DNA of 60,374 nt, taken from contig JANQSL010000261.1 in NCBI GenBank assembly GCA_028284075.1, positions 1 to 60,374 on the forward strand. Direction: 5' to 3'. The translations under genes were made by a program, and so were the position numbers. The first letter of the stretch is position 1. The number at the start of each line of letters is the position of its first letter. Below, in pieces: positions 1 to 60,374 of this stretch. The notes under the pieces are model-generated. The model was not told where the DNA came from, searched no databases, and saw nothing but the letters and a program-made list of their open reading frames with translations. The stretch comes from Candidatus Sumerlaeia bacterium (GTDB taxonomy: Bacteria; Sumerlaeota; Sumerlaeia; SLMS01; JAHLLQ01).

Positions 1-722
1 GACAATCCGTTCTTCGAAGCCTGCGTCTCCAGAGCCGCTCTGTCCTCGCCATCTCCGTAAAGGACAAACGTCACGTCAGATCTCGTTTCCCGCACGATCT
101 TCGCGGCATCGAGAAGGAGGTCGATACCCTTTGCATGAACAAGCCGTCCCACATATCCGACGACAGGAGTATCCGGTATTTCGCGTTCTGTTTCGACATC
201 CAGAGTCAGACACAACGGAACACTGACTGTGCGGTCTTCAAGCCATGGGAATCGTCGCGCAAAGTCTTCTTTGGAGTAGTGTGAATTGGTAACGATTCGA
301 TCCCAGCGACTGCCGTGGCGTTTCCAGAGATAGTTGGTGAACCACGAGCGATTTGTTCGCGAAATCGTGTCTCCGTGTTCCATGTAGATGCAACCGACCT
401 CTGACAGCCGGGGCAGTTGATGTGAAATCGAAGGACTGTCGCAATGAACATGAAGAATGGATGGATGAAACTTCTCCATGACGCGTGTCAGTTCTCTTCT
501 GGCACTAATCCAGTTCCAGCCCTGCTTGATTCGGAGACAGTCAGAGTCGATTTTTCCCAGTTGCGTCCTGTTGAGCAGCCGGCCCTCTGACGAACAAAAG
601 CAGACGCTGTTTCTGAATTCGCTCCAGCCCTCTGCCGTTACAATGCGATGCACATAGCGTTGTACGCCGCCCAGATCGCCGTCCCAGAGAATGTGCAGGA
701 CGTTGATTTGCCTGTCTGTCAT
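1..722 (-). CDS. GT4-type glycosyltransferase, C-terminus cut by window edge
   Basis: Reading in from the left edge on the minus strand gives one open frame of 240 codons starting at an ATG at 722. The N-terminus has the retaining GT-B pattern (HILWDGDLGGVQRYVHRIV, then LHVHCD). The C-terminal nucleotide-sugar domain begins with GYVGRLVHAKGIDLLLDAA, typical of family GT4, and the frame runs off the edge before the EX7E region. It should transfer a sugar from a nucleotide donor onto the lipid-linked repeat unit at the inner face of the membrane. Its ATG overlaps the stop of the preceding gene by four bases, so it belongs to the exopolysaccharide operon. Donor and acceptor cannot be told. Confidence 0.85.
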   Translation of the reverse strand, partial: MTDRQINVLHILWDGDLGGVQRYVHRIVTAEGWSEFRNSVCFCSSEGRLLNRTQLGKIDSDCLRIKQGWNWISARRELTRVMEKFHPSILHVHCDSPSISHQLPRLSEVGCIYMEHGDTISRTNRSWFTNYLWKRHGSRWDRIVTNSHYSKEDFARRFPWLEDRTVSVPLCLTLDVETEREIPDTPVVGYVGRLVHAKGIDLLLDAAKIVRETRSDVTFVLYGDGEDRAALETQASKNGL

Positions 723-1843
723 TTACGGCGCTCTTGTCGGAGGGCTCTTTGATACACGTCCAGAGTCTGGTCTGTAATCCGGTCCCAGTCGTAATGGACG
801 GAAGTGTATTCCCTTGCGGCGTCTCCGAGCTCCCTGACGAGCTCCGGCGTTTCGCAGGCGATTTGAAGGGCGTTTTCGAGCTGCTCGATTGCTCCGGCTT
901 CGGCGACGAATCCCCGAGCCGCCTGTTGTGTTCCGAGAGCCTCAATCGCTGTGGGAATACTGCTGACGAGTGGGCAGATGCCGTTACTTGCGGCTTCCAG
1001 GAGGGCGATGGGAAGACCTTCGATTTCGCTCGGCAGAACGAACAGGTATGAATTAGCCAGGAGTGCGTCCTTTTGCGCTCCCTTCACCGGACCGACGAGC
1101 TGAACGCGCTTGTCAGCCCGGGCGAGCTCCTCGATCTCACGCCTGTAGCCTTCCGCATGTGGAGCTGGCCCGGCAATGATCAACTTCTTGTCTGTCTCCA
1201 CATTCTGAAAAGCCTTGATGAGATAGTGCACACCCTTCTCCGGAACGATTCGCCCAAGAAAAAGAATATAACCTTCAGGCTCCAGGCCAAATGGCGGGGG
1301 AGCAATCTTTTTCGAGGGTGGATCGCAGCCGTTCGGAATCGCCGAGAAAAGTTGCCGTGGGTAGCGCAGCTGGCAATAGATCTGAAGACTCAGTGAAACG
1401 CAGATAATGTGGTCAGACCAGCGAACGGCTTCACGCTCGGCACGCTGCAGGATTCCGCTCGCAACGCGACCCCATTTGGCTCGCTGCCAGTCAAGGCCGT
1501 GAATCGTCGACACGAGCCTTGTTTGTGAACTGAAACGCCTGATGAATCCGGCAGCCACGCAAGAGGCCAGGGCGTGCAGGTGGACAACATCGTACTGTGC
1601 CCTGATAGCTTTATAAACGGATCCCAGAACATAAAAAGCCGTCTCGCCATGCTTTGTGTAAACCGTTCTGGTGTTGACAAGTTTTACGCCTTCATACTCA
1701 GAGCGATCATTGTACTTCGGTCGACAGTAGCACGTGACATCAACGCCTCGTCTGACGAGCCGCGTTGAGATTTCGCGCACAGCTTTTTCGACGCCACCCA
1801 ATCCGTCATCCAGTCCGCGAAGACCAATCATTGCGACTTTCAT
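719..1843 (-). CDS. GT4-type glycosyltransferase
   Basis: A 374-residue group 1 glycosyltransferase. The chosen start is the ATG at 1843 (MKVAMIGLRGLDDGLGGVE), which has a GAGGAG ribosome site 8 nt upstream; an in-frame start nine codons earlier lacks this support. The N-terminal domain carries the DGLGGVEKAVREI donor-loop region. The C-terminal domain has LGRIVPEKGVHYLIKAF and an EX7E-like segment (PSEIEGLPIALLEAASNG). It probably adds one sugar of the exopolysaccharide repeat. It lies 11 nt downstream of the preceding glycosyltransferase and overlaps the next by four bases. The specific sugar is unknown. Confidence 0.9.
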   Translation of the reverse strand: MKVAMIGLRGLDDGLGGVEKAVREISTRLVRRGVDVTCYCRPKYNDRSEYEGVKLVNTRTVYTKHGETAFYVLGSVYKAIRAQYDVVHLHALASCVAAGFIRRFSSQTRLVSTIHGLDWQRAKWGRVASGILQRAEREAVRWSDHIICVSLSLQIYCQLRYPRQLFSAIPNGCDPPSKKIAPPPFGLEPEGYILFLGRIVPEKGVHYLIKAFQNVETDKKLIIAGPAPHAEGYRREIEELARADKRVQLVGPVKGAQKDALLANSYLFVLPSEIEGLPIALLEAASNGICPLVSSIPTAIEALGTQQAARGFVAEAGAIEQLENALQIACETPELVRELGDAAREYTSVHYDWDRITDQTLDVYQRALRQERRK

Positions 1844-1854
1844 GGTAAGGCTCC

Positions 1855-2970
1855 TCAGTTTTCCAGGCACTTTCTGTATGTATCCAGCGTGCGGCTTGCC
1901 GTTGCCTTCCAGTGAAACTTGTCAGCCTGCTCGCGACTCCTTCGTCGCATCTCTTTATGATTGAACGTGCTTTCCTCGAGAGAGGCCATTGCGTTGCGTA
2001 TTTCCTCGACGGAAGAAGGATCCTCGACATAGATAGCCGCATCACCACCAACCTCGGGCAGAGACGTTACGCGGGACGTGATGACCGGCGTTCCGCAGCA
2101 GAGTGCCTCGAGTACCGGCAGGCCAAAACCCTCATAGAGACTTGGATAGAGTATTGCCGAGGCAGCGCGATATGTGGCACCCAGTTGATCTTCCGGAATA
2201 TGACCCAGGAAGTGAATACGTTCGTGTCGATATTCCTCTCTGATCGCGGGAGGTGGACTCCAGGCGAGAACAAGATCAAAAGTCGGGTCATCCCTAAGCA
2301 GTTCCCTGTATGCCTGAAGAACACGCGGAGTATTTTTTCTCTCTGTCGAGCAGCTTATGGCAAGGAAGTACGGACGGCTGTCCTTTAAGGCGTTTACTAT
2401 AAAGGGAGGGGGCTGGCCATCGCCTTCATCATGAAAAACCGTTCTGTCAGCTGCCGGATAGATGACATCCACCTTGTCGGGCGGGATGCCGAGCAGTGCT
2501 TCCAGATCTCGTCGTGTGTGTTCACTGACCGCTATGAGCCGTTTGGCCTTCCTGGCAAACTCAGGGACAATCCTCCTTTGCAGCTTGTGGATGGGCCAGT
2601 GAGGGTTCGGCATGACCAGGAAGATCAGATCATGGATGGTCGCGACGGCATGTCGTGGTTCGGCAATCGGGAGATAATGATCCGTGGCATGATAGAGATC
2701 CGCGCCGCAGATCTTTTCGATCAGGCCGAAACGCTTTATCAACGGTTCGGCAGCCTGAGGCAGGCGAAGTTGCCTTGTCGGAAGTTGCCTTGAGCGCACT
2801 GTAACCCTTCTGCGGAAGTTCCTTACATAAAAACACAGGTCGAATTCCGACTCCAGCTCAATCATATGGTCAACGAGAGTGCGGGTTACACGACCGACTC
2901 CCGACTCTTGAAACAGGAAGGGAGTTGCGTCGATACGGACCGATGGTGATTTGCCGCTTCGTGAGTTCAT
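1855..2970 (-). CDS. GT4-type glycosyltransferase
   Basis: A 371-residue GT-B fold enzyme. The N-terminal half has the ESGVGRVTRTLVDHM loop, and the C-terminal half has the classic GT4 signature YEGFGLPVLEALCCGTPVI followed by SLPEVGGDAAIYVEDP. These place both catalytic domains intact at the usual length. It should extend the exopolysaccharide repeat unit on its undecaprenyl carrier, on the cytoplasmic side. The ATG at 2970 overlaps the stop of the upstream glycosyltransferase by four bases, implying translational coupling. Sugar specificity cannot be read from sequence. Confidence 0.92.
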   Translation of the reverse strand: MNSRSGKSPSVRIDATPFLFQESGVGRVTRTLVDHMIELESEFDLCFYVRNFRRRVTVRSRQLPTRQLRLPQAAEPLIKRFGLIEKICGADLYHATDHYLPIAEPRHAVATIHDLIFLVMPNPHWPIHKLQRRIVPEFARKAKRLIAVSEHTRRDLEALLGIPPDKVDVIYPAADRTVFHDEGDGQPPPFIVNALKDSRPYFLAISCSTERKNTPRVLQAYRELLRDDPTFDLVLAWSPPPAIREEYRHERIHFLGHIPEDQLGATYRAASAILYPSLYEGFGLPVLEALCCGTPVITSRVTSLPEVGGDAAIYVEDPSSVEEIRNAMASLEESTFNHKEMRRRSREQADKFHWKATASRTLDTYRKCLEN

Positions 2971-4124
2971 GAAGATCCGGAGCCTCTTTTTCGCGACACG
3001 AGGTCCAGGAGTATCGGTTCGAGTTGATTTGTAAGATTGGCGTAGGTGAATTTCTCGGCATGTTCACTTGCCGCCGCCTGGAACTCCGCGCGCAGGTCGT
3101 TCTCACAGAGAAGTCTCTTCATGTTCAGTGCATACCCTTCGATGTCTTCGGGTTCCGCGAGGAAACCTGTTTCACCGTGCTTGACAACCTCGGGAACACC
3201 GCCCGCCTTGAAGCCGAGACAGGCAACGCCACATGATTCGGCTTCGAGAAGTGGCATGCAAAACGTCTCGTCGTCTGAACCGTTAGCAAAAATCGTCGAA
3301 AGATTCATCCAATATGGCATCTCGGATCCGTCCAGTGGCCCGAGAAAGTGAACCCGGCTGTTGATCCCATGCTCGTCAACAATTGCCTGCATCTGCGAGA
3401 GATAACTCCCATCCTCAAAAAAACCGCGCATCACGAGTTCGGCATCGGGAACCTCTGAGGCAATACGTGCAAAAGCTCTCACAACATTGATTGCTCCTTT
3501 ATATGGAGTGTAGCGGCCGATAAAAAGAACTATAGGTCCCCTGGCTCCGAGATTCTTGAATGACCTGGAGGATGAAAAGAGTTTCCGGTCGACGCCGTTG
3601 TGTAGACGATGAGCGGACCGGCCCAAAGAGTCGATTTCATCTTTCAGAAAGTCGCTGACGACCACAATGGAGTCAGATTGCCTAAGCATTTCATGACCGA
3701 AGTTGCGAAGGCGATCGAGGGTTTCCGCTTCCTGACCGCTGTAATACTTGCCGTTGGCGACGCCGTGGTATGTAAAAAGAACTCGATAGCCGTATTTTCG
3801 CCTGTACCGGATCGCCCACTTTGCCTCTTGAGGAAGGTCGACCATGACGACATGAGGGCGGAGGCGGCGAACAACACGTTGAAACGTGTGTATTGTTTTA
3901 GGAAAGCCGAAGGGCCTGTCATAGAGCCAGTTCGTATAGGGAGTCTTGAAAACCGTTTCAACCCGGACAGGTTTGGCCACGGATTTGGTCGCGCGAAAGT
4001 GACTCAGAATTGTTACCTCGTGTCCGCGGGCGGCAAGCTCTTCGGCGAAGCCTGCCTCGCGGTTAATCATCCCTGCTCCGTCGCGGAGAATATTAAGATA
4101 AAACAGGATCCGAAGTTTTTTCAT
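2967..4124 (-). CDS. GT4-type glycosyltransferase
   Basis: A 385-residue group 1 glycosyltransferase starting at the ATG at 4124 (MKKLRILFYLNILRDGAGM). That start overlaps the stop of the polymerase-like gene by four bases, so the longer open frame upstream is rejected. The N-terminal domain shows INREAGFAEELAARGHEV. The C-terminal domain has VLFIGRYTPYKGAINVVRAF, then DDETFCMPLLEAESCGVACL and GGVPEVVKHGETGFL, which are the donor-binding motifs of family GT4. It is presumably a repeat-unit assembly enzyme of the exopolysaccharide pathway. Donor and acceptor are unknown. Confidence 0.92.
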   Translation of the reverse strand: MKKLRILFYLNILRDGAGMINREAGFAEELAARGHEVTILSHFRATKSVAKPVRVETVFKTPYTNWLYDRPFGFPKTIHTFQRVVRRLRPHVVMVDLPQEAKWAIRYRRKYGYRVLFTYHGVANGKYYSGQEAETLDRLRNFGHEMLRQSDSIVVVSDFLKDEIDSLGRSAHRLHNGVDRKLFSSSRSFKNLGARGPIVLFIGRYTPYKGAINVVRAFARIASEVPDAELVMRGFFEDGSYLSQMQAIVDEHGINSRVHFLGPLDGSEMPYWMNLSTIFANGSDDETFCMPLLEAESCGVACLGFKAGGVPEVVKHGETGFLAEPEDIEGYALNMKRLLCENDLRAEFQAAASEHAEKFTYANLTNQLEPILLDLVSRKRGSGSS

Positions 4125-5704
4125 GATTGTCTGGTCCAGTCGGGCTCTGTCGCTGCCAGCCGTTGTCTGATCAGCAACATTGTCGCGGCATGAATTCCAA
4201 TCATCACCCACCAGAATGGACTGATTGGATCGTAGCTGAACTGGAAGCAAATGAGTATGCACACGACCGGCAGAAGAGTGCTGATAGCCATGACTTGATT
4301 TTCGAGGCTTCGTGTTCCAGCCAGAGTCCGGAGATAGGAGACGAAGAGGCCGGCGAAGAAGAGGGTTAGAAGGGAAACTCCCACGAGCCCGTTGTCAAAG
4401 AAGACAGCCAGAGTCATGAAGAAACCCGGATGAGTGAGCACAATTCCGGTTTCCTGCATGAGTTCAATTGCCGCCCGATCATAATTCTCTCCGAGAAGGG
4501 TCGGTGCCCAATAGCTCCAGGAGAAATCGCCATGACCAAACAATAGAGTCATCAGTTCAGGATTTGAGAGGCTCTCGGGTTTGAGTTTCGCCATCATCGT
4601 TTGAATATCACGCATTCGAAACTCGCTCGCGCTTTCGGTCGACGGTGCCGCGAGGCTGGCAAATCGGCCGATGAGTTTTCCTGCAAAGGACGGAATCAGG
4701 ATGGACACGGTAATGAGACCGAGAATGCCGGAACAAAGTGTCGCGTTGAGAGCTTTGAGAAGTGGTCCGAGGCGTGAGATGACAAGGGCACTGGCAAACC
4801 ACACACCGAGGCAGAGGGCTGTCGCCACCCATGCGGCTCGCACGAAGAGGGCAATGAGCATCGTGCCCTGCAGGAGGAGTGTCATTCGAACAAGCCGATC
4901 GGAGAACACCCCTGTCCTGTACACCGCGTGAGGAAGGATTGTTAACAGAATTGCTCCGACAAAGCTCCCCAGTACATCCGGTTCCCGAAACACGGAATAC
5001 GGGCGGCCATAAAAAATGACATCTCGGTGATGTACAAGATGCAGGTGAAGAGTGTTCGAGAGAACAATCTGGATGAAACCATAGAGAGTGATGATGTTTC
5101 CCAGAATGATCCAGGCGTAAAGGACTCTCTTGATGTGAGTCCAGTCACGAAGATAGGTTGCTGTAACAAAGCCGGTTCCAAAAAGGAGGGAGGAAAAGAT
5201 AACGTACTTCAGCGAAAACGAGCGGGTCATGGTCATTGGGAATTCTTCGATCAGCACCACCGTGGCGACTTTCGAGATCGAAAAAAGAATCAAGGGCAGG
5301 AAGAGCGGAACGAGATGGAACGCCCGTCTGAGGTATGGATTTGTCTTGTCATGGACAAGATACAGGGCGAGCAGTCCCAGTCCGGCGAGTGTCAGGAGGC
5401 CATAAGCTCGGATGGTCGTTCCGCCAAGACTGATTCCGGCATGGTCATTCACAGGCGCCAGAAGTACGAGTGCCCACAAAACGATGTGAGAGCGATTAAG
5501 CAGACTGAGGCCAATCGCGATAAGAAGTGGCAGGAATGCAAGTCCGAGAATCGGCAAGCTCCTGGTCGTTGCCGCAACAGCAGCCGTGACGCCGCCCGCA
5601 ATGACCATCAGGATGGATTGCCATGTACATCTCGAATGACCGGGAAGCTGGAGGAATTCACCTGAGAGTGAAGAGTCGGACCCGGGAAGTGGGAGTGAAT
5701 TCAT
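4121..5704 (-). CDS. O-antigen ligase/Wzy-like polysaccharide polymerase
   Basis: A 527-residue polytopic inner-membrane protein with about a dozen hydrophobic segments and a large periplasmic loop between residues about 330 and 430. The segment REPDVLGSFVGAILL in the middle resembles the EPN-type motif of the O-antigen ligase/Wzy_C superfamily. In a Wzx/Wzy pathway this protein would polymerise lipid-linked repeats in the periplasm. Both ends overlap neighbouring glycosyltransferase genes by four bases. Ligases and polymerases of this superfamily are hard to separate by sequence. The flippase and Wza/Wzz-like genes of the same operon favour a polymerase. Confidence 0.85.
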   Translation of the reverse strand: MNSLPLPGSDSSLSGEFLQLPGHSRCTWQSILMVIAGGVTAAVAATTRSLPILGLAFLPLLIAIGLSLLNRSHIVLWALVLLAPVNDHAGISLGGTTIRAYGLLTLAGLGLLALYLVHDKTNPYLRRAFHLVPLFLPLILFSISKVATVVLIEEFPMTMTRSFSLKYVIFSSLLFGTGFVTATYLRDWTHIKRVLYAWIILGNIITLYGFIQIVLSNTLHLHLVHHRDVIFYGRPYSVFREPDVLGSFVGAILLTILPHAVYRTGVFSDRLVRMTLLLQGTMLIALFVRAAWVATALCLGVWFASALVISRLGPLLKALNATLCSGILGLITVSILIPSFAGKLIGRFASLAAPSTESASEFRMRDIQTMMAKLKPESLSNPELMTLLFGHGDFSWSYWAPTLLGENYDRAAIELMQETGIVLTHPGFFMTLAVFFDNGLVGVSLLTLFFAGLFVSYLRTLAGTRSLENQVMAISTLLPVVCILICFQFSYDPISPFWWVMIGIHAATMLLIRQRLAATEPDWTRQS

Positions 5705-6936
5705 GAGGTGACCCTCGCATACACACTCTCGACCTGCTTCAGGTGAACCTCGGGGCTGAATCGCTCCTGAGCCTGTTGACGGGCGGCCAGGCCCATTTCA
5801 CAGATCCTCTCGCGTGATGTTTGTTGGATACTTTTGAGCACACCATGCAAAGAAGCGACCTGGCCTGCCTGGAATACCCAACCGCTCATTTTGTCTTCTA
5901 CGAGTTCAGGGTTTCCTCCACTGTCACTCACAAGGCAGGGGCGCCCGGCGGCGAGGCTTTCCATGATCGCCATCGAGCAGTTCTCAAACCAGAGCGAGGG
6001 AATGACCGCCACGGCACAACGTTCCAGCTCTCTGGCAACCTCATTCGGTTTCACGCGACCGAGCCATGTCACCTCATTTTCGAGGGAGTGACGGACCGAG
6101 AGCGCCTGCAGTTCGGCTGCGATGGGACCGTCTCCCGCAATGCGAAGTGGTGGGCGTGGTGAGTCCAGCTTCGCATAAGCGCGTATGAGTGTATCGACGC
6201 CTTTCTCAACACAGAGTCGGCCGGCGTAGAGCAGGCCTTCACCTGGAGGTGTTGCCTTCATCGGCACTTCCGCGAAGTTGTTAATGACAACCACTCGTTC
6301 CTCGGGGATGCCACCATCCGTCAGACACTTGCCCATGAACTCACTGGGGGCGATAAAGGATCGATAGAGTCTTTGATAAGTCGATTTGAGATCATGGTAA
6401 TTTGCTGAGATGGCTGAAACGATACTGCTCCCGAAGCGGCCGTGGCAGCAGCGGTGTTTCACGCAGTTCCAGTAGGCCTTCTTTTGGTCGATGCAGCGCG
6501 TACATGTTCCTCCGTTTGTGAAGAGGCCGTAGCTTGGGCAGATGGGTTTATAGTCGTGGGCGGTCATGATGACCGGCACGTCCTGATAGCAGCATTCGAA
6601 AATTCCCGGCGAGAGCTGGTTGTAAATGTTGTGAGCATGAACAAGGTCGGGCTGAAACTCTGCGACGGCCTTCGCAAGAGTTCGCCTGGCAAGGCCTCTC
6701 AGCGACCGGACGGCAAGGGCCGACATTTCTTTCGCCCGAGTCACGGGGGACAGGCGAGGTCCCAGTTCAACAGGTGGCACTGTCCAGGAAGGCCATTCTC
6801 GTGGCCGCTCGGCATGATCCATCCCGAAGAAGCCGACTGTATGTCCGCGCGCACGCAACTGGTCGGCAACGGTGAGCATGTAGGTCTCAGCGCCTGCCCT
6901 CGGGTAGAGGTATTTGTTGGCCATCAGGATTTTCAT
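5701..6936 (-). CDS. GT4-type glycosyltransferase with cysteine-rich insert
   Basis: A 411-residue glycosyltransferase starting MKILMANKYLYPRAGAETYM, with GRLCVEKGVDTLIRAYAKL and an EX7E-like segment (PSLWFENCSMAIMESLAAG) in the C-terminal domain. Between the domains, around residues 130-170, is a cysteine cluster (CPSYGLFTNGGTCTRC, then NCVKHRCCHG). This insert occurs in a known subset of GT4 enzymes and may bind metal. The start overlaps the flippase stop, and the stop overlaps the polymerase-like gene start. The role is repeat-unit synthesis; the specificity is unknown. Confidence 0.92.
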   Translation of the reverse strand: MKILMANKYLYPRAGAETYMLTVADQLRARGHTVGFFGMDHAERPREWPSWTVPPVELGPRLSPVTRAKEMSALAVRSLRGLARRTLAKAVAEFQPDLVHAHNIYNQLSPGIFECCYQDVPVIMTAHDYKPICPSYGLFTNGGTCTRCIDQKKAYWNCVKHRCCHGRFGSSIVSAISANYHDLKSTYQRLYRSFIAPSEFMGKCLTDGGIPEERVVVINNFAEVPMKATPPGEGLLYAGRLCVEKGVDTLIRAYAKLDSPRPPLRIAGDGPIAAELQALSVRHSLENEVTWLGRVKPNEVARELERCAVAVIPSLWFENCSMAIMESLAAGRPCLVSDSGGNPELVEDKMSGWVFQAGQVASLHGVLKSIQQTSRERICEMGLAARQQAQERFSPEVHLKQVESVYARVTS

Positions 6937-8384
6937 GAGGCTGATCCAATGCGGCCGGTGAGAACACCATCGAGCCAGTAGCGTTTGCCCGCGAAACCGA
7001 TGATTGCGGCGATGAGAATTCCGGAGCAGACTGATACGATTGTTGAGGCGATGAGAGGAACAGACTGGTCGAGATATTGGGCAATGGCTCTCAATGGAAG
7101 GTAGCTTACACCGATGATAATGAGGAAGAAAACCGGTCGCAGAAATATCCGGTTCCTCCAGGGCAGGTCCTCACGTCTTTGAAGCAGGTGCGCCTGGAGA
7201 ATCAATACGGCGCCCTCCGCCAAAACAGTTGCGATGGCTGCGCCTACCATTCCCAAAGGGGGAATCAGCAGCAGATTGGATATAACATTCAAGGCCGCCG
7301 CGCGCATTGTGATATGCATCACCTGGCGTTGTTCACCAACAGCTTCGAGGGCATGGCCGACGACGTTTGTCAGCGAAACGAGTAAAACAAGCGGAGCAAG
7401 CAGTTGAAAGGCGAGGCCCGATGCGGCAAAGTTCTCTCCATAGACTGTGAGCATCAGACGAGGTCCCAGGATAACTCCACCGATTGCGATCGTACCGAAG
7501 AGCATCGCATGAACACGAAGAATGGATGTGAAAATCTTCGCCGCATCCACGGTACGGCCCTCGGCCCGAAGCGACGCAAATCCGGGAAAGAGAGCCCGGC
7601 AGGTTCCACCGCTCAGCCCCATGACGACGACGATCACTCGGTAGGCGGCCCCGTAAAGTCCGACTTCTTCAAAACTGATCATGCCCAGCATAACGCTGTC
7701 GAAATAGAGCGAGATCATCACGAAGAATGTTGAGAGCGAGAAGGGAATTCCCGCTCGTGCCAGTGTGACAAGTTGCCGGGCCTGGAGTTTTTTCCATCCG
7801 GACGGAGAATACCCTCTGAGTCCGGCAAGCGAACAAATGGCCCCGATTCCGTGGGCACCGGCGTAGACGTATGCAATTTGCCATCCGGAAGTGAATCTAT
7901 CGATGAAGAGGATGACTCCAAGAACACAGAGACCTTTTTCGATGATCGGGATCACGATGTCCGGATGAAGTTTGCCCCGGGCAAAGGCTGGCCGGCGAAT
8001 CAGCTGTCCGACACCCTGTAAATAAACGGCGGCAAAGCAAAGTGTGACTGCGAGCGGATTGGGATTGTGGAGCTGGAGTACGGTATCAAGCAGGCATGCT
8101 GCAAGGAGGGCGGGCAGGGCCAGGAGGACTTTCAATGCAAGCAGGGCCGCCAGCGTCTCCCGACGCTTTGAGTTACTGCTCTCGTACCAGCTTTGCAGAA
8201 AGAGTTTGTCGAAACCCAGATCTATAATTGGGAGGAACAGACTGACCAGGCTGAAGTAATAGAAGAACTCACCCACGCCGTCCGCATTGAGCAGACGCGA
8301 TGCGACGATGATGACAACAAAGCTGAGTACTTTCTCAGTCAGCTGTGAGAGTGACAAAAGAGAGCTGTGCAGCAGGAGCTTCAT
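6933..8384 (-). CDS. Wzx-like polysaccharide flippase (MOP superfamily)
   Basis: A 483-residue protein with roughly 12-14 membrane helices along its whole length. The N-terminus (SLLSLSQLTEKVLSFVVIIV, then ASRLLNADGVGEFFYYFSLV) is typical of the polysaccharide transporter branch of the MOP flippases. A conserved central stretch ends near AAYRVIVVVMGLSGG. It should flip the undecaprenyl-linked repeat unit to the periplasmic face, where the polymerase encoded two genes downstream works. It starts 24 nt after the Wzz-like gene and overlaps the next glycosyltransferase by four bases. Confidence 0.9.
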   Translation of the reverse strand: MKLLLHSSLLSLSQLTEKVLSFVVIIVASRLLNADGVGEFFYYFSLVSLFLPIIDLGFDKLFLQSWYESSNSKRRETLAALLALKVLLALPALLAACLLDTVLQLHNPNPLAVTLCFAAVYLQGVGQLIRRPAFARGKLHPDIVIPIIEKGLCVLGVILFIDRFTSGWQIAYVYAGAHGIGAICSLAGLRGYSPSGWKKLQARQLVTLARAGIPFSLSTFFVMISLYFDSVMLGMISFEEVGLYGAAYRVIVVVMGLSGGTCRALFPGFASLRAEGRTVDAAKIFTSILRVHAMLFGTIAIGGVILGPRLMLTVYGENFAASGLAFQLLAPLVLLVSLTNVVGHALEAVGEQRQVMHITMRAAALNVISNLLLIPPLGMVGAAIATVLAEGAVLILQAHLLQRREDLPWRNRIFLRPVFFLIIIGVSYLPLRAIAQYLDQSVPLIASTIVSVCSGILIAAIIGFAGKRYWLDGVLTGRIGSAS

Positions 8385-8408
8385 GCGTTTGCATACCTTG
8401 CCGAAGAA

Positions 8409-9647
8409 TCAGTTGTCATTCGACTCAAGATAAACAGCCAACAACGGCAGGTCGAGGTCCTTGCCTGCTTCTTCACCCAGTGCGTAGGTCCTGTCGGCCA
8501 TCGCGAGGAGGTATATCAGGCCGAGCCCAAACAATGATCCCAGGAAGAGTGCCGCGAAGACAATCATCTTCTTTTTTGGGGCGAGAGGCTCCGGATTGAA
8601 GTTGGGAGCCTCCAGTTCAACGATGCTCCCTCGCCGCTTGAGCGTCGTTCCCTCGGAGAGAAGAATCTTGTGGTACTCGGTGTTGATGTCGGAGTATTGC
8701 CGGCGCGCTTCACGAACTTCCCATCGAAAACGTTCGTGTTCCAATGCCAGCTGAGCCTGCTCGGAAAGTCCTTCAAGATTCTCCTGTAGCAGGTCGAGGC
8801 TGCGTCTGATATCTTCATCGACGCGTGTGACTTCGTCGCTGGATTCATCGAAGCGTGAAAGCAGTTTTGTCCGTTCGAGTCTTAATTCCATGAGTTGCCG
8901 CTGGATGTACGGAACGGGACTTACGTCGACGACGTCACGTGTGAGTGCCATTGTTGGTGCTCCCTGAATGAGCGACGTGTCCCCAAGAGGGTCGATTGTC
9001 GCAATGCCGGGATGTTTTTGCTCGAACTCGCTGAGCAGCATCTCCCGCCTGTCCACTTCCTCCCGCAGGAGATTCAGTTGGCCCGAAAGGAACGACTTGT
9101 ATTCGTTCACTTCTCCCATAAGGATATCCAGGTACTTCTCACGGTAATTGCTGATGATCGATCTGACGACATTCTGGGCAAGCTCCGGATCGTTACACTT
9201 GCATCCAACAACGAGTATTTCCGGATTCACCACATCGACCCAGACCTGCTCTCGGAGAGCCTTCAGGGACCAGGCCATCTGGGAGCGATCATCAAGTCTC
9301 TCTTTCGGTTCCCTGTCGGATGAGAAGAATCTGCTCCAAATGGAACGCGAAGGAGGCGGATTCTCGATGAGGTCCAGATTGTGAATTACCGCCTCAAGAA
9401 CAGGGTTGGACTTGAGAATTTCGCTTTGGACGCGAATATGAGTGTCCTCCTGTGGGCCCTGACGCCTGATTTTCAGGAGGTTGCTTTCCTCCTGCCGCTC
9501 CTTGATCCAAACTTTCGACACGGAAACATAGGAGGGTTCCGTTCGAACGATCATCAGCATTGCGAAGACCACGGAAATCGCAGGAGGAATGATCACAAGG
9601 GCTCTTCGTCTGAAGAGAATCGTCAGGACAGGGCGGACGAAATTCAT
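8409..9647 (-). CDS. Wzz/GumC-like chain-length determinant (polysaccharide co-polymerase)
   Basis: A 412-residue protein. The chosen ATG at 9647 (MNFVRPVLTILFRRRALVII) overlaps the stop of the upstream gene by four bases. One membrane helix lies at about residues 15-35 and a second near the C-terminus (MIVFAALFLGSLFGLGLIYL). The periplasmic part between them is rich in heptad-like coiled coil (LERTKLLSRFDESSDEVTRV and following). This two-helix, coiled-coil layout is that of Wzz/GumC co-polymerases, which set chain length and link the inner-membrane polymerase to the outer-membrane export protein. It carries no kinase domain; a very reduced kinase-like protein is encoded just upstream. Confidence 0.88.
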   Translation of the reverse strand: MNFVRPVLTILFRRRALVIIPPAISVVFAMLMIVRTEPSYVSVSKVWIKERQEESNLLKIRRQGPQEDTHIRVQSEILKSNPVLEAVIHNLDLIENPPPSRSIWSRFFSSDREPKERLDDRSQMAWSLKALREQVWVDVVNPEILVVGCKCNDPELAQNVVRSIISNYREKYLDILMGEVNEYKSFLSGQLNLLREEVDRREMLLSEFEQKHPGIATIDPLGDTSLIQGAPTMALTRDVVDVSPVPYIQRQLMELRLERTKLLSRFDESSDEVTRVDEDIRRSLDLLQENLEGLSEQAQLALEHERFRWEVREARRQYSDINTEYHKILLSEGTTLKRRGSIVELEAPNFNPEPLAPKKKMIVFAALFLGSLFGLGLIYLLAMADRTYALGEEAGKDLDLPLLAVYLESNDN

Positions 9648-10066
9648 GGGAATCGCATCAGCTTTCTGACGAATCGTGGAATTGCCTCTTTGTGTCCTGT
9701 GGCAACGACTCCGAGTGGAACAGTTTCGTATCGGACGATGCATTGCGCCAGTTCACGGACATCACTGCGATCGGTTACTTGAACTCGCACGACAATGATT
9801 GCCGCGTCTGCGGAGCTTATCTTTGAAACGCTGTCCGGATCATGCAGAAAGCCATCGATGGAATCAATCATGAGACGTTCAGGTTTGGAGGACTCTGGCC
9901 CGTTTTTCTGGAGCTCATCGAGAGTCGCTTTGACGCGTTCCGTGATGAGAGAAGCTCCTTCTCCTTTGAGCGCACTGATGAAAAGGAAAGCCCGATGGCC
10001 ATTCATCCGGTGGGCGGCGAGGAGATCTTGTGCCAGAGATCGCGAAGGGTCAGAGCGATAAGTCAC
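9644..10066 (-). CDS. Reduced CpsD/BY-kinase-like protein without the Walker A lysine
   Basis: A 140-residue protein that keeps the outline of the CpsD/CapB/Wzc ATPase domain. It has FLFISALKGEGAS at residues 27-39 where the family has the PGEGKS P-loop, a Walker B-like LMIDS at 65-69, and ADAAIIVVRVQVTDRSDVRE followed by PLGVVATG, which match the end of the fold. The P-loop lysine is replaced by alanine (A38), and there is no C-terminal tyrosine cluster. The family is usually about 200-240 residues. It uses a GTG start at 10066 within a GTGA overlap with the export gene. It likely has a structural or regulatory role with the Wzz-like protein rather than kinase activity; that is inference. 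Confidence 0.75.
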   Translation of the reverse strand: MTYRSDPSRSLAQDLLAAHRMNGHRAFLFISALKGEGASLITERVKATLDELQKNGPESSKPERLMIDSIDGFLHDPDSVSKISSADAAIIVVRVQVTDRSDVRELAQCIVRYETVPLGVVATGHKEAIPRFVRKLMRFP

Positions 10067-12933
10067 GGCTCGCTCTCCTGGTTCGCACGGCGTTCCGATT
10101 CAAGGACATCACCATATGAGCCTGTCGCCACGGTCGACCGGCTCACGCCGGCCGATTGAATATCAACTGAGCCTGTGGGATTATTGGCCGCGGCGGCGCC
10201 GGTTGCCGCAACACCCGCAAGGGCTTGAAGGACACTGATTGAATCGAGCAGCTGCCGTTGTGTTGATGTACCGGGTGGTTTGGACGGGACGAGGATTGCA
10301 TCGCCCGGGCCAAGCTCCATCGCGAAGAGGGTTTTCCGGCCACGCTGAGCCGCGGATCGAACTTCCCCATTCGCCGTGACGACATAGACTTGTTTTTTTG
10401 CCGCATCGTCCTTCAATCCACCCACACGTTCGATGTAGTCTTTCACGCGCAAACCTTCACGCCAGACATGGGTCCCTGGCGAAAAGACACGGCCAAGAAC
10501 CACCACCGCATTGCTGCGTTGCGGAACCTCAAGACGGTCCTGGTTCTCAAGGAGTAGATTGCTTGTCTGATTTTTGAATTCAGGATCCAGGAAGTCGATT
10601 ACAATACGTCCCTCGGCGTCGAAAAGCCGTGCGTTTCTGTCAAGGCGCTTGAGGCCCTCCAGGCCCAGTTGATTTGAAAGAGACTCACCGACCGTTCCGC
10701 CCCGAGTGACCAGGTCGCGTGTGCGCGCGAAGAGTTCGCCTGAGCGTGCTGTCAGTTCGCGCAGTTCCTCAATTTGTCTGTTCCGGATTCGCTCACGTGT
10801 GAGGATCGCGGCACGGAGGTCTGCGTGCTCCAGCAAACCACCGGCGGCCACGAGCAGATCGCTGATCCGAGCACCCTGGGGAAGTGTGTAGGTTCCCGGG
10901 AAAGCGACATGTCCCTGTATGGTGGCGGAGACCTGCAGAGACTGGGATTTACGCACCGTGATCCGGTCTTTGTTCTCAAGCTTGTAATCCTGCTCGCCGG
11001 AGAGAACCGACTGGAGATTGAAAGGAATCACTTGCACATCAAACTGCGCATCGTTCGCTCGTCGTATGCGGCGCACGATGCGGCCTTCACCAAGATGAGC
11101 ATTCTCGGCAGCACCGCCGGCCAGACCGAGCAGGCTGGACAGCGTCATGTTGCCGGCCAGGTCGTACTCACCGGGGCGTCTGACAGCTCCTTCGAGAATT
11201 ACGACCGGTTTTTCAAAGAAAAACGACCGGGGTGAAACGATGAGCCGGTCCAGACGTTGAAGAGGGATGTTTTCCGATTCATTGCCTGCGAGCGCTTCAC
11301 GCAGATTGACCCAGACAAGTTCCGTCCTTGTTCGAGCTCGGCCGTCGCCTTTCAGCAGATCGTACCCCTTCTCATTACCCAGTGTACGGACAATCATCGC
11401 ACGATCAAGATAAGCCTCCAAAAGGAAACCCTGTCCATGGATGGCGGCTTCGGCGACACGCATGCCTTCAACGAAGGGATAGATGCCCGGTCGTACAACC
11501 TGCCCGGACAGGACTACGCTTTCGTCCAGGCGATTGCGTTCCTGTTGAACTTCGAGGACATCGCCTTCGCGGAGAGACTGTTGCATGGACTTGCCGCGGG
11601 AGGAGAGCACAACGAGGGTTCGGCCGCTTTCAGAGTGCTTTCTTTCCAGCAGCGCGGTTCGGGCTTCGAAACCGCTCTCGATGCCCGCCCAAAACGCGAG
11701 ATCAGCCAGGGATTCACCGGGTACAAACTCGTAAATGCCCTCGCGGACAGTACCCGCAATTGCCGCTGTTTTGCCGATGGGAGGAACGGTAATGACGTCT
11801 CCCGCGATGAGAGGCTCATCGTACGGGATCTTGTCGGAAGGGAAGATCCAGTCGTAAAGGTCGTAAGTCCTTTCTGTTCCGCTTCGCCGAAGCGTGACAC
11901 GGCGGAGAGAACCTTCTTTTGTCGGACCACCGGCAAGAGAGAGCAGGTTGATCATTGTTGTGTCGGGTGGCAGTATGCGAAGTCCCGGTTTCTTCACGGC
12001 GCCCGCCAGCAGGACGCGTATGCCCTGCGATGTCAGGATGGACGCCTCGACAATCGTATTTCTGAATTGTTCGTCGAGGCTTTCACTGAGAATCGCATTC
12101 AGGTCCCTGGCTGTGATGCCCGAGAGTGTGACGGCGCCTACCTCCGGGATGAAAATTCTCCCGTTCCGATCGACGGTGAAAACGTCGTCGATTTCAACGC
12201 CTCCTGTTGCCTGCAGTTGAATCCGGTCTCCCGGTCCGATACGATAGGCACTGTCAATGGGGCCCCCGAGAGGGAGGATAGAGTCATCCTCTTCTCGGGC
12301 GACTTTGGGAAAAAGTTCTGAAGGCTCGGGAGGCGGTTGGCGGATGAGTCGCAGTTGATTGTAACCCACCTGTTCGACGACGCGGCCATCGAGAAGAGCC
12401 GTTCCCGAAGCATAAAGGCGTTCAAGACGGCTGGGCCCGCCGCTCGTTTGCTCGACCTTCTTGTTATCAAGAACAAGGTCAGTGGCGATCGAGTTGTTGA
12501 CCACGACGTTGACGGGATTGACCGCATGATCCCGTGTTTCGAAGATGCCGCTGCTCTGAGCCGATCCCTTTTCATCCGGAATGACGCGCCGCGCCGGTAC
12601 AGGAAGTTCTGCGGCGGAACCGGCGAGGCGATCCTCAAGAGCGCTCAGAGATGATTCGCCTTTTTCCTGAATGGCGGGTTTGGTCAGTGGGGGGAGGCCC
12701 TGGTTCTGTTTTGCCTCATCGGGAAAAACCTTTGCCGGGGTCTGAGGAGATTTTCTCTCCTCTTCCAGCAGCTGCTCCAGCCACGGCGGGTTTTTACCTG
12801 ACCAGCTATCTCGCGAAGAGTCGTAATTCCAGTCGGGATGGGATCTGGTGCAACCGGAGCAGAGCAGGACACAGCCTGCCGCAAGGATCAGTGCACGGCC
12901 GTTCAATCCCCAATGGGTAAACAGTGTCGTCAT
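10063..12933 (-). CDS. Wza-like polysaccharide export lipoprotein with multiple SLBB domains
   Basis: About 956 residues. The signal peptide ends in a lipobox (LLCSGC). The polysaccharide export domain begins near YRIGPGDRIQLQATGG, about residue 230. After it come about six SLBB-like repeats, each with a G-x-V-x-x-P-G pattern: VLLAGAVKKPG, AIAGTVREG, VVLSGQVVRPG, VILEGAVRRPG, ATIQGHVAFPG and VVVLGRVFSPG. Ordinary Wza is about 380 residues with two SLBB domains, so this is a long variant. It should form the outer-membrane exit channel. The start is uncertain: the ATG at 12933 is chosen, a GTG at 12951 is in frame, and neither has a clear ribosome site. Confidence 0.9.
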   Translation of the reverse strand: MTTLFTHWGLNGRALILAAGCVLLCSGCTRSHPDWNYDSSRDSWSGKNPPWLEQLLEEERKSPQTPAKVFPDEAKQNQGLPPLTKPAIQEKGESSLSALEDRLAGSAAELPVPARRVIPDEKGSAQSSGIFETRDHAVNPVNVVVNNSIATDLVLDNKKVEQTSGGPSRLERLYASGTALLDGRVVEQVGYNQLRLIRQPPPEPSELFPKVAREEDDSILPLGGPIDSAYRIGPGDRIQLQATGGVEIDDVFTVDRNGRIFIPEVGAVTLSGITARDLNAILSESLDEQFRNTIVEASILTSQGIRVLLAGAVKKPGLRILPPDTTMINLLSLAGGPTKEGSLRRVTLRRSGTERTYDLYDWIFPSDKIPYDEPLIAGDVITVPPIGKTAAIAGTVREGIYEFVPGESLADLAFWAGIESGFEARTALLERKHSESGRTLVVLSSRGKSMQQSLREGDVLEVQQERNRLDESVVLSGQVVRPGIYPFVEGMRVAEAAIHGQGFLLEAYLDRAMIVRTLGNEKGYDLLKGDGRARTRTELVWVNLREALAGNESENIPLQRLDRLIVSPRSFFFEKPVVILEGAVRRPGEYDLAGNMTLSSLLGLAGGAAENAHLGEGRIVRRIRRANDAQFDVQVIPFNLQSVLSGEQDYKLENKDRITVRKSQSLQVSATIQGHVAFPGTYTLPQGARISDLLVAAGGLLEHADLRAAILTRERIRNRQIEELRELTARSGELFARTRDLVTRGGTVGESLSNQLGLEGLKRLDRNARLFDAEGRIVIDFLDPEFKNQTSNLLLENQDRLEVPQRSNAVVVLGRVFSPGTHVWREGLRVKDYIERVGGLKDDAAKKQVYVVTANGEVRSAAQRGRKTLFAMELGPGDAILVPSKPPGTSTQRQLLDSISVLQALAGVAATGAAAANNPTGSVDIQSAGVSRSTVATGSYGDVLESERRANQESEP

Positions 12934-12954
12934 TTGAAAAGTTGATACCACTGT

Positions 12955-13293
12955 TCATGCATCCAGCGGTACAAGAGCGTCTTCCACACTGTCATAGATA
13001 TCCAGGGACTTTGTCATATTCACGAGGCTCAGAACTGACAATGCCTGGTCATTCAGTGCCGCCAGGCGTATTTCTGCGCCCACAGCATCAACTTTTCGGC
13101 ATAGAAGCAGGATTGCTCCCAGCCCCGTTGAATCCATAAAGGTGATGTTACTCATATCAAGAACAACCATCGGCTCTGGGCACTTAAAGGATTGTACAAA
13201 GCTTCGAAACTCTTTGCTGGTCTTTACATCCAGACATGTTTCCGTCGGCTTGACGATGATCACGCCTTCTTTCTCGATTGTTTCGACACTCAT
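12955..13293 (-). CDS. STAS-domain anti-sigma factor antagonist-like protein
   Basis: A 112-residue single STAS domain of SpoIIAA type. The segment FMDSTGLGAILLL holds the serine (S55) that partner-switch kinases phosphorylate in this family. The start at 13293 has a strong AGGAGG ribosome site that sits inside the end of the preceding gene. STAS proteins in polysaccharide clusters, such as SypA of Vibrio fischeri, control biofilm production by partner switching; a similar role here is inference. No matching HPK/RsbW-type kinase or PP2C phosphatase is encoded in the window, so partners must lie elsewhere if the switch exists. Confidence 0.88.
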   Translation of the reverse strand: MSVETIEKEGVIIVKPTETCLDVKTSKEFRSFVQSFKCPEPMVVLDMSNITFMDSTGLGAILLLCRKVDAVGAEIRLAALNDQALSVLSLVNMTKSLDIYDSVEDALVPLDA

Positions 13294-13296
13294 TTA

Positions 13297-14760
13297 TTAT
13301 ACCTCCTGAGGAGTTTCTCGTAAATAATCACTGTCGGGGGGCGAGTGCTTCGCGGGAATCATGCTATAGCAAAATCCCAGGACAGCGAGGCGTAGGTCAC
13401 GCCACCCTGAGCAGCTCGAAATATAAAATGCATTGGAACCCTGCTCCTGGATTTCGAAAGCATTATCCGTGCGTGCGTGGTCGATCTCCGCCAGAGTGAA
13501 AAAGCCTGGCGGAGCACTCAGTGCCACGAGGCGGTCCTGCTCCGACAGGTGCATCATGGCTTTGTGAGTCCGTGGAGGCAGGCCAACCCATGCAAGTTTG
13601 CCCATGGCAACTCCCGCGAGCATTGGCAGCTTGCGAATCAAAGGGACGGAGACGATTCGGTCCCAGGTTGGGTTGCCCGTCGAAGTAAAGGTCAGGATGG
13701 AACTTCTCCTCCAAAGGAGGGGGTTTGCCGGTGCGGGTGTTGCGATGATCGTGAGTTGGCGGAGTGCGTGCCGTCCATCGATGAGCAGGGCCGCGACAAC
13801 GAGGATCAGAAGAAATGGAAGTGAGAGAATCGACAGGATTCCCGCGAGCAGGATACCGCTGGCTCGCAGGAAGCTGAGGTGATGGCTTCCGTGTACAGAG
13901 CCCAACATCGATGCGTCAGCAATACAAACGGAGCTCCTGCCTTCCAGTGCCAGGCAATGTGGTGCTGCCATTTTGTGTGAAAGGTCAAGCTCCTCTCCGA
14001 CGAAAGTGTCTGATAACACCACTGCTTCGGTGGCGGTAACATGCTCACTTACGATGCAGTTGCTTTCGATTGTCGCATTCGGTCCGACCACAGTGTTTTT
14101 CTCGATTGTGACATCCCTTCCGATGAAAACGGGCGGTATAATCTCGGCCGTCGGATGGATTGACACGTTGCGGCCAAGCCAGACTGAGTCTTCAGGATTT
14201 GCGGCGGGAACGATGATATCCGGCCGCTGATTATTGAGAACGGCTTTGGCCGAGTAACGAAAGTCGTCCGGCGTCAGGCAGGATAGCAAAGCAGCACTTG
14301 AGGCAAGCTGCACCGGCGAAGAGGTTTCTTCATCATGTAATTCCCAGGAGGAAAGGGGACCTTCAAGGACGCTTGAGGCAACATGAGGAAGGCAATCCGC
14401 ATATGCCAGAATCGCACGTTTGCCCTTTCGCCACTTTGCAAACATCTGTCGGGCTTTCTCATCGTTTCGAACGGGATGGACAGATATCTTCATCCCCCAG
14501 CGCTCTCCGTCTCCGACGAACTCCACCACCTGGTGACTCATGCGATTGGTGAATAACTTGACGTGCCTTACCCCAATCCGATGAAGTTCACCGAGCAAAC
14601 GCGATAAAAACGGGTGGCCAACAAGGGGACGAAGAACCGGATGATAATCGAGAGCAAGGTCACCCCATTCCTCACTCAGATCGGACACAATCAAGCCTGC
14701 ACGCTCTGCAATATCAGAACTCAGATCGCTGCCATGAAGAGCTTTCTCATCTGCTGGCAT
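13297..14760 (-). CDS. Nucleotidyltransferase-like/beta-helix/pseudo-phosphoglycosyl transferase fusion
   Basis: A 487-residue protein beginning at the ATG at 14760, which shares one base with the upstream stop (TGATG). Residues about 20-110 resemble a sugar-1-phosphate nucleotidyltransferase (VLRPLVGHPFLSRLLGELHR), but the GxGTRL nucleotide loop is absent. Residues about 193-256 are hexapeptide (left-handed beta-helix) repeats (NVSIHPTAEI, VFIGRDVTIEKNTVVGPNAT). A membrane helix spans about 301-327. The C-terminal part aligns with the phosphoglycosyl transferase encoded just upstream: RKLPMLAGVAMG with WVGLPP here, against DELPQLWCVFIG with LVGPRP. The catalytic DE dyad has become R376-K377. 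It looks like a membrane scaffold built from inactive enzyme domains; that is inference. Confidence 0.7.
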   Translation of the reverse strand: MPADEKALHGSDLSSDIAERAGLIVSDLSEEWGDLALDYHPVLRPLVGHPFLSRLLGELHRIGVRHVKLFTNRMSHQVVEFVGDGERWGMKISVHPVRNDEKARQMFAKWRKGKRAILAYADCLPHVASSVLEGPLSSWELHDEETSSPVQLASSAALLSCLTPDDFRYSAKAVLNNQRPDIIVPAANPEDSVWLGRNVSIHPTAEIIPPVFIGRDVTIEKNTVVGPNATIESNCIVSEHVTATEAVVLSDTFVGEELDLSHKMAAPHCLALEGRSSVCIADASMLGSVHGSHHLSFLRASGILLAGILSILSLPFLLILVVAALLIDGRHALRQLTIIATPAPANPLLWRRSSILTFTSTGNPTWDRIVSVPLIRKLPMLAGVAMGKLAWVGLPPRTHKAMMHLSEQDRLVALSAPPGFFTLAEIDHARTDNAFEIQEQGSNAFYISSCSGWRDLRLAVLGFCYSMIPAKHSPPDSDYLRETPQEV

Positions 14761-15590
14761 CAGTAGGCTCCTTTCCCCGTCACGACTGCCGGAACGGTCA
14801 TCAGGAGAAGCTTGATGTCCAGCCAGATACTTTGACTCTGTATGTATTGTTCGTCGAGCTGGACCTGCTCTTTGAAGGCTATATCCCCGCGTCCGGAAAC
14901 CTGCCAGATGCAAGTCAGGCCCGGCTTGATTTCCAGGCGGCGGCGGTCCTGGATTGTATAGAGCGCCACTTCACGCGGCACAGGTGGACGAGGTCCCACG
15001 AGGGACATGTCACCGATAAACACGCACCACAACTGCGGCAATTCATCGAGGCTCGTTCGCCGAAGAAGCCGGCCGATCCGCGTTACACGAGGGTCCCTTT
15101 TCATCTTGAAAGTGACCGAATCGCGGTGGTGACTTTGGGAAAGCAGTTTGTCCTTCAACTTCTCGGCATCTGCGACCATGGAGCGGAACTTTGGAAAATC
15201 AAACTCGCGGCCCCACTTGCCGACACGCTTCTGGACAAAAAAGACAGGACCTTCTGGGTCTTCCAGAATAATCAGAATGGCAATGAGCAGGAACAGGGGA
15301 GAAAAACAAATGAGTGCACATCCGCTTACGAGAACATCGCAGGTCCGCTTCAGCCCGTGGGAAAAGCCGATGGCGGACTTCCATAGCAAAACCCTGCGGT
15401 AGTACCTCAGGGAAGCGGCACGCTGACCCTGTGCTGAATAACGAGCGGCTGCACGTCGGACGAGCTGAGATCTCTCAGGGTTCCTCCGTGACAGAGGAGA
15501 GGGCTTCTTCGAGGCGGCATTCGACCCGTTGCTCCCGTTACGGGATCGATCCTGGCCTGCGGCGGAGTGTTTGAGGGTAATATTGCTCAT
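14760..15590 (-). CDS. Polyisoprenyl-phosphate sugar phosphotransferase (WbaP/WcaJ C-terminal type)
   Basis: A 276-residue monotopic phosphoglycosyl transferase, the initiating enzyme of the pathway. It moves a sugar-1-phosphate from a UDP-sugar to undecaprenyl phosphate. After a polar N-terminal 75 residues comes the re-entrant helix (CDVLVSGCALICFSPLFLLI), then KFRSM, the catalytic dyad D182-E183 in SLDELPQLW, SLVGPRPPVPRE, and KPGLTCIWQVSGRG. All hallmark motifs are present. It lacks the long N-terminal helices of full-length WbaP/WcaJ. It is the first gene of the operon. The ATG at 15590 is preferred by domain extent; an in-frame start at 15647 is possible, and neither has a strong ribosome site. 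Confidence 0.92.
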   Translation of the reverse strand: MSNITLKHSAAGQDRSRNGSNGSNAASKKPSPLSRRNPERSQLVRRAAARYSAQGQRAASLRYYRRVLLWKSAIGFSHGLKRTCDVLVSGCALICFSPLFLLIAILIILEDPEGPVFFVQKRVGKWGREFDFPKFRSMVADAEKLKDKLLSQSHHRDSVTFKMKRDPRVTRIGRLLRRTSLDELPQLWCVFIGDMSLVGPRPPVPREVALYTIQDRRRLEIKPGLTCIWQVSGRGDIAFKEQVQLDEQYIQSQSIWLDIKLLLMTVPAVVTGKGAY

Positions 15591-15711
15591 ATGACGTGTA
15601 GGTAAGCCCAGTCTAAGTGACAACACTGTTTGAAAGCACAAAAGCAATTACGTTTCAATGCTTTTCCTCCAACCCCCGCAACTCCGCCATCGAGGCCTGG
15701 CCGGTTTCTCC
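15591..15711 (-). promoter_or_regulatory. Probable promoter region of the exopolysaccharide operon
   Basis: This 121-base gap between the giant surface-protein gene and the first gene of the exopolysaccharide operon is the only sizeable gap upstream of that operon, so its promoter should lie here. It holds an AT-rich inverted repeat, AAAAGCA at 15640-15646 and TGCTTTT at 15659-15665, with a 12-base loop. I see no convincing -35/-10 pair and no clear intrinsic terminator, so read-through from the upstream gene is possible. Confidence 0.3.
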
Positions 15712-18700
15712 TTATTCCAGATTGAGCCAGATGGAATTCACGGAGCTGGTTAAGAGGAACTCCACCGGGTCTTCGAGATTGCCCGATCCGTCACTGCCAC
15801 GGCGGAAACCATTCCAGAGTGGCTCATTTTCAGCCAGAGAGACTTCTGTGGAAAGGAGGCCCAGAACTCCCGAGTGAGAGCCGTAGACCACATCAAGAAA
15901 TCCGTCGTCGTTTACGTCCCCCACGGTTCCTGTCGTCAGGATGAGGGCACCTGCCTCCTGCGTGAAGTCTTCCAGCACCGTTCCGTCTGTCGCCGAAACG
16001 ACATTCAACCGGCCTGAGTCATTGCCACAGAGGATTTCCACGACCCCGTCCCCGTCGATATCGGCGGGGAATGGCGAAGCATTTATCCCTGAGGGTGTCG
16101 CGACAGGGAATCCGGTCAGGTTGATTCCCGCGCTGCTCCATCCATAAACGGATCCGTCAAGAGAGCCGACGAAGACTTCAAGCAGTCCGTCTTGATCGGT
16201 GTCCGCAAGCATCGGCGAGGAAGGGCCACCAAAGAACCGGCGCGTTGGCCAGCCCTGGAGATGAATACCACGATTATCGATGGCATGGACAAAGGCGTTG
16301 TTCGTCGCGATAATGATGTCATTTGTTCCATTTCCGTCGATATCGCCAAGTGCGGGACTTGCGAAGACCTCTGCACTCAGATCGATCGGGAACCCGGGAA
16401 TTTGAGATCCGTCGGGGTTCATCACATTGACGACACCATCCGCACTCACCGCGATGATTTCCAGTTCCGGATCAACATCCATGTTCGCCAGTGCAGGTGA
16501 GGGCGTCAGAACAGTGTGACCCTGCGAGTCGAAAGCCTCACCGATCACGATGGGTGTGTTTGGCCGGCTGGAGAGCATCTCCGCATCGAGGATGTACAGG
16601 AGGGAATCACCTGTCTGCACAACAACCTCGTCATTTCCGATGCCATCAATATTGGCGATCGCCGCCGTGCCTTTGATTGTTCCATTGAGAGCCGCCATGT
16701 CGTAGTCGATTAGGTTCAGACTTGAATCCAACGTCCAAACATGAAGACTACCGCTCTCGTCGCCACGAAACACCTGGCAATGTCCGTCGACATTCTGAAA
16801 CAGGGCCGGACTACTCTGAGACGTCTGGTTTTTGTCGTTATCCTGAGGCGTCAGTGTGAGAACCGGAGTTGTGATGTCGGTACCGCTGAAAACCTGCACG
16901 CGACCGTCGAAGAGTCCCGCGAATATCTCTTTGGCCCCTTGCCCATTACAGTCAATCGATACTGGCGTTCCGGAAATCGCCTCGCTTACCACGTTTTTCA
17001 GGCTCGCGGCCCCCGAGCCAGCGATGGAGGCTTTTGCACTGGAAATCACTGTCGGCCATGTATTGTTTCGATCAACGTTTTCAAGCGGCCAATTAAGTTC
17101 CTGAGTACGCCCGGAAAGCATATAGGCGTTGAACAGACCATGCGAGTCCCAGGCTGGAGTACGTTCCCATGGATGTTCCCAGGCGCCGGGAACGAGAATG
17201 GACTGCTGAATCGGGTACCCCAGCAATTCCGCATCCGGATAGAGAATGCCCGAAACAACGTCCTGGGATCCTGTGTCGAAGAACCAGGGATGAGTGACGA
17301 CCTCGTCGGTTCCGATGACTTCGATCGACGCACCATACAGGAACGCGAAGTGTTCGTCCAGATGAAGAGTGACGGGGTTGTCATCGACACGCGGGTTGGA
17401 ATCCGGCTGCAGAACGGTGACCGAAACTTCAGTCTTATGGCCTTTGATGCGTTGTTCCTCAGACTGTGCGGGATCCGTGTTTGCCGCAAACGGTGCGGAC
17501 CCGTTTCCCCATCCGGGCAACGCGTCTTCCGTTGATTCAAAAAGGACGATACCGGCTACAGGATTGTCGCTTGATATGAAATTCTCCTGGGACAGAAGGG
17601 CTCCGCCGCTGTCGTAGCGATTGATACTGACATCGGCCCCACCGGAGATGTTCAAATCAAGGACGACCCGATGGTTAAGTGTCGCACCGCGGGCTTCCAG
17701 CTCCGTGACCAGGTTGATTTGTGTCAGTTCATCATTCTGATTATACGTTTCTTCCGGAATGAACTGTATAATCACATCGTTGTAATCGAAATCGTTAACC
17801 GTTTGTTGAAGAAGGTCTTCGAACGCGATGCGATATCCGGCCTGGAGATTCGTAACATCTGCGGTGGAGTAGGTGTTCGCATTGCCTCCGTTGTCATTGG
17901 TATCTCCCGTGCGCTCGCCCGTCAGGTCCGACCCCTCCGGAGTCGAGGCGACCGATCCCTGCTGTCCCGTCCAGCTCAGGCTGGATCCATTGCTCAGCGT
18001 GGTTTCGTTCGTGATATCGGAATTCAAGACAACCTTGAACGTTACCGTACTGGACTCCCCGGGTTGAACGGCCGGCCAACTCAGGTTTAGAACATCTGAT
18101 GCAGGGAAATCAGAGATCGGTAAGAGGCCATCGACAAATTGCAGTGTACCGGAAACGAAAGCGACTTCAGCCGGAAGAGCATTTTCAAGGAACACATCAT
18201 AGGCTGTGAGGTCCCCATCTCCATTCGCATTGGCCACTGTTAGTTGATAAAGGACCTCATCACCCGCTTTTGCGGCGAGAGGAGCCTCCAGAATTTGCAA
18301 ATCCAACGTGAGGCTTGGCTCTCGAATGGTGAGAGACGCTGTGTTTTCCTGACCGCTGCCCCCTGCGTAAAAGGTTTGAACACTGTTGGAGAGAACCGTA
18401 CCCGCAACGTTACCTGCAATATTTGTTACGACGGCATTGTACTGAATTGTGATTGTCTCCGTTTCGCTGTTTTCGCGGTTTGTGTTGTTGATCGAACCAA
18501 TCGTCCAGGTGAGAGTCTGGCCGTCCGGTGAGACGGAAGGTGCAAGGGGTGAAACCAGATTGCCCGCCTGTCCATTAACCTCAACCGAGGCACTGACAGC
18601 GAAGGTCTGTTGCTGAAGGAATTCCATCCCGATGGGCAGGACATCGCGAACTTCGAAATTGCTGTAACTGGCTTCCGCCACATCGACGACGATGTCGTAG

Positions 18701-21700
18701 GTCACGATTTCGCCAATCGTCACATCAAGGTTCGCCGTATGATCCAGACTCGTATCCGTGATGGATTTGATTGCGTTCGTGCCTCGTACCTGAATATCGA
18801 CGAAAGAGGTGTTGTCGCTGATCCGCTCCTCCGGATCCAGCCCGGGAAGGGATGACCACGCACCTGTCACGATGTTTGTGAATCGGTCTGTGCCTTCGAC
18901 ATCTCCTGGCACACGCGCGGTAAACGTGAAGCTCACTTCATCGCCCAGAGGCAGGGTGAAGTTATCGAGAAGGACCGGATTAAGGGTGCTTCCATCCCCT
19001 GTCAGTGGCGGGAGATCGATAGTGCCGCTCCCCTGTTGAGACACGGGCCCGAAAGCAATGAATTCAAGATCCGGTGGCAGCAGATTTGTGATGGCGGTGT
19101 TGTGAGCGGGAAGGGCACTTCCTGTAGCATGTGAAAGCGTAACAGTGTACTCGACAATGTCACTTGCATCCGGGTAGGCGTTGTCAACAGTCACGCCGAT
19201 ATCAAGGACCGCTTCGCGGACAAAGGCATTGACGCGGGAATTGGCGGCGAGACTGCCATCCTGGAACAGCTGTGCGTTATTGCGCAGGCGGTCTCCGTTA
19301 ATGTTTGCCGCGTCGTCTTTCACCAGAGCCGTGTAGCGAATCGTAATATCTTCCGGAGAATCGTCACCGTCCGGCAGGTTGGTAATCGTTCCGAAATCAA
19401 TCTCAAGCCTGTCAAGCAGTCCGTCTCCAAGCCTGTTGTCGCTCAAAACAGGAGTGTTCGCCGAAACGGAAAATGCCGGATCGATGGAAGTGATCTGAGC
19501 ACTCAGGAGTTCCATGGTATTGGGAAGCTGATCCTGAAAGCGAACGTTCTGCGCCGTCGACTCAGGGACGGAAATAGACACGTCGTAAGTCACAATCTCG
19601 CCGATGGCGACGTTGTTTCCAGTTGTGAACGTCTCCGATGTCTCGGCGATGGTTTTGGAGACGACAAAGGTCTGAATCGTCACTGTTTCATCGCCACTCA
19701 CCGGACCAAAATTCGAACCGCCTGTCGGAACGCTGAAGTAGTCAGCAGCAGCCGTATTGAGCAGCACTTCGCCAGGATACACACTGGTCGATGTGGATGC
19801 CTCGTATCGAATGACCACCAGACCTTCGTTTTCGGATGTGGAAGGATTATCTACCGGAACCATCGCCCGGGTGGACCCATTGGCATCGCGGAAATAGAAG
19901 GAGAGTCCTCCGCTGCCATCATCCATGACCACAGGTGAACTGGCAATGCTGGTGTCGGAATCATCAAGGATGGTGACAGACCCTGCACCATCAAAACTCA
20001 GATTCGGCGGGAGCTGATCGCTTACCAGCGGCACGTAAGCAGGAGCTTTACCTGTGTTTTCCAAACGAATTTCATACTGAATGGTGTCTCCCGCCTGGAG
20101 AGGGTCGGGGACGGTTACCACATTCTTTTCGATGGTAAGGAACGGGAAGCTCAGGCTGAATTCGACTTCGTCTTCAAACGTATCGATAACATTTTGTTCG
20201 TCATCTTCATAGGATCCGACACCAACGTTTCGTGTGGTGATCAGCCCCTCAGAAGACAACTCCTCCGGGCGAATGTCACGGACCGGTGTGGTGAATGCCC
20301 AGGCAAATACGGCCCCGGGAGCCACTTCGTTGAAGTTGAACTCGATTCCGTTGTTAATAATCAGATCCGGATTGGTGATGTTGTTGAAGTCCGAGTCGGG
20401 TGTACCGTCGCGGTCATCATCGTTGATTGGAAGAGGGTTTCCGAAAATGTCCGTTTCATTTGCGGCCACGATGAAGCGGGATGTGGAGATGGAATCGTTT
20501 GGTCCCGTAATCAGTGGAAGGTAATCCGTGATTGTGACGCCGAGGGTTCGAACATCGGGAAATCGGGCGATGAGCGCGAATTCAAGAAGGCTTCCCGCTT
20601 CTATGATCACGGAAGACGCATCGAACACAGGAGTACCTCCGGTGGCGTCGTACAGAGTTCCGTCCGCGGTTCTTACGGAGAGCAGGACCTTCTCGATCGT
20701 TGGACGCGGATTGGTGAAACAACTCGCGGAGCTGTCGCTGGTTGCGAGACCGTCAAGGAGAGACTGCGACTCCGAAGCGTCATCGATCAGAGCCTCCGCT
20801 GTTACCGTGTTGACGAGGGTTTCACTCGCTTCAAAATCGACTTCACCGGGACCTTCGAAAAGATCATCGATCACGAAGTCGAAAGAGATACTGCCCGTTG
20901 AAGCGGGAGACAGACCTTGTCCCTCAGCAAGGAGAAACCGGATCTCCGTATCTCCCGTGACAGGGTCGGCAACACCACTGGTTGGATCAAAGGTCCACCG
21001 GGATGCTTCTGCACCGGAAGTGACTACGCTTGCCACTCCTTCAAACGCGGCCCCGTCAGTCAGGGTGTAGCGAATAACACCCGGACCACGAAGACCATAG
21101 TATTCCGAGACGCTGTAATTGACTGTTGCCGTGACAAAATCACCGATCACGACTTCCCCTGCCGACAGGCTCGTGTTAATCGCGAGGAATTCCGCCTCAA
21201 CATTTTCCGAATCGCCCTGGCCGAGAAGGGCATTCGGTAATGCGCTTCCGTTATAGTCAGCGGAAACAATGTCGAAGGTTGTTGTGCTCAGCTCACCGCC
21301 ATCGGTCACGTCGAAGCCGTCGAGGATGAGATCATTGAGGTCGGTGCTGTAGAGAACAGAGCCGCTCGAGGGAGTCGTCAGAGGACTCGTCGAATTCGTG
21401 ATCCGGTATTTCGGGATGGCGCTTCGGTATTCGATTTCGACCGACTCATCCACGCCCAGTTCAGCCAGAGTGAACCGTAGCGTCGTCTCTCCGGGGGATG
21501 GCTCGTTTGCAAGAGCGCTTGCCGTGAGACCCGCGGGGAGGGACGCGGGTCCGAAACCAAGGAATTCACGCGTATTAGCCAGAACCTCCTCGAAGACAAT
21601 ACTCTCAACCGGTGCCAGGCTGTTACCCTGGAGACGTATCGCATTCGTGAAAGCATGGGTTTGAGTACCCGTTGCTCTTTCCGTTTCGACAACACTCGGC

Positions 21701-22431
21701 TCGGAATTTGCCGTGAAGGCGATGATATGAACCTGGACGGAAGAGGCATCCCGTTGATCGTAAGCGGTCCATTCTGAATCACTGAACACTGGCGCACTCG
21801 CCGGTGCGTCGTCATCCGCCTCGGGAAGGGCCGACGCACCACTTGGAACGGAAAAATCGACGCCCCCGAAGGTTGTTCCGGGGGGGGCGTCTGCCGGAGG
21901 AACGCCCCGCTCAAAGGGACTGTCGTCGGCATAGGCATTGGCAAAAACATCGAACATCGATCCAGGTGTCAGAGATGAAGGAGCCTGGAGCTGCAACGCG
22001 TAGCTTGTCCTGTCTCCTTCGCGAAGCGCGTCGGTTGTCTCGAAAGCAATTACCCGGCGACCAGGAAAGGTCGTTGTATCTTCGAAGAGCAACTGACCAT
22101 TCACCGGAGGAGAAGAAAGCGTCACATCAGCGGGTACATTAACAATCAAACCGATGTCGAAGGCCGATCCCTCGCTCGAACTCTCATTTTGAACGTCTAA
22201 CCTTAACGCGAACGTTGAGCCTGCAAGAACTCCGGATACGTTGAATTCGGGATCCGGCGCGTAGCCGGAACCACATCCGCCTCCATTGCCGAATGATGCC
22301 ACGGGCACGGACAGATCCAGCGTTAAATCAAGATCCAGACTTCCGTCTGTGTCTGCTCCCTGCCCCCACACGATGAGTGGGAGAGATCCCAGCAGGACTA
22401 GTGAAAGAGATTTTATCGTCGTCAACTTCAT
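15712..22431 (-). CDS. Giant secreted DUF11-repeat/LruC-like/FG-GAP surface protein
   Basis: A 2,239-residue protein with a Sec signal peptide (LVLLGSLPLIVWGQG). Acidic beta-sandwich repeats of DUF11 type, each ending in a DxLPxxx(E/S)F-like strand, recur at roughly 150-residue spacing near residues 760, 917, 1067, 1210 and 1364. Around 1537 is a LruC-like domain (AFEDLLQQTVNDFDYNDVII). Residues about 1810-2200 form an FG-GAP/VCBS propeller with DxDxDG calcium loops (DIDGNGTNDIIIATNN, DTDQDGLLEVFVGS, DIDGDGVVEILCGN). No C-terminal sorting signal is evident. It is likely a cell-surface or matrix adhesin; its place beside the exopolysaccharide operon suggests co-function, which is inference. 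The ATG at 22431 is chosen because the signal peptide follows directly. Confidence 0.88.
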   Translation of the reverse strand: MKLTTIKSLSLVLLGSLPLIVWGQGADTDGSLDLDLTLDLSVPVASFGNGGGCGSGYAPDPEFNVSGVLAGSTFALRLDVQNESSSEGSAFDIGLIVNVPADVTLSSPPVNGQLLFEDTTTFPGRRVIAFETTDALREGDRTSYALQLQAPSSLTPGSMFDVFANAYADDSPFERGVPPADAPPGTTFGGVDFSVPSGASALPEADDDAPASAPVFSDSEWTAYDQRDASSVQVHIIAFTANSEPSVVETERATGTQTHAFTNAIRLQGNSLAPVESIVFEEVLANTREFLGFGPASLPAGLTASALANEPSPGETTLRFTLAELGVDESVEIEYRSAIPKYRITNSTSPLTTPSSGSVLYSTDLNDLILDGFDVTDGGELSTTTFDIVSADYNGSALPNALLGQGDSENVEAEFLAINTSLSAGEVVIGDFVTATVNYSVSEYYGLRGPGVIRYTLTDGAAFEGVASVVTSGAEASRWTFDPTSGVADPVTGDTEIRFLLAEGQGLSPASTGSISFDFVIDDLFEGPGEVDFEASETLVNTVTAEALIDDASESQSLLDGLATSDSSASCFTNPRPTIEKVLLSVRTADGTLYDATGGTPVFDASSVIIEAGSLLEFALIARFPDVRTLGVTITDYLPLITGPNDSISTSRFIVAANETDIFGNPLPINDDDRDGTPDSDFNNITNPDLIINNGIEFNFNEVAPGAVFAWAFTTPVRDIRPEELSSEGLITTRNVGVGSYEDDEQNVIDTFEDEVEFSLSFPFLTIEKNVVTVPDPLQAGDTIQYEIRLENTGKAPAYVPLVSDQLPPNLSFDGAGSVTILDDSDTSIASSPVVMDDGSGGLSFYFRDANGSTRAMVPVDNPSTSENEGLVVIRYEASTSTSVYPGEVLLNTAAADYFSVPTGGSNFGPVSGDETVTIQTFVVSKTIAETSETFTTGNNVAIGEIVTYDVSISVPESTAQNVRFQDQLPNTMELLSAQITSIDPAFSVSANTPVLSDNRLGDGLLDRLEIDFGTITNLPDGDDSPEDITIRYTALVKDDAANINGDRLRNNAQLFQDGSLAANSRVNAFVREAVLDIGVTVDNAYPDASDIVEYTVTLSHATGSALPAHNTAITNLLPPDLEFIAFGPVSQQGSGTIDLPPLTGDGSTLNPVLLDNFTLPLGDEVSFTFTARVPGDVEGTDRFTNIVTGAWSSLPGLDPEERISDNTSFVDIQVRGTNAIKSITDTSLDHTANLDVTIGEIVTYDIVVDVAEASYSNFEVRDVLPIGMEFLQQQTFAVSASVEVNGQAGNLVSPLAPSVSPDGQTLTWTIGSINNTNRENSETETITIQYNAVVTNIAGNVAGTVLSNSVQTFYAGGSGQENTASLTIREPSLTLDLQILEAPLAAKAGDEVLYQLTVANANGDGDLTAYDVFLENALPAEVAFVSGTLQFVDGLLPISDFPASDVLNLSWPAVQPGESSTVTFKVVLNSDITNETTLSNGSSLSWTGQQGSVASTPEGSDLTGERTGDTNDNGGNANTYSTADVTNLQAGYRIAFEDLLQQTVNDFDYNDVIIQFIPEETYNQNDELTQINLVTELEARGATLNHRVVLDLNISGGADVSINRYDSGGALLSQENFISSDNPVAGIVLFESTEDALPGWGNGSAPFAANTDPAQSEEQRIKGHKTEVSVTVLQPDSNPRVDDNPVTLHLDEHFAFLYGASIEVIGTDEVVTHPWFFDTGSQDVVSGILYPDAELLGYPIQQSILVPGAWEHPWERTPAWDSHGLFNAYMLSGRTQELNWPLENVDRNNTWPTVISSAKASIAGSGAASLKNVVSEAISGTPVSIDCNGQGAKEIFAGLFDGRVQVFSGTDITTPVLTLTPQDNDKNQTSQSSPALFQNVDGHCQVFRGDESGSLHVWTLDSSLNLIDYDMAALNGTIKGTAAIANIDGIGNDEVVVQTGDSLLYILDAEMLSSRPNTPIVIGEAFDSQGHTVLTPSPALANMDVDPELEIIAVSADGVVNVMNPDGSQIPGFPIDLSAEVFASPALGDIDGNGTNDIIIATNNAFVHAIDNRGIHLQGWPTRRFFGGPSSPMLADTDQDGLLEVFVGSLDGSVYGWSSAGINLTGFPVATPSGINASPFPADIDGDGVVEILCGNDSGRLNVVSATDGTVLEDFTQEAGALILTTGTVGDVNDDGFLDVVYGSHSGVLGLLSTEVSLAENEPLWNGFRRGSDGSGNLEDPVEFLLTSSVNSIWLNLE

Positions 22432-23436
22432 GGCAACACCCGTCAAAGTATTTGAAAAACACATATGGAAGAAGTGTGCCAGCAGGATTTTCAGTTTCTT
22501 GAGATTCTTAAATCTCTCCCAAAAGCAAGAATGCTGATAATAGAAGATTTAATTTCATTGAATGATATCAAATATGATAATCGCTCCTAAATTCATGAAT
22601 ACCACTCTCGGAGATAGAATCCGCCTGCCCAATTTCAAGGCAAAGTTAGCTCATTTTCAGTGATGAGACATGAAAACACAGTGACAAACTCCGAGCCACT
22701 GTTGCTTTGAAAATATCTGACAGGCCACGTTCGGCAAAGAACCTCACGAGTTGGTGGAGCAGGTCATTGCATCGCAGATGGCAATCCGATGTCGATAAGC
22801 AGGCATTCCTGAGTGGGTTCCTGGATCACAGCCAATAGACGAAGCGGTGCTCCTTGCACGATTGTTCCTGCAAGAAAGTGTGGATCCCGACATGATCGTA
22901 ATATCGCGACTGAAGGCGAATATGGAAATCTTCATTAAACTACAACCAGGCACATTCGGGCTGTTATTTCGGCACCCTCAGATTTCTCACCTCACACGAA
23001 CGATAGATGCGTTTGTGGTTCACCCGTCAACCGCCTCAGCGAAGAAGAGCCGCTATGCTACAGGGTGGTTTCCATGTTGTCCAAAGCGCTTTGCCAGAGC
23101 GATTATGTCCACGGCTCTTCGCCTGTCGCCCCACCGCTCGCGGCGTTCACGGAGCCCGGCTGGTGTTTCCTAAATATTGGTTTTATTGTGAATCGTGGAA
23201 AAACTACAAGTTATCGCCTCAGAATCCTCCAACGGCTTAACTACAAACCGCCGAAGGAGGATTGATCTCTCGTCGAGAAGCGGAAGCGTGCGCAGCTGTG
23301 AAGTATCTGAACCACAGGCCGTCCTTCGGAATGCGGTCCGCTATTTTTAATGATCACACTTCGGGACTGGCCACTCGGATTCATGAAATCAAGACAACCA
23401 GAAGGGTTCAGTCCATGGCGAGAGCAAACAATGGAT
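22432..23436. other. Gene-poor kilobase between giant protein gene and deacetylase gene
   Basis: I find no recognisable gene here. Open frames up to about 108 codons exist on both strands but lack family motifs, low-complexity signatures or good ribosome sites. Bases 22480-22700 are markedly AT-rich and probably hold the promoter of the giant gene. They include a small hairpin, GAGATT-CTTA-AATCTC, at 22501-22516, and a partial palindrome ATCAAATATGAT near 22567. The rest (22700-23436) could be decayed coding sequence, but I cannot identify a parent. Confidence 0.5.
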
Positions 23437-24150
23437 TCATTCTCCAAGCAACTCAGGAACACTCATAAAGCCGTAGCCGCATTCCTCCAAGTGAGTGATC
23501 AGATCACTCAGACGGTTGAAGAACTTCTCTGAACGTCCAGGCCCGGTACCGACATGGACCAGCAGAAGAAAACCGTTCAGACCGTCGAGTTCATGTTTCT
23601 CAAACTCAATGATCGAATCCCAGATTGTGTCGTTTGATCGATGGTTCCTGGCACTATCCTCAGTATAGTCCGTGTGAGAAAGTGTTCCCGGCGTGAAACA
23701 GAACAGCCGGTGCCCCGCTTCCTCAGACCATCGTGCGATGTCCTCATTATACCACTCGTAGGGCGGAATCCACCACCGCATCGCATCAGGCGGCACTCCA
23801 AAATCCGCCAGAGATCTCGTGTTTGCTTCGAGATCCTTTGTGAATACGTCCTGAGAGACGAGTGTCTTTGCGCGGTCGTCCCACGGACAGTAGAGGAGGT
23901 GCCTGTCCGAATGAGGTCCGAGAACGTGTCCTTCCGTGGCGGCACGCTCAATGGCCGCTCTGTTTGCGAAATCACGCAGAAAACCACCCGTAAGATAGAA
24001 TGAACCCTTCACGCCATGTTCGGCAAGTGTGTCCAGGATGGTGTGCATCCCCTCGCCGAAATCTCCACCTGTGAATACAAGTGAGAGTCGTTTTGCATCA
24101 CGCGGACCACGAATCACCGCGCCGTGAGTGTCAGTGAGTTTTTCAGTCAC
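23437..24150 (-). CDS. CE4-like polysaccharide deacetylase family protein
   Basis: A 237-residue NodB-homology protein. The metal site motif H-x3-H is present (PHSDRHLLY, H80 and H84), as are WIPPYEWYN, where CE4 enzymes have the R-P-P-Y/F substrate groove motif, and a late LLLVHVGTGP with the usual histidine. Motif 1, normally TFDDGP, reads FTGGDFGEG, so the catalytic aspartate pair is altered. Such variants form a known CE4-related group, so activity is uncertain. There is no signal peptide. It uses a GTG start four bases after the fused permease gene and ends the transporter operon, suggesting it trims an N-acetylated or O-acetylated imported sugar. Confidence 0.8.
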   Translation of the reverse strand: MTEKLTDTHGAVIRGPRDAKRLSLVFTGGDFGEGMHTILDTLAEHGVKGSFYLTGGFLRDFANRAAIERAATEGHVLGPHSDRHLLYCPWDDRAKTLVSQDVFTKDLEANTRSLADFGVPPDAMRWWIPPYEWYNEDIARWSEEAGHRLFCFTPGTLSHTDYTEDSARNHRSNDTIWDSIIEFEKHELDGLNGFLLLVHVGTGPGRSEKFFNRLSDLITHLEECGYGFMSVPELLGE

Positions 24151-24154
24151 GCAA

Positions 24155-26065
24155 TCAACCCTTCACGGCGCCAAATGTCAGTCCGGCGACGATTTGTTTC
24201 TGGAAAAGGAAGAAGACAATGATCATGGGAATGGCGCTGGTGGTGGCTCCTGCCATGATGAGGCCGAAGTCGGCGACGTTTTGCTGTTGAAGAGTTTGCA
24301 GGCCGACCTCCAGCGTGAAAAGCTGCTCGGAACCCAACACGACGAATGGCCAGAAGAAGTTCTTCCACACTCCCGTGAAGGTCAGAATTCCCCACGCGCC
24401 GATAACCGGCCGGCAGAGGGGGAGAATCACCCGCCACCAGATGGCGAACTCGCCACAGCCGTCGATGCGAGCGGCTTCCTCCAGTTCGCGTGGCATCCCT
24501 TCGATATACTGGCGCATCAGGAACACGCCGACGGGTGAGCAGAGAGCAGGCAGGATCAGGGCCCAGTGCGTGTTCAGCAGGTCGATGTGCAGGACATTGC
24601 GAATGCCGCTGCTGATGACAATGAACAGTGGAATAACGAGGGCCTGTCCCGGCAAAATGATCGATGAAATGAATGCGGCGAACAGAATCCGCTTTCCCGG
24701 AAAGACGAGCCGGGCAAAGACATAGCCTGTCAGGCAGCTGAGCAGTACTTGCACCGCCATGGTTAACAACGACAGATAAGTGCTGTTCCAGAACCAGAGA
24801 CCGATGTTGGGTGCACTCTTGAAAAGATGTCCGTAGTTCTCCAGAGAGAAGTTTGCCGGTGAGATCTGGGGTGGATTGGACTGCAGGTAAATGCGCGGGG
24901 TCAGAGCCGACAGAAACATCCAGATCATCGGAAAAAGAAAAATCAGTGCAAGTGGCAACAGGAGCATGTGCAATGGTGCCGCTCGGGTGAGAACGCGCAA
25001 AGGAGACGGTCCCAGGGCCGGATTGCGAGGTTTGTGAAACTGCATCGCAAATTTCGACAATTTACCGGCAGCTGCTTCCAGCACATCACCGGTCACATTG
25101 AGAAACGAACCGATGGCGTCGCTGACATGCCCCACGCCGAGCTCCAGGAGCCCTTGCTTGCCGCTGCGCGTTGTATCTTTGCCGAAGACGAGAAACTGCA
25201 GGGCGGTGAAGACGGTGACGATTCCCAGCAGAATCAGCGATAATGCTCCCGCCACGCCATAGCGTCCCTGAATAAACGCCAGACTGTAAATCTCATACAC
25301 AAGCACCGTGGACGATCCGGCGGGACCGCCGTTGGTAAGTACGAAGACGAGCTCAAAGACCTGAAACGAACCGATTGTGTTCAGCACAATCAGATAGAGC
25401 GTCACCGGTCTCAGTGCGGGTACGACAACCGTCCACCAACGCAGAAGTGCGTTTGCACCGTCCACTCTGGAAGCTTCCAGAGTATCCTCCGGAACGGAAC
25501 TCAATGCGGCGAGATAAATAAGGATGTTGCCTCCGGGCCCTGCGCCAAGGGCTGCAATGATCACGGCCCAGATCGCCCACTGCGGATCTCCCGTCCAGTT
25601 GACAGGATCGATGCCGGCAAGACTCAACACATGGTTGAGAAGTCCGAAATTCGCATCATAGAGCCATTTCCAGATCATCGCGAAGACAATGGCCGATGTG
25701 ACTGTCGGCAGATAGAATGCCGCGCGATAGAACGCTTTTGATCGTCCCTTGACGGCATGTACCAGAGTTGCAATGACCAGCGATGCGATCAGGTTAAGCG
25801 GAACAAAACACACCGTGAAGAGCAATGTGTTTCGAAAGGCGCGCTCAACACGCTCCGCGACGATAACGTTGTCGAACAGGTCGTGAAAATTCTGCAGGCC
25901 AACCCACGAACTTCCACCAATGCCCGCGGCAAGATCGATGCGCTTGAACGCAATCACGACAGCCAGCACCATTGGCAGCGCAACGAATACGGCAAACAGC
26001 AGGAGTGCGGGCGAGATCATCGCATACGCGGAGAGTGCCTGATGGCGTGCGGCACGGTTTGTCAT
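24155..26065 (-). CDS. Single-chain sugar ABC permease (MalF-like and MalG-like halves fused)
   Basis: A 636-residue inner-membrane protein. Residues about 1-300 match a MalF/UgpA-type permease with its EAA loop (LEASRVDGANALLRWWTVVV). Residues about 365-636 match a MalG/UgpE-type permease with a second EAA loop (EEAARIDGCGEFAIWWRVIL) and the usual C-terminus (GLTFGAVKG). A linker of about 60 residues joins them. Each half has about six helices, so the protein equals a complete permease heterodimer on one chain. It is flanked by the sugar-binding lipoprotein gene (five bases upstream) and the deacetylase gene. No ATPase gene is in the operon. There is no stop codon or frameshift between the halves. 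Confidence 0.93.
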   Translation of the reverse strand: MTNRAARHQALSAYAMISPALLLFAVFVALPMVLAVVIAFKRIDLAAGIGGSSWVGLQNFHDLFDNVIVAERVERAFRNTLLFTVCFVPLNLIASLVIATLVHAVKGRSKAFYRAAFYLPTVTSAIVFAMIWKWLYDANFGLLNHVLSLAGIDPVNWTGDPQWAIWAVIIAALGAGPGGNILIYLAALSSVPEDTLEASRVDGANALLRWWTVVVPALRPVTLYLIVLNTIGSFQVFELVFVLTNGGPAGSSTVLVYEIYSLAFIQGRYGVAGALSLILLGIVTVFTALQFLVFGKDTTRSGKQGLLELGVGHVSDAIGSFLNVTGDVLEAAAGKLSKFAMQFHKPRNPALGPSPLRVLTRAAPLHMLLLPLALIFLFPMIWMFLSALTPRIYLQSNPPQISPANFSLENYGHLFKSAPNIGLWFWNSTYLSLLTMAVQVLLSCLTGYVFARLVFPGKRILFAAFISSIILPGQALVIPLFIVISSGIRNVLHIDLLNTHWALILPALCSPVGVFLMRQYIEGMPRELEEAARIDGCGEFAIWWRVILPLCRPVIGAWGILTFTGVWKNFFWPFVVLGSEQLFTLEVGLQTLQQQNVADFGLIMAGATTSAIPMIIVFFLFQKQIVAGLTFGAVKG

Positions 26066-26070
26066 GGCCG

Positions 26071-27453
26071 TCAGTCGTTCGCCGCGGCGTCGCGGCTTTC
26101 CCAGAAGTCGTCGAGGACGAGCTGTCCCCGTTCCTGCATGTTGCGCACGGCCGTATCGACATCGATTCGCCGCAGCAATGCAAGCTGCAGCTGTTCGCCA
26201 AGCACCTGGTCGATCTGCTGCCAGGCGGGATGTGTCGGAGGGCTGATGGCACCGGGAATCATCTCAAGGATATTGTCGAAGCGTGAATCCCCGGCGAGTA
26301 CATCCATTTTCGATTTCCGGCTCGGCAGAAGGCCCGCTTCACGATTGATTTCCTGACCGTGCTCCAGCGTCAAAAAACGGGCAAGCCGCGCCGCCGCCTC
26401 CGTGCGTCGCGGATCAGTGGGTCGTTTGAACACCATGTACGAACCGACTCCATAGGAAGCCATGACCTGTGGTTTGTCGGGCATGCGGGGATACAGAGCG
26501 ACAGCGACTCGCAGGGGATTCGGCAGATCCGTCATTTCCGGATTTTCAGCAAGCGTTTCCGCCAGACGGCGATTTTGAATGGCGACCGCATTGATGGCCC
26601 AGAGTCCCTGACAGGTTGCGGCCAGACGCCTTTCGCCTCCCGAAAATGCCGTCCATGTTGTGTCGTCGGAAATACCGCCCGCTCCCGGCAGGCTGACTCG
26701 TTCAGCGTATTCCATTTCGAGCAGTCGCCGAACTCCCCGTCGGGTCGCATCGGAGTCAATCGCCATGCGCCGACCGTCGCTGTTCATGATTTGCATGCCC
26801 TCGGCAAACAGAAACGGGTACGCCTCCCACTTCTCCTTGCCGGTATTGTATCCGATTCCATACACGTCCGTCCTGCCGTCGCCGTCGCGGTCGAATGTCA
26901 GCCGGCGTGTTGCATTGATAAACTCGCTCCATGTCCACTGCCCGTTGTCCGGCGGTTCGACGCCACGTTCCTCGAGGATATCGAGATTCAACAGGATCAC
27001 GAATCCCTCCTTGTACCATGGCATTGCCCACGTTTGTTCCTGCCACTGGACGGCACGCAATATTTCCGGGTGAACATCTTCGCGCCAGACAGTGCCGGGC
27101 ATGTCGGGAACCGGCTCGTCGAGATATTTGTCCAGAGGTTCCAGCAGACCCGCCTCCACATACTTCAGCTTCAATGTCGCACCGGCCAGGTCCGGCGGAC
27201 GTCCTGCAAACGCCGCAATGTCGAGTCGTTCTCCACCCTTTGCCCAGCTCAGCCGCGTGAACTCCACATGAACGTCCGGATTCAGACGCTCAAACTCCGC
27301 GATTTGCTCCTCCACGTATTCCGAGACTGCCGGCAGCCGCGGGTAATCCCAGAACTCGACGAGAATTTTACCCTCCGGCGCGTCGGGCGCCATGCAGGAC
27401 AGCGGCAACAGCATCGCGGTCAGCAGTATCGCCTGAAGTATTCTTCGCATCAT
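26071..27453 (-). CDS. Sugar ABC transporter substrate-binding lipoprotein
   Basis: A 460-residue family 1 extracellular solute-binding protein. The signal peptide ends in a lipobox (LLPLSC, C20). The mature start has ILVEFWDYPRLPAVSEYVEE and the interior has the family motif WTWSEFINATRRLTFDRDGD, where an acidic DRDGDGRTD loop may bind calcium. It should capture an oligosaccharide in the periplasm and deliver it to the fused permease encoded six bases downstream. Its ATG overlaps the stop of the GNAT gene by four bases. The ligand is unknown; the neighbouring deacetylase and acetyltransferase hint at an acylated or amino sugar. Confidence 0.92.
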   Translation of the reverse strand: MMRRILQAILLTAMLLPLSCMAPDAPEGKILVEFWDYPRLPAVSEYVEEQIAEFERLNPDVHVEFTRLSWAKGGERLDIAAFAGRPPDLAGATLKLKYVEAGLLEPLDKYLDEPVPDMPGTVWREDVHPEILRAVQWQEQTWAMPWYKEGFVILLNLDILEERGVEPPDNGQWTWSEFINATRRLTFDRDGDGRTDVYGIGYNTGKEKWEAYPFLFAEGMQIMNSDGRRMAIDSDATRRGVRRLLEMEYAERVSLPGAGGISDDTTWTAFSGGERRLAATCQGLWAINAVAIQNRRLAETLAENPEMTDLPNPLRVAVALYPRMPDKPQVMASYGVGSYMVFKRPTDPRRTEAAARLARFLTLEHGQEINREAGLLPSRKSKMDVLAGDSRFDNILEMIPGAISPPTHPAWQQIDQVLGEQLQLALLRRIDVDTAVRNMQERGQLVLDDFWESRDAAAND

Positions 27454-28397
27454 GCGAGTGACTTTTTTAGAATCGCAAACCGTCGGGAAACCTTGAAGCC
27501 GAGCCGGCCGTACACCCCTTTTGCCGCACGTTCCCCGGTCCAGAGAACAAACGCCGCGTGATGGCCCTCAAGACGCATCTGTAGTAACGTGCGTGCCAGC
27601 AACACCGACCCGATGCCGCGTTCTTGATGTGAGTCCGCCACGCCGAAGGGGCCGAAGTGCTCGCACTCAAACTTGCAATAGCCGACAATTTCGTCACCAT
27701 CCATCGCGACAAAAATTGAGTCACGGGGAGCCGTCCCCGTTGCGATGGATCTTAGCAGTCGACGTGCGTCCTCAATCCAGTCCCCCGGCATCGTTCGCCC
27801 CATGAATGCCATGAACGACACAATTTCATCCCGTGAGAGCGGTCGAATGGTAAGTCCCTCGCTCGCGAGCTTCCTTTCTTTTACCAGCAGATCGTTATCG
27901 AAACTGAATGTGCCAATCATGGCGTCCATGGCAATTGCTTCGGAGAACTCGTTAAAGCCGTGCCGTTGCAACCAGTTCAGACCATTGGCATATGCCGTTT
28001 TGTCGACACCGGGAACGAAGTAACCGGGCGCATAGGGCGCGATGGCAATCTCCGTGCGATTGCGTTCGCGGAAAAACTTTTCCGCCGCGCCGAGAAGAGC
28101 GTTTCCGAAACCATTGCCGCGGAACTCCGGAGCGACGCCCAGTGCCGTAATGAAACCGCGATGCTCCAGCAGGCCGATGTTCTCGATCGCATGGCGGAGC
28201 ACCAGACAGAGCGCGAATCCCGCCACCCGGTCGTCTTGAGTCTCCACAACGAGCAGACCGTCCGGCTCCAGGTTTTCGTCCAGCAACACACGCCGCACGA
28301 AGTCATCCTCCGTCACCGCATCCAGCGGTAATGCCTGTCGCCACACGGCGACAACATCTGCAAGGTCGCCGTCTCGATACGGACGAACCGAAATCAT
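27450..28397 (-). CDS. Tandem GNAT-domain acetyltransferase
   Basis: A 315-residue protein made of two GNAT folds. The first has the acetyl-CoA motif VAPEFRGNGFGNALLGAAEK near residues 88-107. The second has VADSHQERGIGSVLLARTLL in the last third, followed by the typical YGRLGFKVSRR. The start at 28397 is supported by a strong AGGAGGG ribosome site. It is the first gene of the transporter/deacetylase operon, so it may acetylate the imported sugar or a derivative, but GNAT substrates cannot be guessed from sequence. It contains by chance or design a perfect GGAAAANNTTTTCC at 28070-28083, encoding E-K-F-F. Confidence 0.88.
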   Translation of the reverse strand: MISVRPYRDGDLADVVAVWRQALPLDAVTEDDFVRRVLLDENLEPDGLLVVETQDDRVAGFALCLVLRHAIENIGLLEHRGFITALGVAPEFRGNGFGNALLGAAEKFFRERNRTEIAIAPYAPGYFVPGVDKTAYANGLNWLQRHGFNEFSEAIAMDAMIGTFSFDNDLLVKERKLASEGLTIRPLSRDEIVSFMAFMGRTMPGDWIEDARRLLRSIATGTAPRDSIFVAMDGDEIVGYCKFECEHFGPFGVADSHQERGIGSVLLARTLLQMRLEGHHAAFVLWTGERAAKGVYGRLGFKVSRRFAILKKSLA

Positions 28398-28511
28398 GTA
28401 TTCCCTCCTGCGACAACGCTACAACCGTGAAAATTTATTCAGAAAGTGGCACAAAAACGAGGAGGCGGCAATGGGTAAGCTCCCCGCCGGATGAAAATCG
28501 GCCGGGGGGTT

Positions 28512-29507
28512 TCAGCCAAACAGCAGGTAAAGGGACAGACTGGTCCATGTGACAATAATGAGCCAATAGACGACGGGGTTCCGGCGGCGCTCGACATGCT
28601 CCAGAAAGTGTGTGGATCCGCTCTTCAGGTCAGGCACGACCCAGAGCAGGAACAAGACTCCCCAAAGCCAATTGGCCTCGAGAAGAATCGCGAAAGCGAT
28701 GAGCAGCAGGCCCGATATCGCTCGCCATTTGACCGTCGCGGATTTCACTGTGGCGGAAGACCGGAGGGATGAGGTTTCAATCACATGAAACGCGGCACCG
28801 AATGGATCATAAGCCAGAACTGCCGGACGACTCCCGACAGGCTGTTCCGCCACAATCTGTCCTCCACCCCGTTCGACCCGTTCTACTGCTGACTGAAGGT
28901 CATCCACTGCAAAGTACACCCCCCAGTATTCCTTCGTGCCTTTGATATCGTTGCTCGTGACCTGAATACCCGCGATGACTTGTCCGGAACGGAAGATCTC
29001 ATACCGGCCGGAGGCGGCGGCAGGCCGAATTTCCCATCCAAACGCACGTTGGTAGAATTCCCGGACCTTTGAAAGATCGGAAACATGCAGCTCAACCCAG
29101 GCAAGCCTGCCCGCAATTGCAGAGCCGTCACGTCCGCCTGGATCGTCTCCTTCATAACAGGTAAATCCGGCACCTGCCGGATCACGAACAAGAGCGATTC
29201 TGCCTCCACCCGGCGCCGGTTCCGGCCGGACTTCGATTTTTCCACCGTTTTGCTCCGCGATTTGGACGGTTTGATTCAAGTCCATCACATGGATGTACGG
29301 CATCCAGAAGGATGGCATTTTCATCCTCTGGAACCTCTCCGGCATGAGATACAGCCCGGCTGACGGGTGACCATCGGCGTGGCATATCAGATAGCTATCG
29401 CCGAGGTCACCATAATGCCAGAAGAAACACCCGCGGTAGAAACGCTTTGCAGCATCCGTATCGAAGGTTGAGAGATCCGTCCAGATGAAGGAGTGTATCA
29501 TTGACAT
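28512..29507 (-). CDS. Two-domain VOC (glyoxalase-like) protein with C-terminal membrane helices
   Basis: About 331 residues. Two vicinal-oxygen-chelate repeats are visible: the first starts SFIWTDLSTFDTDAAKRFYR and ends ALVRDPAGAGFTCYEG; the second starts WVELHVSDLSKVREFYQRAF and ends AYDPFGAAFHVIE. This pairing resembles CFP-30B/hydroxylase-like VOC proteins. Unusually, about 85 residues follow with two or three hydrophobic helices (ISGLLLIAFAILLEANWLWG, then VYWLIIVTWTSLSLYLLFG). That is a membrane tail I do not know in this family. It lies alone, 114 bases upstream of the GNAT operon. ATGs at 29507 and 29501 are both possible starts. Confidence 0.82.
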   Translation of the reverse strand: MSMIHSFIWTDLSTFDTDAAKRFYRGCFFWHYGDLGDSYLICHADGHPSAGLYLMPERFQRMKMPSFWMPYIHVMDLNQTVQIAEQNGGKIEVRPEPAPGGGRIALVRDPAGAGFTCYEGDDPGGRDGSAIAGRLAWVELHVSDLSKVREFYQRAFGWEIRPAAASGRYEIFRSGQVIAGIQVTSNDIKGTKEYWGVYFAVDDLQSAVERVERGGGQIVAEQPVGSRPAVLAYDPFGAAFHVIETSSLRSSATVKSATVKWRAISGLLLIAFAILLEANWLWGVLFLLWVVPDLKSGSTHFLEHVERRRNPVVYWLIIVTWTSLSLYLLFG

Positions 29508-29785
29508 TCCCGAATGAGAATATTGGAAGGAACCGGAATTCTGTATGCCAGCCAAATCAGAACTCAGGAGGCACCATGCCTCCGAATGACTTTACGAGCC
29601 CGAGTGACCTGATCGGGATTTGGCTCCAAAATTCAATCGATTTCCCTGGTCGAAGCACGTCAACACACTCTTGCACCGTGCACGGACACGCTACAGCCCT
29701 TTTTTGAGTGGTTGTCGTGACTATCGTGTGAGCATTGTCTCCTTTGGGCTCCATAGTCCTTGTGGAAAAAGGAACAGCATCGGTC

Positions 29786-30469
29786 CTACGGCTGATTGAC
29801 TTCTGTAAAGATGCCTTTGTTCGTGCGGCCGACGAAGCCTTCTGAAATCGTTCCGTTGGTCGGATCATAAGTGAAGACAATGTGATTATTGGCCACACTG
29901 GGGTCGACGCCATTGAGCGCATACCACATCATCATTTGACTTTTCTCCGGACCTGCACTCGCAACGGACCATCTGTATCCATCCTCGTTGATTCTTTGGA
30001 GCCTCGTGTAAGAAAAACCGGACGGGAAAAAATCCGGCCACGGCTGATAATCGTCGTACCAGTAAGGGAACGGCCCCAGTTCGATGGGATCATCGGTGCT
30101 ATCAAAGGTAAAGTTTTTCAATGTAAACGGATCCAGCGGTATTGAAGCCATGTAAGCAACGGGTGTTGTGAGCCTGGACATCGACCAACTGGCACGTTCA
30201 TATTTATTGCTCGGATAGGGAGGAACAGGCGCCCCACCGGCGTTCACCGCTTGTCGCAGATTGATGTAACCCATGGGATATTTGTCGCCGTGGTCCATGG
30301 CATGAGCCTCAAGAGCTTCTCCAATACCATGAAGATCGATATGAACACTTGAAATTCTCGATCGGACCTGTGCCTCAAGGAAATTGTGCACGGCAATCGC
30401 TGTCAGAGTTGCGATGAACGTGACGATGATCAACAACTCGATGAGCGTAAGTGCACGGCTGGTACGCAT
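29786..30469 (-). CDS. Type II secretion/type IV pilin-like pseudopilin
   Basis: A 227-residue prepilin. The N-terminus is a class III signal (MRTSRALTLIELLIIVTFIA), with the prepilin peptidase site and the conserved glutamate at +5. The helix then ends NFLEAQVRSRISS, a form common in Sumerlaeota, Hydrogenedentota and PVC pseudopilins. The globular part ends with YDPTNGTISEGFVGR, a motif shared with the second pseudopilin of the window (YDPTNGTVSQGDIGN). The start has a GAGGAG ribosome site. No secretion machinery genes are nearby, so it must join an assembly platform encoded elsewhere. Upstream lies a sequence block shared with the GH130 promoter region. Confidence 0.92.
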   Translation of the reverse strand: MRTSRALTLIELLIIVTFIATLTAIAVHNFLEAQVRSRISSVHIDLHGIGEALEAHAMDHGDKYPMGYINLRQAVNAGGAPVPPYPSNKYERASWSMSRLTTPVAYMASIPLDPFTLKNFTFDSTDDPIELGPFPYWYDDYQPWPDFFPSGFSYTRLQRINEDGYRWSVASAGPEKSQMMMWYALNGVDPSVANNHIVFTYDPTNGTISEGFVGRTNKGIFTEVNQP

Positions 30470-30860
30470 GTTTTCTCCTCTCCACCCCGGACCTGTGAAC
30501 AATTCGGAATGTCTTGACTTCTTGAGAGTAGCTCCGGGCAGGTGGGTTCATCAAGGCTGATCGTTCTCTCAAAACCTCATTTTGCGCCTTGATCCGCTCC
30601 CTGATTTCGCTCTGCAAGCGGACTGCGAAGTGTGTGCCACAGTCCGGCTGCCAGCCTGTGAGAATAGTTTCAGGCGTGGTTTCCCTGCTCGGATCGTCTG
30701 GTCTGCGCGCCCGGTTGGGCAAAGACTGCTGTACGTCTGCAACGGCGTAGGGGTATCGAAGACGCATGAAGTCGATGATATGTCCTTTCCACATCCACTG
30801 GGAGGTTGGTTTCATGGGAAGAATGCATTGCGATCAGGGAGATCGCCCGGTACCCGAAGG
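30470..30860. promoter_or_regulatory. Divergent intergenic region with a shared 19-base block
   Basis: This is the gene-free space between the minus-strand pseudopilin and the plus-strand Asp-box lipoprotein leader. At 30565-30583 it has TCTCTCAAAACCTCATTTT, which differs by one base from 44743-44761 upstream of the GH130 gene. CTCTCAA (30566-30572) can pair with TTGAGAG (30522-30528), as it can at the second locus. Both elements face their minus-strand gene the same way. I see no gene here. Confidence 0.45.
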
Positions 30861-30951
30861 GGAGACTGGAGTTGTCAAAGGGCTGCATAGTGTGAACCCC
30901 TTTGCAAGGCTGAGTCTCCGCCAGATACGTCCTGCCTTCGGAGCAGGGCGT
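30861..30951 (+). promoter_or_regulatory. Structured leader upstream of the Asp-box lipoprotein gene
   Basis: Three stacked inverted repeats lie 55-145 bases before the start at 31006. An outer stem GGAGACT/AGTCTCC (30861-30867/30913-30919) encloses an inner stem CAAAGGG/CCCTTTG (30876-30882/30898-30904). It is followed by a third hairpin, ACGTCCTGC/GCAGGGCGT (30927-30935/30943-30951), whose loop contains TTCG. No U-tract follows, so a simple terminator is unlikely. It fits no riboswitch class I recognise. Confidence 0.4.
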
Positions 30952-31005
30952 CGTGGGTTCCGGTTTCACCAGTTTTCCCTGGGCCGCACCGAAAGGAAGA
31001 AGACA

Positions 31006-32151
31006 ATGCACCGTCATCATCAAAGATTTGCCTCTCTGTTCTCAAGAGTCGCCGTCGGAGTCCTCTTGTTCACACAGACCGGATGCGCGCACGCAGTATC
31101 TGAAGTGGAGTTCAACGATGCATCACCAACTCACGTTGAGAAAGCAGACCCGGACCGGTTTCCCTCTGTGGAAATCATTAACGTGTTCGAGCCGGAGGGA
31201 GAATCAAATGTACGCTCATCCTTCAGGATCGCAGATGGCAGCGCTCTGATCGGTACTGAGGAAACCGGTGATGTCTTTAAATCGACGGACTCCGGAATAA
31301 CCTGGCGCAAGACGACCGATGGCGGTGATCAATGGGGAATTCAAGACATTCGAGAATTCATTCGTGGTCAGGATGGGAACATCTACGGAACAACGTCAGA
31401 ACCGGCGCTGATTTTGCAGTCTGTGGACGAGGGTGAGTCCTGGCAGGTACGGACAAAAGCACAGGCGTCCCGGACAGTGGGGATTGCTCAGCTGGAGGAC
31501 GGGGCTATTCTCGCGGGGCTTCGACGTTCCGAAAACAACAAAACCAGTATCGTTCGATCAGCGGATTACTTTGAAACCGTGGACTGGATTCCGGTTTCAG
31601 ACCACGAACCCAGACAGAATGTGACGTGTTTCCAGCCACTTGACGGGTCCAGTGTGCTTGCGGGTGTTGGGTATGAAGCGTCAGGCAAGATTTACAAATC
31701 CGAGGACTCGGGGCGTACATGGAGACAAACCGGTGAGTTCGAAGACGCACGGGACGTCATGGCCTTTTACAGGGAGGACGACGAGATTTATGTGCTGACC
31801 TCAGGGATTGCCACGTTGTTTGTCAGCGCCGATGAGGGCGAGAGCTGGCGAAAAGCTCATCAATTCTGGCCGAAGGGCTTTATCGGATCGACAGCGGAAT
31901 TTCAGTGGAAGGGGAGATCTCTTCGTGTGATTCCCGGGACAGACCAGACGCAGGAAGCTCCGCGGCATGTTGTTCTGATCTCCGATGATCTTGGCAAAAC
32001 ATGGTTTGAGTGGGTTGAGTTAAAAATCGATGCCGATGCCGTAAAGGGCGGCGGAGCCAGTAACCTTGCAGTAATCGATAAAGACACAATTATCGTGGGC
32101 GTCGGGAATCACGCGGTTCAGGGGCGGTGCTTTACGTTACGATTCAAATAG
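31006..32151 (+). CDS. Asp-box (BNR repeat) lipoprotein, sialidase-like propeller
   Basis: A 381-residue lipoprotein (lipobox QTGC, C27). Five Asp-box repeats of S-x-D-x-G-x-(T/S)-W type are visible: STDSGITW, SVDEGESW, SEDSGRTW, SADEGESW and SDDLGKTW, so a beta-propeller is expected. The catalytic arginine triad and FRIP motif of true sialidases are not evident, so an enzymatic role is unproven; many Asp-box propellers only bind. The ATG at 31006 is chosen because a GGAAG ribosome site and the signal peptide follow from it; a longer frame exists upstream but covers the structured leader. Confidence 0.85.
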   Translation: MHRHHQRFASLFSRVAVGVLLFTQTGCAHAVSEVEFNDASPTHVEKADPDRFPSVEIINVFEPEGESNVRSSFRIADGSALIGTEETGDVFKSTDSGITWRKTTDGGDQWGIQDIREFIRGQDGNIYGTTSEPALILQSVDEGESWQVRTKAQASRTVGIAQLEDGAILAGLRRSENNKTSIVRSADYFETVDWIPVSDHEPRQNVTCFQPLDGSSVLAGVGYEASGKIYKSEDSGRTWRQTGEFEDARDVMAFYREDDEIYVLTSGIATLFVSADEGESWRKAHQFWPKGFIGSTAEFQWKGRSLRVIPGTDQTQEAPRHVVLISDDLGKTWFEWVELKIDADAVKGGGASNLAVIDKDTIIVGVGNHAVQGRCFTLRFK

Positions 32152-32335
32152 CGCGTCGGCGGGAACAGACGGGAGGCGTTTCGTCCTCTTTCCCACACCC
32201 TTGGACTCGGTTCCAGTGTGCTTCGACCGTACTCTCTCGATTTGCTTGACGTCGCCCCTGTTCGAAGAGCGGGAGGCGACAGCTCGAGTCCGGCTCGACC
32301 GCTAACCTCCTCTTTTTCAAACGTGTATGGATCCG

Positions 32336-32402
32336 CCTCCGGGAACTTCCTTGCCGGAGGTGAGTCTTGTGGCAGGAAGTGTCAACGGTGCTGCTTGCCA
32401 CA
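32336..32402 (+). promoter_or_regulatory. Two hairpins in the leader of the DksA/TraR-type gene
   Basis: Two inverted repeats lie between the Asp-box gene and the zinc-finger gene: CCTCCGG/CCGGAGG (32336-32342/32354-32360) and TGTGGCA/TGCCACA (32368-32374/32396-32402). The first could terminate the upstream transcript, although no U-tract follows. The 297-base gap holds no gene. Confidence 0.3.
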
Positions 32403-32448
32403 GGGCGTATTGGACCCCTACCATTACCTTTGATGAGGAACAGGTGGT

Positions 32449-32799
32449 ATGATGACACCGGAACAACTAAGCCAGTTAAGGATATTGATTGAGGAGCGGA
32501 TTGTTGAATTGGAAGAGAGCATCCCCCGCTTGGAAGAGCGTGTGGCTCCGGTGGCTCCTGATGTCGCAATCGGACGTCTGAGCCGCACGGATTCCATGAT
32601 GAATGCGGGAACGGTCGGTCTTGCGCTCAAGGATGCTCGTGAGCGTCTGACACGGTTGCGCAATCGTCTCAAACGCATCGACGACGAGAGTTTCAGTCTT
32701 TGCGGTCTGTGCGGAAAAGAAATCGGCCTTGATCGTCTTCTGGCCGTTCCGGACCGCGGTGTTTGCAAGGCGTGTCTCCAGTCTGTGTCCAGACGTTAG
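32449..32799 (+). CDS. DksA/TraR-family C4 zinc-finger protein
   Basis: A 116-residue protein with a helical, coiled-coil-forming N-terminus (LRILIEERIVELEESIPRLE) and a C-terminal four-cysteine zinc finger, CGLCGKEI followed 16 residues later by CKACL. This is the DksA/TraR layout; family members insert the coiled coil into the RNA polymerase secondary channel and modulate transcription with ppGpp. The DxxDxA tip motif of DksA is not clear, so it may be a TraR- or YbiI-like relative. An AGGTGG ribosome site precedes two adjacent ATGs at 32449 and 32452. Confidence 0.9.
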   Translation: MMTPEQLSQLRILIEERIVELEESIPRLEERVAPVAPDVAIGRLSRTDSMMNAGTVGLALKDARERLTRLRNRLKRIDDESFSLCGLCGKEIGLDRLLAVPDRGVCKACLQSVSRR

Positions 32800-32911
32800 G
32801 CATTGGGTGAGGCTTTTAGCGAACAGCTGCAAAGACTGTATGACATTGGTTCAATATCCTTGCATTTGCGGAGCCGATGGAGCCGCCTAGAGGCGGAGTA
32901 CTTGAGGAGGT

Positions 32912-34606
32912 ATGCTCGCACAGATGCCCGGCAGACTGTTATTTGTTTTTTCCCTGACATTGATGATGGCCATCCTGATGGCTGCGAAAGGGTGGGCTCA
33001 ATCCCCGTGTAGTCCTCCGCCATGGGGAGAGCGATGCGATCTGACCGTAGGGCAGGCAACGGTCGCCGCGGTCTTTAACGAGTCTGTCACCGGCTGCCCG
33101 CAAGGGGCCTACGATGACGACCCTCGTCATTATTTCTACTGCAGATACAACTCCTTCATCCACCGTGCGGAATTACCCGGCCCGGATCAGTGGAGGAGCG
33201 GTGACGTGGCGTTTTTTGGAGCAAGCTACAGCGATCTGTTTCGCGTGCAGTATGATCCGATCATGCCGGGAGGGCATAACTTCGGTGTCGCCGGACTCCA
33301 GGTCCCGGACATGAGTGAACTTGTGGGGTTGTTGATGCTGGGACCCGATCCGCCCTGTTCCGATCCTTCTCGCGTGTTTGTCGCGTCCGGCAGGAATGAC
33401 CTTCAACAGCTTTACCTTCAAGGGTATCGCGCGGGAACTCAGCTTTTCATCGATGAGATCACACGCCGGTACAGAGAACTCTTTGTGACGCTTGAAGCGG
33501 TCAGCCTGCGATACAATGATTGTCCTGTTATTATACAGTCGCTTCTGCCCCTGTTGATAGGGATCGCGTCTGAGGAGGCGGAACATCATTCGATGCTTGT
33601 CCAGACAAATGATATCATAGAGGATTTGATCAATGACTATTCGGGGTTGTCCTTCGCTGACATCTCTCCGTTCTTTTACTCCGGCAATCCTGATTTTCCC
33701 ATCAACCTCGATTACTACATCGACCCCGCTCATTTGAACTGTGACGGACAAAAACTGTGGATGAATCTGACAATTGGCTGGGTGTATCCAACTTTGTTAC
33801 CGGGGCAGGAGACAGGTTTTGGTGGATCGCTCAGAGCCAGCCCCTCCCGGAGTCCGTTTCCGTATTACAACACCCTGCCTTCGGAATATCAGTTTCGATA
33901 CGCACTTGTTACAATACCCGCGAATCAGCGTCTCTTCGTAACAGGCGAATCCACAGGACAGAACTACACCACTGTTTGGGATCCTGAGATCGGGTACTGG
34001 TATTCTTCGGATCGTCCGACCCTGCAGGGGGAGAGCGCCACTTCCATCTACCCTCCCGCTCCACCTGTTCCGTGTTCATGGCAGTCGCGAACGGTCGTGG
34101 TTGGCACGGGCTTTGAAGGCGACAATGAAAACTGGGAGCTTCACGTCGATACGTTCGTGGATGGTCAGGTCGGTCAGACCATTCCTTTGGCCGGTCTTGT
34201 TTCCTCCACAAACACGGATCGAGTGGGAAGCTGCGGGACAGGCGATTTCCATTCCGGATGGATCATGGTGGATGATCCAATGTTGATCGATAACTCCTGG
34301 AGAGTTTCAACATCATCGCCCGGCGTTACTTCCATCGGTGTCTATCGACGCATGGCCAATCATGACATGCATCGCCTCGACGCTGAAGACTGCGATCGCA
34401 TCGCAACTGTCATCGCTGAAGGGGTCTCAGACACTCAGTTTATTCTGATCAACACGAACACACCGACACCCACGGGCAATGTCTCACTCGAATGGGAGTT
34501 GGATCGGCGCAAGCCGATTGGAAGGAAGCCGAAGCACTTCGATGCATTGCCGGCGCTTTCAAGTACAAGTTATCATGAAAGCGGAGTGTCCGAGCCGGAT
34601 GAATAG
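32912..34606 (+). CDS. Secreted SGNH/GDSL-type hydrolase
   Basis: A 564-residue protein with a signal peptide ending near AAKGWAQS. Block I reads FFGASYSDLF, with serine S105 in the place of the GDS nucleophile and alanine instead of aspartate. Block II has the glycine in FGVAGLQV, block III has VASGRNDLQ (G-x-N-D), and block V has DPAHLNCDG (D-x-x-H). This is the SGNH esterase/lipase set. A C-terminal region of about 270 residues, rich in beta strands, is unassigned. Start choice is awkward: AGGAGG sits one base before the ATG at 32912 and 13 bases before the ATG at 32924. Substrate unknown; ester-linked carbohydrate groups are plausible. Confidence 0.82.
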   Translation: MLAQMPGRLLFVFSLTLMMAILMAAKGWAQSPCSPPPWGERCDLTVGQATVAAVFNESVTGCPQGAYDDDPRHYFYCRYNSFIHRAELPGPDQWRSGDVAFFGASYSDLFRVQYDPIMPGGHNFGVAGLQVPDMSELVGLLMLGPDPPCSDPSRVFVASGRNDLQQLYLQGYRAGTQLFIDEITRRYRELFVTLEAVSLRYNDCPVIIQSLLPLLIGIASEEAEHHSMLVQTNDIIEDLINDYSGLSFADISPFFYSGNPDFPINLDYYIDPAHLNCDGQKLWMNLTIGWVYPTLLPGQETGFGGSLRASPSRSPFPYYNTLPSEYQFRYALVTIPANQRLFVTGESTGQNYTTVWDPEIGYWYSSDRPTLQGESATSIYPPAPPVPCSWQSRTVVVGTGFEGDNENWELHVDTFVDGQVGQTIPLAGLVSSTNTDRVGSCGTGDFHSGWIMVDDPMLIDNSWRVSTSSPGVTSIGVYRRMANHDMHRLDAEDCDRIATVIAEGVSDTQFILINTNTPTPTGNVSLEWELDRRKPIGRKPKHFDALPALSSTSYHESGVSEPDE

Positions 34607-34650
34607 AGTCAAACCCATCGTGAACAAGTTCTTTTCCCCGGGACGGCTGA

Positions 34651-35361
34651 ATGCCTGACTATCAGACTATTTACAATGGGCACGCTGAAGAATATGAAAA
34701 TCTCGTTTCACGAGAGGATTGTCAGGGAAACCTTGCACGCGTGCTGAAGGTGTTCGAGTGTGAACCCAAAGACCTGATCATTGAGTTTGGTGCGGGCACG
34801 GGCCGGTTGACGAGGATTATCGCACCCCTCGCGGAGGCGGCACTGGCCTTTGATGCATCTGTTAGCATGCTCACAGTCGCGCGCCGTGAATTGAGAAAGC
34901 GAAAGGCAATGAACGTCGCATTCGGTGCTGCCCTGAATGATCGGATGCCCGTGCGGGATTCATGCGCGGCATTAACGCTTGCGGGTTGGACTTTCGGCCA
35001 TTTGCCGGGCTGGCACCCCGACGATTGGCCTCGGAGGATTCGTCGCGTTGTGTCAGAAATGCTGCGAGTAACGGTTCCGGGGGGAACCGCTGTCATCATT
35101 GAAACTTTGGGCACAGGGCGGGATACACCGCGACCACCGACCGATGCACTGGCACGGTATTATGGCATCCTGGAGGGAGAGTTCGGGTTTGGTCGAAAAA
35201 CAGTCCGAACAGACTACCGATTCGAAAGCCTGGATGAAGCGGAACGCCTGACACGTTTCTTTTTTGGTGATGATCTGGCTGATCGCGTCCGACGTGAGGA
35301 GCTGATCCAACTCCCTGAATGCACCGGCATCTGGACTCTCACCGTTGTTTCAGATGCTTGA
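34651..35361 (+). CDS. Class I SAM-dependent methyltransferase
   Basis: A 236-residue protein with the Methyltransf_11-type fold. Motif I is LIIEFGAGTGRLTRI near residues 42-56, followed by an acidic strand end (LAFDASVSML) and a late VTVPGGTAVIIETLG. The N-terminus YQTIYNGHAEEYENLVSRED resembles UbiE/small-molecule methyltransferases. The substrate cannot be predicted and the neighbours give no clue. It starts 44 bases after the SGNH hydrolase gene and may share its transcript. Confidence 0.88.
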   Translation: MPDYQTIYNGHAEEYENLVSREDCQGNLARVLKVFECEPKDLIIEFGAGTGRLTRIIAPLAEAALAFDASVSMLTVARRELRKRKAMNVAFGAALNDRMPVRDSCAALTLAGWTFGHLPGWHPDDWPRRIRRVVSEMLRVTVPGGTAVIIETLGTGRDTPRPPTDALARYYGILEGEFGFGRKTVRTDYRFESLDEAERLTRFFFGDDLADRVRREELIQLPECTGIWTLTVVSDA

Positions 35362-35417
35362 CACCACTGTGATTCCATGCGTTGCATTATGATTAGCCTT
35401 TGCCACGGAGCCCCTCA

Positions 35418-35972
35418 ATGAAACGTGCACTCATCGTCATCGACGTCCAAAACGAATACTTCACCGGTGCTCTGCCTATCACCTATCCGGCAAACAGTTT
35501 CGAAAATATCCTGGCCGCGATGGACGCTGCCCATGCTGCCGGGATTCCGGTCGTTGTGGTTCGCCACACCTTTACCGACCCCAATGCACCCGCGTTTCGG
35601 CAAGGCTCCGAAGGAGCGGAGTTGCATCCCGAGATTGCAAAGCGTCCCCATGCACTCGTTATCGAAAAACACCTGCCCGGCAGCTTTACCAACACCGAAC
35701 TCGACAGCTGGTTGAAATCTCAGGGCGTGGACACCGTTGTGATTACAGGCTATATGACACAGATGTGCTGCGACACGACCTCGCGCGAGGCTTTCCACCG
35801 GGGCTACAAGGTCGAATTTCTGTCCGATGGCACCGGAACGCTGGCTTTTGAAAACGAAGCGGGAGCCGCTTCGGCTGAGGAACTTCATCGCAGCGTTCTC
35901 GTAACGCACAACTGGCTGCTTGCCAACGTACTCCCGACAAAGCAGTGGATGGAATCGATAGAGCCCGCCTGA
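35418..35972 (+). CDS. Isochorismatase-family cysteine hydrolase
   Basis: A 184-residue alpha/beta hydrolase with the family triad: D9 (LIVIDVQNEYF), K84 (VIEKHLPGSF) and C117 in GYMTQMCCDTTSR, preceded by the expected cis-peptide region VVITGYMT. The length is normal. Members hydrolyse nicotinamide, carbamoyl or vinyl-ether substrates; this one resembles the general cysteine hydrolase group and its substrate is open. The ATG at 35418 (MKRALIVIDV) is chosen, with a GGAG ribosome site; an in-frame TTG six codons earlier is less likely. Confidence 0.92.
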   Translation: MKRALIVIDVQNEYFTGALPITYPANSFENILAAMDAAHAAGIPVVVVRHTFTDPNAPAFRQGSEGAELHPEIAKRPHALVIEKHLPGSFTNTELDSWLKSQGVDTVVITGYMTQMCCDTTSREAFHRGYKVEFLSDGTGTLAFENEAGAASAEELHRSVLVTHNWLLANVLPTKQWMESIEPA

Positions 35973-36064
35973 ACACATCCGGGTTTGATTTAAATGCGAC
36001 CCTGCAGCAGGATCCTGGGGGAAATTACTCGAGAGTGTGTGACGGAATCAGGAGCGAGTACGTC

Positions 36065-37390
36065 ATGGATGAAAGCATCGTCAGAGTCCACGCTTTGGTC
36101 ATCACCGTTCTTGCCTGCAGTGCGGTCACGGTGGCGGATGAGGGTTGTGCGATTCCCGATCTCAAGGAACCCGATATCTTGATTGGCAGGGAAGCTTTGA
36201 AGGGGCTGCCTTCCGACGCCTCGAGCGTGACGCTGGACTTTCCGATCATGGGCGCGCTAACGGAGAACAGCCAGTTCGGACCGCGCCAGCTTGGCAGCGC
36301 GGGCCACCGCTATGACTGGCATCGTGGCATGGATTTCTCACTACCCATCGGAACAACACTCTATGCGCCCGCCGATGCAGTCGTGCTGCACGCAGGAACT
36401 CATCCGAACTTTTCTGATACAATTGTACAGCTTCGTCATAATTCAACACCACCCTATGTTTACACGCTCTATTTGCACCTGGACTCGGTTTTGGTTTCCG
36501 AGAGCCAGTCCGTTGATGCGGGAGATCCGATCGCGCTGAGCGGGCAGGGGAGCGCAAGTTATCCGCATCTCCATTGGGAAGTTCGGAACAGCTGTCTCTT
36601 GCAGGAGTGCTGCGAGATGACCTACACTTGGCAATCCTACGGAAACGCCGCTCCGCCTTCCACACCGCAGCTCGAAGCGGCCGGTGATCTCCCGGATCTT
36701 GGCCGCATCCTCATGTTTTCGACCGGTGTCGACAAGAACGAGGTTGATCTCATTGAGTTTGAACTTCAGTGGGGCGGGATGACGCTGACGGCGAATCTAA
36801 ACGAGATGAACAGTCTCTCGCCGAGCGGACAGGGAAGTCTCCTCGACGACCCGCTGTTCTTTTTCGAGGAGCACACTCGCCGTTACGCGATTTTGCCTGA
36901 GCGATTCAATTCAACATACGTGAGCGCCGACTATAACTTCCTGACCTGGGGTCTCGATGGCGGCGTTTCCAATGGAACCGCCACGGCGACGGATGCCGGT
37001 GGAATGTCCGCGGCAGCCGCTCTTGTTGTGAACCTGCCACCACTGACAATGTCAGTCTCCACGCAGTTGGCGGTTCTTGAGCCCGAATCGAACTTCGCCA
37101 TTAACTATACCATTACCAACAATGACTCTGTCCCTCACAATGTTGTGCTCGAAGGCATTAGTGCGCAAAGTCTTGACCTCAACGTTGTTCCCGGCAGCGG
37201 ATCCATTGCACCCGGCGGAATGCTCAATGTCACGGTGTCGGGTCAGCTGGGCGATTGGCCGGAAGATATAGGTGACATTGTACTGTTGCGCGCCGAAGTT
37301 CTCAGCGGCTCCTTCACGGATTTGCTCGGAGCGACGCTGATCGATACAGACCAAAGCGCGAGCCTGGCGGACTGGTCAAAGATCGATTAA
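36065..37390 (+). CDS. Secreted M23 (LytM-type) zinc metallopeptidase
   Basis: A 441-residue exported protein with an N-terminal hydrophobic signal (VHALVITVLACSAVTVADEG). The peptidase domain spans about residues 70-175. It has H86-R-G-M-D90 as first metal ligands, LYLHLDS, and H168-L-H170-W-E, the closing HxH motif of family M23. All zinc ligands are present, so it can be active on peptidoglycan cross-bridges or other glycine-rich peptides. The C-terminal 260 residues are beta-rich and include an Ig-like stretch (NFAINYTITNNDSVPHNVVL). The ATG at 36065 is chosen because the signal peptide follows it. Confidence 0.9.
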   Translation: MDESIVRVHALVITVLACSAVTVADEGCAIPDLKEPDILIGREALKGLPSDASSVTLDFPIMGALTENSQFGPRQLGSAGHRYDWHRGMDFSLPIGTTLYAPADAVVLHAGTHPNFSDTIVQLRHNSTPPYVYTLYLHLDSVLVSESQSVDAGDPIALSGQGSASYPHLHWEVRNSCLLQECCEMTYTWQSYGNAAPPSTPQLEAAGDLPDLGRILMFSTGVDKNEVDLIEFELQWGGMTLTANLNEMNSLSPSGQGSLLDDPLFFFEEHTRRYAILPERFNSTYVSADYNFLTWGLDGGVSNGTATATDAGGMSAAAALVVNLPPLTMSVSTQLAVLEPESNFAINYTITNNDSVPHNVVLEGISAQSLDLNVVPGSGSIAPGGMLNVTVSGQLGDWPEDIGDIVLLRAEVLSGSFTDLLGATLIDTDQSASLADWSKID

Positions 37391-37863
37391 CTATTGCGTG
37401 CGTCGAAATGAAGATCGGTTATTATCAACCGTCATCTCATTATTGTTCAGTGAACCTGACACCACTCTGATACCGCTCCTGAAAAAGTACCCCACCCTGT
37501 GAGTAAGTTACCCGGACCCGCAGTCCCCGGGACAAGGGAATCGGATACCATGAGAGTGGAGAAGGGAGACAGCTGGATGTGCAATTCGTTCGAGTTGGTC
37601 AGTCTTTGCATCGAGAATGCATGCTACGAAGCGGGGGCATCGGAACTGGAGTGCGCAGCCCGACTACCGGCAATAGAAGAAGATCCATGCGCCTCCGGCC
37701 ACCAGGAAAGAGGATTCCGTCCTGGCAATGATATTATCTCCATTCATGAGAGCGTGGAATATCCTCTGTCGTGAACCAAATTCGGTGGTTTGCGTCCCTG
37801 GTATTAAGCGAGGGATTGCCGGATCACGAGCTTCCCCTGCAGATCACTGACGGAGTGTCTGAG
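37391..37863. other. Intergenic region before the sigma-fusion gene, possible small ORF
   Basis: This region contains an open frame of up to 91 codons (37499-37774) with no recognised domain. Its stop overlaps by four bases an in-frame GTG at 37771 that would extend the following gene by 31 codons, so a small coupled gene is possible but unsupported. Near 37459 the sequence TGACACCACTCTGATACC matches TGACACCACTGTGATTCC near 35360 at 16 of 18 positions. I see no terminator with a clear U-tract. Confidence 0.25.
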
Positions 37864-40800
37864 ATGGAGACAGATCTGTCCGCCTCCTGGCGGAGTTTTA
37901 TCGAACAACCGGAAGAAGAGGGATTTCGCGTGTTGTATGATGCTGCAGCCCCCCTCGTTTATACGATTTGTCTGAGAATTACCCGGTGCAGGGATGACGC
38001 CGAGGATGCGTTTCAAGGCACGTTTTGCCGCCTGATCGCGGAAGCTCGGGAGCGGCCGCGGGGCGATGCACGGAAGCTGATTAGTCGAACTGCTGTTCGC
38101 GAAGCGGACGCGCTTTCCAAGCGGCGTAATCGCCGCCACAGGAGGGAGGCTTCAATGGATCACATTCAATCTTCGGAAGCGGCGGGAAATCCGGATGCCC
38201 AGACATTGAGGCTGACCGTTGAGCAGGTTGTCGAACGCCTCCCCGATGAATTGCGTGTCCCCGTCCTGCTCCACTATTTCGACGGTCTGACCCACAAGGA
38301 GATTGCGGACGCATTGAATGTGTCACGGCCGGCGATCACACATCGGCTCAAGCGAGCCCTGAATGCGTTGGAACCGGAACTTCGTGCTGCCGGTATTCAA
38401 AATGTCACAGCCGCTTTTACCGTGGTTGCCGCAGGTGCATCGCTGCTCCTGCCCTCCTCGGGGTTGGGCGCGCCCGCGATCTGGTCGACTGCACAAGCCG
38501 CCTCTGTGGAAACCTCTGGAGCGGCTGTGATTGCGGGCATTGGTGGAAAGATGGTGGCTGCTGTCGCAGCGGGTATTCTTGTCATTGCGAGTGCGGGCAT
38601 CATTGCACGGAGTTCAGGATCTTTCAGGGATGAATCCGGCAGGACGTCGAACGTGGCTTTCGAGGGAGAGCCTGAGTATGCTTTCATCTCAAATAGCACC
38701 GGGAAAAACACAGAGGGAAAAAAGACCATGGAATCGTTGGAGGCCTCCGAGCCCGAAACGAAGGACACTCTCCCTTCCGAAACAGGAGACAAGGTGGCAC
38801 CCGAGACCGTCTCGGAAAACGAAGTAAAGCATGCACGTACGGCACCCTGGTTGATCCAGGGAATGGTTACAGACTCGGAGGGGAACCCTTTGCCCGGTAT
38901 TTTCGTTCGCCACGCAGGGCTCGGATATTCGCGACTTGATGCGGATACAACGACACGCACCCGTCCGGACGGTTCCTTTTCACTCTGGCTTGCAGAGGAC
39001 AAAACGACGCGTCTTGCCGCCTTTGGAAAAGGGTATGCGCCTTTCTGGCTCGAACGTGTTAAACCGGGGGAGCGAGAGGCTCCACTCGACGTGGATATAA
39101 TGCTGGAGAGAGGCCGGACACTCCGGGGCCGCGTTGTCGATGACAAAGGACGGGGGATTCAGGACGTCCGGGTTATCGCGCGGGGGAGGAACGCGCAGAA
39201 CTTCATCGGATTTCCGGGGCAGGAACGCGCCCGTTTCATGACGGGTGAGGAAGGGGGCTTTGTCATTCCCGATGTTCCCTCCGGCGAGATCAGTGTCTTT
39301 CTTCAGAAAGCCGGATATTCCTCTGCTGACGAAATCGTGGCTGTCGCTGAACCGCAAACCCTCACCCTGCCGGATGGAACCATCCTGAGCGGCGAGGTCA
39401 TTGATGGTGACACAGGGGCTCCTGTGAAAGCCTTCGAGATGGATTTACGCCATGAGGACAGAACTCTCGTGGTAAGCGATCCACGGGGGATCTTCGTGAT
39501 CCCGGGACTGGATGGAAGAAAGAAGTACGATCTGGCAGTCAGCGCCGAAGGATACGAGCCACTGCGTCTCAAAGACCAGGAGACATACCACCCGCAAGAC
39601 CCGCAGCCACTCACGATTAAGTTATATCGTGGAACCGTAATGACGGTGGAACTCATGGACGCGGAGACGGGAGATCCTCTTCCGGACGCAAAACTGCTCA
39701 CCGGATTATGGCGCGAAAACTATCGCATCGACTGGAAAGAGCTTCGAGAAAACTTTGTGCCCGAGAATGACTGGTGGAATTGTACAATCTGCGATATTGT
39801 CAGAACGTCAACCGACCTTGATGGGGTTGCCGCTTTTGTGGAAGGAAATCAACCACGGATGATTGCGATTTGGACCCCCGGATATGAACGAAAGATTATT
39901 CATCCAAATGAACGGGAGGATTGGCTGGTTGATGACGATGCCATCATTGTGCCTCTGGCCCGGTCGGCAACGGTCGAGGTACTGGCTGACTGGGATGGCT
40001 CGTTGCAAAGCGGACAGGATCTGCACATTACACCATGGCCGCCGATGGGTGGCGGAATAACGTACGAGACATACACGACGGGTGACGACGGGCTGGCCGT
40101 CTGGGACTCGCTTCCTCCCGGCGAATATACCGTGGAGGCATTGCGGTCCGAGCGTGGCTTCCACCACGGCTGGCTGAGGCGTCGGATTGAAGTGATCCCG
40201 GGGGAAACAAAACGGGTTAGCCTGGCGGAAGGATTGGGAGCGGCAAGGATGGTGGGAGTGGTTCTTCCCGGCAGGGATGACGATCTTCCAGACCTTCATG
40301 CAGTGAGATTGCATCCGTTTGATGAACCCGGCCTGACCTTTCAAGCGGCGGTTGACAGCCTTGGTAACTTTAGCTTTTCGCGCCTGCCGGAAGGAAACGC
40401 GCGACTGGAGGCAAGCCTGGCGGGAGGAGATATCGCAGGGAAGACAACTCTTCAGAACATCGAGCGACATCTGGCGATTGAAAACGAAGGAGAGATTGAA
40501 CTGACTTTCGAGCCTCTGCCGCCCATTAAAACGGCTTCAGTTCAGGTTACTTTCCCTGACGGACCGGATCTGGGAGGTTGGACCAATCAGAAGCTTGAGT
40601 TCATGCCGGTTCCACCGCCGAAGACGGGAGAGCTCGTGAATATGGGTATGAACCTGGACTGGTTTGAAGTGGTCGAAGGGAAAGCTGAGGTCACGATTTT
40701 GTCAGAGATCGGGGACGAGTTTCAATTGGTGGTACGTGGTGTCTCTCCCGGACCAGGCTCGGTGGACACGCGAAGTTTCATCTTATTGCTTCCCGGCCGG

Positions 40801-41472
40801 TATTCGGTTCCCGCAAAAAGCCAGGAATTTGATCTCGGCCCGGTTCCTCTCCCGGTACTTCGCGCCACGAAGGTGACCATGGAGATGACCGAAGAGATCG
40901 AGCCGGGAGAAGTTGCTCTGCTGGCCACGTCAACGGATGGTACCCGCTTCATGACAGGAATGAAGCAGCTCTCCGGACCAATTGCCGGAACACATACGTT
41001 AAGGTTTCTACCGGCGGGTTTTCACCGTCTGACACCTCTCGCTCCGGGAATTGCTTTTGACCCTCCTTCAGCGGACATTGGTCTGCATCCCGGCACCATG
41101 CCGGAAATCCGGTTTCTTCTCCGGACAAGCCTTTTGTTTGTCGGTGGTGTTCAGGATCAGTCGACGTCCGAGCCCCTCAGAAGTATTTCCCGAATAACCC
41201 TGACAGGCGGTGACTTTCGGAAGGTCATCACACCTGACGATGCGGTTGAAGAGGCCAGCCGGTTTGTAACAACGGCAGGAAATCTTCTGCTTCCTGAATA
41301 CGGTCTCTTTCGTTTTGGCGACCTGCCTCCTGAACGCATCCTCACCCTGAAGGTTGAGGCCCAGGGGTATGAACCGGGAGTTCATGAATTCAATACGGCT
41401 GAGTTGGAAAACCGGCAGAGTACGCAAATCATTCAAATGCAGCGAACCGGTACCGCAGTGCGAGGCCACTAA
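37864..41472 (+). CDS. ECF sigma factor fused to membrane anchor and carboxypeptidase-regulatory-like domains
   Basis: A 1,202-residue protein. Residues about 1-180 are an ECF sigma-70 factor: region 2 (YDAAAPLVYTICLRITRC, then DDAEDAFQGTFCRLI) and region 4 with its helix-turn-helix (LPDELRVPVLLHYFDGLTHK, then EIADALNVSRPAITHRLKRA). Hydrophobic stretches follow (VTAAFTVVAAGASLLLP and MVAAVAAGILVIASAGIIA). The remaining roughly 950 residues carry repeated beta-sandwich domains of carboxypeptidase-regulatory type (IQGMVTDSEGNPLPGIFVRH, LRGRVVDDKGRGIQDVRV, LSGEVIDGDTGAPVKAF). The layout implies a membrane-tethered sigma factor with an extracytoplasmic part. The ATG at 37864 has a GGAG ribosome site; a GTG at 37771 is the alternative. 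The target promoters are unknown. Confidence 0.88.
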   Translation: METDLSASWRSFIEQPEEEGFRVLYDAAAPLVYTICLRITRCRDDAEDAFQGTFCRLIAEARERPRGDARKLISRTAVREADALSKRRNRRHRREASMDHIQSSEAAGNPDAQTLRLTVEQVVERLPDELRVPVLLHYFDGLTHKEIADALNVSRPAITHRLKRALNALEPELRAAGIQNVTAAFTVVAAGASLLLPSSGLGAPAIWSTAQAASVETSGAAVIAGIGGKMVAAVAAGILVIASAGIIARSSGSFRDESGRTSNVAFEGEPEYAFISNSTGKNTEGKKTMESLEASEPETKDTLPSETGDKVAPETVSENEVKHARTAPWLIQGMVTDSEGNPLPGIFVRHAGLGYSRLDADTTTRTRPDGSFSLWLAEDKTTRLAAFGKGYAPFWLERVKPGEREAPLDVDIMLERGRTLRGRVVDDKGRGIQDVRVIARGRNAQNFIGFPGQERARFMTGEEGGFVIPDVPSGEISVFLQKAGYSSADEIVAVAEPQTLTLPDGTILSGEVIDGDTGAPVKAFEMDLRHEDRTLVVSDPRGIFVIPGLDGRKKYDLAVSAEGYEPLRLKDQETYHPQDPQPLTIKLYRGTVMTVELMDAETGDPLPDAKLLTGLWRENYRIDWKELRENFVPENDWWNCTICDIVRTSTDLDGVAAFVEGNQPRMIAIWTPGYERKIIHPNEREDWLVDDDAIIVPLARSATVEVLADWDGSLQSGQDLHITPWPPMGGGITYETYTTGDDGLAVWDSLPPGEYTVEALRSERGFHHGWLRRRIEVIPGETKRVSLAEGLGAARMVGVVLPGRDDDLPDLHAVRLHPFDEPGLTFQAAVDSLGNFSFSRLPEGNARLEASLAGGDIAGKTTLQNIERHLAIENEGEIELTFEPLPPIKTASVQVTFPDGPDLGGWTNQKLEFMPVPPPKTGELVNMGMNLDWFEVVEGKAEVTILSEIGDEFQLVVRGVSPGPGSVDTRSFILLLPGRYSVPAKSQEFDLGPVPLPVLRATKVTMEMTEEIEPGEVALLATSTDGTRFMTGMKQLSGPIAGTHTLRFLPAGFHRLTPLAPGIAFDPPSADIGLHPGTMPEIRFLLRTSLLFVGGVQDQSTSEPLRSISRITLTGGDFRKVITPDDAVEEASRFVTTAGNLLLPEYGLFRFGDLPPERILTLKVEAQGYEPGVHEFNTAELENRQSTQIIQMQRTGTAVRGH

Positions 41473-41505
41473 GTGTGAAGCGGGATTGCGGAGGAAGTGG
41501 AAAGC

Positions 41506-41552
41506 GGCGGTCTGCCCTGTGATCGATATAGGTGATCACAAGGCAGGCCGCC
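41506..41552 (+). terminator. Long hairpin after the sigma-fusion gene
   Basis: The arms at 41506-41524 and 41534-41552 form a 19-base-pair stem with one G-U wobble, one mismatch and a 9-base loop. It lies 34 bases after the stop of the sigma-fusion gene and 85 bases before the operator of the sulfatase gene. There is no U-tract, so it may work as a transcript-end stabiliser rather than a classic intrinsic terminator. Confidence 0.55.
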
Positions 41553-41636
41553 CCTGAACCATGGAATCGCTTCCCCGAGTCCCTGGCGACGGGCTTTGTC
41601 CGGTCCGGACTAGGCCAAAAGAGGTGATTGTGGGGA

Positions 41637-41650
41637 GGAAAATGTTTTCC
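41637..41650. promoter_or_regulatory. LacI-type operator, perfect palindrome (sulfatase)
   Basis: GGAAAATGTTTTCC is an exact match to the GGAAAANNTTTTCC palindrome that recurs before the mannan-locus genes. It ends 35 bases before the sulfatase start, where bound repressor would block transcription. The LacI-family protein encoded at 44888-45979 is the obvious candidate regulator (inference). Confidence 0.7.
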
Positions 41651-41685
41651 TTGTCCATCGGATGGTATTGAGGAGACTGGAGCTC

Positions 41686-43509
41686 ATGCGTCGCGACTTA
41701 CTGAAATCACTCTCAATATTGCCCGCTGTGTTCTTCTCCGCAGCGGAGCCGACTGGGGCGGAACCGGCACCACGACCCCCGAATTTTCTGCTGATTCAGA
41801 CCGACGACATGGGCGTGGGCGACCTGGGTATTAGTGGCAACCGGTGGGCTCGGACACCCGTAATCGACCAGCTCGCCCGGGAATCCGTGCGTTTCCGTAA
41901 CTTCTACGTGCACTCGGTGTGCGCACCGACACGTGCCTCGTTACTGACGGGGCGGCATTTCCTTCGAACAGGTGTTTCAGGTGTCCATGGCGGGCGTGAC
42001 TTTCTACATCTCGGGGAAACGACGATAGGTGAATTGCTCCGCGACGCCGGGTACGCGACAGCGATGTATGGCAAGTGGCACCTTGGAAAAACGGATGGCT
42101 ACTATCCCTGGGACCGTGGGTTCAGCGATGTGTGGATGGCGGACCTGTACAAGTATCGCAATGCGCGCGGATGGCGAAACGGTGAGTGGTCGGAAACACA
42201 GGAATGGTCTGAAGAACTCGCCACCGATATGGCGATCGAGTTTCTTCGGGAGCATGCCGGCGAGCCGTTCTTTTTATATATGCCTTATATGACTCCGCAC
42301 GAGCCATACGATGCGCCTGATGAGTATGTTGAGCGTCATCGTGCTCGCGGGCTTGAGGATCCGGCGGCGACGCTCTATGCAATGCTGGAGTTTTTTGACG
42401 ATAACGTCGGGCGTCTGCTTGATGAACTGGAGGCGCTTGATATCGAAGATCATACGATCGTCCTGTTCATGAGCGATAACGGACCCTGGCTGAACTGCTC
42501 GCGCACGGGTCGTTTCACGGACGAGCAGTGGGCTCAGCGCAATCCATTGCCATACCGTGGTAACAAAGGGCAAAACTGGGAGAATGGCATTATTTCGCCG
42601 CTGTTTGTCCGATGGAAAGGCACCTGGCAATCAAGTGAGAGGTTTGAGATGACGTCGGTGTTGGATGTCGCACCGACTCTCCTCGGCCTCGCGGGGGTGG
42701 AGCCGCCAGAGGAGCATCCCGGGCTCGACGGACATGATATGACGGAGATTCTGGCTTCACCGGAAGCTCCCTGGCCGAACGACCCCTTCTTTATCGCGCA
42801 ATGGAACCCTGAGATTCCAGGTTACGAGAACCCTTTGGATGAGTGGACACACTATGTCCCTTTGTCACCCGCAGTGAGAGCACAGATCCGTTTTGACAAC
42901 CAACGGATCGGTATCCGCAACGATCGCTACAAGCTGCTTTGGGGACAGTATGGTGGATTGTCGATCGACAATATCGAATTGCGTGACATGTGGACGGATC
43001 CCTGGGAGAACACAAACGTCCATGAGTCGAACGGGAAAATCACCACTGAAATGCTGGAGCGACTGCGAACGTGGTACGACGGCATTCTTAATGAGCCACA
43101 TGCATATACGATGCCTGTGTTTCTGATTGGCCACGACGGCCATGCCGATTCGCCGGTTCCGGCATACGCTCCCGCGGAAATCGAGGGAGGTCTTTGGAAT
43201 TCAGCCCATGCGCTCGCAAACTGGAGGGAAACGGGCGATGCGGCTCACTATGACGTTGATGTTCAAACTGCGGGACGATGGACCCCGACACTTGAATACG
43301 AAAGCCAGCAACCTTCGAAAGCTCGGGTTGAGGTAAGCATTGCCGGCCAGACGTGTCAGGCATCGATTGACGGTGATTCATGGAAGACGCTGGACCCGAT
43401 TGAACTGTCGGAAGGAAACCATCGCCTGACAATTCGACTGATCGAGCCGTCAAAAGTCAGCGGTGTTGCGGCGATCGAGCGGCTGAGTGCGATTCGCTTT
43501 CGCCGCTGA
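41686..43509 (+). CDS. Formylglycine-dependent sulfatase (family S1)
   Basis: A 607-residue arylsulfatase-fold enzyme. The modification motif C79-A-P-T-R83 (CAPTRASLLTGR) marks the cysteine that a formylglycine-generating enzyme must oxidise. The N-terminal metal aspartates are in LLIQTDDMGVGDLG; later come MYGKWHLGK, FFLYMPYMTPHEPYDAP and MSDNGPW. An N-terminal MRRDLLKSLSILPAVFFSAA looks like a signal peptide with a twin arginine. About 120 C-terminal residues form an added beta domain. It should remove sulfate esters from a polysaccharide outside the cytoplasm. The operator just upstream links it to the mannan regulon, suggesting a sulfated substrate. No formylglycine-generating enzyme is in the window. 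Confidence 0.93.
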   Translation: MRRDLLKSLSILPAVFFSAAEPTGAEPAPRPPNFLLIQTDDMGVGDLGISGNRWARTPVIDQLARESVRFRNFYVHSVCAPTRASLLTGRHFLRTGVSGVHGGRDFLHLGETTIGELLRDAGYATAMYGKWHLGKTDGYYPWDRGFSDVWMADLYKYRNARGWRNGEWSETQEWSEELATDMAIEFLREHAGEPFFLYMPYMTPHEPYDAPDEYVERHRARGLEDPAATLYAMLEFFDDNVGRLLDELEALDIEDHTIVLFMSDNGPWLNCSRTGRFTDEQWAQRNPLPYRGNKGQNWENGIISPLFVRWKGTWQSSERFEMTSVLDVAPTLLGLAGVEPPEEHPGLDGHDMTEILASPEAPWPNDPFFIAQWNPEIPGYENPLDEWTHYVPLSPAVRAQIRFDNQRIGIRNDRYKLLWGQYGGLSIDNIELRDMWTDPWENTNVHESNGKITTEMLERLRTWYDGILNEPHAYTMPVFLIGHDGHADSPVPAYAPAEIEGGLWNSAHALANWRETGDAAHYDVDVQTAGRWTPTLEYESQQPSKARVEVSIAGQTCQASIDGDSWKTLDPIELSEGNHRLTIRLIEPSKVSGVAAIERLSAIRFRR

Positions 43510-43522
43510 TGAGTAAGGAAAA

Positions 43523-43553
43523 GTCGCTGTGTGAAACAGCGACCGGGGCTTTT
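43523..43553 (+). terminator. Intrinsic terminator between convergent sulfatase and GH130 genes
   Basis: The stem GTCGCTGT/ACAGCGAC (43523-43530/43536-43543) with a 5-base loop is followed by CGGGGCTTTT. It begins 14 bases after the sulfatase stop and faces the convergent GH130 stop at 43587. Confidence 0.6.
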
Positions 43554-43586
43554 CAGAGACTGGAGACTCTTTCTGAGTTCTTTCGA

Positions 43587-44567
43587 TTACCGGGCGCCAT
43601 TGCCGGAATGCGGCATGTGTGCAACGAGGTCATTCGCCTTGATGAATGAGATGAGTTCCGCCATTGTCGTGGTGGCCATGCACGTACATGTGTCCGCTGC
43701 ACCGTAAATGACTTTCAGCTCATCGGTGTTTTCATCATAGAGTGCGGCGCAGGGAAAGGTGACATTGGGAACATCGCCCACGCACTCGTACTGCTCCGTC
43801 GGAGCAAGTATGTAGCGTCGCGTTCGATGCAGAACCTTCCACGGCTCATCGAGGTCGAGTATCGCCGCACCGACACTGTAGACGAACCCATTGCAGGATG
43901 TTAAGACTCCATGGTAAATCAGCACCCATCCTTCCGGTGTTTCGATCGGTACGGGACCTGCCCCGATTTTTGTGCTCTGCCATCCGTTGGCAACACCCAT
44001 AACAAAGCGGTGTTTTCCCCAGTGGAGAAGGTCATTTGAATGCGAGAGAAAAATATCCCCAAAGGGGGTGTGTCCGTTGTCGCTGGGGCGGTGCAGCATC
44101 ATGAACTGGCCGTTGATACGGCGTGGGAAGAGAACCGCGTTCCGGTTGAAGGGTGGTAGAATAACATCGAGAAATTCAAAGTTTTCAAAATCATCGGTCA
44201 CGCCAAGGCCGATGCCCGGTCCATGGTAGCCATGACACCAGGTGATGTAATAACGGTCCTCCAGAAAGGTTACCCGGGGATCGTAAGCGTAAACGATTCT
44301 GGATATCTCCGGGTCCTTGCACTTCCAGCGAATGGGCTCGTGCTCGATTTCCCAATTCAGGCCGTCAACACTGCGTCCTGAGTGAATGAGCATGTCGCGA
44401 TCCTGATTATCGACACGGAAAACCCCACGGTACTCATTCCCGAAGGGAACGATGGCGCTGTTGAAAATGCTGTTGGCGCATGGAATGGCGTCTCGGGCGA
44501 TGATGGGATTGCCGGGGTGGCGCTTGAGCAGAGGTTCGTTGGCCGTTGCTTTCTCAAGAAGGGTCAC
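43587..44567 (-). CDS. GH130 beta-mannoside phosphorylase
   Basis: A 326-residue five-bladed propeller enzyme of family GH130. Hallmarks are NPIIARDAIP near residue 20, AYDPRVTFLEDRYYITWCHG with the general-acid aspartate D96, NAVLFPRRINGQFMMLHRPS, and GAGPVPIETPEGWVLIYHGV. There is no signal peptide, so it acts in the cytoplasm, splitting beta-1,4-mannosides with phosphate to give mannose-1-phosphate. Subfamily (mannosyl-glucose, manno-oligosaccharide or mannosyl-GlcNAc) cannot be fixed by eye; the GH26 and transporter genes favour manno-oligosaccharides. It is divergent from the LacI gene, with operators between. The start is a GTG at 44567. Confidence 0.92.
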   Translation of the reverse strand: MTLLEKATANEPLLKRHPGNPIIARDAIPCANSIFNSAIVPFGNEYRGVFRVDNQDRDMLIHSGRSVDGLNWEIEHEPIRWKCKDPEISRIVYAYDPRVTFLEDRYYITWCHGYHGPGIGLGVTDDFENFEFLDVILPPFNRNAVLFPRRINGQFMMLHRPSDNGHTPFGDIFLSHSNDLLHWGKHRFVMGVANGWQSTKIGAGPVPIETPEGWVLIYHGVLTSCNGFVYSVGAAILDLDEPWKVLHRTRRYILAPTEQYECVGDVPNVTFPCAALYDENTDELKVIYGAADTCTCMATTTMAELISFIKANDLVAHMPHSGNGAR

Positions 44568-44643
44568 GGTGGTGCTGCCTTTCGGTGATTTCTTCGAGCT
44601 CTGTATTGGCTGACAGAATCCTGAAGCTCATGGTGGAATGATA

Positions 44644-44657
44644 AGAAAAGGTTTTCC
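44644..44657. promoter_or_regulatory. LacI-type operator, one mismatch (GH130)
   Basis: AGAAAAGGTTTTCC matches the GGAAAANNTTTTCC palindrome at 11 of 12 fixed positions. It lies 77 bases upstream of the GH130 start, in the divergent region shared with the LacI gene. Confidence 0.6.
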
Positions 44658-44672
44658 TCTTTGTTGAGAGGA

Positions 44673-44761
44673 TTTGAGAGCGGGTTAGCCCAACGCAACC
44701 CTTTTCTGATGGACTTCTCCGCCGATTGTGAAGTGGCGGGACTCTCTCAAAACCTGATTTT
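44673..44761 (-). promoter_or_regulatory. Stem-closed element sharing a 19-base block with the pseudopilin upstream region
   Basis: TTTGAGAG (44673-44680) and CTCTCAAA (44744-44751) can pair in 8 base pairs. The right arm is part of a block (44743-44761) that is identical at 18 of 19 positions to 30565-30583 upstream of the first pseudopilin. The enclosed stretch has smaller hairpins, CCGCC/GGCGG and GGGTT/AACCC. It lies upstream of the GH130 gene on the same strand. Confidence 0.4.
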
Positions 44762-44826
44762 CGAGCAAACAAGGCTGAGAATAAGGTTTGTGCCTCCTGG
44801 CAGCCTGGACCAAAACCTCCGTTGCG

Positions 44827-44840
44827 AATAAACGTTTTCC
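44827..44840. promoter_or_regulatory. Weak LacI-type operator half-site (LacI gene)
   Basis: AATAAACGTTTTCC has an intact right half (TTTTCC) and a degenerate left half, with a central CG as in many LacI-family operators. It lies 47 bases before the LacI gene start and could allow autoregulation. Confidence 0.4.
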
Positions 44841-44887
44841 GAGGAGCCGGGTGCGAGGGAGGCTCATTGCCGAACGAGAGCTGCTGA

Positions 44888-45979
44888 ATGGGCAAGAAAA
44901 CCCCCAACTCGACCAAAACCGGCAGGCCTGCCGTCACGTTGCAGACCCCCAAACCTGCGGCCCGTCGTCAGACTTACTTCATTCACGATGTGGCGAAGAT
45001 GGCCGGGGTATCAATTTCAACGGTATCCAAGGCCCTTAACGGAACCGGTTCCATCAGCCAGAAGACCCGAAAGCGAATCATTCGTATCTGCGAGGAAATC
45101 GGTTACACGCCTAACCCCGCGGCCAAAATGCTCCGGGCGCAACGGTCCGAAAACATCGGCCTTTTTTTCTATCCGTCATGCATTCATCTCTTCCACAGCC
45201 CCTTTCACGGAACCGTCGTGGCGGGAGCGGAGCAGGTTCTCAGCAAGCGAAACTACAACCTGTTGCTGGCGGGAACAGAGTTTATTGGCGACGATCACCG
45301 TTTGCCGAAGTTCGTGAAGGAGCGCTCGGTCGACGGTGTTCTGATCCTCGGAAAGATGCCCTCTTCGCTGGTCGATGAACTTCGAGAGTATGGGCTGCCC
45401 TTTGTCATCCTGGATTCCGAATCGGCGGACCCCAATGTTGACTCTGTCATCTCCGACAACATCGAGGGCGCCGCAGCGGCAACGCGCTTTCTGATCGAAC
45501 AGGGTCATCGGAAAATTGCCATGTTTGCTGCGAAGGAAGACGATTCCAGCACACTGGCACGCTTCAATGCCTTTCGTTCCACACTGCTCGAGCGGGACTT
45601 GTTCCGGCCGGACTGGGTTCTTCGGCACGCCCATTCAGAAGATGGCGGTATGAGGGCGGCCGAGGAATTGTTGAAAATGGAGCAGCGCCCGACGGCGCTT
45701 TTTTGCGTCAACGACAGTATGGCGATCGGTGCGATGAAGGTCTTCAAGAATGTCGGACTTCAAATTCCACGGGATGTGAGCGTCGTCGGGTTTGATGATC
45801 TCTATGTCAGCCGGTTCTTCAGTCCGGCTCTGACAACGATTCGCGTGGATCAGATGCAAATGGGTGAAATCGGAGCCACCATTTTGCTGGACAGCCTGAC
45901 AGACGAGTCGCATGCGCCCTGTAAGCGAATTGTTCAAACGCAGTTGGTTGTGCGCGATACTGTTAGAAACATCGCCTGA
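44888..45979 (+). CDS. LacI-family transcriptional regulator of the mannan locus
   Basis: A 363-residue regulator. After a 30-residue polar N-terminal extension comes the LacI helix-turn-helix and hinge helix (IHDVAKMAGVSISTVSKALN, then IGYTPNPAAKMLR). The ligand-binding domain is of periplasmic-binding-protein type, with VDGVLILGKMPSS, ALFCVNDSMAIGAMKVFKNV and DVSVVGFDDLYVSRFFSPAL. It sits divergent from GH130 and convergent with a GH5-like gene. It should bind the GGAAAANNTTTTCC sites found before at least five transcription units here, and release them on binding a mannan-derived sugar; both are inference from position. Start ATG at 44888 has a GAGAG ribosome site. Confidence 0.92.
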   Translation: MGKKTPNSTKTGRPAVTLQTPKPAARRQTYFIHDVAKMAGVSISTVSKALNGTGSISQKTRKRIIRICEEIGYTPNPAAKMLRAQRSENIGLFFYPSCIHLFHSPFHGTVVAGAEQVLSKRNYNLLLAGTEFIGDDHRLPKFVKERSVDGVLILGKMPSSLVDELREYGLPFVILDSESADPNVDSVISDNIEGAAAATRFLIEQGHRKIAMFAAKEDDSSTLARFNAFRSTLLERDLFRPDWVLRHAHSEDGGMRAAEELLKMEQRPTALFCVNDSMAIGAMKVFKNVGLQIPRDVSVVGFDDLYVSRFFSPALTTIRVDQMQMGEIGATILLDSLTDESHAPCKRIVQTQLVVRDTVRNIA

Positions 45980-45988
45980 CGCCTGTCG

Positions 45989-48229
45989 TTACTGAATCAG
46001 AAACGCATCGAGTGTTACTGCAACTTTCGGCGGCATGACTTTGATGGCCATGTCTTTCTCAAAGGTCGGGAGCGCGAATGTCAGCGTCCCTCCGGAAGAC
46101 GTTGCCGTTGCGGTTGAAGTGATGCCTCCAGGTGGACGTGTGTCGTGGAACTCCAGCGCATAGTCGCCATCGTCAAGTCCCTCGACCGCCGCTGTCACTC
46201 CACTGATGAGACCGTTGTCGAGCCGTCCGTACTGGCTGCCGAGATCATAAATCCAGAGATAGGCGCTGAGAGGCCCGGACAGACCGATGACACCCACGGA
46301 GTTCGTCGTGACATTGGTGAATTCGTATTCGTCGATACGAACCCAGTCCTGGCCTGTATTTTCAACCTGCACGACGTGGTTGCCCGCGGCTACCGGAGTG
46401 GTAATCGTGAAGTTGGTCTGGCCGTTCGTCAAATTCTGATTCAGCACAGGTGAACCATCGACCAGAATGCGGATCGAGTTGTTTCCCGCGCCGGACACCT
46501 CTGTCACGTGGACTGTCATGGAGCCGCCGGCCTCGAACCCGACGTTGAACTCCGGGTCGGAGCGGAGTGCGGACTGAAACGTTCCGTGCAAATAGACGTT
46601 CAGGTCTGATACTCCCGGAAATGATCCATCACTTTGCATTGTGAATGCCGTCTGTGCTGACACTCCAAAGAAATCCGTGACGCCGGGGAAGGCGGACGCG
46701 TTTGTGACGCTTCCCGCTCCACTGAAAGCGACAGTTGCAGTGCCCAGGTTTTCCGAGGCGAAATCAATTCCATCCGCATAGAGGGCGAGTGCCGCGAAGT
46801 GATCGTCAAGTGACTCGCTTTCGATGTACTCCCACCACCAGTACATCGCCGACGACCCAAGGTGAAGTGACGACCAGAGACCATTGTGAAGGACCAGGCC
46901 ATCCTGCAGCTGCTGACTGCGAGGCGCTCCTTGTGCACCAATATTAAACTCCGGCGTTCCGGATCCGGTACCTGCCGCTCCATACTCACCGAACACCACT
47001 GGTTTGTCAAAAGCGGCAAGGTCTCCGGCGTGATCGACGAACTGCGCGATCTTGTTGTCATCGTAGTCGTGGACCTGCATTAAATCGATGTTGTCCAGAG
47101 ACCAGATGTTCTCGAACCCGATTTCCTCCGAGCTTGTTGTAATGAGATGATCGAAAGGGTCGTTGTTCTGGAGCCATTCCGCCATCTCGTCATGCCACGC
47201 CGCGACGTTTGCGCGTTGAACTGCCGACGTTCGATAATTGTCCGTAAACTGGACCTCATTGAACAATTCCCAGGCAAAAATACTGGTGGAGTACCCCCAG
47301 CGTGCAACGATGTAACGGAGTTTGCGCTTGAACAGGTCGCGGGCCGCCGGGTCCGTGAAGAACTGATCGGGTGAGGACAAGAAGCCTCCATCAGCCACGT
47401 TTGCGATATTGTAGGGGTTCTCGGACCAGTTGGGGTTGACCGTAGTGCTGAACTGACCGTGGTGCTGAAGGGCGAGTTGAATGGCGATACCGTTTTGTTC
47501 CGCCAGTTCAACGATACGATCGATGCGATGTGCCTGTTGAAGACTGAAACGGCCGACTCCCTCGAAGTGGCCTGTAAAGTGGTCGCTCGACCATTCAATG
47601 ATTTGTCCGCGGAAGAAGTGTGTCATCCAGATGCGAACGAAGTTCTGGCCGTTGGCGTTCATTGTGGTAAAGGTGCTGTCGTACAAATTTGACCCGGAAT
47701 TGTCCGCCCAGCTCACGTTTCGACCGATGGGAATATAGGGTTCGCCGGACGATCTCCTGAGAAATCGCGAATCGACGGGATCGGCACGAATAAAGCCTGG
47801 TTTGGCTCCTGCAACGCAGCCGAATGTTGCTGCATTGCTGACCGTCGTGGTACCCATGATGTCTGTAACGCTGAGATCGATGGAATGGGTGCCCGTCTGC
47901 CACGGAGCAAAACGTGCCTTCCAGGCGGGATTGCGGCCATTCTGGATGAATTCGACGCCGGTTCCGACGAGATCGTATTCCATGTGGTGGAATGCGGGAA
48001 TCTCGACCTGGCTTGTATCGGGAAGAGTAATGACTGCCCGTGCATCGACCTCATCGGGATCGAACGGGTTTGTGTAGGACTGATCGAGATCGAACGTAAC
48101 CTCAAGCTTGTCGTATTGAGCAACCGATGGGGCGTTCAGTGTCACACCGGAGATCGTCGTTGCAAAGCTCGTTGAGGCAAAGAAAAGGCACACCGGCAAA
48201 TGGGTCCACCTTCCTCTTCTCCGTTTCAT
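45989..48229 (-). CDS. DUF5060/GH5-like secreted glycosidase with C-terminal CBM-like domain
   Basis: A 746-residue exported protein (signal ending near FASTSFA). Residues about 25-145 are a DUF5060 Ig-like domain. Residues about 145-480 form a clan GH-A barrel with acid/base E325 (FAWELFNEVQF) and nucleophile E415 (KPVVFGEYGAA). Residues about 545-640 are a beta-sandwich resembling sugar-binding modules (GGSMTVHVTEVSGAGNNSIR). The barrel is a clear paralogue of the 926-residue protein at 49858-52638 (shared NPYN and FAWExFNE). It is likely an endo-acting beta-mannanase given the locus, but GH5 subfamily and substrate are inferred. Its stop lies 9 bases from the convergent LacI stop. A hairpin precedes its ribosome site. 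Confidence 0.87.
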   Translation of the reverse strand: MKRRRGRWTHLPVCLFFASTSFATTISGVTLNAPSVAQYDKLEVTFDLDQSYTNPFDPDEVDARAVITLPDTSQVEIPAFHHMEYDLVGTGVEFIQNGRNPAWKARFAPWQTGTHSIDLSVTDIMGTTTVSNAATFGCVAGAKPGFIRADPVDSRFLRRSSGEPYIPIGRNVSWADNSGSNLYDSTFTTMNANGQNFVRIWMTHFFRGQIIEWSSDHFTGHFEGVGRFSLQQAHRIDRIVELAEQNGIAIQLALQHHGQFSTTVNPNWSENPYNIANVADGGFLSSPDQFFTDPAARDLFKRKLRYIVARWGYSTSIFAWELFNEVQFTDNYRTSAVQRANVAAWHDEMAEWLQNNDPFDHLITTSSEEIGFENIWSLDNIDLMQVHDYDDNKIAQFVDHAGDLAAFDKPVVFGEYGAAGTGSGTPEFNIGAQGAPRSQQLQDGLVLHNGLWSSLHLGSSAMYWWWEYIESESLDDHFAALALYADGIDFASENLGTATVAFSGAGSVTNASAFPGVTDFFGVSAQTAFTMQSDGSFPGVSDLNVYLHGTFQSALRSDPEFNVGFEAGGSMTVHVTEVSGAGNNSIRILVDGSPVLNQNLTNGQTNFTITTPVAAGNHVVQVENTGQDWVRIDEYEFTNVTTNSVGVIGLSGPLSAYLWIYDLGSQYGRLDNGLISGVTAAVEGLDDGDYALEFHDTRPPGGITSTATATSSGGTLTFALPTFEKDMAIKVMPPKVAVTLDAFLIQ

Positions 48230-48243
48230 GGGCCGTGTTCCTG

Positions 48244-48278
48244 AAGCACCCTCTCCGGATTTCCGGCTCCGGGTGCTT
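48244..48278 (-). promoter_or_regulatory. Leader hairpin just upstream of the DUF5060/GH5-like gene
   Basis: The arms AAGCACCC (minus strand, 48278-48271) and GGGTGCTT (48251-48244) pair, with an inner CCGGA/TCCGG stem. The hairpin ends 14 bases before the ATG at 48229, leaving the AGGA ribosome site free. It follows the terminator-like hairpin at 48330-48371. Confidence 0.45.
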
Positions 48279-48329
48279 TGGTTGAAAAAAGATTCGATCC
48301 CGTTTTCGTCAATTCCACTGCTTCAAAAC

Positions 48330-48371
48330 AAGGCCGGGCGGACTGTGGAAGAAAGAGTCCGGCCCGGCCTT
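48330..48371 (-). terminator. Intrinsic terminator after the tandem binding-module gene
   Basis: On the minus strand, AAGGCCGGGCCGGACT pairs with AGTCCGCCCGGCCTT across an 11-base loop, and GTTTTG follows. It starts 21 bases after the stop of the 392-residue binding protein and lies 100 bases before the GH5-like gene on the same strand, so it can limit read-through between them. Confidence 0.65.
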
Positions 48372-48391
48372 TGGAAGGAGAGGTGAATTGG

Positions 48392-49570
48392 TTACCTGTA
48401 CAGCGCCCAGTCCATGACGCTGGCCGGTGTATTGTAAACGCGAACCGTATCGACCTGAATGGTCGCTGTCTGACCCACGGCGGGCTCACCGAACTCCACT
48501 CCGAAGCGCTCCACAACATCGAGGTCTGTCAGAGCGGTCATGTCGAAGGTGTAAGTCGCAAAGCTTCCGTCATCGGGAAGGTTCACTGAGCCAAAGGTTT
48601 GGAAATTAAAACCGCTCGTTGTTTGAGCATAGGCCTGCATGAAAACCGTGGTACTGTCACTCGAGTCGGCTGAAACAACAATATCCATGGTTGTGTAGTT
48701 GCTCAGATCGAGGGGCCTGGAACGAAACTCCGTACTCCCGCTGACGGGCTCGACAAAGTGGATCCCGGGGCCGCCATCGCCTGAGGGAGAGTTTTCTTCG
48801 AGAACAAACTGGATGGCTCCATCCACACCCGCTGCCGGCACATGCGTGAATCCAACCCCCGTTGAGCCGGGATCAGCCAGGAAACCGTTCACAATCGCGT
48901 TCTCACGGAAGTTGATTCGTACACCATCGAGTCCGCTGTTGAGACCGGCATCGTTGAATTCGCCGAGAAAACGCTCAGTGGCACCGGCGCCAACGGAACG
49001 CACTTCCGTCACTGTAATCGTCCACGTTTCACCATTGGGAGGGCTGACCTGAAAACCGTACTGCGGGAGAGTGGCAATGTAACCGTTGAGGTCCGGAACA
49101 GCGAGGCCGCTGAAAGGAGCAAAGACTGTCTGAGGAGTTCCGTCCGTTGGAACGTTTTGGGCTCCCTGACTCAGGAAGAGAAAACCCTGTCCGTTGCCTT
49201 TGACGTAGAAGTCGACGCTTGCGGTACCGGGTGTTCCGTCCGTGGTGATGGACATGTCATATTCGAGACCGTCCAGACCGAACAAGTCAGTCACACCGCC
49301 GCCATCACCGGGAAACGCTCCTCCGTTGTTAAATCCGTCCGCGAGGCCGGCGAATTCCGCACCATCCCCTGTTACTTCAAACTCAATACCTCCGCTTCCG
49401 TTGAAGGTGGGTCCGGTTGCGTTTACGGTGCCATTCGTGAAATCGACAAGCCAGTCCTCTGCATCTGAGTCGAACGTGTTCAGAGTGTTGGCTGTTTGGG
49501 CCGTGGCAAAACTCGTCATGGCGGCGAGAACACCGGCGGCAATCACATGGGTAAAATGGGTCTGCTTCAT
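48392..49570 (-). CDS. Secreted protein with two carbohydrate-binding-like beta-sandwich domains
   Basis: A 392-residue exported protein; the signal peptide ends AAMTSFATAQ. Two jelly-roll-like halves are visible. One (about 30-190) begins NTLNTFDSDAEDWLVDFTNG and the other (about 195-385) begins ATERFLGEFNDAGLNSGLDG. Both have the acidic, glycine-rich strands of galactose-binding-like or CBM modules and end in a VDTVRVYNTP-type strand. No catalytic domain is present. A perfect operator lies 52 bases upstream, so it belongs to the mannan regulon. It likely binds the polysaccharide at the surface or in the medium; the ligand is inferred from context only. Confidence 0.8.
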   Translation of the reverse strand: MKQTHFTHVIAAGVLAAMTSFATAQTANTLNTFDSDAEDWLVDFTNGTVNATGPTFNGSGGIEFEVTGDGAEFAGLADGFNNGGAFPGDGGGVTDLFGLDGLEYDMSITTDGTPGTASVDFYVKGNGQGFLFLSQGAQNVPTDGTPQTVFAPFSGLAVPDLNGYIATLPQYGFQVSPPNGETWTITVTEVRSVGAGATERFLGEFNDAGLNSGLDGVRINFRENAIVNGFLADPGSTGVGFTHVPAAGVDGAIQFVLEENSPSGDGGPGIHFVEPVSGSTEFRSRPLDLSNYTTMDIVVSADSSDSTTVFMQAYAQTTSGFNFQTFGSVNLPDDGSFATYTFDMTALTDLDVVERFGVEFGEPAVGQTATIQVDTVRVYNTPASVMDWALYR

Positions 49571-49621
49571 ACTTCCGAATCCTTTCCAGGGAGTGTTCCC
49601 TTGGGGAACCGATCAGAGTTA

Positions 49622-49635
49622 GGAAAACATTTTCC
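49622..49635. promoter_or_regulatory. LacI-type operator, perfect palindrome (tandem binding-module gene)
   Basis: GGAAAACATTTTCC is an exact match to the palindrome and the reverse complement of the site at 41637-41650. It lies 52 bases upstream of the 392-residue binding protein gene on the minus strand. Confidence 0.7.
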
Positions 49636-49857
49636 TTACGAATGCAAACTCCTTCCTCACGGTTGGAGCGTTGTCAACGGAAAACCATTCCCTGATTTCT
49701 TTCACTGAATCCAGCCTCTCAACGTGTGAATAACTGGCTGAATTGAACTTAATCGCCCTCCTTGTGAGAATTGCCGGAGCCCGAGCCTCTCTTTTTCTCG
49801 AAGAAACAAGTGATTCCTGAACCGGTGGATGTGGAAAAACATATTCCCAAACACTCC

Positions 49858-52638
49858 TCACTGCTCCCGCTTTGTGGCAAAAAATTTGGCGGCAATGTCG
49901 GTCCTGAAACCGGGAATCGAGATCTGATCATTCCCTTCATCATGCACCGTTTTCCCGGAGATCGTTCCGCCAGCTGTGTTCCACCACTCAACCCGGGAAG
50001 GCGTAAAGTCGAGTCGATCCGGGGAGAGTGTTGCTCCGGTTACAGTTGAAAAATCGGGTAACTCGGAGTGCTTTCCTGAAAATGCCGTCGCAGTGGCGTC
50101 CTTGCGGCGAATCCACAGAAGCGTGCGATCACTGAGATCAAGTGCCATCGCCTCAAGTCTCGCTTCCGGGTGTTCCACCGCGAATTTGCGACCGGGTCCT
50201 TTCGACAGGTGCAGTGGTTCATCTTCAGCAAACGATGAAATCCCCCTGTAGACGTGCCACAGATCGCGTGGTGCGACATAACTGTCCCACCACCATGTCA
50301 TGGCACCCCCCGCGGCCCCGCTCATGAGTGAAGCCCAGTTACCCGTGTGCAGATGACGTCCGGCGGGATCGATTCTCGGGGGGTTGTGTTCAATACCCAG
50401 CTCTCCCACGAACACCGGCTTTCTGTACTCGTTGCGCAAGCGGTGAATCTTCGCAAAAATCGCGGGTGGCCAGTTCCCAACCTCATACATGTGGGGCTGA
50501 GTGAAATCGATGGAATCCGGACCGTACACTCTTTCGCTTCCCTTTGCGCTGGTCGTGATCAGATGATGGTTTGGATCCCATTCGCGAATGACATCGGTCA
50601 TTTCCGCAACCCAGGGGAGAAGGGCTTCCGTATCGAGTCCCGATGTGTTCTCGATCTCATTGAACCACTCCCAGGCGAACACATTCGGGCTGTATGAATA
50701 GCGCGCCATCAGGTAGCGAAGCCGGCGGCGAAACATTGTGCGAGCCGTTTCGTCCGTCAGAAACTCGACGGGGTGATCGATCGGTCCGCCAATGGCGGCA
50801 TTGTAAGGGTTGGCATTCCATTCTGAATTGGTGCTGAGACTCAGCTGGCCATGATTCAGCAGACAGAACTGGACACGAATACCAAGCTCTTCGCAACGCC
50901 TCATGATATAATCGAGACGCCAAAGATGAGGCTGGCGTTCGTCATACTGACCGAGTCCGGTTTCAATCCATTCCGGATTAAAACTGACTGAAAACATCCA
51001 GATGCGTATGAAATTGCCTCCATTGGCTGCGAGCGATTCAAGCCAGCGGTCGTAGGCAACGGTCTGAAGATTTCCTTCACCGGTGGTGTCGACATACCAG
51101 CACATGTTCAGGCCGACAGGAAAGAAGACATCCGAGGTGTCTGTGGCAAAGTAGTACGGATTGTCATTATTGATTCGGATGAACCCGTCTCGTTTTGAAG
51201 GAATCGCAAGGAAACTCAGCACTTCGGTTTCAGTCGCTCCGGTACGATCTGTTGCGCGAATTGTGAACTCCCATCGGCCCGGTTGCGTTGGTGTGAATCG
51301 GATATGCCACTCCGGGAGATCCGCCGCCCGAAGCTGCTCCTGCCCTTTGACAACTGTCCTTTCAAACGGCCACATGAAAAAGGCGGGAACCTTGTGGGCC
51401 TTGCCCTCTGGCGAAGTGAACTCGGCAACCACATCAATGTCGGCCGGATCATAGGGATTGTCATGAGTCGCGTTAAGATCAAACATCGCCTCGAAGAGAC
51501 CGAAGACAGGCACTCGATCGCGATTCGTTCGTACGTTGTTGAACTCCGGCGGACCCTCGCCTGACTGAACATGTGCACTGCGTGGTCTGAAATTGGTCAC
51601 AGGTTCAACGAAGGCACTGACGCCTCCCTGGCGCGAAATCCCCGGTTCAGCGTCAGGTCTGTGGCGAAGTTGCAGCTCGTGGAACGAGTACCCATATTGT
51701 GTGCCACGCCGATGCAGCTCGATTCGCACCCGGTCGGCGGTGACGGAGCTGAAGGTGACCGTTTCGACTCCGCCTCGACCATCGGTAACAACAGCGACTT
51801 CCTCCCAGTCCTCATTGTTGTTGGCGATGAGAACGCTGTACTGACGACCGTACGCGGACTCCCAGTCGAACACGATCTGGTTGAATTCCAACGGCTCCGG
51901 CAGCCGCACCTCATACCACTGTTCATCGGCATACACAGACGCCCACCGGGAGTCGGCGATTCCGTCGATACCCTTTCCCGGCCCCTTGTCCGCACCCTCC
52001 TGACTTGATGCGGAAGCGATGGATCCTCTCGCGAGATTGCCGATGCCTGAGAGAGCCGCTCTTCCTTTCCTCTCGAACTCTCTCCCGGCTTCCGCCACAT
52101 CCTTTACGAGTCGCAGATTGTCGAAAACAACCGTCGAGTCCGGCTCGTGACCCGTGAGCATAAAGGACATTTGATTAAAGCTCTCCAGAGTCTCCCGCGA
52201 ATAGAGAGAGAGAGGCAGTCGGACGTCGCGATTCATGCCCTCCGGTACCACAACGAACTTCCCCATCCGATAGTGAAAGTTTCGGTCGTGGAAGTCGAGG
52301 CGCAAAAATAAAGTCTGGTCGGTGTGGATATCGACGAGAAGATGGGTTCCGCAGGAAAGATTGCCGGAAGCATCAGGATACTTCAGGAAGATCTGAGCCT
52401 TTCCAACTCCGCGATTCTCATCGAAGACGAGACGTGTGGCGCTCTCTCCCTCCGTGACATGAACTCGGGATTTGACAGTTCCCGAAACGTCAGACACCCA
52501 GGGCGAATCGGCTCCATTGAAAACCCATTTTGCGGGATCGTCAAATGTGTCAACCATGCCCGTCTTGCATTCCTCCGCAGGAGCGCATCCATTGCAGAAT
52601 CCGAGCAGCACGCAAAGTGAGAGAAAGGTTCTCAGCAT
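49858..52638 (-). CDS. Multidomain DUF5060/GH5-like glycosidase lipoprotein
   Basis: A 926-residue lipoprotein (CNGC lipobox, C18). Domains in order: an N-terminal CBM-like beta-sandwich (about 28-180), an F5/8 type C/CBM32-like module (about 200-330, WASVYADEQWYEVRLPEP), a DUF5060 Ig-like domain (about 375-480), and a clan GH-A barrel (about 485-830) with acid/base E661 (FAWEWFNEIEN) and nucleophile E746 (KPVFVGELGIE). It is a paralogue of the 746-residue enzyme but anchored to a membrane and with different binding modules. It likely cuts mannan at the cell surface. It follows the pseudopilin gene on the same strand after an intrinsic terminator, so expression is probably partial read-through or from its own weak promoter. 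Confidence 0.88.
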   Translation of the reverse strand: MLRTFLSLCVLLGFCNGCAPAEECKTGMVDTFDDPAKWVFNGADSPWVSDVSGTVKSRVHVTEGESATRLVFDENRGVGKAQIFLKYPDASGNLSCGTHLLVDIHTDQTLFLRLDFHDRNFHYRMGKFVVVPEGMNRDVRLPLSLYSRETLESFNQMSFMLTGHEPDSTVVFDNLRLVKDVAEAGREFERKGRAALSGIGNLARGSIASASSQEGADKGPGKGIDGIADSRWASVYADEQWYEVRLPEPLEFNQIVFDWESAYGRQYSVLIANNNEDWEEVAVVTDGRGGVETVTFSSVTADRVRIELHRRGTQYGYSFHELQLRHRPDAEPGISRQGGVSAFVEPVTNFRPRSAHVQSGEGPPEFNNVRTNRDRVPVFGLFEAMFDLNATHDNPYDPADIDVVAEFTSPEGKAHKVPAFFMWPFERTVVKGQEQLRAADLPEWHIRFTPTQPGRWEFTIRATDRTGATETEVLSFLAIPSKRDGFIRINNDNPYYFATDTSDVFFPVGLNMCWYVDTTGEGNLQTVAYDRWLESLAANGGNFIRIWMFSVSFNPEWIETGLGQYDERQPHLWRLDYIMRRCEELGIRVQFCLLNHGQLSLSTNSEWNANPYNAAIGGPIDHPVEFLTDETARTMFRRRLRYLMARYSYSPNVFAWEWFNEIENTSGLDTEALLPWVAEMTDVIREWDPNHHLITTSAKGSERVYGPDSIDFTQPHMYEVGNWPPAIFAKIHRLRNEYRKPVFVGELGIEHNPPRIDPAGRHLHTGNWASLMSGAAGGAMTWWWDSYVAPRDLWHVYRGISSFAEDEPLHLSKGPGRKFAVEHPEARLEAMALDLSDRTLLWIRRKDATATAFSGKHSELPDFSTVTGATLSPDRLDFTPSRVEWWNTAGGTISGKTVHDEGNDQISIPGFRTDIAAKFFATKREQ

Positions 52639-52665
52639 ATCGACGATCTTCCGGTCATAAAAGTA

Positions 52666-52700
52666 ACGGGCCCGATAGCGTTGTCTGCCAGCGGGCCCGT
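52666..52700 (-). terminator. Intrinsic terminator after the pseudopilin gene
   Basis: On the minus strand, ACGGGCCCG (52700-52692) pairs with CGGGCCCGT (52674-52666) across a 17-base loop, and TACTTTTAT follows. It lies between the pseudopilin stop (52738) and the start of the multidomain glycosidase (52638), the same arrangement as at 48330-48371. Confidence 0.65.
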
Positions 52701-52737
52701 CCTCGAAAAGCGATGAACATTGGCGGAGACGTGGGGC

Positions 52738-53487
52738 TCAGCGCGTGATCGCGGTGCCCCCCGCATAGAAATTGCCGATATCTCCCTGACTGACGGTTCC
52801 GTTCGTGGGATCGTAAATGCCTCCACCGTCGGTGGCTTGCTGAAGAAAACCGTTCACGCCGTCCGGGCCGAGTGACCAGAGCATGTAACCGACCTTTGAA
52901 CCACGAGGATTGTTATTGCCGGGGGTCCAGTTGGCTGATCCACCTTCCGTATTTTCGAGCCCGAGAACATCGGGCGCTTCAGAGACATTGTAAGCCGCCT
53001 TAAACCGATCAGAGACGAAATTCCCTCCCATGTGGGAAGCCTCATAAAAGTGATGCTGCTGTTCCCTGTAGACGATTCCGGAAAAGCCATCCCGCGTTCC
53101 CGCCTTGGCGAATGGATCGTTGATGAGACCATTCGTCATGTAGGAAATGGGAGTGCTGAGGTTCCATGGAAGACCGAAAAAATTGAAGCCATTCTGCCGA
53201 TACGAGAACCGGCCGGCGGTGCTTCCACTCAGAGAAGCCTCTGGTGAGCTCGGGCAGAACGCAACGGCGGGATTCGGGTGAAGGCAAATGTTCCACGGAA
53301 CGGCATTGTTGTCGACGGTGTATGTCGCGATTCCGATGTTGATGGAGCGCTGATCGGCAAGGGCTCGCGAAACCTTGCTTCGAATCTGGGCTTCGAGGAA
53401 ATTCGGAACGGCAATTGCAGCGAGAATGGCAATAATCGCCACGACGATCAGGAGCTCGATCAGAGTAAATGCTTTTCTGGAGAACAT
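52738..53487 (-). CDS. Pseudopilin inside the mannan regulon
   Basis: A 249-residue prepilin with a textbook class III signal (MFSRKAFTLIELLIVVAIIA) and NFLEAQIRSKVSR after the helix. The globular part ends YDPTNGTVSQGDIGN, matching the first pseudopilin of the window (29786-30469), so both belong to one family. The start at 53487 has a GAGAGG ribosome site. A near-perfect operator sits 113 bases upstream and divergent to the transporter operon. This suggests a substrate-specific pseudopilin made with the glycosidases, perhaps to secrete or display them. No other secretion gene is in the window. Confidence 0.92.
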   Translation of the reverse strand: MFSRKAFTLIELLIVVAIIAILAAIAVPNFLEAQIRSKVSRALADQRSINIGIATYTVDNNAVPWNICLHPNPAVAFCPSSPEASLSGSTAGRFSYRQNGFNFFGLPWNLSTPISYMTNGLINDPFAKAGTRDGFSGIVYREQQHHFYEASHMGGNFVSDRFKAAYNVSEAPDVLGLENTEGGSANWTPGNNNPRGSKVGYMLWSLGPDGVNGFLQQATDGGGIYDPTNGTVSQGDIGNFYAGGTAITR

Positions 53488-53599
53488 CGAAGAACCTCTC
53501 TTTGCGGTTGGGCTGGAGTTCAAAGTCGATTTCAGAAGACCGGGACCACGCTGTTGGAAACGTGTAGAGGGTGGCCTTGGATTGGCGGGCTCCGTGGAA

Positions 53600-53613
53600 G
53601 GAAAATGTTTTCT
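53600..53613. promoter_or_regulatory. LacI-type operator, one mismatch (pseudopilin)
   Basis: GGAAAATGTTTTCT matches the palindrome at 11 of 12 fixed positions. It lies in the 373-base divergent region between the pseudopilin and the transporter operon, 113 bases upstream of the pseudopilin start. The rest of this region (53488-53860) holds no gene. Confidence 0.6.
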
Positions 53614-53776
53614 TGATGTGGAGCGTTTATGAACGACCCTCTCATGGCAAGACTTTTTTTGCCAGAAAACCTTCCTTCCTGTCAAGTGTATGTAAATCAA
53701 CAATATATGCATGATTCAACGGGCGCCTTACGGGAGAAAGCTCCGGGGAAGCCGGTCTGACTGGCATGGAAAATTA

Positions 53777-53790
53777 GGAAAAGATTTTCC
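53777..53790. promoter_or_regulatory. LacI-type operator, perfect palindrome (sugar transporter operon)
   Basis: GGAAAAGATTTTCC is an exact match, 71 bases before the sugar-binding lipoprotein start. Together with the site at 53600-53613 it brackets the divergent promoters, spaced 177 bases apart. Confidence 0.7.
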
Positions 53791-53860
53791 TTGTCTCGCC
53801 GGTAAAATCTCCCCGAGAGTCCCGCCATTATTTAGGAGCCGCTCTGAACCTCCTCGGCTT

Positions 53861-55156
53861 ATGTACCCGTTTCCCCGGCCATTCCTCTTCTCTCTTGGTA
53901 TTCTGGCCGTCATGGCCGCGGTGCTGATCGGGTGCTCGGAAAGGAAACCCGACGAGGGCATCACCATACTGCGTATGGCAACATGGGCATCCGACAGCGG
54001 CTTTGAACTTGAACGTGCAATCATTACCAGCTTTGAACAGGCAAATCCGGATATTCGCATCGAGCTGATCTACACGCCCTATGACTACTACACTGAAAAA
54101 CTGCTTACACTGAGCGTCAGCGGCGATCCGCCGGACGTCTTCTGGACGATCACCGAGACGCTCCCGTATCTTGCCAGCCGTGGTGTGGCGATGGATCTCA
54201 CGGACAAAGTGGCGAACGATCCCGAAATCGATACGGCTCTTTACTTTCCGAACGCCCTGAGTCTCTGCAGCTACGGGGATCGGCTCTACGCAATGCCTCG
54301 CGACGTGGCATGCTTCTTTACCGTTTACAACAAGAACATTTTCGATGAAGCGGGTGTTCCCTATCCCGAACCAGGATGGACATGGGATGATTTTCTGGAG
54401 ACCGGCAAACGATTGACTTTGGATGAAAACGGAGATGGGCGCAACGAACGCTTTGCAATGACTCCGTACCTTATGGACGTGATCTATCAGAACGGTGGTC
54501 AGATTTTGGGCGAAGACGGCACCGTCGCCTGGTTGAACTCACCTGAGACCGTAGGAGCTCTCGACTGGTGGTCCGATACAATTCTCGAACACGGCATTTG
54601 TCCAAGAGCGCAGGAGCAACAGGGCTTCGGGGGAGACCTCTTTGTGACGGAACGCGCGGCCATGACCTTTCAGGGGCCGTGGATGATCGGGTGGTATGAT
54701 GAACAATGCGATTTTGACTGGGATATCGTGGGTTTTCCGGGCGGAAAGGCAGGTCCCAAGGCAAGACTCCTCGGTCTGCCAATTGCGATTTCACCGAAAA
54801 CAGAACATCCTGAAGAGGCGTATCGCCTTCTGAAATTTCTCACGTATTCGCAAGAGGCACAGACACTTCAGGCGGAGCTTGGCATTGCAATGCCGGCACG
54901 ACGTGACATCGCCGACTCGGAAGCGTTCCGTGGGCAGGATGTCATGCCGCCTGGAATCGTCCACTTCATTGACGCCATGCAGAACGACACCGTTGTCGAA
55001 AACGTCTTTCCATTCTATTCACCCGTAAAGAAAGCCTACCAGTCAATGATGGACACCGTGAACCTTGGTGAAATGTCACCACAGGAAGCGGGCGATCACT
55101 ATCAAACACAGGTCGAGCGGGAAATCGCGAAGGCCCGGCGGCGGGGACTGCTTTGA
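53861..55156 (+). CDS. Sugar ABC transporter substrate-binding lipoprotein (mannan locus)
   Basis: A 431-residue family 1 solute-binding protein with a lipobox (LIGC, C25). The mature start has ILRMATWASDSGFELERAII; the interior has GWTWDDFLETGKRLTLDENG, AAMTFQGPWMIGWYDEQ and the usual DPPDVFW-like segment (SGDPPDVFWTITETLPYLA). It should bind manno-oligosaccharides or related sugars in the periplasm, judged from the operator upstream and the neighbouring GH26 and GH130 genes. The ATG at 53861 is chosen by signal peptide; no strong ribosome site is seen. Its stop overlaps the permease start. Confidence 0.92.
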   Translation: MYPFPRPFLFSLGILAVMAAVLIGCSERKPDEGITILRMATWASDSGFELERAIITSFEQANPDIRIELIYTPYDYYTEKLLTLSVSGDPPDVFWTITETLPYLASRGVAMDLTDKVANDPEIDTALYFPNALSLCSYGDRLYAMPRDVACFFTVYNKNIFDEAGVPYPEPGWTWDDFLETGKRLTLDENGDGRNERFAMTPYLMDVIYQNGGQILGEDGTVAWLNSPETVGALDWWSDTILEHGICPRAQEQQGFGGDLFVTERAAMTFQGPWMIGWYDEQCDFDWDIVGFPGGKAGPKARLLGLPIAISPKTEHPEEAYRLLKFLTYSQEAQTLQAELGIAMPARRDIADSEAFRGQDVMPPGIVHFIDAMQNDTVVENVFPFYSPVKKAYQSMMDTVNLGEMSPQEAGDHYQTQVEREIAKARRRGLL

Positions 55157-56061
55157 GCGGGGCGGGCCGGAGTTCCGCACGGCGCCGCGAGGCGCTGGCA
55201 TGCTATGGCTTCATCATGCCTGCGATTTTGTTTCTTGCTTTGATGGCGGTCGGGCCGATCATCGCATCCTTTGTGATCAGCTTTACATACTGGGATGTCA
55301 TGACTCCGCCGCAGTGGATCGGTCTCGAGAACTATCGAGAAATGTTCTTCCACGATCCGTTGTTTTGGAAGAGCCTGTGGAACACCCTCTACTTCACGGC
55401 ATTCATTGTTCCGTTGGGCACCATTGTTCCGTTTCTTGTGGCGATGTTGTTGAATTCGAGGATTCGCGGTATGCCGATCTATCGTACCTGCTTCTATCTT
55501 CCCTCAATCGTCCCTGTTGTGGCGGGTTCTGTTCTGTGGCTCTGGATCCTGAACCCGGATTTCGGGCTTTTTAACGCAGTCCTCGGCGTGTTTGGAATTG
55601 AAGGGCCCCTCTGGATGTACAGTCCGAAGTGGTCAAAGCCCGCAATCATTCTGATGACGCTGTGGGGGATGGCGGGAGGCCCCAACATGTTGATCTATCT
55701 GGCTGGTCTGCAGGGAGTCCCCAGGAGTCTTTACGAAGCGGCCGACATGGACGGCGCCCGCTGGTTCACCAGGGTGTGGAACATCACGATCCCCATGATG
55801 TCGCCGTACTTTCTCTTCACACTGGTGATGGGTTTCATTCAGGCGTTTCAGGTTTTCACTCAGGCCTACGTCATGACCACCCGTGGCGACGGCGGCCCGA
55901 TCGATTCGACACTTTTCTATGTTCTCTATCTTTACCACAAAGCCTTCCGTCAGTTTGAAATGGGATATGCGAGTGCCATGGCCTGGGTTCTGTTTGTTGT
56001 CATCCTGATCATCACCGGGATCCAGTTCAAACTCCTCGGCAAGAGGGTGCATTACGGATGA
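55153..56061 (+). CDS. Sugar ABC permease, MalF/UgpA type
   Basis: A 302-residue inner-membrane permease with about six helices (CYGFIMPAILFLALMAVGPI first). The EAA loop is LYEAADMDGARWFTRVWNIT followed by IPMMSPYF, where the importer ATPase docks. It starts with a TTG at 55153 that overlaps the binding-protein stop; no ATG lies upstream of the first helix. The next permease follows with an ATGA overlap, so translation is coupled. Unlike the transporter at 24155-26065, the two permeases are separate chains. No ATPase gene is present. Confidence 0.92.
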   Translation: MSGAGRSSARRREALACYGFIMPAILFLALMAVGPIIASFVISFTYWDVMTPPQWIGLENYREMFFHDPLFWKSLWNTLYFTAFIVPLGTIVPFLVAMLLNSRIRGMPIYRTCFYLPSIVPVVAGSVLWLWILNPDFGLFNAVLGVFGIEGPLWMYSPKWSKPAIILMTLWGMAGGPNMLIYLAGLQGVPRSLYEAADMDGARWFTRVWNITIPMMSPYFLFTLVMGFIQAFQVFTQAYVMTTRGDGGPIDSTLFYVLYLYHKAFRQFEMGYASAMAWVLFVVILIITGIQFKLLGKRVHYG

Positions 56062-56939
56062 GAACGAAACCCGCTCCCGAGCTTGTCCGTGATCCCGTTG
56101 CACCGGCGGAAATCGTGCGGCGAATCCTCATTCACCTCGTGCTTTTGTCGGGGGCCGTTGTCTTTCTGTTTCCCCTGATCTGGATGCTCTCGACCTCGCT
56201 CAAGCCGCCGGACGAGATCTTTTCGATCCCGCCAAAGCTGATTCCCTCCACCTTTGTTTGGGAGAACTACACGAAGCGGGTCTTCGAGATCGTGCCCTAC
56301 GGACGCCACTACCTGAACAGTATCATCATTGTATCGATTTCAGTCTTTGCCAATGTTCTGACCGCGGCAATGTGTGCATACGGCTTTGCACGGCTCCGAG
56401 CTCCCGGGCGCGACTGGATCTTCGGAGTGTTCCTTGCCACAATGATGCTTCCGCCGCAGGTCATGATGATCCCCCTGTTCATCGGGTTTCAGAAAATCGG
56501 CTGGATCAACACCTGGAAACCGCTGATCGTGCCCGCGTTCCTGAGTGGAGGTGCATTCAATGTCTTTCTGCTGCGCCAGTTCTTCATGACGATTCCCCGC
56601 GATCTTGAGGAGGCGGGCCTGATCGACGGCTGTGGCCGCATTACCATCTTTGCACGCATCATCGTTCCGCTTTCGCGTCCGGCGCTTGTTACGATCGCGA
56701 TTTTCTCCTTTATGTATCATTGGAACGATTTTCTGACACCTCTGATCTATCTCCATGACCAGGACAAGTACACCCTCTCTTTGAGCCTGAACCTTTTCAA
56801 AGGCATGTACATCAGCAGAACTCCGTGGGGGCCGCTCATGGCGGCATCGGTCATGATGGTGGCACCCGTCATTGCGCTCTTCTTTGCGGTACAGCGCCAC
56901 TTCGTCGAGGGGATCACACTGACAGGGTTGAAAGGATGA
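56058..56939 (+). CDS. Sugar ABC permease, MalG/UgpE type
   Basis: A 293-residue permease with about six helices, [20 protein letters not shown] in the first periplasmic turn, and the EAA loop [20 protein letters not shown] followed by VPLSRP. The C-terminus ([12 protein letters not shown]) is typical of MalG-type subunits. It pairs with the preceding MalF-type permease. Both ends overlap neighbours by four bases (ATGA), so binding protein, permeases and metallophosphoesterase form one operon. Confidence 0.93.
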
Positions 56940-58738
56940 AAAAGCTCTCAACGTTTTTTGCGCTCATGGTGACAGTGGCTCCCTGCTCGGCGGAGCCACA
57001 GTTCATGCTTCCTGAAATCGAAGGTGCAACGCCCTGGACGGAACAACCCTTTACGCATAATCCGGAGCACTTTCAATTCGCCATCATCAGCGACAGGACG
57101 GGAGGGATGCGGCGTGGCGTGTTCGACGAAGCCGTGGACGACCTCAATTTGCTGCACCCCGAATTTGTGATCGCAATCGGTGACATGATCGACGGTTACA
57201 CGGAGGATCAGTCCGTACTCGACAAGCAGTGGAATGAGTTCGAGAAAATGATCGAACGTCTGGACATGAAGTTCTTTCGGCTGGCGGGAAACCACGACAT
57301 CAGTAATCAGGTCATGATCGACGACTGGCGTGCGCGCTATGGACCGTCATGGTATCATTTCCTGTATCATGACGTTCTGTTTCTCTGCCTGAACACCGAA
57401 GACCCTCCTCCAACGGGAGTCAGTGCCGAACAGGTTGAATACTTCCGGCGCGTACTGGACGAATATCCAAATCCGCGGCACACCTTCGTCTTTATGCATC
57501 GCCCATTGTGGAGCTATGGCGGGAAGGCGGGATACGAAAGAATCGAGACCTTGCTCGAAGGCCGCGAATACACGCTGTTTTCCGGTCATCACCACAACTA
57601 CCTGAAGGTGGACAAAGAGGGAAATCGGCACTTCATTCTGGCAACAACCGGCGGCGGAAGCTGGATGCGGGGCCCGCAGGTTGGCGAGTTCGATCACATC
57701 ACATGGGTCACAGTGACGGACGATGGTCCGCGCGTTGCACACCTGGAGATCAGTGGAATCAGAGACGAAAATCTTGTGACTGAGAACAGCCGCGACGAAG
57801 TGGACACGTTGCGGCACGGCAGGTGGTTCTCGATGGAGCCGATCGTACACACTGCCGAATCGTTCACGGACTTGCAGGCGGCGGTTATGCTCCGAAACCC
57901 GGCGAGTCAGCCTCTAACCGTGAGTGGCGTTCTTGAGATTGAAGAAGGGATTCAAGTCGAGCCTCAATCGGTGGAACTCGTGCTTGAGCCAAACGAGGAA
58001 ATCGCGATCGCCTTGACGCTTGTTGCCGATCGGGAAACCCGGATTTCGGAACTCATGCCCGTGGAGTTTGAACTCAACGGCTCATACGAGAGTGAGGAAT
58101 GGGGAGTTGTGAGCCTTCCCGCAAAGCGTCGGCTGGTATTGGATTGGAGTCGACCGCTTCCGAATACGGGCGACCGCCAGTGGATCGATGTGGGCGATCC
58201 GGGCTATGTGAAGGAAGACTGGGATTGGCATGGAACGGAAGACGGTCTTCTTCGCTTCAAGACATGGATCGATGCGGAGATGCTGAATGTTCACATCGAG
58301 GCTCATGACGATGTATTGATCCACTCGGATAACATGACAGACCTTGCCGACAAGTTCTTTGTCGCTCTGGATGCAAGACCACGGGAGATACGCTCTATCA
58401 ACACGGACTCGCCTCGTGAACGGGGCGGGCGATGGCTGTTTGTGGAAGTCGCGCCACAGCCTTCGGGAGAATTGATGGTAGCCGAAGAGTCACTCCTGCC
58501 GGAAGGCACCGAGGTATCAGGAACCACGTGGAAGAAAAACCTGAAGGCCGAGTTGAGAATTCCTCTGGAATGGGTTTCCGGACAAGGCGGTGAGGACTGG
58601 GATGGCGTTCGTCTGAATATCGGCTGGATGGACCACGACAGGCCGGAGAATACAAAGCCTTCAATAATCTGGTGGAAGCCGCCGTGGGATCACGGATCCG
58701 GCTACAATTCTTCCGGCATGTTTTTCCGGCAGCCATGA
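56936..58738 (+). CDS. Secreted calcineurin-like metallophosphoesterase with C-terminal CBM9-like domain
   Basis: A 600-residue exported protein (signal [20 protein letters not shown]). The phosphoesterase core has ISDRTGG (D53; the usual D-x-H histidine is arginine), IGDMID (D83), LAGNHD (N119, H120), FMHRPLW and SGHHHNY, so most two-metal ligands are present. After a beta-rich middle comes a C-terminal region (about 400-600, LLRFKTWIDAEMLNVHIEAH, then KFFVALDARP) resembling CBM9/DOMON domains. It starts by ATGA overlap with the permease gene. A phosphoesterase in a mannan operon may act on phosphorylated mannan or a phosphodiester decoration; that is inference. Confidence 0.87.
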   Translation: MKKLSTFFALMVTVAPCSAEPQFMLPEIEGATPWTEQPFTHNPEHFQFAIISDRTGGMRRGVFDEAVDDLNLLHPEFVIAIGDMIDGYTEDQSVLDKQWNEFEKMIERLDMKFFRLAGNHDISNQVMIDDWRARYGPSWYHFLYHDVLFLCLNTEDPPPTGVSAEQVEYFRRVLDEYPNPRHTFVFMHRPLWSYGGKAGYERIETLLEGREYTLFSGHHHNYLKVDKEGNRHFILATTGGGSWMRGPQVGEFDHITWVTVTDDGPRVAHLEISGIRDENLVTENSRDEVDTLRHGRWFSMEPIVHTAESFTDLQAAVMLRNPASQPLTVSGVLEIEEGIQVEPQSVELVLEPNEEIAIALTLVADRETRISELMPVEFELNGSYESEEWGVVSLPAKRRLVLDWSRPLPNTGDRQWIDVGDPGYVKEDWDWHGTEDGLLRFKTWIDAEMLNVHIEAHDDVLIHSDNMTDLADKFFVALDARPREIRSINTDSPRERGGRWLFVEVAPQPSGELMVAEESLLPEGTEVSGTTWKKNLKAELRIPLEWVSGQGGEDWDGVRLNIGWMDHDRPENTKPSIIWWKPPWDHGSGYNSSGMFFRQP

Positions 58739-58751
58739 TTTTTCCCACGCC

Positions 58752-59807
58752 ATGTCAAAGGAACCCGTCGATTCGAAAGCCACGCCCGAAACTTGCAATC
58801 TGTTTGCAAGCCTTTGTGCACTTGCCGGCAAACGCATCCTCTTTGGTCATCAGGATGCGCTCCTTTATGGTGTCGGTTGGAAGGATGAAAACAACAGATC
58901 AGACGTCAAGAGCGTCTGTGGTAAACATCCTGCAGTGGTGGGTTTCGATTTTGGATCAAGCACACGGCGCGGGCTCGAGGCCGGCGCCAGATTGAATTCC
59001 CTGCGTCACCACGCACAGCATGCACATGGCCTCGGTGCATTGGTCACATTCTCGTGGCACGCTTACAATCCCGTAACGGGAGGAGATTTCTACGACCTGA
59101 AGCCTGCCGTCCCTTCCATTTTGCCCGGCGCAAGCCATCATGTTCGTTACCGCGAGGAACTGAATGTCATCGCCGATTTTATGCACTCTCTGAAGGACAG
59201 TGAAGGCAACTTGATTCCCGTTGTTTTTCGCCCGTTTCACGAACACAACGGCGACTGGTTCTGGTGGTGCGAACCCTTCTGTACCATCAACGAATTCATC
59301 GAACTTTGGCGGTTCACTCTGGAGTGTTTGCGGGACGAGCTTGGTGTCCACAACCTTCTGTACTGCTACTCACCGGATGTCTTCAACAGTGCGGCGGAAT
59401 ATCTGGAGAGATACCCCGGTGACGAGTATGTTGATATCCTCGGGCACGACAACTATCGCCAGATCGAAAGTCCCTCGCAAAGGCAACGGTTCATTGAAAG
59501 CCTGCGGACGCTGGTTCGCCTCGCCGACGAGCGTGGCAAGATTGCTGCATTGACGGAAACGGGCCTGGAAGGCATTGCCGATTCGGAGTGGTGGACGGAA
59601 TCTCTCTGGAATCCCATCATTTCCGATGCGGTCGCGTCACGACTCTCATGGTTTCTTGTCTGGCGTAACGCCAATACAAAACATCACTATGCCCCCTGGC
59701 CCGGTCACGCGAGTACCGGCTCATTCCTTCGCATGGCCGGCGACAAGCGTTGCGGCCTCTGTGACGAGCAGCTTGATTTGTATTCCGGTTCCGAGGACTT
59801 CGCCTGA
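58752..59807 (+). CDS. GH26 beta-mannanase, cytoplasmic form
   Basis: A 351-residue GH26 enzyme. RILFGHQDALLYGVGW near residue 30, VTFSWHAYNPVTGG near 100, the acid/base E164 in FRPFHEHNGDWFWW, and the nucleophile E269 in ALTETGLEG make the family call clear. It has no signal peptide, unlike most GH26 endomannanases, so it probably trims imported manno-oligosaccharides (mannobiose-releasing activity is known in the family). It starts 13 bases after the metallophosphoesterase stop, without a visible ribosome site, and closes the transporter operon. Its stop faces the GH1 gene. Confidence 0.93.
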   Translation: MSKEPVDSKATPETCNLFASLCALAGKRILFGHQDALLYGVGWKDENNRSDVKSVCGKHPAVVGFDFGSSTRRGLEAGARLNSLRHHAQHAHGLGALVTFSWHAYNPVTGGDFYDLKPAVPSILPGASHHVRYREELNVIADFMHSLKDSEGNLIPVVFRPFHEHNGDWFWWCEPFCTINEFIELWRFTLECLRDELGVHNLLYCYSPDVFNSAAEYLERYPGDEYVDILGHDNYRQIESPSQRQRFIESLRTLVRLADERGKIAALTETGLEGIADSEWWTESLWNPIISDAVASRLSWFLVWRNANTKHHYAPWPGHASTGSFLRMAGDKRCGLCDEQLDLYSGSEDFA

Positions 59808-59816
59808 CGGCTCGCT

Positions 59817-60374
59817 TTAAAGCGCGTTACGCTTTGCGACATTGGCATACCAGAATGCACTATGCTTCGGAATGCGCTTTTGGGTTTCGTAGTCGACATA
59901 AACGATGCCGAAACGCCTCGAATAGCCCCACGCCCACTCAAAGTTATCCATCAGTGACCAGGCGAAGTAACCGCGAACCGGAATTCCTTCGGAAATCGCC
60001 TGGTGTAGCCCGCGAAGATGGCTCCTCAGATAGGCAATGCGAGCGTAGTCCCTGACCATGGTTCCGTTCTCATCCGGGGTGTCCGGCCACGCGCTGCCGT
60101 TTTCCGTGATATGGATAGTGGCGGGACGATATCGCTCATTCACAAAGCGGCATGCCCAGTAAAGGACATCGTTCGTGATCGGCCAGTCCATGTGCGTGCG
60201 CGGGTAATGCTTCTCCGGCCACTCGAGCCCGCGATCGGCACTTGCCATCCCGTAGGAGCTGTATGCGTTGATGCCGAGAAAATCCAGTGATTGATGGATG
60301 TCTGTCATGTCGTCGTCATTGAGATGGGGGACATCCGCGGCGAGTGCATTCCACTGGTCGGCCGGGTAGTGGCC
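59817..60374 (-). CDS. GH1 beta-glycosidase, N-terminal part beyond window edge
   Basis: The last 185 codons of a GH1 enzyme; the frame is open to the right edge. It shows FLGINAYSSYGMA, the nucleophile motif IHITENGSAW, and the C-terminal aglycone-site region GYFAWSLMDNFEWAWGYSRR, then FGIVYVDYETQKR. GH1 includes beta-glucosidases and beta-mannosidases; in this locus a role on manno- or glucomanno-oligosaccharides is likely. It ends 10 bases from the convergent GH26 stop. The missing half carries the acid/base NEP motif. Confidence 0.93.
   Translation of the reverse strand, partial: GHYPADQWNALAADVPHLNDDDMTDIHQSLDFLGINAYSSYGMASADRGLEWPEKHYPRTHMDWPITNDVLYWACRFVNERYRPATIHITENGSAWPDTPDENGTMVRDYARIAYLRSHLRGLHQAISEGIPVRGYFAWSLMDNFEWAWGYSRRFGIVYVDYETQKRIPKHSAFWYANVAKRNAL

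Follow-up and report, generated by a model that had tools for sequence, protein, structure and literature searches.

The initiation of polysaccharide assembly uses undecaprenyl phosphate, which is scarce, and its post-translational control is largely open. In Myxococcus xanthus, the phosphoglycosyl transferase (PGT) EpsZ is bound and activated by EpsW (PMC12802240), and the STAS protein SypA controls the syp polysaccharide through a target that is unknown (PMC8256260, PMC4517449). An inhibitor of GMPPB is its paralogue GMPPA, a dead nucleotidyltransferase/beta-helix protein (PMC11228364). Within the window, i.e. the whole stretch of 60,374 nucleotides analyzed here from a Candidatus Sumerlaeia bacterium, we find a protein (hereafter the window protein) that combines, in this order, a nucleotidyltransferase-like domain, a beta-helix of hexapeptide repeats, a single membrane helix and a PGT tail.

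The tail is homologous to the small monotopic PGTs of the PglC type (PF02397), with which the membrane helix and the positions of the core motifs align; unlike these enzymes, however, the window protein is devoid of Asp-Glu, KFR(S/T)M and PRP and possesses the fused nucleotidyltransferase-like and beta-helix domains. As in the GMPPA/GMPPB pair, a dead nucleotidyltransferase/beta-helix protein accompanies an active enzyme, but the active partner is here a PGT, and the dead protein is additionally anchored in the membrane and carries a dead PGT. Similarly, in EpsW-EpsZ an initiating PGT has a phosphoregulated partner encoded in its own locus; EpsW, in contrast, belongs to the response regulators and exerts its effect on the active PGT itself, and neither a dead PGT nor a STAS protein is involved. 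STAS, serine kinase and phosphatase functions residing in or acting on polysaccharide loci are likewise found in SypA-SypE and HmpUVW (PMC8256260), whereas here STAS lies next to a dead PGT fusion, and several genomes also have it fused to a WecG-type glycosyltransferase. In the literature searched, whose scope left out most subscription journals, no paper on a pseudoenzyme PGT was found.

Domain architecture and catalytic residues of the window protein

The 487 codons of the window gene contain no stop, compared with about 18 expected in base-shuffled sequence (P about 6e-9), and the GC content at the codon positions is similar to that of the neighboring genes (Table 1). Hexapep (PF00132) matches the beta-helix with 35.3 bits, above the curated Pfam cut-off of 27, while the nucleotidyltransferase/beta-helix matches in NCBIfam are weak. 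At the position of the GxGTRL nucleotide-binding loop of nucleotidyltransferases (PF00483) the window protein has SDLSEEWGDL, and about 80 residues are missing from this domain.

Table 1. Features of the window around the fusion gene.
Feature	Position	Strand	Basis
Three-domain fusion protein, 487 aa	13297..14760	minus	ATG at 14760, stop at 13297, uninterrupted frame
Nucleotidyltransferase-like domain, residues 23-165; shortened, no GxGTRL loop, PK lysine replaced	14266..14694	minus	13-15 bits, fusion-family profiles
Left-handed beta-helix, hexapeptide repeats, residues 190-275	13936..14193	minus	Pfam Hexapep; 52.7 bits against fusion profile
Hydrophobic helix, residues 296-328; corresponds to the membrane helix of PGTs and keeps its Pro	13777..13875	minus	Alignments; helix in model
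Pseudo-PGT tail, residues 377-460	13381..13632	minus	Bac_transf match; PGT profile against shuffles; Foldseek to PglC/WbaP
Arg376-Lys377 codons at catalytic Asp-Glu position of PGT	13630..13635	minus	Alignments
Intact small PGT, 276 aa; SLDELPQ, GPRP and KFRSM present	14760..15590	minus	Bac_transf 219.7 bits
Single-domain STAS protein, RsbV/SpoIIAA type, 112 aa, DSTGLG motif	12955..13293	minus	Pfam STAS 55 bits; TIGR00377 59 bits, above cut-off
2250-aa surface protein, immediately upstream of PGT; contains DUF11 and FG-GAP repeats	15715-22464	minus	

The Pfam model Bac_transf (PF02397) matches the tail over residues 377-460 with 20.3 bits (E 4e-4), under the cut-off of 27 bits. With a purpose-built PGT profile the tail reached 18.1 bits, whereas none of 20,000 shuffled sequences exceeded 8.8. 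The whole protein scored 77 bits, colinear through all three domains, against a profile of five fusions with an intact catalytic dyad (best of 5,000 shuffles 6.9) and 117.5 bits against a profile of 11 other fusions lacking it (best shuffle 5.6), the latter in a single continuous match covering residues 134-437. Chance similarity of the tail to PGTs was thus ruled out by the shuffled controls. The score with the profile of the dead family also exceeded that with a profile of the active family (88.8 bits). Since the entire three-domain protein fits the family of dead fusions, an origin by recent duplication of the neighboring PGT was rejected. For the tail, an AlphaFold model with a pLDDT of 74.5 was matched by Foldseek to PglC and WbaP with a probability of 1.00; as the best E was just 1.8e-3 and PGTs were part of the input alignment, we regard this match as supporting evidence only. 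The full-length structure predicted from a four-row alignment had a pLDDT of only 38.7 and could not be used.

The alignments are unambiguous in showing that the catalytic Asp-Glu is replaced by Arg-Lys (SLDELP to PLIRKLP), and the KFR(S/T)M and PRP motifs are likewise lost. The PGT catalytic residues have hence disappeared from the window protein, while its inactivity as an enzyme is inferred from this loss in the absence of activity data. A previous sequence-only reading had described the gene as encoding a membrane protein of three degraded domains. The coordinates, reading frame and membrane helix that it gave were confirmed, as were the missing GxGTRL loop, the change to Arg-Lys and the PGT-like tail, for which profiles, shuffles and Foldseek agree; the lack of any PGT match, which would have refuted the proposal, was not observed. 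The description as degraded held only in part, the beta-helix being intact and the nucleotidyltransferase-like domain being shortened in addition to the loss of its loop.

Dead and dyad-intact relatives

In total, 17 further nucleotidyltransferase/beta-helix/PGT fusions were found, six of which keep Asp-Glu and 11 of which do not. When 386 genomes were searched with the window protein as query, three long proteins (in genomes G098, G365 and G279) were recovered that match across the beta-helix and the tail and carry QR, HK and RR, respectively, at the position of the dyad. A profile search of 251 genomes from the phylum of G098 added eight more dead copies, all from one family and with NR or HR. 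Thus, the 11 dead relatives, from three other genome groups, have QR, NR, HR, HK or RR where intact PGTs have DE, and in all 12 dead fusions including the window protein Glu is replaced by Lys or Arg and Asp by Arg, His, Gln or Asn. None of these 11 relatives retains the dyad, the second outcome that would have spoken against the sequence-only reading. Bac_transf scores range from 46 to 91 bits in these relatives, and the nucleotidyltransferase domain is retained in all members of the fusion family. Chloroflexus is, as we take it, among the bacterial groups carrying dead fusions.

Closer to the window genome the fusion is rare. A census of all PGT domains in 40 genomes of its phylum revealed no clear in-frame degraded PGT other than the window protein; a fusion, with its dyad intact, occurs in one further genome. 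The window gene itself is absent from the 39 other genomes. Gene clusters of the same phylum that are orthologous by way of the 962-aa export protein lack the fusion and have no STAS gene nearby. Scans of the named genome collection returned no relative of the window protein and, for the fusion at locus L040, only Ca. Abyssobacteria SURF_17 and one weak match.

The six dyad-intact fusions belong to genomes G035, G125, G209 (Ca. Abyssobacteria SURF_17), G062, G080 and G472. No second PGT was found near any of them in the 12-20 kb fetched around each, and a STAS gene was near two. In G035, which is of the same class as the window genome, a protein of window-like architecture with an intact dyad (P0002, L026:1305-3035) is preceded by a STAS gene and a gene for an RsbW-like HATPase (L026:401-3035), and at L199:5411-7591 a STAS gene likewise precedes a dyad-intact fusion, again with no second PGT nearby. 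Both arrangements are possible forerunners of that of the dead fusions. Most dyad-intact fusions have already lost or altered the GxGTRL loop, and its loss may therefore be old. In P0002, GLWA replaces the GPRP motif although Asp-Glu is kept, and the activity of this protein is therefore uncertain.

In a tree of 18 proteins, dead and active fusions were separated by one branch (support 97/96). Judged from these residues, one branch of the fusions appears to have lost PGT catalysis, in each case with a separate intact PGT encoded alongside. With an end branch of 3.58, the window protein has diverged further than any other member, and the length of its branch leaves its exact place unsure. In five Chloroflexus-like genomes, dN/dS was about 0.12 for the dead PGT tail, 0.07 for its former catalytic core and 0.04 for the adjacent intact PGT. 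These values are rough, as synonymous sites are saturated (dS about 2), but their low level demonstrates that the dead PGT domain is under purifying selection in these genomes. The state of the window copy cannot be deduced with certainty from its relatives, since it is the most diverged and lacks a close orthologue within its phylum.

Pairing with an intact PGT and STAS genes

As the sequence-only reading had pointed out, the window gene directly follows that of an intact PGT; the stop of the latter and the ATG of the fusion share one base (TGATG). The STAS gene begins 3 bp past the stop of the fusion. This pairing of dead fusions with neighboring PGT and STAS genes recurs throughout the set. 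In G098, G365 and G279 the fusion gene comes immediately after an intact PGT, with STAS domains adjacent to it, and for each of the 12 dead fusions the distance to an intact PGT, encoded on the same strand, is at most 1.8 kb and that to a STAS-domain gene at most 83 bp. In the 1.5-kb flanks of ordinary PGT loci no STAS gene occurred (0/78). As nine of the 12 dead copies derive from a single family of genomes, the G098 family, these counts amount to about four independent lineages.

In most members of this Chloroflexaceae-like family (including locus L153), the operon comprises genes for the PGT, a WecG-type glycosyltransferase with STAS, the dead fusion, a STAS protein, a SpoIIE phosphatase, an RsbW-like HATPase and a response regulator; all three genes of a partner switch, i.e. 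STAS, HATPase kinase and SpoIIE phosphatase, are accordingly present. The WecG-STAS gene is missing at this position in G597. The order is PGT, WecG with STAS and dead fusion in G365, and WecG, PGT, dead fusion and a receiver-STAS protein in G279, where the STAS domain is fused to the receiver domain and its usual serine is missing. The WecG/TagA-type glycosyltransferases at L153:6611-8233 and L154:5290-6813 carry two fused STAS domains; thus, a second enzyme of the pathway bears a phosphoswitch domain.

The window operon contains the STAS gene only, and neither an RsbW-type kinase nor a SpoIIE phosphatase gene is present in it. On another contig of the window genome (G000:C172, locus L099), apparent SpoIIE-like, STAS and HATPase genes are consecutive, and this set is a possible source of kinase and phosphatase for the window STAS protein.

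Proposed role in initiation and alternative explanations

On balance, we favor the view that the window protein is a maintained non-catalytic subunit of a PGT initiation complex under the control of a STAS partner switch. A non-catalytic partner of the initiating transferase had been proposed by the sequence-only reading and is supported by the pairing and the loss of the dyad; the association with STAS, RsbW and SpoIIE, which points to control of that partner, had been missed. Binding to the PGT, control by STAS and the direction of the switch are inferred, and no interaction or activity data exist. In this model, the membrane-anchored dead fusion would bind or scaffold the intact PGT and, in the Chloroflexaceae-like genomes and G365, may also hold the STAS-bearing WecG-type second glycosyltransferase. 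The adjacent STAS protein would set the state of the dead fusion, binding when unphosphorylated, being released upon phosphorylation by an RsbW-type kinase and being restored by a SpoIIE-type phosphatase, so that synthesis of lipid-linked repeat units would be switched post-translationally at its first step. A bolder interpretation, which in our estimation may as well be wrong as right, is that STAS switches in polysaccharide loci have their missing target in the conserved pseudo-PGT and that the phosphoswitch acts not on a sigma factor but on a membrane complex of dead fusion, intact PGT and STAS-bearing second glycosyltransferase, thereby toggling the initiation of repeat units. A dead relative kept under selection beside a live PGT and a STAS switch is a concrete candidate for control of initiation and suggests a yet undescribed control of the first step of polysaccharide assembly; proteins like the pseudo-PGT might also be what STAS regulators such as SypA act on.

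Alternatively, the dead nucleotidyltransferase/beta-helix part might act as a sensor: on binding a nucleotide sugar or a sugar phosphate, it would regulate the adjacent PGT by feedback, with STAS as a separate input or acting on the glycosyltransferase. The domain order and dead site resemble those of GMPPA-type paralogues, a GMPPA chain is the second-best match among solved structures (PMC11228364), and the nucleotidyltransferase domain is conserved in every member. However, the domain of the window protein is shortened and lacks the ligand-contacting loop and the PK lysine, and sensing alone would leave unexplained the STAS gene within 83 bp in 12 of 12 cases. We consider this explanation, in which ligand binding is inferred, to be unlikely.

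Still less support exists for two further explanations. If the fusion were still an enzyme by virtue of its nucleotidyltransferase domain, it might feed activated sugar to the PGT at the membrane; GSGERLRPLT is kept in the G279 relative, and several members score 70-90 bits with NTP_transferase. This is very unlikely, however, as the GxGTRL loop is absent from the window protein and most relatives and the window domain is about 80 residues short. The gene of the window lineage might also be a functionless, decaying relic, given that this copy is the most diverged, has the smallest PGT remnant and is absent from the 39 other genomes of the phylum. Against this stand 487 stop-free codons despite extreme divergence, the neighbor-like GC content at codon positions, the tight coupling to PGT and STAS and the retained features of the dead family, and we regard decay as very improbable.

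Elsewhere in the window, the gene of a 140-aa protein (9647-10066, minus strand) is flanked by those of the export protein and the chain-length protein. The 140-aa protein has no significant match in Pfam or NCBIfam. Visual inspection suggests similarity to a tyrosine-kinase/ParA-like domain whose Walker A motif is broken (ALKGEGASLI), and on this basis the protein might be speculated to be a pseudokinase.

Follow-up and report, generated by a model that had tools for sequence, protein, structure and literature searches.

The palindrome repeated across the mannan locus of this Sumerlaeota genome is very likely the operator of the LacI-family protein encoded within the locus (44888-45979), which would bind near the starts of seven transcription units and most probably repress them until a manno-oligosaccharide binds. 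The sites are rare genome-wide, are conserved in a related genome, and co-occur with the lacI gene. We infer the binding, repression rather than activation, and the inducer from the LacI family. A LacI dimer would bind AGGAAAANNTTTTCCT sites near the starts of the seven units, most probably repressing them. A manno-oligosaccharide imported by the co-regulated ABC transporter would then bind the periplasmic-binding-protein-like domain of LacI and bring about its release, and LacI would regulate its own gene through the site at 44827.

The window, the whole stretch of 60,374 nucleotides that was analyzed, belongs to a genome of 4.9 Mb in 275 contigs (~90% complete). This genome (G000) was scanned in full by pattern matching with the 14-mer GGAAAANNTTTTCC, using the reversed pattern as a control. 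The window holds four copies without mismatch (28070, 41637, 49622, and 53777); the sequence-only reading had placed the last three exactly and overlooked the first. The two one-mismatch copies that it listed, AGAAAAGGTTTTCC at 44644 and GGAAAATGTTTTCT at 53600, lie exactly at those positions, and its weak copy at 44827 exists as AATAAACGTTTTCC, with three mismatches to GGAAAANNTTTTCC. We also found a conserved two-mismatch copy at 49679 and a perfect copy just past the right end of the window, both overlooked earlier.

The genome as a whole yields five perfect copies, and the control pattern is absent from it. The scan, which had been proposed as a check, puts four of the five in the mannan locus, each ahead of a separate transcription unit if the join to contig C133 described below is assumed. 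The remaining copy, at 28070, is inside an unrelated GNAT-like (acetyltransferase) open reading frame (ORF) (27450-28397, minus strand) and was treated as chance; it exemplifies a background of perfect copies that is above zero. The claim that chance predicts far less than one perfect copy held up: dinucleotide shuffling of the window, repeated 100 times, never gave a perfect copy, versus four observed. In the phylum, 38 other genomes contain 37 perfect copies in ~148 Mb (0.25 per Mb), a rate at which four copies in 20.6 kb have a Poisson P of ~3e-11, or ~7e-9 once every genome position is allowed for. Elsewhere in G000 there are 15 further one-mismatch copies, compared with 11 for the control pattern. 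This is close to background, which suggests that the regulon is local and indicates no distant members. The most suggestive of these, at C161:44696, has another lacI-family gene ~500 bp away; it falls within an upstream ORF and was set aside. When both halves of the eleven sites with no more than one mismatch are tallied, 20 of the 22 half-sites have T at position 8, and thus the operator is at least a 16-mer. The 14-mer sites named earlier are real, but the operator is better written as AGGAAAANNTTTTCCT.

The window and contig C133 share an exact 52-base overlap, the window ending (60323-60374) with the sequence that opens C133, and the GH1 reading frame runs on from one to the other. It is thus very probable that the two contigs are neighbors and that the break between them cuts through GH1, an arrangement that would place the fifth perfect copy (C133:1910, 59 bp before a GH5-GH1 pair) in the mannan locus at ~62,232 in window numbering. 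The GH5 gene beside this copy, for which bacterial endoglucanases are the closest relatives, was not detected in the same-genus genome G001.

Features of the mannan locus, in window coordinates unless a contig is given (operator strands left blank)
Feature	Position	Strand	Description
Operator 1, GGAAAATGTTTTCC	41637..41650		Perfect; before sulfatase gene; G001 counterpart GGAAAAGGTTTTCC
Sulfatase	41662..43509	+	PF00884 E=1.5e-58
GH130 beta-1,4-mannooligosaccharide phosphorylase	43587..44567	-	PF04041 E=5.5e-67
Operator 2, AGAAAAGGTTTTCC	44644..44657		One mismatch; 77 bp before GH130; G001 14/14 identical
Operator 3, AATAAACGTTTTCC	44827..44840		CG-centered; 48 bp before lacI; same in G001
LacI-family regulator	44888..45979	+	PF00356 E=7.5e-18, PF13377 E=3.2e-37
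DUF5060 protein	45989..48229	-	PF16586 E=7.4e-7; downstream member of 49622 unit
Binding module (mannanase galactose-binding-like domain)	48392..49570	-	PF21253 E=3.9e-6, just above cut-off
Operator 4, GGAAAACATTTTCC	49622..49635		Perfect; 52 bp before binding-module gene; same in G001
Candidate operator 4b, GGAAAACCATTCCC	49679..49692		Two mismatches; 57 bp from operator 4; same in G001
F5/8 + DUF5060 + GH5-like enzyme	49858..52638	-	PF00150 E=5.6e-7, PF16586, PF00754
Pseudopilin-like protein (MFSRKAFTLIELLIVVAIIAILAAIAVPNF..)	52738..53487	-	PF07963, TIGR02532
Operator 5, GGAAAATGTTTTCT	53600..53613		One mismatch; 113 bp before pseudopilin start; same in G001
Operator 6, GGAAAAGATTTTCC	53777..53790		Perfect; 71 bp before solute-binding lipoprotein ATG 53861; same in G001
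Sugar ABC transporter (solute-binding protein, two permeases)	53861..56939	+	PF01547 E=2.3e-33, PF00528 twice
GH26 (beta-mannanase family)	58752..59807	+	PF02156 E=2.4e-43
GH1, C-terminal part	59817..60374	-	PF00232; remainder on contig C133
Operator 7	C133:1910-1923		Perfect; before GH5 (start C133:1851), then GH1

Transcription-unit boundaries were inferred from strand and spacing, and start codons were read from the sequence. Each of the seven units has a site 11 to 126 bp before its start codon: sulfatase; GH130; lacI; binding module and DUF5060 protein; pseudopilin and GH5-like enzyme; solute-binding protein, ABC permeases, and GH26; and GH5 and GH1. The copies thus do precede the sulfatase, GH130, lacI, binding-module, pseudopilin, and transporter genes, as had been claimed. 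The sulfatase starts at 41662 or, with a signal-like N terminus, at 41686. For the pseudopilin, the mechanical ORF start at 53712 is too early, with PF07963 at residues 76 to 101 of the long ORF. By profile and PDB comparison, the gene content (GH130, GH26, GH5, and ABC transporter) matches that of a mannan utilization regulon. The nearest PDB relatives of GH130 are UhgbMP (E=2.5e-129), TM1225, and the mannooligosaccharide phosphorylase 5ayd, while the 49858..52638 enzyme matches the DUF5060 protein 9gmj (E=2.4e-78) and also GH5 endo-beta-mannanases. The comparisons for GH130, GH26, and the GH5-like enzyme support beta-mannan as the probable target.

Just before the sulfatase, a 1,233-aa ORF (37771-41472) encodes extracytoplasmic function (ECF) sigma-70 regions 2 and 4 (residues 55 to 203) fused to three carboxypeptidase-regulatory-like domains, that is, a sigma factor joined to a large, possibly extracytoplasmic part. 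No operator copy at up to two mismatches is found from 30120 to 41637. Between GH130 and lacI, the sequence CAACGCAACCCNTTTCTG (44691-44709), outside the palindrome, is kept in G001. The transporter unit includes a 637-aa ORF (56825-58738) that has no Pfam match and weak metallophosphoesterase-like similarity.

G001, the one same-genus genome compared (Ca. Sumerlaeota, 4 Mb), has a syntenic locus on two contigs with 65 to 78% DNA identity. Its 4 Mb contain three perfect copies, all within this locus, and both one-mismatch copies are kept as well. Alignments of the intergenic regions are 41 to 53% identical, while the sites within them are identical at 13 or 14 of 14 positions. They differ at a single base, in the free center of operator 1 (GGAAAAGGTTTTCC in G001 versus GGAAAATGTTTTCC); the copies at 44644, 53600, and 44827 are the same base for base, as are the 49679 site and its flanking GTTGTCAACG. 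Another two-mismatch copy, at 49834, is not kept in G001 and was set aside.

Two of the conserved regions extend beyond the operators. Candidate operator 4b sits within a block, GTTGTCAACGGAAAACCATTCCC (49670-49692), that is identical in G001 and contains TTGTCAACGG along with the two-mismatch copy. A resembling element, CTGTCAACGG, is found upstream of the lacI ortholog in the more distant genome G011. Read on the other strand, TTGTCAACGG offers TTGACA, a potential −35 box, for which inspection by eye showed no matching −10. At operator 5, unlike at the other sites, conservation continues well past the operator over ~80 bp (53585-53670), and the pseudopilin unit may have its promoter or a leader element in this block.

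The 44888-45979 product has a LacI helix-turn-helix at its N terminus (PF00356, 64.5 bits versus a cut-off of 27) and a C-terminal periplasmic-binding-protein-like sensor domain (PF13377), and PurR structures align over residues 32 to 359. Its recognition helix reads SISTVSK, and its hinge, NPAAKMLRAQRS, was aligned by eye with that of PurR. Among 39 genomes of the class, a close ortholog occurs in G000, G001 (81% identity), and G011 (46%) only, and all three retain the hinge alanine and leucine. A search of named genomes gave no close ortholog apart from that of the sister Sumerlaeota metagenome-assembled genome. SISTVSK is likewise restricted to these three among the 30 LacI homologs read, and at two of the other loci, one match with two mismatches was seen in the 420 bp examined.

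The sites follow the distribution of this lacI gene. In G011, the ortholog and a GH2 beta-mannosidase-like ORF (recognized by eye) are divergently oriented, and the DNA upstream of the ortholog contains the related sites AAAAAACGTTTTCC and AGAAAAGGATTTCC. G000 and G001 each have a single copy of AAACGTTTTCC, and G011 has three; in every one of these genomes, one copy is upstream of the lacI ortholog. The remaining G011 copies (C274 and C497) are near unrelated genes and were set aside, as were perfect copies of the palindrome in that genome within an efflux-pump ORF (C177) and inside or beside unrelated ORFs (C88). Both GH130 genes accompanied by this lacI have a site, whereas nine GH130 homologs from genomes without it, two of them 77% and 75% identical, have none (≤2 mismatches) within 500 bp upstream. 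Conservation in G001, the related sites in G011, and absence at the lacI-less homologs together tie the motif to this LacI, although the orthologs carrying it are few, one close (G001) and one distant (G011). The earlier proposal of a single LacI regulon is thus supported by rarity, conservation, and co-occurrence with lacI, but its extent was drawn too small, as it continues to the GH5-GH1 pair. In G003, a gene that appears by eye to encode a GntR-like helix-turn-helix with a LacI-like sensor (L090 2454-3641) directly precedes the GH130 homolog with 77% identity, a hint that mannan loci may exchange their regulators.

As a 16-bp even palindrome 11 to 126 bp upstream of start codons, AGGAAAANNTTTTCCT has the form of a LacI-family operator. 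Operators of the family are even palindromes of 16 to 22 bp. A survey places over 75% of sites 30 to 140 bp upstream and counts 72% of regulators as autoregulated (PMC4052901), and the site positions and predicted autoregulation fit these norms. The same survey found a central CG in 1,173 of 1,251 even palindromes (PMC4052901), making it a usual but not strict requirement. The operators reported here have TG/CA, GG/CC, or GA at the center, and CG occurs at 44827 only. Non-CG centers despite a kept hinge leucine, which normally inserts there, are the main counterargument to the LacI assignment. The copy at 44827 that had been called weak is probably a genuine CG-centered autoregulatory operator of lacI. 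Escherichia coli MalI offers a partial parallel. Its helix, SVSTVSL, is near-identical to SISTVSK, and its operator GATAAAACGTTTTATC before malX, with a close copy before malI, shares the AAAA/TTTT core of the sites reported here. However, MalI operators are CG centered with A/T outside the core, whereas these sites have a free center and outer GG/CC, and the regulons differ. The comparison is an analogy only, since published LacI recognition rules concern the TVSR subgroup (PMC2978694).

The atypical centers raise the question of whether the GGAAAANNTTTTCC sites belong to a different transcription factor encoded elsewhere, leaving this LacI with the CG-centered 44827 site only. The family-typical CG at 44827 and at its G011 counterpart, missing from the main sites, would fit such a division. 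However, the TTTTCC half is common to both site types, AGAAAAGGATTTCC stands beside the CG site in G011, and the motif is missing at GH130 homologs without this lacI. The other genomes of the phylum contain no comparable cluster, and nine of the ten perfect copies inspected there (G016, G020, G024, G029, G034, G035, and G037) lie inside ORFs and were set aside. We therefore consider a separate factor improbable. That the repeats are chance or structural sequence (A/T-tract or terminator-like) with no regulator at all is far less credible still: the perfect copy inside coding sequence at 28070 and the ~0.25 copies per Mb in relatives show that chance copies arise, but neither accounts for the clustering (P ~7e-9) or for sites kept base for base in diverged intergenic DNA, and a two-base loop is incompatible with a normal terminator hairpin.

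A different rival accepts binding by LacI but has the protein activate its units, or both activate and repress them. The variable distance from site to start, 11 to 126 bp, would be consistent with this. The sulfatase site, 11 to 48 bp from the start codon, is in a repressor-like position, and LacI-family proteins that have a sugar effector mostly act as repressors. Activation is thus unlikely, if somewhat less so than a separate factor, and LacI-mediated repression remains the preferred reading. More tentatively, we propose that two operator classes may coexist within one regulon under a canonical hinge leucine, with CG dropped at the structural-gene operators and kept at the regulator's own promoter, and that the sulfatase and pseudopilin could be tied to beta-mannan use, which would point to a sulfated mannan and to a pilus-like surface or secretion component.

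The evidence supports a real, well-conserved local regulon in which an ordinary type of switch is paired with an atypical operator center and two unexpected members, the sulfatase and the pseudopilin, which predicted co-regulation adds to the mannan locus. In the literature searched, no experimentally studied regulator was reported from Sumerlaeota, for which the locus provides a conserved, putative regulator-operator pair. The sites also predict how far the mannan locus reaches beyond the contig end. Within the LacI family, the pair would be an example of a protein whose hinge is canonical but whose operators mostly lack the central CG.

Known regulators of mannan use offer several comparisons. 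GmuR of Bacillus subtilis belongs to the GntR family, not the LacI family. It is a phosphotransferase-linked repressor of a mannan utilization operon (PMC10766802); both loci combine transport and enzymes, and the phosphotransferase link belongs to GmuR. The ManR regulators comprise five non-orthologous LacI-family groups for mannose and mannosides (PMC4052901) and are likewise local LacI-family regulons, a likeness at the level of description. GlyR2 of Clostridium thermocellum is a LacI-family, mannobiose-responsive repressor of man5A (PMC10766802). Both would place mannanase genes under LacI-family control answering to a manno-oligosaccharide, the response being a prediction in the present case. 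However, only man5A has been experimentally confirmed for GlyR2, whereas the regulon described here is predicted to cover seven units, including a sulfatase and a pseudopilin, in a different phylum.
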